Source: a virus. From it: a stretch of DNA of 21,170 nt. Shown here one piece after another: positions 1-21,170 of this stretch (within the stretch, counting starts at the first letter, position 1; every line of letters starts with the position of its first letter). The position numbers were made by a program, and so were the translations under genes. Location: the IMG/VR virus record IMGVR_UViG_3300021475_000251, positions 1 to 21,170 of that record; one strand, written 5' to 3'. The notes below the pieces were generated by a model, which worked only from the letters and a program-made list of their open reading frames with translations, was not told the origin of the DNA and did no database searches.

Positions 1-95
1 ACACGGTTTTCGGGCAAGATCAGGCCATCACCGGATGGGCTGGAACGCCGAGGTCAGGGCTCCGGTGATGGCCTGATCTTGCCCGAAAACCGTGT
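1..95. repeat. Perfect 35-bp inverted repeat (fold-back) at window edge
   Basis: Bases 1-35 are the exact reverse complement of bases 61-95, with a 25-base spacer (36-60). The inner arm is normal coding sequence of the minus-strand gene that starts at 174. The outer arm is therefore a back-to-front copy of that gene, placed exactly at the end of the window. Such fold-backs are typical of chimeric molecules from multiple displacement amplification or of assembly ends. A genuine hairpin end is the less likely alternative. Confidence 0.9.
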
Positions 96-174
96 TGTAC
101 TGGCTTGTCAGGTTTTGATAGAACTGGCTCTGCTCGTTGGTAATGTCCTTCTGCTGTTGCGTAGCTCCACACAT
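28..174 (-). CDS. N-terminal fragment of a phage virion-type protein, cut by the fold-back
   Basis: An ATG at 174, preceded by a GAGGGG ribosome-site-like stretch and lying 6 bases after the stop of the GNAT-like gene, opens a 48-codon frame beginning MCGATQQQKDITNEQ. It is rich in Gln, Thr and Ser and contains QFYQNLTSQYNTVFGQDQAI. The TGA at 28-30 lies inside the fold-back arm, so only about the first 46 residues are authentic and the real gene should continue beyond the window. Its position at the end of the structural operon and its Gln-rich start suggest an internal virion or tail-associated protein. I do not recognise a domain, and the role is inferred from context only. Confidence 0.6.
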   Translation of the reverse strand: MCGATQQQKDITNEQSQFYQNLTSQYNTVFGQDQAITGALTSAFQPIR

Positions 175-180
175 AACCCC

Positions 181-684
181 TCACACGACTTCCTGAGATA
201 GCGCCGGAATGCCATTCCGGGGCTCTAGGTGCGATGTTTGGGGGTCGGAAGGTAGCCCAATGACCCGGCTCAACTCCGACGACTCCCTGAACCCCATGCG
301 GCGTTTTGCCATCTGCGCCAGATCGGGGCCGTTGGTTTGGAACAAAATCTCCCTGAAGCTGTTGGCCCGAAGCTGGGCCTCTATCCATGCCATTCCCTTC
401 ATCAGCGCCAGCCGATTCCGGGTCTTGTCTTCCCGGTTCTCGGCCTCCGCAAATTGCAGCGACAGACGCACCGCCGTTTGGGTCTTGAAGTACAGGATGA
501 CGCGCCCCCGCTCGTCCTCCATCGCCCATGCATCCTCTCCCGGCATCAGCTTCAGAAAGAAGTCGGCATCCATCTGGTTAACGTGGAATGGGTCGCCCTC
601 TATTAGAGCAGCCAGATATTCGCGGTCGCGCTCCCCTACCGGGCGCACGCAGTAGTTGTCAAAATGAAAGATCGGCTGGCTCAT
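181..684 (-). CDS. GNAT-like acyltransferase-type protein in the structural operon
   Basis: This 167-residue protein starts at an ATG that overlaps the upstream stop (ATGA). Residues about 5-140 look like a diverged GNAT N-acetyltransferase fold: an N-terminal strand (HFDNYCVRPVGERDREYLAAL), an acidic middle, a strand (RVILYFKTQTAVRLSLQF), a long helix, and the typical end MAKRRMGFRESSEL, where GNATs often show a GF motif. The usual Q/RxxGxG/A acetyl-CoA loop is not clear, so activity is uncertain. It lies between the proline-rich protein and the truncated virion-type gene. It may modify a virion or host protein, or may have kept only the fold. Confidence 0.65.
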   Translation of the reverse strand: MSQPIFHFDNYCVRPVGERDREYLAALIEGDPFHVNQMDADFFLKLMPGEDAWAMEDERGRVILYFKTQTAVRLSLQFAEAENREDKTRNRLALMKGMAWIEAQLRANSFREILFQTNGPDLAQMAKRRMGFRESSELSRVIGLPSDPQTSHLEPRNGIPALSQEVV

Positions 685-926
685 GCGACCCCCTTCCCGG
701 CTGCGGGCAGAATCCGCATGGTGGGGATGTTCGTTCCCCCGTAAAACTGCCGCTGTAAACCGTCTCCGGTAGTAGCTTGCGGGGGCATCGCGGCGAGCAT
801 ATTGGGTGATCGCCCGGGGGTATTGGAGAGGTCTGGAATGGAGGGCGGGTTCCCCGCTCCGGGGCTCGCCGGGGCGGGCTCCCAGCCCGTCATATTCGCC
901 TTTGCTGCCTGTCTCAAACTTGCCAT
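681..926 (-). CDS. Small Pro/Ala-rich hypothetical protein
   Basis: An 81-residue protein. The start is the ATG at 926, which overlaps the TAA of the tail gene (TAATG) and has GAGGAG six bases upstream; a longer in-frame start at 1037 would lie deep inside the tail gene and is rejected. The sequence is low in complexity, with many Pro, Ala and Gly (GWEPAPASPGAGNPPSIPDL) and a short C-terminal segment rich in aromatic and Met residues (QFYGGTNIPTMRIL). It looks disordered. It is probably translationally coupled to the tail gene. No function is recognised. Confidence 0.7.
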   Translation of the reverse strand: MASLRQAAKANMTGWEPAPASPGAGNPPSIPDLSNTPGRSPNMLAAMPPQATTGDGLQRQFYGGTNIPTMRILPAAGKGVA

Positions 927-3900
927 TATTGACTCCTCTGCTCCTGCCACATTTGCCCGAATATTGTGTACGTCAGGAGTTCGTCGGGGGTGTTCGTTTC
1001 GTCCCACGTAAGGCCGAACTTTATTACCTGACACCACACTGGTTTTTGGCTCTGCAATAGGCTGTAGCGGTTGCTGATGAATGATGTACTGGGAGGAAGA
1101 TTGGGGGGGTCTTGCCGGGTACGGGGAACGTCTTCATAAGCGGCGTCTACCTCGTCTAACACGACCCCCAAAGCGGGGGCTTTTCCGGTCGCGGAACACT
1201 TCAAAGTCATCCACGCCAGCCCCGCTAATTGACCCGGATTCGCGAGCACAATGGGGTTGAAATCTACCCCCATTGGGTAGCTCGTTCCATTGTCCTGATA
1301 GGTCGTGGTGTCGCGGTACAGGATGGGCCCCCCAGCAGCCGGGGGGCCTACCAAAAGTGCCATTGTTCCGGGGAGAACTTCAGTCGATTGAAGGGCGCTC
1401 AAGCCCCCCGTAATCACCGCCGCAGGGCTCCAATTTGCACCCGTTTCGGGGGCCGAAGTGGGGGCCATTCTGTACCATAAAGTCTGTCCATCGGACAGGT
1501 ATAGCGCCGTCTCTCCCGACCCCCCGGTGTGCATGGTCAGGTACGCATTCTTGGGGTCGATTCCGTTCGCAATATTGGCTATCGGGAAGGACGCTTCGGT
1601 GATGCCGGAGCCCGGGTCTAAAGACTCCACCATGCGGTGCCCGCCGAACATATAAGCGGACGATAAAAAGGGCGCAAAGGCGTCGTAATGGAGGAGCGGA
1701 ATCTGCTCAATCCACGTCTTCATATAGAGCGGGTCATTGGGGGTTGCGGAGCCTCCAATGAGGTACGCATCCCGCAGCGTAAGCACCATCACACCCAGCG
1801 AATTTACCCAAAATTTGACGATCTTTGACTGGGCTGTGAAGGTGGTGTCGAAGCCCGCATTCCCGCTGCTCCCGCTGGCGATTGCGTCGGGGCCTGACGA
1901 CACATAAACCACGTTGTTTACGGCTGCAAAGATGCGCCCGAGATGGTACGCGAGACAGGTTGCGCCCACGGGTAGCGGCGTCCCTTCCCCGTTCACTTGG
2001 GCCTGTATCTCGGTGTTGAGATCGGCATCCGGCGTGGTGTCGATGTACGTCCACTGCACCCCCGCCCCGGGGTTGGGGAAGGACGCCAGAAACAGGAACG
2101 TAGAGCCCCCCTGTGCGGTGCGGTAGAGGATGATGGTAGTCACCCCGGATGCCCCGGTTCCATATCCCCGCACCATCACCTGATTGCCCTGAATAACGGT
2201 GATCTGCACCGACTTCGGGCTCATGTTCGAGATGTCGATAAAATCCCCGTCCGCGTTGGTGGTCGCGAAGGCGTCGCCGTACTGCACGGGGGCCGTGCCA
2301 GCCACGGCATAGGGCCCGCCATTCTGCCAGATCACCCCGCCGTCTGTGGTCAGCGCGCCGGGTTCGGTCGCGAAGATCGGCGCGGTGCTCCCACTCTTCC
2401 CCGGCTGCACCGCGTATTGCATGTAGCCGTTGAAGTCCACGATGGCTGCGGCGGATGTGATGGGCGTGTTGGGCCCGAGATCGGCCCACGTCAGGGCCTT
2501 GCCCTGATTCGTCCACACCACGGTTCCATCCGCCACCTGCAACCCCGCACCTGCAACCCAGTTGGGTGTCGTCGTTCCGCTCTGCCCCGCCGTGCTGCAC
2601 ACGAAGAACTGGGGGGAACTTCCCGGGGGCGACACGGGTATCGCCATCACGACAGCGCCAACGGCAAAGCCAGTGCTCGACTGCCACGGGTAGGGGCCTA
2701 GATTTGTCCATAGAACGGTATTGTCTTGCGTGGTGCCGCCCACGGCTGGGTTCCACGGCGAGGGCTCCGTGCCGCCCGTCACTCCGTTGCCGTTGAATAC
2801 CTCCACGTTGCCCGTGTACGGCACATTGATCGCAGACAGGCCGAAGCAGTTACCGAAGCCCGCCCAGCGATTCCCTTGGCCGTCTTGGTAGTAGCCGTCG
2901 AAGGTGTTGTTGGGCGTTAACGCGCTCCATCCCTGACTCTCATTTGTGCCCGATGGCGTCCACCCGCACATCGCCCCGGTCGAACCCGTGACGGGTCGCC
3001 CCGAGATGCCGAAGCTGGTTCCCTGCGCGATGTTGGTCGCGAATAATAGGCTCTGATATTGATTCGGGAAGACTCCGATGGCGAGCACGGTGCAGTTGTT
3101 TCCCGGCCCTACAACGAGGTTCGCGGATTGGTTATAAAAAACTGCGAATACTCCGGCTGTGCCCTGCCATGAATTCCCGTCGTTGTCGTTGTAGACGGCG
3201 GCGACGATTAGCTGGGTGGGGGTGATTATGAGATTGCAGTTCTGTACCCCCTGCATGGTGTGGCCCAAGTTCGTTGTGCCGCCCACCATCCCCGCCATCC
3301 ACTGCACATTCGCCGTTCCGAACCCGGCGGGAATCGGCACAAGGCTCTGGTCGAACCCGGTGCCGAAGACCATCGCCATGTCGTCACCCAGCGCCGTTCT
3401 GTATAGCAGGGTGGTGTAGTTGCCCACTGTGGTAACAGAAACGGGCGCGCCCGCCGTCCACGCAACGGCTATCCAGTTGGTCGAAGCGTTGAATGCGAAG
3501 CCACCTGAAAAGCTCTGGAACGCGCTGTTGGTTACGCCGTTGCCCCCGGTGGACTGGTAGACGCCGCTGGTAACTACACTCGGGCTGATACCGTCGCCGG
3601 GGCTTGTCCACATCAGCAGCCGCGTCGTGTCGAATCCTGCGGGTAGCTGCACGGTCGCCCCGTTGATGCTGCTCTGGCCGCAGCCGATGGCGAGATTCCC
3701 CCCGCCGAAGAGCGGGATGATGGAGAAGTTAGGCAGTGCAGCTACGGGGTCATCGAGGATGAGCATCCCGGGCCGCGCGGCGTTGTAAACCGGGTAGCCA
3801 GTACCGGGGGCCCATGACGGATAGGGGTTAGGGCGCGGCTGCTGCGTCACGGTCGGCGCGTCGGGCGGGGCATCGACTCCCCATTTTGTAACGTTCCCGG

Positions 3901-4375
3901 TTGCATTATCCAACTGCATGTTGTCTACGCCATTGGTGAAGTAGAGCGTGTTGCCCACGCCGAGAAAGTAGGTGCTCCCGGCCCCCGGCGACTTGGTGAA
4001 GATCGCATTCTTGGTGAAGGGCCCGGTGCCGTCGAAGACGGTCGCTGCGGTATCCACCATCACCCGCACCGCTTCATCGGTGGTGGTGAAGGTATTCCAC
4101 CCGTAGAAGCGATTGATGGGCGGGAAGATTTGCCCGTTGTAGATGGACAGCCCCGGCCTTCGTATCAGGGTGAGGCGCGTGCTGACTTCGCAGTTCACGC
4201 CCCCGGCGTAGCTGTCTTTCTTGCCCCCGTAGTAGCTCTCCATGAATTCGCTGGTTGACGCATCGCGCAGCGGGTTCGTGTTGGGCCACAAGCCCGTCGC
4301 CTGTCGGTTGACATGCAGCGGGGCGAAGTCGCTGGCGGGCAGCGCGGCTCCGGCGATTTGGAGATTCGACGGCAT
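926..4375 (-). CDS. Large tail protein, T7 gp12-like (tail nozzle / tubular B type) with inserted modules
   Basis: A 1149-residue virion protein and the largest gene in the window. Residues about 30-80 (GLWPNTNPLRDASTSEFMES, then an SxRLTLIRRPG stretch) resemble the N-terminus of podoviral tail tubular B proteins, which form a beta-propeller nozzle below the adaptor. Strand-rich segments near residues 100-150 and again after about 700 fit a propeller. Between them lies a long Gly/Thr/Asn-rich part. At about 535-700 it holds three copies of a module ending D(G)xxVxWxNxG (DNTVLWTNLG, DGTVVWTNQG, DGGVIWQNGG), perhaps a surface or carbohydrate-contact insertion. The start overlaps the previous stop (TAATG). 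The assignment rests on motif memory and gene order. Confidence 0.75.
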   Translation of the reverse strand: MPSNLQIAGAALPASDFAPLHVNRQATGLWPNTNPLRDASTSEFMESYYGGKKDSYAGGVNCEVSTRLTLIRRPGLSIYNGQIFPPINRFYGWNTFTTTDEAVRVMVDTAATVFDGTGPFTKNAIFTKSPGAGSTYFLGVGNTLYFTNGVDNMQLDNATGNVTKWGVDAPPDAPTVTQQPRPNPYPSWAPGTGYPVYNAARPGMLILDDPVAALPNFSIIPLFGGGNLAIGCGQSSINGATVQLPAGFDTTRLLMWTSPGDGISPSVVTSGVYQSTGGNGVTNSAFQSFSGGFAFNASTNWIAVAWTAGAPVSVTTVGNYTTLLYRTALGDDMAMVFGTGFDQSLVPIPAGFGTANVQWMAGMVGGTTNLGHTMQGVQNCNLIITPTQLIVAAVYNDNDGNSWQGTAGVFAVFYNQSANLVVGPGNNCTVLAIGVFPNQYQSLLFATNIAQGTSFGISGRPVTGSTGAMCGWTPSGTNESQGWSALTPNNTFDGYYQDGQGNRWAGFGNCFGLSAINVPYTGNVEVFNGNGVTGGTEPSPWNPAVGGTTQDNTVLWTNLGPYPWQSSTGFAVGAVVMAIPVSPPGSSPQFFVCSTAGQSGTTTPNWVAGAGLQVADGTVVWTNQGKALTWADLGPNTPITSAAAIVDFNGYMQYAVQPGKSGSTAPIFATEPGALTTDGGVIWQNGGPYAVAGTAPVQYGDAFATTNADGDFIDISNMSPKSVQITVIQGNQVMVRGYGTGASGVTTIILYRTAQGGSTFLFLASFPNPGAGVQWTYIDTTPDADLNTEIQAQVNGEGTPLPVGATCLAYHLGRIFAAVNNVVYVSSGPDAIASGSSGNAGFDTTFTAQSKIVKFWVNSLGVMVLTLRDAYLIGGSATPNDPLYMKTWIEQIPLLHYDAFAPFLSSAYMFGGHRMVESLDPGSGITEASFPIANIANGIDPKNAYLTMHTGGSGETALYLSDGQTLWYRMAPTSAPETGANWSPAAVITGGLSALQSTEVLPGTMALLVGPPAAGGPILYRDTTTYQDNGTSYPMGVDFNPIVLANPGQLAGLAWMTLKCSATGKAPALGVVLDEVDAAYEDVPRTRQDPPNLPPSTSFISNRYSLLQSQKPVWCQVIKFGLTWDETNTPDELLTYTIFGQMWQEQRSQ

Positions 4376-5082
4376 TAGCTCTGACTCCTCGCGCCGATGC
4401 CTTGCTGCGTGGTTGCCCGCGTGCGGTCAGTCTGACTCAGCAGTGACAGCCACTCGCCGATGAAGATGTTGCGCTGGGTTGCGGTGAGTCCGTCCTGCGC
4501 GCCCAGCAGATGCGCGGCGAATTTCTGCATGAAAATCTGCTGGCGAATATCCTTGGTAATCATCGACATCATCGCGAGGAATCCCCAGTCGGTGATATAG
4601 GCGAGGTTGTCGGGGATGGGGGCCCAGCTGGACGCGAGCGAGGTCATCAGCACCGGGGCCTTCTGATAGAACCCATCGAGCGTGTACGGCTGGTCAGGAA
4701 GGGTGTTGAGCCGGATTGAGATGCTGAGATCGTCCTGAAGCTCGACGGCGCAACTCTGCGGGCGTTGTATCGCGCTCTCGACGGAGAGGGTGGGAACGAC
4801 AGGTATCTCCTTCGCCTTGCCCTTGGCGTCGATGAGCCACGCTTGTTCCAAGAATCCGAAGGTGGTGACGGGAATGGTGTAGTCCTGATCGCCGCCGCTT
4901 ACAGGTGTGGGCCCCAGCGTCGCCCGGTTCCACGGCCATGTGAACGGCGGGCCCATGATGGTCTGCTTCAGCAGGTTCGCCGCATCGAGCGCGGGCTGGC
5001 CCGCAGAAATATCTCCCGGCTGGTTGCCGATGAAGGGCAGGGAAAACAGAAGACTCGACATGATGTTTCGCGTTGTCGGCAT
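4375..5082 (-). CDS. Phage connector/adaptor-like structural protein
   Basis: A 235-residue protein. The start at 5082 follows directly on the stop of the previous gene, with a GGAGG-type site about nine bases upstream; an in-frame ATG at 5061 is an alternative. Residues 10-55 (IGNQPGDISAGQPALDAANL, then GPPFTWPWNRA) fit a small head-tail connector protein of podoviruses: a conserved helical start followed by a Trp-rich contact. The rest is strand-rich in the middle and helical at the C-terminus (MMSMITKDIRQQIFMQKFAA). It lies between the adaptor-like protein and the tail nozzle, which supports a role at the neck or tail. No catalytic motif is seen. Confidence 0.65.
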   Translation of the reverse strand: MPTTRNIMSSLLFSLPFIGNQPGDISAGQPALDAANLLKQTIMGPPFTWPWNRATLGPTPVSGGDQDYTIPVTTFGFLEQAWLIDAKGKAKEIPVVPTLSVESAIQRPQSCAVELQDDLSISIRLNTLPDQPYTLDGFYQKAPVLMTSLASSWAPIPDNLAYITDWGFLAMMSMITKDIRQQIFMQKFAAHLLGAQDGLTATQRNIFIGEWLSLLSQTDRTRATTQQGIGARSQS

Positions 5083-6123
5083 CTACCACCACCCTCCATT
5101 CCAGCGATACGGATACGGGCCCTGATCTTGAACGTAGGTGGGCGACATGAGCGGTTTGTCGGGGAAGAATCCGTGCTGCTCGGTTTCGCGGTCGCCCTGC
5201 TTCGCGGCTTCGGCCATCGCTTCCAGCCACACCCGGCGCATCGGTTCGTAGCGCGCGAGCACGGACGGGTTCGAGGAGTAGCGGTGCGAGTATGCGATGA
5301 AGCCGTCGATAAACCACTTCACGTAGTCGTCGGGGATGGGGTCTAGGTACTCCTGTAGATCGGTGAAGCGGGGCCTCGCCTTGCGCTGCGCGAAGAGACG
5401 GCAGAGCCACACGTTCCCGCCGCTGGGCGGGCGCGGGGTAAAGCGGAAGCCCTGCGCCTTGGGGTCGCACACAATCCACTCGGTCGTGCCGTCGATCACC
5501 GTCGCGCCCACGGGCCATGCCGGGGGCTGCGGCCCCGGCCCGGGCCATACCGGGGGCGGCGGCGGTACAAGCCCGGTGACACCATACTGGGAGAGAGTGA
5601 GGATGCCGCCCCAATTCGCCTGATACGAAGTTTGCTTGTTGTTGTTCGATGTGGTCTGACTGATGGGGTTGGTATAGAGCACACCCGGCCCGGGCCAGTC
5701 GTAAAGCTCTAGGAGATCGTTGTCGTACCACGCGAACAATCCGGGGAATCCGCCGATGGAGTTGTCCACCGCGAGATCGCGCACCGCAGTCATCGCCCAT
5801 GACGGCGGCGGAACCTGCGTGTTGTTGATGTCGATGCGGACGCCGCTTTCGAGCCACCCGATCTGCGTGATGTTGGTCGATGGATAGTCTTGCTGTAAGG
5901 GGGTGAGAACGAACGGCGGGATTTTGTACTTGTTCCACTTCCACGGGAAGCGCTCGGCGATCATCTCTGACATCACATTGTTCGAGATCGCAATAGCGGG
6001 CTGCTCGGCGTAGCCGCCCGACTGCTTCAGGACGGGTGTTAGGTCGCCGATCACGGAGACTTCATCCACCACGTCCTGAATCTTCACGTTCGAGTTGCTG
6101 TTGGTCGGGTTCAACGTCGCCAC
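5083..6123 (-). CDS. Head-to-tail adaptor-like protein with proline-rich insertion
   Basis: A 346-residue protein. The N-terminus (VKIQDVVDEVSVIGDLTP, then MSEMIAERFPWKWNK) and the late segment (LQEYLDPIPDDYVKWFIDGF) look like podoviral adaptor or neck proteins related in role to T7 gp11. Between them, at about residues 187-205, is a proline-rich linker (PPPPPVWPGPGPQPPAWP). It is followed by GATVIDGTTEWIVCD, which resembles the DGTVVW modules of the neighbouring tail protein. The C-terminus ends in a Trp/Gly-rich stretch (YRWNGGWW). It is next to the second connector-like gene and is probably translated together with it. A virion function is likely; the exact position in the neck is inferred. 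Confidence 0.65.
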   Translation of the reverse strand: MATLNPTNSNSNVKIQDVVDEVSVIGDLTPVLKQSGGYAEQPAIAISNNVMSEMIAERFPWKWNKYKIPPFVLTPLQQDYPSTNITQIGWLESGVRIDINNTQVPPPSWAMTAVRDLAVDNSIGGFPGLFAWYDNDLLELYDWPGPGVLYTNPISQTTSNNNKQTSYQANWGGILTLSQYGVTGLVPPPPPVWPGPGPQPPAWPVGATVIDGTTEWIVCDPKAQGFRFTPRPPSGGNVWLCRLFAQRKARPRFTDLQEYLDPIPDDYVKWFIDGFIAYSHRYSSNPSVLARYEPMRRVWLEAMAEAAKQGDRETEQHGFFPDKPLMSPTYVQDQGPYPYRWNGGWW

Positions 6124-6130
6124 GGCTCAC

Positions 6131-6682
6131 CTACTTTTTTGCTTCTGTCTTCGGTGGGTCAGTCTTCGTTTTGTCGAGGATGGGCCGCTCGACGCTGGCG
6201 TGCGGATGCAGCACGGGCTTCTTCGCTTCATCCTCTTGGGCCTTCAGCCTCGCCGCGTTCTCTTCGGCAACCTCGGCGTCCATCGTTTGCTGCTGCTCGG
6301 GGGTTGGCGAGATGAGGGGAGGGAAGGCCCCCGGCACGCTCTCGTTGTAGTTACGCGAGCGCGTAGCTACAGCCTCTTCGCCGGAGCCCGCACCGCGCGG
6401 CGCGGGGTCTGCCTCTGCGGAGGTCGTCTGCTTGGACATCGCCCTCGCATCCTCGTTGTACTCGCGCTCGCGGAGCACAACGGCGCGCTCACCCGCCCCC
6501 GGCGCTGGGCTGCGGCTCGCTTCGGCAGTCGCGCCCTCTTCCTTCATGTTTTTGTTGTAAGCTGCGGTTCCTGCGGTTCCGGCAGCTTCCTGCATTTTGT
6601 CGGTCATGTCGGGCTTCACTTTCTGCTCCCGGGCGCGCGCATGGCGTCGCGTCTGCGGGGCGGGTTTAGTTGGGCGCTTCAT
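6131..6682 (-). CDS. Disordered, charged, repeat-containing hypothetical protein
   Basis: A 183-residue protein rich in Ala, Glu, Lys, Arg and Pro and without clear hydrophobic core segments. It contains a duplicated unit: residues 64-81 (GERAVVLREREYNEDARA) and 101-118 (GEEAVATRSRNYNESVPG), with a weaker partner near 38-48 (GTAAYNKNMKE). Both ends are very basic (MKRPTKPAPQTRRHARAREQ; KTKTDPPKTEAKK). It sits between the Cys/His protein behind the capsid gene and the adaptor. It could be a capsid-internal or DNA-contacting accessory protein, but no family is recognised. The DNA of the second unit contains the near-palindrome at 6346-6371. Confidence 0.65.
   Translation of the reverse strand: MKRPTKPAPQTRRHARAREQKVKPDMTDKMQEAAGTAGTAAYNKNMKEEGATAEASRSPAPGAGERAVVLREREYNEDARAMSKQTTSAEADPAPRGAGSGEEAVATRSRNYNESVPGAFPPLISPTPEQQQTMDAEVAEENAARLKAQEDEAKKPVLHPHASVERPILDKTKTDPPKTEAKK
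6346..6371. repeat. REP-like near-palindrome built from two CGTARCTRCA words
   Basis: TGTAGTTACGCG (6346-6357) and CGCGTAGCTACA (6360-6371) pair as 12-bp arms with one mismatch around a two-base centre (AG). Both arms are copies of the dispersed 10-base word. It lies inside the coding sequence of the 183-residue protein. Confidence 0.8.
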
Positions 6683-6686
6683 CGGT

Positions 6687-7163
6687 TTAGGCGGCTTCGT
6701 TCTGCTCGATCACGAACAGCTGCGTGCCACTCATCTCGTTATCGGTCGGAAAGTTCAGCGCGACCATGTACTCGTCATAGAGCCGCTTGTACTCGGCCTT
6801 TTGCTCGGGGGTCGCACCGCGACGGTTCCACTCTGGCGGCGGCGGCTCCCAAACTTTTGAACAGCGCTGGCAGATGACGATGATGGGGCCGTGACAAAGC
6901 TGGTGCTTCTGCACGGCGTAGTTGTGGTCGTTGCCCCGTGAGAGCATCGCCACGCCCTTGCCGCCCTTCTTGTGCCAGCAGTTGTCTTGGATGGCCTTCT
7001 GTCGAGCGTTGGCGAGCCGCAGATCGCGGTCGCGGCCCTCGACGCGGCGCTTGATGCCTTCGCGCCGCTGGCGCATTTGGTGTACCCGTTCCTTCGTCTC
7101 TTCCAGTTGCAGCGCTTCAAGCTCCGCTGCGGGGCTCATACCGTTTCCGTTCTGTCCTGCCAT
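6687..7163 (-). CDS. Putative zinc-binding protein with N-terminal coiled coil
   Basis: A 158-residue protein. Residues about 10-60 form a strongly charged helical region (AAELEALQLEETKERVHQMR and on), a likely coiled coil. A Cys/His cluster follows: CWHKKGGKG, then LCHGPIIVICQRCSKVWEPP. Together these give CxH...CH...CxxC, the pattern of a zinc ribbon. The C-terminal third (EQKAEYKRLYDEYMVALNFP) is helical. It lies just after the capsid gene and its hairpin, so it is probably made with the late proteins. The start has a GGAGG site (AAGGAGGTTGCT before ATG). Role unknown; nucleic-acid or head contacts are possible. Confidence 0.75.
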   Translation of the reverse strand: MAGQNGNGMSPAAELEALQLEETKERVHQMRQRREGIKRRVEGRDRDLRLANARQKAIQDNCWHKKGGKGVAMLSRGNDHNYAVQKHQLCHGPIIVICQRCSKVWEPPPPEWNRRGATPEQKAEYKRLYDEYMVALNFPTDNEMSGTQLFVIEQNEAA

Positions 7164-7197
7164 AGCAACCTCCTTCGGGTTGGGCGGAAAATAGCGG

Positions 7198-7221
7198 CAG
7201 GGGAGTGCAGTTACTCCCCTG
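7198..7221 (-). terminator. Hairpin behind the major capsid gene
   Basis: CAGGGGAGT (7198-7206) pairs perfectly with ACTCCCCTG (7213-7221) around a six-base loop. It lies in the 75-base gap between the capsid stop and the next gene. On the minus strand it is followed by CCGCTATTTTCC, only a weak T-run. It is probably a leaky terminator or an mRNA-end stabiliser that raises capsid yield relative to downstream genes. The loop carries a copy of the dispersed word (TGCAGTTACT). Confidence 0.6.
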
Positions 7222-7238
7222 TGTCGCGTTGGTTGTCT

Positions 7239-8372
7239 CTAGGTGAGGGCGGTGGATGCGTCGGTGTAGCGGAGGCGCGTAACCGGGTCAGGTGGCAGCG
7301 TCGAGGTATACATGGTGTTGTAGCTCGCGAATCCGCCGATCATGCGGGACGGGTCGTACCCGCTGGGCTCGGTGAGTCGCTTCACCCACACCTGCAAGTT
7401 GCGCCAGTCGCCGTCACCGATCTGCGTGTTCTCCTTCGCGCCAAACGAGATGCCGATCACAGCATCTTTGCCGATGACGTAGGTGCGCAGCTTGACGGGT
7501 GTACCTGCGGTTTGCTTGACGAGGGTGGACTGATGGAACGCAGCGCCGCCCCAGTCGATCACGATCACGTTGTCGCCATCCGGGGCCGGAAGCTCGCGTA
7601 GCTTTTCCTGCCCTTCAGCAGTGCGCTTCAGAACGTCAGTGATGCCGTTCGGCTGCGTGCTGATGAGAATGTCGCCCACGATGAGCGGGTGGATGACTCC
7701 GGTGAAACGGGCGTTGTCATAGGGCAGGGCATTGACCGATGTGAGCGACTGCACCATCGAAGTAATGTCCTGCGCGATGAGCCCGGTGGGGTCGATGGGA
7801 ACATGAACCGTCAACGGGTCTACAACTCCGGCTCCGTCTGCGGTGTTCTGGATGATAAGGTTGATTACCTGCGCCATGCGATAGGCCATCTGCACGCCCA
7901 GCGCTTCGAGGGCGGGGTCGATGGCGGTCTGCAAAGCGTAGGTCGAGATGTTCGCGTAGTCCGCAAAATTTCCGATGGTCGAAGTGTTCTGCACCACCGA
8001 AACAGTCAAGCCCGTTTGAATCGTACCTTCAGGCGCTTGGGTGGTCGGAGGAGCGGGCAAGTTCTGATACATGAAGAGCGCTAATTTGTTGCCCGCGTTC
8101 TCATCGAGCGTGCGCCGCGACGTGCATCTCACCCACGGAGTTTCTGCTTTTAAGTTCTCGACAAACACTTTGTCGAAAGACGTAACTACAGACTGCGGAA
8201 GGTTGGTTGTGAGGTTCGATGCTGGCGAGACGCCAACACCGAACGCGCCCTGCACGCGGTAGCGTGCAACGTCTCCCGTCCACAACATGATCTGCCCACC
8301 GAGTCCGGCGACAAACTGAAGGAACGGAATAATAAACTTTGCTGCGAGCCTTGCTCCTGATGTGGTCTGCAT
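7239..8372 (-). CDS. Major capsid protein, N4-gp56-like
   Basis: A 377-residue protein that fits the N4-gp56 family of HK97-fold major capsid proteins by length, position (directly after a scaffold-like gene) and sequence feel. A loop region (NAGNKLALFMYQNLPAPP) is followed by TLTVSVV-like strands, an alpha-rich spine with IGNFADYANISTYALQTAID, and a later IHPLIVGDI segment. KLRELPAPDGDNVIVIDWGG and IGKDAVIGISFGAK are also typical. The start ATG has GAGGGGGA upstream. A hairpin behind the gene and the isolated spacing fit strong late expression. The family call is from recognition of these segments, not a search. Confidence 0.75.
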   Translation of the reverse strand: MQTTSGARLAAKFIIPFLQFVAGLGGQIMLWTGDVARYRVQGAFGVGVSPASNLTTNLPQSVVTSFDKVFVENLKAETPWVRCTSRRTLDENAGNKLALFMYQNLPAPPTTQAPEGTIQTGLTVSVVQNTSTIGNFADYANISTYALQTAIDPALEALGVQMAYRMAQVINLIIQNTADGAGVVDPLTVHVPIDPTGLIAQDITSMVQSLTSVNALPYDNARFTGVIHPLIVGDILISTQPNGITDVLKRTAEGQEKLRELPAPDGDNVIVIDWGGAAFHQSTLVKQTAGTPVKLRTYVIGKDAVIGISFGAKENTQIGDGDWRNLQVWVKRLTEPSGYDPSRMIGGFASYNTMYTSTLPPDPVTRLRYTDASTALT

Positions 8373-8403
8373 GACTATCCCCCTCGTCGGGTGAGGTCAC
8401 GCG

Positions 8404-9228
8404 CTATAAGCTATCGACGGCCTTGCGGAAGCCCGGTTCATTGGCTAATCGGTGGTTGTATTCCGCCCTCGGCATCGCTTCAAGATCGGCGCGTGTCAGT
8501 TTCTTCACGGGCCTCGGTGCAGGGGGCAGGGCGGACGCATCGGTTCTACGAATCCCCGTCGCTACACTGATGTTCCGTGGTCGTGTCGTAGGAGAGGGCG
8601 GGGGTTGTGCCTCGCGTTGCTGTCCGTTGGGTGGTGCGGTGTCGTAGTTGGCGTCTTCGCCTTCAGGCCAGTGAATCATCTCGCCCTGATCGTCGAGGGC
8701 TTGGAACACTAGGGCCAGATTGTTTCGCGTCACATCGTAGTTGTTGGCTTTGAGTGTCGCGAAGAGTTTGTCGCGGTTCTGTCCTACCGGGTAGTAGTCG
8801 GGGCATTCATCCATGAACGCCCGGGCCTCGGCCAGATAGTAAGCGTCGCGTTGTGCGTCGGTCATGGTAGCTAGGCTTTGCGTAGCTGCACGGGGAGGCA
8901 CGCCACCGTTGGCTGCGGTCACGATCTCCGTTACGGCTTCGACTACGGTTTCCGGGTCGCCAAGATTCGCGGTTAGGCGAAGCCTGTCGGCGGGGGTTAT
9001 TTGGGTGTCTTTCGGTGTGAGTTGTTGGGGAACCCTCGCTTGGTCGGGCCGTCGAAGGCGGCTGATCTCGCGATTGGCATTGGCTTGTGATTCGAGAACC
9101 TTGTCAGCCACTTCCTTCACACTCTTGCCTTTGAAGGTCGATATGCGATGGCCTTTGTCGTTCTCGATGACTGCGATGATGTCGCCGTTTTCGTCCGGCT
9201 CTCCGTCGTTCAACCATTTGGGTTGCAT
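8404..9228 (-). CDS. Scaffold-like protein upstream of the capsid gene
   Basis: A 274-residue acidic, largely helical protein immediately before the major capsid gene, the usual site of a capsid scaffold. The N-terminus has a small strand-rich part (GDIIAVIENDKGHRISTFKG) and then a charged helix with RLRRPDQ. The middle contains helices rich in Ala and Asp (AQRDAYYLAEARAFMDECPD). A disordered Pro/Gln-rich linker leads to a basic C-terminal helix (VKKLTRADLEAMPRAEYNHR), a typical arrangement for scaffolds that bind the coat protein through their C-terminus. No protease motif is seen. Function is inferred from position and composition. Confidence 0.65.
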   Translation of the reverse strand: MQPKWLNDGEPDENGDIIAVIENDKGHRISTFKGKSVKEVADKVLESQANANREISRLRRPDQARVPQQLTPKDTQITPADRLRLTANLGDPETVVEAVTEIVTAANGGVPPRAATQSLATMTDAQRDAYYLAEARAFMDECPDYYPVGQNRDKLFATLKANNYDVTRNNLALVFQALDDQGEMIHWPEGEDANYDTAPPNGQQREAQPPPSPTTRPRNISVATGIRRTDASALPPAPRPVKKLTRADLEAMPRAEYNHRLANEPGFRKAVDSL

Positions 9229-9240
9229 TGTCCTACTCCT

Positions 9241-9621
9241 TCAGTTTTCGAGTGCAGCTACGCCGCGCGTCGGATTCAGGATGTTCTCGCGTTCCAGTTC
9301 GTCGGCGGTCGGCTCCGGCACTAGAGGTTCTTTGGTGATGCTGTTGAGGTAGAGGGAGATTTCAGAGTCCAGTTTTTGTTGCAGGTGCGTGAAGACCTTC
9401 CACGCTGCTTTTGCCATCTTGTGATTTGCGAGCACTTCCAACTCCTGCTCGGCATCAGTGTTGATAAGGTCGGTTTCGATCTCGATGCAGCACATCTCCA
9501 TCACGTCGAGCACGTCCTGCCACTCGGGGCTGTTGCGCACCGCCATGATGTTGCGGCGCTGCAACGGAGTCAGTTGTGCAGTTACGCCGAAACGTCGCTG
9601 GGTGCGGATGGCCTCTGTCAT
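9241..9621 (-). CDS. Small helical hypothetical protein
   Basis: A 126-residue protein starting at the ATG at 9621, which overlaps the previous stop (ATGA) and has AAGGTG upstream; an in-frame ATG at 9648 is less likely. It appears almost entirely helical (EWQDVLDVMEMCCIEIETDL; HKMAKAAWKVFTHLQQKLDS) with a Pro/Glu-rich tail. It sits between the portal-side small genes and the scaffold, so it is probably made with the head genes. No family is recognised. Confidence 0.7.
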   Translation of the reverse strand: MTEAIRTQRRFGVTAQLTPLQRRNIMAVRNSPEWQDVLDVMEMCCIEIETDLINTDAEQELEVLANHKMAKAAWKVFTHLQQKLDSEISLYLNSITKEPLVPEPTADELERENILNPTRGVAALEN

Positions 9622-9782
9622 GGCTGCACCTTCAATCCCCCATACCACTCAAAATTTGCTCCGTCCTCGAAGGTCAGACGGTAATAAACATCCCCGCTCA
9701 GATCGCGCTTCTCGACGCTGGCGAGTTTCTTCCCCACTTGGGCTTGAAGCATCTCTAGCCACTCGTCTCGCGTGTCAGCCAT
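9618..9782 (-). CDS. Short hypothetical protein (54 residues)
   Basis: A short frame that fills the gap between two neighbours with overlaps at both ends: its ATG at 9782 overlaps the upstream stop by eight bases, and its TGA overlaps the next start (ATGA). It is a balanced protein (MADTRDEWLEMLQAQVGKKL, then VYYRLTFEDGANFEWYGGL) with a helix followed by strands. The second half resembles small SH3-like beta folds, but no family is recognised. Tight coupling on both sides makes it a real gene. Confidence 0.75.
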   Translation of the reverse strand: MADTRDEWLEMLQAQVGKKLASVEKRDLSGDVYYRLTFEDGANFEWYGGLKVQP

Positions 9783-10158
9783 GCGCGGCCTCCTGATGCG
9801 TCAACATCTCGGCCTTGGACGGCGAGGGCGGCTCGCTCACGATGCGGTCGGTACGCATGATCTGAAGCGGCGGAATCTTGCGGCCCGTGTTGTCGAAGAT
9901 GTCCCACGAATCCACGATCAACTTGCGTGCGCGGAGCGAATTTTTTGCAGAGCGGTAGATGGCCCCGGTCATCGAGTAGGAGAGCGCCAGCGGGCCGTCA
10001 TCGGTCGCGTTGCCGAAGCCCTTCGCGCGCAGCATCGCCATCAGTTCATAGCTTTGCTTGGGGCCATCGGCGAGTGCAGACAGGATGGCCTCGTCGATCT
10101 CGGCTTGGTGCTTGTGGTAGGTAGACTCGTCCAACATGGCGTACTCGACTAGTGGCAT
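9775..10158 (-). CDS. Winged-helix-like hypothetical protein
   Basis: A 127-residue protein. The start at 10158 is chosen because GGAGG lies six bases upstream; a longer frame to 10269 runs through the upstream gene. Residues 18-85 (HQAEIDEAILSALADGPKQS, YELMAMLRAKGFG, then IYRSAKNSLRARKLIVDSWD) have the spacing of a winged helix-turn-helix: helix, turn, helix, recognition helix, wing (IFDNTGRKIPPLQI). It may bind DNA, perhaps as a late regulator or packaging accessory. Its place between portal and capsid genes gives no further hint. The fold call is inference. Confidence 0.65.
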   Translation of the reverse strand: MPLVEYAMLDESTYHKHQAEIDEAILSALADGPKQSYELMAMLRAKGFGNATDDGPLALSYSMTGAIYRSAKNSLRARKLIVDSWDIFDNTGRKIPPLQIMRTDRIVSEPPSPSKAEMLTHQEAAHG

Positions 10159-10400
10159 GGCGGGCCTCCACAGTGTCGGGGAATTTGGTTGCAGTCTGAT
10201 GAATCGGTCAGCCTGTGACCGTGAATGATGATGACTCCACAGCCGCTCGCATCGACGTAGGGATGGCATTTGCAGCCCTGCCCGAAGGTGTGCTGGGGGC
10301 TCATGTACCCGCTCGCGGTGCAGGGCGCTACGTCAACCCTGTGGCGCGTCTTCTGGAAGACTCCCCACCTGACGTTCGCGTGGCGCGGGTGTGCCATCAT
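10149..10400 (-). CDS. Small Cys/His-rich hypothetical protein
   Basis: An 83-residue protein whose ATG overlaps the portal stop (ATGA) and has GGGGGTGG upstream. It contains seven Cys and nine His, including CKCHPYVDASGCGVIIIHG and a CGGPPCH end. These could form a zinc site with an extended strand (GVIIIHG). The unusual composition could also indicate a spurious frame, but exact overlaps with both neighbours and a good ribosome site favour a gene. No function is recognised. Confidence 0.6.
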   Translation of the reverse strand: MMAHPRHANVRWGVFQKTRHRVDVAPCTASGYMSPQHTFGQGCKCHPYVDASGCGVIIIHGHRLTDSSDCNQIPRHCGGPPCH

Positions 10401-12520
10401 CCACCCCCTGTCGGCGCGAAGAATGGTGTGGCTTGCATGGTGCGTTCGTCGGCGGTGCGCTCGGCGAAGGCGGCGGCGCGTTCGAGCGGCGACTGCACCA
10501 GCGTCTTATGCGTGTTGTCGATGCTGGTAGCGGCGATGCGTCCGGCGATCTTCTTGTCCTCTAGCTGCATGTCGTTTTGGTGCTTTTGATCTAGCAGCGC
10601 GGAGTCAGCCTGTGCCTTGACGGTGGCGGGATTCTGCGCGGCCATCGTCTGCATCTCCTGCGGGGTCATCTGCACGATGAGGTCGGCGCGATTCTTCCAC
10701 TCGCTCATGTCGAGCACCATCTGGCAAAGCTCCATCGCATCCACCTTCCACCCGGTCTGCGATAGCTGCTGTACGAGGGCTTGGTTGCCGAAGACTTCGA
10801 GCAGGAAGGGGAGGGCCTGTGCCATGCGGTTACGGGCCGCGAGATTCGTGCCCGCCAGCGTCTCGAACGTGACATCGCTCTCCATGAAGTCGGCGAAGTC
10901 GAGGGCGAGATCGGCGGTGCGCTTGCCCAAGATCGCGCGAATCTCGGCGATGGGCATCCGCGACTTCACCATCTGCCACAGGAACTTCAGGAAGGGCAGG
11001 AAGACGCCATCGACGAAGCGCTCGACAGGTGACTGCAAGCGCCCTGCGGACGCGGCAGCGATCATCCCGGCCCCCGTGCCCGATTTGCCAATACTCGAAC
11101 CCCGGGCCGGAAGCGTGCCTTGCACGCTCGCCTGATCTGCACCTGTCGAGCTATCCCCCGTCGCAATGGCGGCTTGAATCGCGCGCCATGCATCGGGCGG
11201 CACCTGCGGCTGAGGTACTAGCGCAATGGACTTGGTGGCGTCTTCACCGTCCACCATGCGGATGCCGCCCAGCCTCCGGCGCAAGTCCTGCGTCGGAACG
11301 TTCGCGCCCCGGGCGACAGCGTACTCCGGCTGCACCGCGAAGGCCAAAATATCGAGAATAGCGTTGACTAAGCCCTGAGACACCCTTTGGTCGCTTCCCG
11401 CTATGCGGCCAACTCCAAGGCCATAGCCCGCGTCGTTGATGTTCCAGTAGTTCGCCGCGAAGAAGGGCTTACCCGGCAGCTTGTGATCGCCGTTGCGGAT
11501 GACGCACTTCTCTTGCAGCACCACCCGGCAGACTGTCTCACTCCACCATTCGAGTAGCTGCATCGGCTTCAGGAGCGGGTCTTCGTCGAAACGATTATCG
11601 TCGGGGTCGGCGGCATGGTGGACGCTGGTATTGGCACTCAGGGCCTCGGCGACGGCGTTCTCCGCTTTGGTCTGCTCGCCTTCATCCATGAAGATTGCGC
11701 GCAACACTTCCTGACTGGGGATGTCATAGTCCGGGTTCTCACGCAGCTTTTCGAGGTCGTAGTAGTTGACATAGCTCTCGTGGATTATCCATCTCGCTTT
11801 TTTGATCTGATTCGGCGAACGCCACTTGGGGTCTACGAAAACCTCGCCCAAGTTACATTTTTCGAAGATGGGGCGGTTGCGCGTAACTTCAACGTCGATG
11901 ACTTCAAACTCATCCGAGTCTTCGGTGTAGACGGTCATGGGCGGGCCCAGCGGCATGTCCACCTGCGCCGGAGCGGTCTTGCGAACGTAGTGCTCCTCGA
12001 TGGTCGTCTCCGTCTCCCAGCCTGTCTTGAAGATCACGGTGCCGCTGTTGACCATCGCCTCGATGCCGAAGCTGGCTTCCTGCTTGAAGCAGATTTCGTC
12101 GAGCAGTTCGCTTACCAAGTTCGTCCACGCCCGGGCGCTGTCCTGCGACGTGGTGGGCCGGGGCCGGATGAGGAAGGGAGTGGGGTCAGAAAAAATCGCT
12201 CCTGAGATGGCAGGAGCGAGTGAGTTTACTTGGCGGGCGACATCGAATCGCGAGACGTTTGAGCGGGTGACTGTCGAGCCCTCGAAAGTTGACATCGTTC
12301 TCGGGCTCTGGTACAGGATGTCGCTCTCGTTCCACTGCAACGGCCAGCGGCGGTCATTCAGCCACGACACCGCAGATCGGTAGTCCGACATGACGATGGA
12401 GAGCACCGCCGCATCGGTGTACTTGGGGGGGATTTCTGGCTTTTCGTAGGTGGTTATGTCGGCGTCTTTGACGGGGGCCCAAGGTGCCGATGTCTCACGT
12501 AATGTTGCAGTAGCGCCCAT
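10397..12520 (-). CDS. Portal protein
   Basis: A 707-residue protein in the size range of the large podoviral portals, the dodecameric ring through which DNA is packaged and ejected. Signs are the long alpha/beta core with VARQVNSLAPAISGAIFSDP, the wing and strand segments (GEVFVDPKWRSPNQIKKARW; QLLEWWSETVCRVVLQEKCV), a Gly/Asn-rich turn (FAANYWNINDAGYGLGVGRI) and the helical stem part (GLVNAILDILAFAVQPEYAV). A long charged, Gln-rich C-terminal helix (LLDQKHQNDMQLEDKKIAGR) may form the barrel. It precedes the scaffold and capsid genes in transcription order, as usual. The ribosome site is GAGGGTGG before the ATG. Confidence 0.82.
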   Translation of the reverse strand: MGATATLRETSAPWAPVKDADITTYEKPEIPPKYTDAAVLSIVMSDYRSAVSWLNDRRWPLQWNESDILYQSPRTMSTFEGSTVTRSNVSRFDVARQVNSLAPAISGAIFSDPTPFLIRPRPTTSQDSARAWTNLVSELLDEICFKQEASFGIEAMVNSGTVIFKTGWETETTIEEHYVRKTAPAQVDMPLGPPMTVYTEDSDEFEVIDVEVTRNRPIFEKCNLGEVFVDPKWRSPNQIKKARWIIHESYVNYYDLEKLRENPDYDIPSQEVLRAIFMDEGEQTKAENAVAEALSANTSVHHAADPDDNRFDEDPLLKPMQLLEWWSETVCRVVLQEKCVIRNGDHKLPGKPFFAANYWNINDAGYGLGVGRIAGSDQRVSQGLVNAILDILAFAVQPEYAVARGANVPTQDLRRRLGGIRMVDGEDATKSIALVPQPQVPPDAWRAIQAAIATGDSSTGADQASVQGTLPARGSSIGKSGTGAGMIAAASAGRLQSPVERFVDGVFLPFLKFLWQMVKSRMPIAEIRAILGKRTADLALDFADFMESDVTFETLAGTNLAARNRMAQALPFLLEVFGNQALVQQLSQTGWKVDAMELCQMVLDMSEWKNRADLIVQMTPQEMQTMAAQNPATVKAQADSALLDQKHQNDMQLEDKKIAGRIAATSIDNTHKTLVQSPLERAAAFAERTADERTMQATPFFAPTGGG

Positions 12521-12729
12521 TGACCACCCTCATGCTGACAACTTTGGGAGATACAACGGGTTCGGGCCCCGGGCCACTTCCGCAACTTACATGCTTCCCG
12601 GCCTTTAGGTACTGACTCGGGGATTCGCTGATTCGGGATTAGTACCACCGTTTATGTCGGGAGTACAACCTTTCGCTCACGCTTCGCCTAGCAATTTTGC
12701 TAGAGGTCGTTTGTTACCTCCAAAGAGAA

Positions 12730-12749
12730 CGGCCCCTTTTCGGGGGCCG
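12730..12749 (-). terminator. GC-rich hairpin terminator
   Basis: CGGCCCC (12730-12736) pairs with GGGGCCG (12743-12749) around TTTTCG. Read on the minus strand, the stem is followed by TTCTCTTTGG, a fair U-rich tail. It lies eight bases behind the stop of the 27-residue frame and should end transcription from the terminase side before the portal operon. Confidence 0.65.
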
Positions 12750-12756
12750 CTCTTGG

Positions 12757-12840
12757 CTACCAGTGCGTGATGAGATACACTAGAAGCGCTGTCAGCGCAG
12801 CGAGTGTGGTACGGTCAACTTTGATTGTGATTTCAACCAT
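12757..12840 (-). CDS. Candidate 27-residue single-span membrane peptide
   Basis: A short frame starting at ATG 12840, with AGGTG about seven bases upstream and a stop at 12757-12759. It encodes a charged head (MVEITIKVDRTT) and a hydrophobic helix (LAALTALLVYLITHW) long enough to cross or lie in a membrane. It sits between two strong hairpins in an otherwise gene-free stretch, as do small phage or toxin-type hydrophobic peptides. No family can be named and expression is unproven. It is too short for most gene finders. Confidence 0.45.
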   Translation of the reverse strand: MVEITIKVDRTTLAALTALLVYLITHW

Positions 12841-12863
12841 TGTTGGCACCTGCTTTCCGAGTC

Positions 12864-12887
12864 GGCCCGGTGTTTCCGCACCGGGCC
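12864..12887. terminator. Perfect 9-bp hairpin, terminator-like on the plus strand
   Basis: GGCCCGGTG (12864-12872) pairs with CACCGGGCC (12879-12887) around TTTCCG. On the plus strand it is followed by TTCTCTTTG; on the minus strand it forms in the leader of the 27-residue frame, 24 bases before its start. It could end antisense transcription or act as a leader structure. Confidence 0.5.
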
Positions 12888-12990
12888 TTCTCTTTGATAG
12901 TCGCCGGAGCGACATCGGGGAGGGCTGGTGTAGTTACCCCGGCAACCTGAATAAGCCACTGGCTGCGCTATTTCTATTCTACATGAAGGT

Positions 12991-13014
12991 ACGGCCCCCT
13001 TTTTCGGGGGCCGT
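12991..13014 (-). terminator. GC-rich hairpin near-identical to the one at 12730
   Basis: ACGGCCCCC (12991-12999) pairs perfectly with GGGGGCCGT (13006-13014) around TTTTTC. It lies 93 bases behind the 99-residue gene. There is no good U-tail on either strand, but stem and loop match the 12730 hairpin almost exactly, so it probably also ends or protects the terminase-side transcript. Confidence 0.55.
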
Positions 13015-13107
13015 TGCCTCATTCGTCAGGGAAGGGTGGGAGGGAATAGTCGGCTGCGGTCTTTTCAAAGGGAAGTATCCGCTGCCTTCGCCACTCCCAG
13101 CGTAATT

Positions 13108-13407
13108 CTACACTCTGTCCGGGGGAAAGATGGCCGGGGCGACTTCGCTGAGTTTTTTGATTCCCGAACGCAACCCTCGTTTGAGTGTCTTCTTCCGCGC
13201 GTAGCTGCCGTGCGACATGGCGATGTGGTGCAGAGCCAGACAGAGCAGATCGCGATCTCCGGTTCCCGCCTCGCATTCCTCGAACATATCGACGAAGGCA
13301 TTCATCGCCGCAGTGTCCTCTTCGCGCCGCTTGCGCGCCGCCAGCGCTTCGTTTCTCCATCCGTCTGCGGGTGGTGCTTTCAGCCGGGTCTTCGACACAC
13401 TAGGCAA
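13108..13407 (-). CDS. Hypothetical protein, 99 residues, TTG start
   Basis: The start is placed at the TTG at 13407 because GGAGGA lies six bases upstream; the frame is open to 13506 but the upstream part overlaps the small Cys-rich gene. The protein has a basic N-terminal part (SVSKTRLKAPPADGWRNEAL), an acidic helix (MNAFVDMFEECEAG), a Leu/His segment (DLLCLALHHIAMSHGSYARK) and a very basic end. The LLCLALHHIAMSHGSY helix resembles part of a small helical domain, but no family is recognised. It lies between terminase and portal and may be a packaging accessory. A small terminase subunit is possible by position but not supported by sequence. Confidence 0.6.
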   Translation of the reverse strand: MPSVSKTRLKAPPADGWRNEALAARKRREEDTAAMNAFVDMFEECEAGTGDRDLLCLALHHIAMSHGSYARKKTLKRGLRSGIKKLSEVAPAIFPPDRV

Positions 13408-13547
13408 CGTGATTCCTCCGGGCTCCCACACATGTAATGCTGGGTGAGCGTATGGCCGCATTCGCACTCGGCGCTTCCCGGCGTCTTGGGCGTGAATCGC
13501 ATACACCCCGATTCTTTTGGTACGGCATCGATCATCACTCTATTCAT
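13380..13547 (-). CDS. Small zinc-ribbon-like protein (55 residues)
   Basis: A short frame that begins at the end of the terminase gene, with ATG 13547 (TGATG overlap) or ATG 13550 one codon earlier, and overlaps the next gene by 28 bases. The second half carries CECGHTLTQHYMCG and then CLVC, giving CxC...H...C...CxxC, a plausible single zinc site. The first half is ordinary (MNRVMIDAVPKESGCMRFTP). Such small Cys-rich proteins are frequent in this genome. No specific role can be given. Confidence 0.6.
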   Translation of the reverse strand: MNRVMIDAVPKESGCMRFTPKTPGSAECECGHTLTQHYMCGSPEESRCLVCRRPG

Positions 13548-15292
13548 CATTCCAACCCCGGCATCATCACTTCAAGGCCCTGCGCATTGATGCGCTGATC
13601 TTCGATGCGCGGTTCGTCGAACATGATCTCCTCCGGCTCCGGCTCGCTTGGCGCATACTGGCCGCGATTGTAGATGATGTTGAACTTGTCTCTCTCACGC
13701 ATCATCTCCCACGCGAGGTCTTCGTCTTCTAGCTCCGTAGCTGCAATGCTGAGGGGCAGGTTGTCGGCGACGCGCGAGATCACATCCGGCAACCCGCTCT
13801 CCTTCGTCATCCCGTACTGCACGAAGCCCTCGATGAGCGGCTTGGTTTTGAGCGCGTTCGAGAAGTACAGCCGCGAGGTCGCGAGCAGCGGTTCGAGGTT
13901 GCGGATGCGCGTGTCGCGCTCGGCGGCGTCGCTCTCAAACTCTGTCCACGTAATCGAGATGTCCCACCCGGTCGTCAGGCTGTGGTTGTTGATCGCGGGC
14001 TGAATCATGCGCGCCCCGGGCGACTCCTCGATGTTGACGTGATGCGCTCCGTTGCGGCGGGCGACATCGTGAATCAGCTTCGCCAGCACGGACGGCTTGT
14101 AGTGACCGTGAATCGTCTCGGTGATATACATCCGGTTCTGGCGCATGATGCCCACCGCGCCGGAGGTCGCGTGCCAGTCGAGCGAGCGGCAGGGAAGCCG
14201 GAAGTGAATGTAGCGCTGGCCCTCCATCGGCATCACGTCTTCGTCGATGATCGCGGCGAGCATCTGCGCTTCAGTGAAGACAAGCTCGGCAGCGCCATAG
14301 CTGTCGAGCATGTACTGCGACATGAAGAATTCATAGTCGGTGTCATACTCCTCGCGCAGAAAATCGTAGTTGAGGATGGAGGGGAAGAGCAGTTCAACTT
14401 CGTTCTCGGCGGGGAAGCCGTTGGGGTCTAGGCGCTCGCCGGAGAGCAGCTTCATCGCGGGTTTGAACACGCGTTCGTAGGTGCCCGGGCGCGCGGTCAG
14501 AACTTGGTCGGAGAAGACATCGCCCAGTCCATAGGGTGTGCCGATGAAGAGTTCGATTCCGGTGGGCTTCAGAATCTTGCGCGTGAGTTTGTAGGCTTTG
14601 GCGACGCGGGTGCGGCCCTCGAAGGTACGCGAGTTGCGGTTGTTGTGGATGTCATCGTAGATGAGTAGGTCGGGGTGGTATCCGGTCGTGGAGGATTCGA
14701 TGGAGTTGGCCCATATCAGCGGCTCGACGATCTTGGGCTCATGCTGGCGAAGTGGACAGGTAAACTCGCCCGGGTTCTTGGCCGGGTTCTTGCTGCAACA
14801 CAGTTCGGGGAAGAGGGCTTGGAAGAGGGTGGCGGGGCGGTGCAGCGGCTTGATGAAGAAGCTCGCGATCTGCTCGACAAAATCGAAGGCGAGTTCCTTG
14901 CCGCCCGACATGATGAGGATGGCGATGGTCATGTAGAAGCGCAGAATCGTTTGCACGATGTAGCACATGTCTAAGGTGCTCTTATAGGTGTTGCGCGGGT
15001 AGAGCAGCGTGCGGCGGCGCTTGACCCCAAGGTGCAATTCTTCCACGGTGCGGTCGGGCTCGATGTGGGGGAAGAAGTGCAGCGCTTCATGGTGAACGTC
15101 CTCGGTGATGAGGCAGTAGCCCAGCACGTAGGCGAGCGCGAGCAGGTTGGTGGTGCAGCAGCGCCGCCCGTCCTCGCGTACCTTCTCATCGTCGATCACA
15201 AGCTGGGTCAGCTGGGCGCGCCATGCGCGGTTGTCGCCGCGCTCTTGGTTCGGGTCGCGCAGCTTGCGCCAGTTGAAGTGCGGCTCGCTCAT
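13547..15292 (-). CDS. Terminase large subunit (DNA-packaging motor)
   Basis: A 581-residue ATPase/nuclease that pumps DNA through the portal and cuts it. The Walker A region is LLYPRNTYKST (about 97-106), a variant of the PRGxGKST type. Walker B is DLLIYDD (208-214), and the coupling motif LFIGTPYG is at about 248-255. The RNase H-like nuclease begins at SLDWHAT (Asp about 372), with a late acidic motif in GLPDVISRVAD. Length and motif order agree with podovirus terminases. It overlaps the upstream gene by four bases (ATGA). No recognisable small terminase subunit gene is next to it, and the packaging type cannot be read from this. Confidence 0.88.
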   Translation of the reverse strand: MSEPHFNWRKLRDPNQERGDNRAWRAQLTQLVIDDEKVREDGRRCCTTNLLALAYVLGYCLITEDVHHEALHFFPHIEPDRTVEELHLGVKRRRTLLYPRNTYKSTLDMCYIVQTILRFYMTIAILIMSGGKELAFDFVEQIASFFIKPLHRPATLFQALFPELCCSKNPAKNPGEFTCPLRQHEPKIVEPLIWANSIESSTTGYHPDLLIYDDIHNNRNSRTFEGRTRVAKAYKLTRKILKPTGIELFIGTPYGLGDVFSDQVLTARPGTYERVFKPAMKLLSGERLDPNGFPAENEVELLFPSILNYDFLREEYDTDYEFFMSQYMLDSYGAAELVFTEAQMLAAIIDEDVMPMEGQRYIHFRLPCRSLDWHATSGAVGIMRQNRMYITETIHGHYKPSVLAKLIHDVARRNGAHHVNIEESPGARMIQPAINNHSLTTGWDISITWTEFESDAAERDTRIRNLEPLLATSRLYFSNALKTKPLIEGFVQYGMTKESGLPDVISRVADNLPLSIAATELEDEDLAWEMMRERDKFNIIYNRGQYAPSEPEPEEIMFDEPRIEDQRINAQGLEVMMPGLE

Positions 15293-15558
15293 GCGGGGCC
15301 GCTGTTGGGCTCCGGGGCTTGCGCTTCTTCGCCCATGTGCTCTTTCACATGCGCCAGCATCGCGGCTTCGTTGGCGAGCGGATATTCAGCGGTGGCGCTC
15401 TGCCCATCCTGCGGCGGCTGGCCGTTCTCATCGGCGAGATCGTGCTTCGCGATGTAACCGCCCTTGGTGCCCCGGCGAAGGTGGAAGTCATGGGTATGGA
15501 GTTTGGAGCCTTTGGAGGCGAGAACTTTGGATGCTGCCTGTTCTGCGTCGGTGTGCAT
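15289..15558 (-). CDS. Hypothetical protein upstream of terminase
   Basis: The preferred start is ATG 15558, giving 89 residues, with AGGTGG seven bases upstream and a TGATG overlap with the membrane-protein gene; a longer start at 15582 has no ribosome site. The sequence is hydrophilic, with a basic/His part (KGSKLHTHDFHLRRGTKGGY) and an acidic, Pro/Glu-rich tail (HVKEHMGEEAQAPEPNSGPA). It could be a small DNA-packaging accessory by position, but no family is recognised. Its stop overlaps the terminase start. Confidence 0.65.
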   Translation of the reverse strand: MHTDAEQAASKVLASKGSKLHTHDFHLRRGTKGGYIAKHDLADENGQPPQDGQSATAEYPLANEAAMLAHVKEHMGEEAQAPEPNSGPA

Positions 15559-15719
15559 CAGATGACCACCTTTCCCGTCCATAGCGTGTAGACAACAAAG
15601 ATGAAGGTGACGGCGTACACCGTTACCTCCGCAAAGAACTTGATTCGCTCGCTGAGAGTGAGTTCGATAAGCGGGATGAGGATGAAGTTGACTAGCAGGA
15701 TGACGATGATGAGCAGCAT
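15558..15719 (-). CDS. Small membrane protein (53 residues), possible lysis-type protein
   Basis: A short frame from ATG 15719 with GGAGG five bases upstream. It has an N-terminal hydrophobic span (MLLIIVILLVNFILIPLIEL), a short charged turn (SERIKFF) and a second span (VTVYAVTFIFVVYTLW), so probably a two-helix hairpin in the membrane. Phages place holin-like or other envelope proteins near terminase genes, and this is the best candidate for such a role here. Size alone does not prove it, and no endolysin is seen. A hairpin covers part of its ribosome site. The stop overlaps the next start. Confidence 0.65.
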   Translation of the reverse strand: MLLIIVILLVNFILIPLIELTLSERIKFFAEVTVYAVTFIFVVYTLWTGKVVI

Positions 15720-15726
15720 GGACGCC

Positions 15727-15744
15727 TCCGGGGTGGCCCCCGGA
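15727..15744 (-). promoter_or_regulatory. Hairpin masking the ribosome site of the small membrane protein
   Basis: Read on the minus strand, TCCGGGG pairs with CCCCGGA around a four-base loop. The last three bases of the stem are the GGA of the GGAGG ribosome site at 15725-15729, five bases before the ATG. The seven-pair GC-rich stem should lower translation unless opened by ribosomes finishing the upstream gene. Confidence 0.5.
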
Positions 15745-15749
15745 CGCGC

Positions 15750-15947
15750 CTACTTGCGCTGCCGGATAGCCTGACGATTGAAGACGTGGTAGAACCCGTC
15801 TTCAAACTCGACACTGATAATTTTCCCGTTGTTGGCGATGACCCTGCACGCCTGTCCCTTGCGGCCTAGCTTGTCCCAATAGAGGAAGTGGTCGAAGGGA
15901 GTTGTTGTTTCGGGTTTGACTTTACTGGGTTCTGGTTTGCTTGGCAA
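15750..15947 (-). CDS. Small hypothetical protein with SH3-like strand pattern
   Basis: The TTG at 15947 has GGAG six bases upstream and is preferred (65 residues); a GTG at 15974 would add nine residues but lacks a ribosome site and overlaps the upstream gene more. The core FDHFLYWDKLGRKGQACRVI, NGKIISVEFEDGFYHVFNRQ and AIRQRK shows alternating strands and a conserved-looking basic end, as in small SH3- or KOW-like folds. The N-terminus is Pro/Lys-rich and disordered. The role is unknown. Confidence 0.65.
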   Translation of the reverse strand: MPSKPEPSKVKPETTTPFDHFLYWDKLGRKGQACRVIANNGKIISVEFEDGFYHVFNRQAIRQRK

Positions 15948-16263
15948 GCATCTCTCCGTTCCTTCGGAGTTCACGGAAGAAGCACCAAGCGCACATAATC
16001 ATAGGCCCGGGGATGGCATTCCGCTCGTCGATCATACGCTGGGTGGTAGGACTGAGCCATACAATGAGCCCGCACGGACAGCGGGCTTGTTTCGCGCCCT
16101 CCATGCCGAAGTGTTCGGGCGCTGCGATCACTATGAACGGCTGGTCGTCGGGGATGTCGGTCAGGGGCCCGATAGCCCCCGACTCGGCAAGCTCGCGCAG
16201 CTTGGCGTGGTGGGCCGGGTTGTCTCGCAGCGCGGCCCTCAGTACGGCGATCTCAGTTGGCAT
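15922..16263 (-). CDS. Hypothetical protein with two Cys pairs
   Basis: The start at 16263 is chosen because GGAGGAG lies about eight bases upstream; an in-frame ATG at 16281 overlaps this ribosome site. The 113-residue protein has a helical N-terminal half (LRAALRDNPAHHAKLRELAE), a strand segment (DDQPFIVIAAPEHFGME) and then CPCG and CAWC about 30 residues apart, which could bind one zinc ion. The end is basic. It overlaps its neighbours on both sides. No family is recognised. Confidence 0.7.
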   Translation of the reverse strand: MPTEIAVLRAALRDNPAHHAKLRELAESGAIGPLTDIPDDQPFIVIAAPEHFGMEGAKQARCPCGLIVWLSPTTQRMIDERNAIPGPMIMCAWCFFRELRRNGEMLAKQTRTQ

Positions 16264-16726
16264 TTTTATGCTCCTCCGCATACTCGTTGATCGTCATCAT
16301 CCGCCCAAAAAAACTCTCTAGCTCGGCCTTGGTCAACAGACGATTACGGTACTTCTCTTCCGGCACTTTCTCGGGCGGGATACGATGCCCTGCAACCTCG
16401 ACGTGACCGCTCGGGGTGATCTTGCGCAGATGGGCCTCGTGGACGGCCCATGTGAACCCATAGCCCAGCACGACAGCGCCGCCCTGCCAAGCGCCATCTT
16501 CCTTGCTGGCATAGCTGAGATACCACCATGAAGGCTCCGGGTTGGCGAGCCGTTCCTCCTCCATGAATTTGCACGCGGTCATGTCGATCAGAAGCCCAAT
16601 GTTCGGGTTGAATTCAACGGCCACTTGATCTTCCTCCGGCTGGCGGCGAACCCACTCGGGCCCGCCCACCCAGTCTTCATTCAGTTCACAGGGTTCGCTC
16701 TCGCGCTTATCCGGCGACTTCGGCAT
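16253..16726 (-). CDS. Hypothetical protein, 157 residues
   Basis: A start at ATG 16726 with GGAGGA five bases upstream, overlapping the end of the preceding gene by 20 bases. The protein is acidic at the front (KRESEPCELNEDWVGGPEWV), with a mixed strand-rich core (SWWYLSYASKEDGAWQGGAV, VLGYGFTWAVHEAHLRKITP) and a basic/acidic helical tail (NRLLTKAELESFFGRMMTIN). No catalytic motif or family is recognised. It is made with the small-gene cluster behind the resolvase gene. Confidence 0.7.
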   Translation of the reverse strand: MPKSPDKRESEPCELNEDWVGGPEWVRRQPEEDQVAVEFNPNIGLLIDMTACKFMEEERLANPEPSWWYLSYASKEDGAWQGGAVVLGYGFTWAVHEAHLRKITPSGHVEVAGHRIPPEKVPEEKYRNRLLTKAELESFFGRMMTINEYAEEHKNAN

Positions 16727-17069
16727 CCTGCTCCTCCGGCTTCACCTTCGGCTTGCGCACGCGCGGCTGGGGTGGGTTGGCTCTAAGATACTCCCGCTCG
16801 GCGAGTTCTTCTGGCGACAGTTCGGAATCGGGCGGTGGATTTTTCATCTCGGCGTTCCGCCAGCGCCGGAAGCGCGAGCGCTCTGCCGGGGTGCTCGGCT
16901 TCAGACAGTATTTGCAGCGCTTCTTTCCCATCCTTTGCTTCCGCCACACGTCGCGCCTGTCGCGGCACGCATCGGAGCAGGTGAGGGTGATGTTGGGCCG
17001 GGGGTGATCGGCTGGGATGGGCTCGCCGCACATGGTACAGCGGGGGATGATGATCTCTTCTTCTGTCAC
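16707..17069 (-). CDS. Zinc-finger-like protein, GTG start
   Basis: A 120-residue protein starting at GTG 17069, which overlaps the resolvase stop by four bases (GTGA) and has GGAG five bases upstream. Residues 10-60 hold CTMCGEPIPADHPRPNITLT, CSDACRDRRD and CKYCLKP, a Cys pattern of CxxC...CxxxC...CxxC that can bind one or two zinc ions. The order CxxCG...TCSDAC is reminiscent of treble-clef-like fingers in small phage and plasmid proteins. The C-terminal half is Pro/Glu/Lys-rich and disordered. A DNA or RNA contact is likely but inferred. Confidence 0.7.
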   Translation of the reverse strand: MTEEEIIIPRCTMCGEPIPADHPRPNITLTCSDACRDRRDVWRKQRMGKKRCKYCLKPSTPAERSRFRRWRNAEMKNPPPDSELSPEELAEREYLRANPPQPRVRKPKVKPEEQDAEVAG

Positions 17070-17500
17070 TCTCTCTCCAATCGGGTAACTACAAATTCGG
17101 TGCGGGGGTTGTGGCGCTCGTCCTTGACGACGATGGCCTTGGATTCGTACACGTAGGCATCCGAATGGATGACACCACAGGCTTCGAGGGCGTCCTGTGC
17201 CGCCTTCAGGAAGTTGTCGGCGTCGCCGCGCTGCCTCGGGCCCAAGTAGACCGTCACACGAACCTCGTATCGTACCTTCAGCCGTTCTTTGTCGGTTGCC
17301 GGGGCGACGGTGCGGCCTTGGGCGAAGAGTCCCACGGCGAAGCGAAATGCTTCCGCCGCCTTGGTCAGCTTCCGGCCCTTTACTGCCTGTCCGTTCTTGG
17401 CCCTGTAGTACACGATGCGGTACATGTGATTCACGGATGGGGGTACAAGCGGCACCGTGAAAGCGACTGTTTTCTCGATGAGTGTAAAAGTCCTTGCCAT
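17066..17500 (-). CDS. rusA: RusA-type Holliday junction resolvase
   Basis: A 144-residue endonuclease of the RusA family, which cuts branched DNA. The start at 17500 (MARTFTLIEK) is set by the divergent promoter and by normal RusA length; the frame is open further but would overlap the next gene. Conserved parts are PLVPPSVNHMYR (17-28), a basic segment and RGDADNFLKAAQDALEACGV. Three acidic residues lie at 93, 95 and 114; this spacing (2 and 19) equals that of the E. coli RusA active-site aspartates (70, 72, 91), so the enzyme looks intact. In a phage it can clear branched DNA before packaging. It is the first gene of the minus-strand block. Confidence 0.88.
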   Translation of the reverse strand: MARTFTLIEKTVAFTVPLVPPSVNHMYRIVYYRAKNGQAVKGRKLTKAAEAFRFAVGLFAQGRTVAPATDKERLKVRYEVRVTVYLGPRQRGDADNFLKAAQDALEACGVIHSDAYVYESKAIVVKDERHNPRTEFVVTRLERE

Positions 17501-17536
17501 ACCTTCAATCGTAGCTGCATAATCGCTACATGGCAA
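17494..17536. promoter_or_regulatory. Compact overlapping divergent promoters
   Basis: Plus strand: TTGCCA (17494-17499), 18 bases, CATAAT (17518-17523), predicting a start of transcription at or next to the ATG at 17530. Minus strand: TTGCCA (17535-17530), 17 bases, TACGAT (17513-17508), predicting a start at about 17500-17501, the resolvase ATG. The outer TTGCCAT/ATGGCAA pair is an inverted repeat that also holds both start codons. A copy of the dispersed word (CGTAGCTGCA, 17510-17519) lies between and overlaps both -10 boxes. Confidence 0.6.
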
Positions 17537-17784
17537 ACAAAAAGCTGAAAACCGCAAAGTATGTGCCCGGGGCCGGGAACCGCTCTCGCAAGCGAACCGG
17601 AATCGTCGTTCAAAGCATCCGCATGTTGGCATCCGACAACAAGCTGGTGCGCGCCGCAGCGAAGAATGCAGGGGAGTCGATCAATGCATGGGTCAACGCC
17701 GTCCTGATTCGCGAAGTGAACAAGGCACTCAAACGTAAACGCATGACAACCGAAGAGCGTATGAGAGAGGCAACCCGTGGCTAG
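17530..17784 (+). CDS. Ribbon-helix-helix-like small DNA-binding protein
   Basis: An 84-residue basic protein. Residues about 23-65 fit a ribbon-helix-helix fold: a strand (TGIVVQSIRML), helix 1 (NKLVRAAAKNAG), a turn, and helix 2 (ESINAWVNAVLIREVNKAL). The AAKNAGESINAWVNAVL pattern is typical of Arc/HicB-like repressors. Both ends are Lys/Arg-rich. It has no ribosome site and its ATG sits at the predicted transcription start, so it may be translated from a leaderless message. As the first gene of the plus-strand replication block, next to a divergent promoter with an inverted repeat, it is a good candidate for the local repressor. The binding site is not shown. Confidence 0.72.
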   Translation: MANKKLKTAKYVPGAGNRSRKRTGIVVQSIRMLASDNKLVRAAAKNAGESINAWVNAVLIREVNKALKRKRMTTEERMREATRG

Positions 17785-17986
17785 AACCGCAGCACCGAAG
17801 AGTGAGATCAAACCCACCATCACCACCAACGGCGTAATCGCCCCTCAATCTCCCGACCCCGTGCGGGAGTTGTTTTACATGCTGGGCGTCATGCGCGGCG
17901 CTAACGTGGATGGGGCTATCCGCGTCGCGGAGTTGGCTAATCTGCTCATCCCCACCACCAACAACACCAACCCCGGAGGCGAATAA
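17777..17986 (+). CDS. Small hypothetical protein, GTG start
   Basis: A 69-residue protein starting at GTG 17777, which overlaps the upstream stop by eight bases and has AGAGG about seven bases upstream. The N-terminus is disordered (ARTAAPKSEIKPTITTNGVI); residues 28-58 form a helix-rich segment (VRELFYMLGVMRGANVDGAI, RVAELANLLIP). The end is Asn/Thr-rich. No family is recognised. It is part of the plus-strand early operon and shares no similarity with its neighbours. Confidence 0.65.
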   Translation: MARTAAPKSEIKPTITTNGVIAPQSPDPVRELFYMLGVMRGANVDGAIRVAELANLLIPTTNNTNPGGE

Positions 17987-18205
17987 TTGGACGCCGAGAT
18001 GAAAGAGCATTTGGAGAAGATGGAAGCCCGCATCGTCGAGCACATCCATGACACAGAAACCCGGCTCCTGCGCGCCTTCCGTAACTGGGCAGTGCGCATC
18101 GAAGCCTCCGTCAAAGTCAGCCGCGCAAACTATGAGGGCCTTGATGCCCGCATGGGCGTAGCTGAGGAGCGGCTAAACGAGATGGACGCAGGAGGGCAGC
18201 AGTGA
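17987..18205 (+). CDS. Short coiled-coil protein, TTG start
   Basis: A 72-residue protein with its start at TTG 17987, just behind the upstream TAA and with GGAGG about seven bases upstream; ATG 17999 is a shorter alternative without a good site. Almost the whole sequence is amphipathic helix (EMKEHLEKMEARIVEHIHDT, ETRLLRAFRNWAVRIEASVK, LDARMGVAEERLNEMD), so a dimeric coiled coil is likely. Similar small helical proteins are common in phages. The function is unknown. Confidence 0.65.
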   Translation: MDAEMKEHLEKMEARIVEHIHDTETRLLRAFRNWAVRIEASVKVSRANYEGLDARMGVAEERLNEMDAGGQQ

Positions 18206-18432
18206 CAACGAAGAAGGTCGATGAAACCGCATCGAACATCGCGCTCGCGATGACTCAACGCTTCAACCAGAATCGCGGCGTCCACAAGAAGGCCGTCGAG
18301 GGTCTGACTGAGGAGCAGACCGTTGATTTTGACCAACGGCTGCTCGGCGCTCTGATGACCCTCACCAACCCGATAGAGTTCAAGGAGACTATCGACAGGC
18401 TGAAGAAGGATATGAGCAATGGCATCCGGTAA
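18202..18432 (+). CDS. Small helical hypothetical protein, GTG start
   Basis: A 76-residue protein beginning at GTG 18202, with a GTGA overlap with the upstream stop and GGAGGG upstream. Sequence is helical and hydrophilic (ETASNIALAMTQRFNQNRGV, TVDFDQRLLGALMTLTNPIE, FKETIDRLKKDMSNGIR). No motif is recognised. It is translationally coupled to both neighbours in the replication-side operon. Confidence 0.65.
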   Translation: MTTKKVDETASNIALAMTQRFNQNRGVHKKAVEGLTEEQTVDFDQRLLGALMTLTNPIEFKETIDRLKKDMSNGIR

Positions 18433-18706
18433 GAGCGTCAGGGGATGGCCTCTGATGAAGCGTAAATGCACCACCTGCCCCTTCGGGCCGAACGGCGACC
18501 CCTTCATTCGTGATGGGGTCGTCTCACGTTTATTCAAGGGCTCGCAGCGCTGCCACCACCCGGTTCTAGCGGGGAAGAAGGAGACGCACCTGTGCCGGGG
18601 CGCTCGCGATCTGCAACTCACCATCCTCACGGGCTTCGGGCTCCTCGACGAACCCACTGACGCGGCGTTTGAAAAGCGCTCGCGAGAACTAGGGGCGATA
18701 AAATGA
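18419..18706 (+). CDS. Cys-rich small phage protein with CxxCPF motif
   Basis: A 95-residue protein with AAGGAT before ATG 18419 and a 14-base overlap with the previous gene. It contains KRKCTTCPFGPNGDP, then QRCHHPVL and THLCRGARDLQL. This is the layout of a small phage family in which CxxCPF, a central CxH and a late LCRGA-type stretch probably hold a metal. The helical end (DAAFEKRSRELGAIK) may contact a partner. I recognise the pattern from phage early regions but cannot give a function. Confidence 0.72.
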   Translation: MASGKSVRGWPLMKRKCTTCPFGPNGDPFIRDGVVSRLFKGSQRCHHPVLAGKKETHLCRGARDLQLTILTGFGLLDEPTDAAFEKRSRELGAIK

Positions 18707-18966
18707 AGGTTGAATTGCCGTCTGACTACTGGGAGAAGTTCAAAGCAACACTGCCCAGCGCATTCAGCGAAATTACTTTGATGACGTTACGCTATGCCTT
18801 CTTCGCCGGATGCGCGGCTGTCAACGCGTCCATGCAAGCCCTGACGGATATTGATGACGAAGACGAGGGTGGGGCTGCTATGGGCGAAGTGATTTCAGAC
18901 CTAACCAAAAACTTTGAAGCAGCGAAAAGCTGGCTGGGAGAGCAGCACAAAGAGAGAGTGGACTGA
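18703..18966 (+). CDS. Small phage protein, paralogue of the next gene
   Basis: An 87-residue protein overlapping the previous stop (ATGA). The core DYWEKFKATLPSAF, then LRYAFFAGCAAVNASMQALT, followed by an acidic tail, aligns with the next gene's DYWAEIISGWPTDI and MRNLFYAGFALSSSFMGELK. The shared pattern DYW...MRxxFxAGxAxxxSxM suggests one ancestral gene copied in tandem. The R-x-x-F-x-AG helix is frequent in uncharacterised small phage proteins. No activity can be assigned. Confidence 0.72.
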   Translation: MKVELPSDYWEKFKATLPSAFSEITLMTLRYAFFAGCAAVNASMQALTDIDDEDEGGAAMGEVISDLTKNFEAAKSWLGEQHKERVD

Positions 18967-18968
18967 TT

Positions 18969-19253
18969 ATGATGCAGGGAGTTCGCACGCATGAAGATTA
19001 TTGGGCTGAGATAATTTCGGGTTGGCCCACCGACATACCCCCGGATAAATTGGAGTTCATGCGCAACCTCTTCTACGCCGGGTTCGCCCTGTCGAGTTCG
19101 TTTATGGGCGAGTTGAAACGGAGTTCGATCACGCGCGAGGAGAAGGTCGCGCTTCACCACTTCTGCATGACCGAATGTATTCGACTCTCCGGTATTACGG
19201 GAGAGCAAACCTTAGTGCAGGAGAGGGGCGACGTAACTACATGGGAGCCATGA
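18969..19253 (+). CDS. Small phage protein, paralogue of the previous gene
   Basis: A 94-residue protein starting at ATG 18969 or the adjacent ATG 18972, without a strong ribosome site. Residues 9-48 (EDYWAEIISGWPTDIPPDKL, EFMRNLFYAGFALSSSFMGE) match the gene before it; the C-terminal half (EEKVALHHFCMTECIRLSGI) is different, with a helical Cys/His stretch. The last codons contain a copy of the dispersed word (CGTAACTACA, 19232-19241), and the TGA overlaps the favoured repA start. Confidence 0.7.
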   Translation: MMQGVRTHEDYWAEIISGWPTDIPPDKLEFMRNLFYAGFALSSSFMGELKRSSITREEKVALHHFCMTECIRLSGITGEQTLVQERGDVTTWEP

Positions 19254-20344
19254 CGGAGCGCGCTAATCACCCTTTGGGGCTGTCGTTGTCAGACCAAGAG
19301 AGCATCGACAACTTTGAAAATTTTTGGGGCCGCGAGGTCTTAGACAACCCGCTCATTGGGTTCAATCATTACTGGAATACTTCGATAGGTTCGCCCTTCA
19401 AAGACCCCGGCATGATCGACCTGTGGGTTCGTAAGGACGGGAATCGCATCTTCACAATTCGCAACGGTCACGCCATCCACCCACACACTGACGATCTGGT
19501 GTTGCAGGGTTATCCCTATGGCCTCTGGCCGCGCCGTCTTCAGGCTATTATGAACGCTCAACTCATTCGCAACCGGGGCGTCCGCGACATCTACGTTGGC
19601 CCTGCGTTCACACCATATTTGCGGTCGCGGCTGGGTGGTATCGACATGACGGGCGGCAAGACTGGGAACATCGCACGCGCCAAAGAACAGATGCTTCGGC
19701 TGGCGTCCTCAACCTATCGCTTCTACATCCGGGGAGAACAGGCCGGGGCGATGTATAACCCGGCCCCGATGATCGAGCGGTGCGGCGTTTACTTCGGTGA
19801 GGACGCGGAGAATTGGCCGCTCATGCTGACCATCTCCAAGCCCTACGCGGAGAGCATCTGCACCGAGGGCAACGCGGTTCCGGTGGACATCGCCGCTCTC
19901 ATGCGAATCAAGGGGCCGATGGAGCATGACGTTTACTCGTGGTCTGTCCGGCGCGTCTTTGGTGTCAAGCCGGGGAAGCCCGTTCCCCTGACATGGCAGA
20001 ATATGTTCGAGCAGTTCGGTAAAACTACCTACCTCTCTCCGACTGCGATGAAGGACTTTCAGAAGGATTTCAGGGCGTGCGTGCTGCATCTCCGCAAAGA
20101 GGTCTATCCCGATCTGAACTTTGAGGAGCGCTTGGGGAAGTGGTGGCTCTCGGCGTCGAAGCTGGCGGTGCCGCAGAAAAAATACTGGCGCGGGTTCACG
20201 GAGGAGCGTCAACTTAGCCTCCTGCCACCCGAACCCGACGAGCCGGAGGAGACTACTGAGCTACCGCTTTGCTCTCGCTGCGGCGGGTCTGGTTTCGACC
20301 GAAAAATTGGGAACCGATGCACCTGTGGAGCACCGATGCGGTGA
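19250..20344 (+). CDS. repA: Plasmid-type replication initiator (RepA_C-like) with C-terminal zinc ribbon
   Basis: A 364-residue protein from ATG 19250 (ATGA overlap); ATG 19241 and 19175 are in-frame alternatives. Residues 87-160 (GYPYGLWPRRLQAIMNAQLI, GPAFTPYLRSRLGGIDMTGG, IARAKEQMLRLASSTYRFYI) match the plasmid RepA_C pattern: a GY-P-G loop, an arginine-rich helix, a (G)xxFxxxLxxLG segment, a GGKxG turn, and a QMxRLA helix. These proteins bind iterons beside the origin and open it. The C-terminus adds CSRCGGSGFD and CTCG (Cys 341, 344, 357, 359), a DnaJ-like zinc ribbon not usual for the family. The iteron array follows immediately, which supports the role. Confidence 0.8.
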   Translation: MTERANHPLGLSLSDQESIDNFENFWGREVLDNPLIGFNHYWNTSIGSPFKDPGMIDLWVRKDGNRIFTIRNGHAIHPHTDDLVLQGYPYGLWPRRLQAIMNAQLIRNRGVRDIYVGPAFTPYLRSRLGGIDMTGGKTGNIARAKEQMLRLASSTYRFYIRGEQAGAMYNPAPMIERCGVYFGEDAENWPLMLTISKPYAESICTEGNAVPVDIAALMRIKGPMEHDVYSWSVRRVFGVKPGKPVPLTWQNMFEQFGKTTYLSPTAMKDFQKDFRACVLHLRKEVYPDLNFEERLGKWWLSASKLAVPQKKYWRGFTEERQLSLLPPEPDEPEETTELPLCSRCGGSGFDRKIGNRCTCGAPMR

Positions 20345-20346
20345 GC

Positions 20347-20547
20347 CACGCATAATACCCGTGGATTCACAACCTAAATAGTTGAAAATAAACGGAAATG
20401 TCACGCATAATACCCCTCCAAGTCGGTTTTCCACAGAAAAGTGTGGAAAGCCGACTTTTTCCACGCATAATACCCCTCCGATGGTTGTCAACAACTTACG
20501 GATTGGTCACGCATAATACCCCTCCAAGTCACGCATAATACCCCTCC
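20347..20547 (+). repeat. Five direct repeats (iterons), probable replication origin
   Basis: The core CACGCATAATACCC occurs at 20347, 20402, 20462, 20508 and 20530. Four copies share the full 18-mer CACGCATAATACCCCTCC, and those at 20402 and 20508 extend to 22 bases (ending AAGT). The copy at 20347 departs after the core (GTGG). Start distances are 55, 60, 46 and 22 bases; the last pair lies on the same DNA face. The spacing is irregular and the spacers unrelated, unlike CRISPR. An AT-rich stretch is at 20371-20400. Placed right behind repA, these fit initiator binding sites of an iteron plasmid. Confidence 0.85.
20420..20457 (+). terminator. Strong hairpin: repA terminator overlapping a DnaA-type box
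   Basis: AAGTCGGTTTTCCACA (20420-20435) pairs with TGTGGAAAGCCGACTT (20442-20457), one G-U wobble, loop GAAAAG. Three more Ts follow (20458-20460), giving a good plus-strand intrinsic terminator behind repA. The left arm holds TTTTCCACA (20427-20435), which fits the DnaA-box consensus TTWTNCACA, and the right arm a near copy in reverse. The element may serve both roles. Confidence 0.65.
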
Positions 20548-20755
20548 GGCCTTTAATGTATTTCCGGTAGTTGCCGTTAGAAAAGAAACTATCCGGTAGT
20601 CGATGAAGCCCCCGCGATGTGGAAAATGCACAACAGCAAGTGCAAAAGCGCCCCTCCACGGCGTTTTCGGCCCTCCGGGGTGGGCTACCCCTAACCAAAC
20701 CCGTAGAATGAGCACCTACCCCGGTTTCCGGGGCATTACGAGCCGGAGGGAGAGC
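20548..20755. other. Right flank of the origin and leader of the last gene
   Basis: No gene is supported here. The stretch holds an AT-rich part (20551-20590), a direct repeat TCCGGTAGT at 20563 and 20592, the second DnaA-type box, and two small hairpins before the last gene: GGGGT/ACCCC near 20677 and CCCCGG-TTT-CCGGGG at 20719-20732. A promoter for the next gene probably lies within it, but no clear -35/-10 pair stands out. Confidence 0.5.
20618..20626 (-). promoter_or_regulatory. DnaA-type box
   Basis: TGTGGAAAA on the plus strand is TTTTCCACA on the minus strand, identical to the box inside the hairpin at 20427-20435 and consistent with TTWTNCACA. It lies 71 bases behind the last iteron, within reach of the same origin. 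Confidence 0.5.
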
Positions 20756-21052
20756 ATGAAAGATCGCATCGGGAACAAGTTGGCGGCTGGCGACAAGGTG
20801 ATGGTGGAACTACCCACGTCGAGCATCATCGGCTTTGTGGCGAGCTTGCAGGAGGCGGGACTGGTAGCCATCCGGGGGAAGTCGGGGGCCGAGACGAAGC
20901 CGGGACACGTCATGGTGTCGTGTGTGTTCCCCCTCCCGGTAGACCCGCAGTACGATGCCGTCGCGCAACTGGTCAAGGTCTACGACGCAGCGAAGGCTCA
21001 GGGGCCATCTTTGGTCACGCCGGGTACATCGGAGCCACCCAAGCCTAACTGA
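20756..21052 (+). CDS. Small hypothetical protein, beta-rich
   Basis: The start is ATG 20756, with GGAGG six bases upstream; the frame is open further left (ATG 20708 and 20603) but without a ribosome site. The 98-residue protein has a strand-rich first half (KLAAGDKVMVELPTSSIIGF, VASLQEAGLVAIRGK) like a small SH3/Sm-type barrel, a second strand (GHVMVSCVFPLPV), a short helix (AVAQLVKVYDAAK) and a Pro-rich end. No family is recognised. Behind it 118 bases to the window end contain only 10-13 codon frames. Confidence 0.65.
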   Translation: MKDRIGNKLAAGDKVMVELPTSSIIGFVASLQEAGLVAIRGKSGAETKPGHVMVSCVFPLPVDPQYDAVAQLVKVYDAAKAQGPSLVTPGTSEPPKPN

Positions 21053-21170
21053 CGCCACCTAGAGGCGCGGAATGGCATACCCGTATATTAGTGAGAAGCA
21101 ATAGAGAGCGCCTAAAAGCATGGGTGGGGCCGTGCTGGGTAAGAGCGTAATAATGCAATAACAAAAAACA

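Follow-up and report, generated by a model that had tools for sequence, protein, structure and literature searches.

The window analysed here, 21,170 nucleotides of the IMG/VR virus record IMGVR_UViG_3300021475_000251, carries phage packaging and structural genes on one strand and, diverging from them, an operon that ends in a plasmid-type replicon, and it raises the question of how the genome behind such an arrangement is replicated and maintained. An initial annotation proposed a phage-plasmid living as an extrachromosomal prophage. We favor another reading, to which we assign a probability of roughly 60%: a linear genome with a RepA/iteron origin and hairpin ends, whose monomers are made by a resolvase.

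Positions 33-21170 are 100% identical to positions 113-21250, on the reverse strand, of a 43,571-bp IMG/VR contig (IMGVR_UViG_3300050821_004311; hereafter the parent contig, G001), and the first 32 bases, which do not match it, are probably an assembly tail. The window is thus probably the left half of a linear genome of about 44 kb, that of a soil phage that is tailed and probably short-tailed.

Phage genes and the replicon in the window

The packaging and structural genes required of the phage side of a phage-plasmid are present (Table 1), and terminase, portal and head protein are all recognized on the minus strand. The accompanying description of the capsid as N4-gp56-like fares less well, and we consider this label weak because the major head protein scores 21.5 bits against TIGR04387, far under the cut-off of 60. 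As for the range first given, 17066-20626, position 17066 belongs to the RusA gene on the minus strand, and the plus-strand operon itself begins at about 17530.

Table 1. Features of the window, in window coordinates, with the evidence for each
Feature	Position	Strand	Evidence and remarks
Large structural protein	926..4375	-	phrog_20658 and phrog_8040 local matches (head-decoration, head-closure families); 20/20 relatives
SU10-like adaptor protein	4375..5082	-	PF24175 22.8 bits, below cut-off 27
Major head protein	7239..8372	-	phrog_1357 1.5e-7; 39% to Tunturi_3 head protein
Scaffolding protein (probable)	8404..9228	-	Lies between portal and capsid genes; phrog_2592 match weak
Portal protein, SU10-like	10397..12520	-	PF23899 (SU10_portal) 4.1e-27; phrog_1216
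Terminase large subunit (TerL)	13547..15292	-	phrog_38 3e-29; 61 related contigs
RusA-like Holliday junction resolvase	17066..17500	-	PF05866 25.5 bits (cut-off 22.8); phrog_34 7.5e-18; ORF open to 17632
Ribbon-helix-helix/HicB-like small protein, first gene of repA operon	17530..17784	+	Weak HicB match; 19/20 relatives
Small repA-operon genes, no family	17777..19253	+	ORFs
repA, predicted RepA_C-type iteron-binding initiator	19250..20344	+	PF04796 above cut-off; fold match; relatives 24-54% identical
Five iterons CACGCATAATACCC(CTCC)	20347..20543	+	Starts 20347, 20402, 20462, 20508, 20530
DnaA box TTTTCCACA	20427..20435	+	TTWTNCACA match
DnaA box TTTTCCACA	20618..20626	-	TTWTNCACA match
Small conserved gene, 98 aa, between origin and genome end	20756..21052	+	15/20 full-size relatives; no Pfam match
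Window end	21170		112 bases short of G001 left end, close to genome terminus

The assignment of the initiator, by contrast with that of the capsid, withstands closer inspection. The repA reading frame is open from 19175; its ATG, at 19250, overlaps the stop codon of the gene just before it. Neither PHROGs nor NCBIfam assigned the product a family; the RepA_C profile PF04796 matches it at 32.4 bits (cut-off 26) and matches the protein of one relative, G021, at 87 bits. A structure model (mean pLDDT 60, pTM 0.63), for which nine sequences were aligned, found RctB as its best match in a fold search of the PDB (E 1.2e-4), followed by a Rep protein complexed with DUE and iteron DNA and by RepE54, whereas a sequence search of the PDB found no match.

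The five iterons reported behind the gene are likewise borne out, with five copies of the core CACGCATAATACCC lying 3' of repA; in a control set of 440 shuffled left-end sequences, no 13-mer of any kind occurred three times. The DnaA-type boxes hold up as well, in that the window's only two perfect TTWTNCACA sites, where 0.48 would be expected, both fall in the iteron region, and at least one DnaA box lies inside the first 1 kb in each of the ten RepA contigs examined. All the features of a RepA_C-type iteron replicon, namely a RepA_C protein, iterons and adjoining DnaA boxes, are therefore present.

Fixed ends and terminal fold-backs

A terminase search of IMG/VR returned 61 related contigs, of which 20 measure 40.2-44.7 kb and are called full-size here. 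The complete circular genomes that the initial annotation suggested looking for did not appear: all 20 are linear, none is circular, and none has direct terminal repeats or overlapping ends. When three patterns of a conserved right-end motif were searched in 2.9 million contigs, all eight of the IMG/VR contigs found carried the motif no more than 76 bases from the contig end, and no other sequence was seen beyond it in any of the eight. Contigs that do not reach the motif mostly stop in repeat-rich DNA just short of it. Fixed linear ends are thus strongly supported, and relatives that end at fixed termini, none of them circular, point to a linear genome rather than a circular plasmid. A candidate outward sigma70-like promoter at the right end has a TTGAC box conserved in most genomes, but its scores in single genomes are mostly not significant against shuffles, and we set it aside.

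Perfect terminal fold-backs occur at six of 41 true ends and at none of 71 other contig ends (Fisher p 0.002); their arms measure 16-69 nt and their loops 14-33 nt. They are confined to four of the 20 genomes: G017 (left, 42-nt arm and 18-nt loop; right, 23-nt arm and 14-nt loop), G027 (right, 19-nt arm and 14-nt loop), G033 (left, 16-nt arm and 22-nt loop; right, 69-nt arm and 15-nt loop) and G035 (left, 40-nt arm and 33-nt loop). The right-end loops of G017 (TAGGTAATCTCAAC) and G027 (TAGGTAATATCGAC) come from different metagenomes and agree at 12 of 14 bases. Loops of G021, G011 and G035 are nearer the inverse orientation, resembling flip and flop forms at a level that is not significant (permutation p 0.17). 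The parent contig has no fold-back, and its telomeres lie outside the window. Short-read contigs give the same picture for a closed hairpin, a head-to-head junction and a linear end that primes on itself when DNA is amplified, and since such self-priming could mimic fold-backs, we rank closed hairpins below the fixed ends, as likely. We infer that in the living molecule the genome ends are closed by hairpins with short unpaired loops; our literature search found no paper on closed hairpins in Caudoviricetes.

Self-priming also underlies an alternative that we consider unlikely but worth weighing, in which an ordinary lytic phage has a linear genome with fixed cohesive or blunt ends and a RepA/iteron origin, and the fold-backs are artefacts. 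Fixed ends would account for the contigs, priming at a fixed 3' end could produce the same loop in relatives, and no partition or integrase gene was found. Cohesive ends, however, would be expected to circularize inside cells, and none of the 20 contigs has done so; moreover, two genomes fold back at either end, and the contigs with fold-backs come from four metagenomes, which sits poorly with an artefact.

We are more doubtful still of a circular phage-plasmid, an extrachromosomal prophage maintained through RepA and its iterons, whose contigs would break at a palindromic or repeat-rich spot. Such an element would explain the plasmid-type initiator and origin, the absence of any integrase over cut-off from the 20 full-size genomes, the ArdC-type antirestriction protein of some relatives and the repeat-rich DNA that precedes the right end. 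It is harder to reconcile with full-size contigs that never overlap at their ends, with a right-end motif that nothing follows, and with the lack of ParA (PF01656) over cut-off in all 20 genomes, where weak matches lie near an AAA clamp-loader-like gene. The terminase, furthermore, has no match in 72,556 plasmids and no profile match in 84,980 genomes of bacteria and archaea, a collection that accordingly named no host. The phage-plasmid proposal is thus partly supported: the plasmid-type origin inside a podovirus-type phage genome is real, extrachromosomal prophage life gains no support from these searches, and the molecule is probably linear. Our literature search found no paper on podovirus phage-plasmids with iterons.

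Initiator exchange among relatives

A RepA_C-type repA lies near the same end in ten contigs, the parent among them (eight full-size, two shorter). The notion that phage and plasmid DNA were wrongly joined in assembly, which might appeal to the window being a fragment whose initial 32 bases are unlike the parent contig, is so improbable that we reject it: the parent contig is identical across the junction, and the same joining recurs near the same contig end in nine further relatives from several metagenomes, with RepA proteins only 24-54% identical where aligned. The contiguity of phage part and replicon, as originally described, is therefore sound.

Direct repeats adjoin repA in nine of these ten contigs (eight by exact or near-exact match, G003 by eye), and the search found none beside repA in G030. 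Iteron spacing stays near 22/46/60 bp in G001, G002, G012, G016 and G021, while the repeat sequences themselves differ; G033 has three copies spaced 22/46, G015 deviates at the third interval, and G026, in which repA is inverted, deviates further than G015. Judged from these sequences, iterons and repA travel together, with spacing kept and sequence changed. In ten other full-size genomes, the repA slot is occupied by an unrelated HTH-type protein, which in the two cases scanned or read (G017 and G011) has or resembles HTH_36, like phage replication initiators. RepA and the HTH-type protein are mutually exclusive among the relatives, and the ten HTH-type genomes show no comparable repeats beside the initiator. 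A working origin module would be expected to show just this kind of initiator swap within a single locus.

A proposed replication scheme and its relation to known systems

A predicted resolvase gene, from one of two unrelated families, occupies one locus next to the replication genes in each of the 19 genomes whose left arm is intact. RusA is found in 16 of the 20 full-size genomes and a DUF1064/endonuclease-I-like nuclease at the same locus in three (of the two tested, one exceeds the DUF1064 cut-off); the last genome is truncated at this point. That two unrelated nucleases of resolvase type share a slot suggests that cutting junctions is important. At the same time, RusA is common in phages without known hairpins, and this counts against reading it as a hairpin-resolving enzyme. 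The ResT/TelK protelomerase catalytic family (PF16684) has no match in the 20 full-size genomes even at E 10, and we infer that a 14-nt non-palindromic loop fits resolvase-type resolution better than the action of known protelomerases, which work on palindromes.

The general pathway that we propose can be set out as follows. RepA would bind the five iterons that lie next to the left end and, together with host DnaA, would open the origin and then load the host replication machinery. No phage DNA polymerase was found: in line with the initial annotation, which saw neither polymerase nor integrase in the window, DNA polymerase A, DNA polymerase B_2 and DnaB helicase are over cut-off in none of the 20 full-size genomes, and the large open reading frames scanned in relatives gave no DNA polymerase. 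Replication around the hairpins would yield head-to-head concatemers, and RusA or its endonuclease-I-like substitute would cut these to release monomers that end in new hairpins, along the lines of poxviruses and rudiviruses. The concatemer junctions of vaccinia can form cruciforms by extrusion, and a Holliday junction resolvase cuts these to give flip and flop hairpins (PMC8956199); SIRV2 is proposed to resolve in the same way, and in vitro its resolvase produces hairpins that are nicked and ligatable (PMC3157427). The full-size genomes also encode a clamp-loader-like ATPase (15 of 20) and a Rad50/SbcC-like ATPase (20 of 20). As the TelN protein of N15 inhibits the host Mre11-Rad50 nuclease and so protects hairpins (PMC12624138), one might speculate that the SbcC-like ATPase is linked to hairpin protection here.

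The known telomere phages of the N15/PY54/phiKO2 and VP882 types are likewise tailed and have a plasmid-type initiator gene and linear genomes, closed by hairpins as is proposed here (PMC12042878, PMC12624138). They carry a protelomerase with a palindromic target, SopA/SopB partition proteins (PMC12042878) and long tails, whereas the present genomes combine podovirus-type genes and non-palindromic loops with neither a protelomerase nor a ParA over cut-off. Rudiviruses such as SIRV2 (PMC3157427) and poxviruses (PMC8956199) have hairpin ends of the kind proposed here and a Holliday junction resolvase of their own, proposed or shown to resolve concatemers, but they infect archaea and animals and are not related to these phages. 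The poxviruses, moreover, bring their own DNA polymerase, where none was found here, and have the flip and flop loop forms that are only suggested in our genomes.

The nearest isolated relative is the Tunturiibacter phage Tunturi_3 (PP885686; portal 37%, head protein 39% and terminase 26%), a podovirus by electron microscopy whose host is the acidobacterium Tunturiibacter (PMC11924767), although its genome is 97.6 kb, was deposited as circular and has no RepA match. On the strength of this relationship, a short tail and an acidobacterium as host are plausible, and no more than that; the host would be an uncultivated bacterium, perhaps of the Acidobacteriota. The initiator, for its part, belongs to the same family as those of RepA_C plasmids (e.g. 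of Burkholderia, Pseudomonas and Azospirillum), at most about 29% identical among the 40 matches listed, and no phage terminase is found in the plasmid collection. In the suggested search of phage records with repA, at tblastn sensitivity, the only match in 50,697 records was to an unannotated 3.9-kb record. None of the catalogued phages covered by our searches showed a linear genome with a RepA/iteron origin by its end and hairpin-like ends.

With the RepA_C initiator not found in the phage records searched, that one 3.9-kb exception aside, the lineage that uses it, and that exchanges it for a different initiator in the same slot, connects plasmid and phage replication in a new way. More tentatively, these genomes may belong to a widespread short-tailed lineage with asymmetric-loop hairpin telomeres, a resolvase in place of a protelomerase, replication by host machinery and an exchangeable plasmid-type origin beside one telomere. 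Should the hairpins prove real, telomere resolution of the poxvirus kind would extend to tailed phages that have no recognizable protelomerase, and would become testable in a simple bacterial system.

Initiator locus and window start

One relative, G037 (stretches L128-L130), carries neither the RepA_C-type nor the HTH-type initiator, and its initiator locus is occupied by a different, 403-aa protein. In another relative, G026, repA is oriented opposite to that of all other relatives, and the repeats precede the gene rather than following it. At the start of the window, the mismatch to the otherwise identical parent contig is probably an assembly tail.

Coordinates of features in the window and its relatives (L-numbers, stretches of relatives in their own coordinates; G-numbers, related contigs, oriented with terL on the plus strand for the large protein)
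Feature	Location	Coordinates	Genomes
Mismatch to parent contig	window	1-32	
repA, left end	G026, L156	815-1828	
ArdC-type antirestriction protein, metallopeptidase domain, right arm	G016 and others, L055	1146-2036	6/20
Large protein	G016	about 34179-37388	
Large protein	G017	35369-38185	
Large protein	G011	35333-38065	
TTGAC box and ATGTTATGC, right end	e.g. L060	3900-4290	
Rad50/SbcC-like ATPase	L039	11071-12435	20/20

Large protein of three relatives

Among nine genomes compared, the large protein, 910-1069 aa long, is common only to the three listed; the G017 copy weakly matches a bacterial Ig-like domain.

Genome ends

The right-end TTGAC box and ATGTTATGC, immediately preceding the terminal loop, resemble in sequence a sigma70 promoter directed outward into the hairpin, with scores that in single genomes are mostly not significant. 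The resolution site of poxviruses can likewise serve as a promoter (PMC8956199). A transcript from here, if made, would round the loop and enter the minus-strand genes. CGGCAAAGCC, present near both ends of G037, does not fit a simple hairpin picture. The Rad50/SbcC-like ATPase is possibly an end-protection factor.
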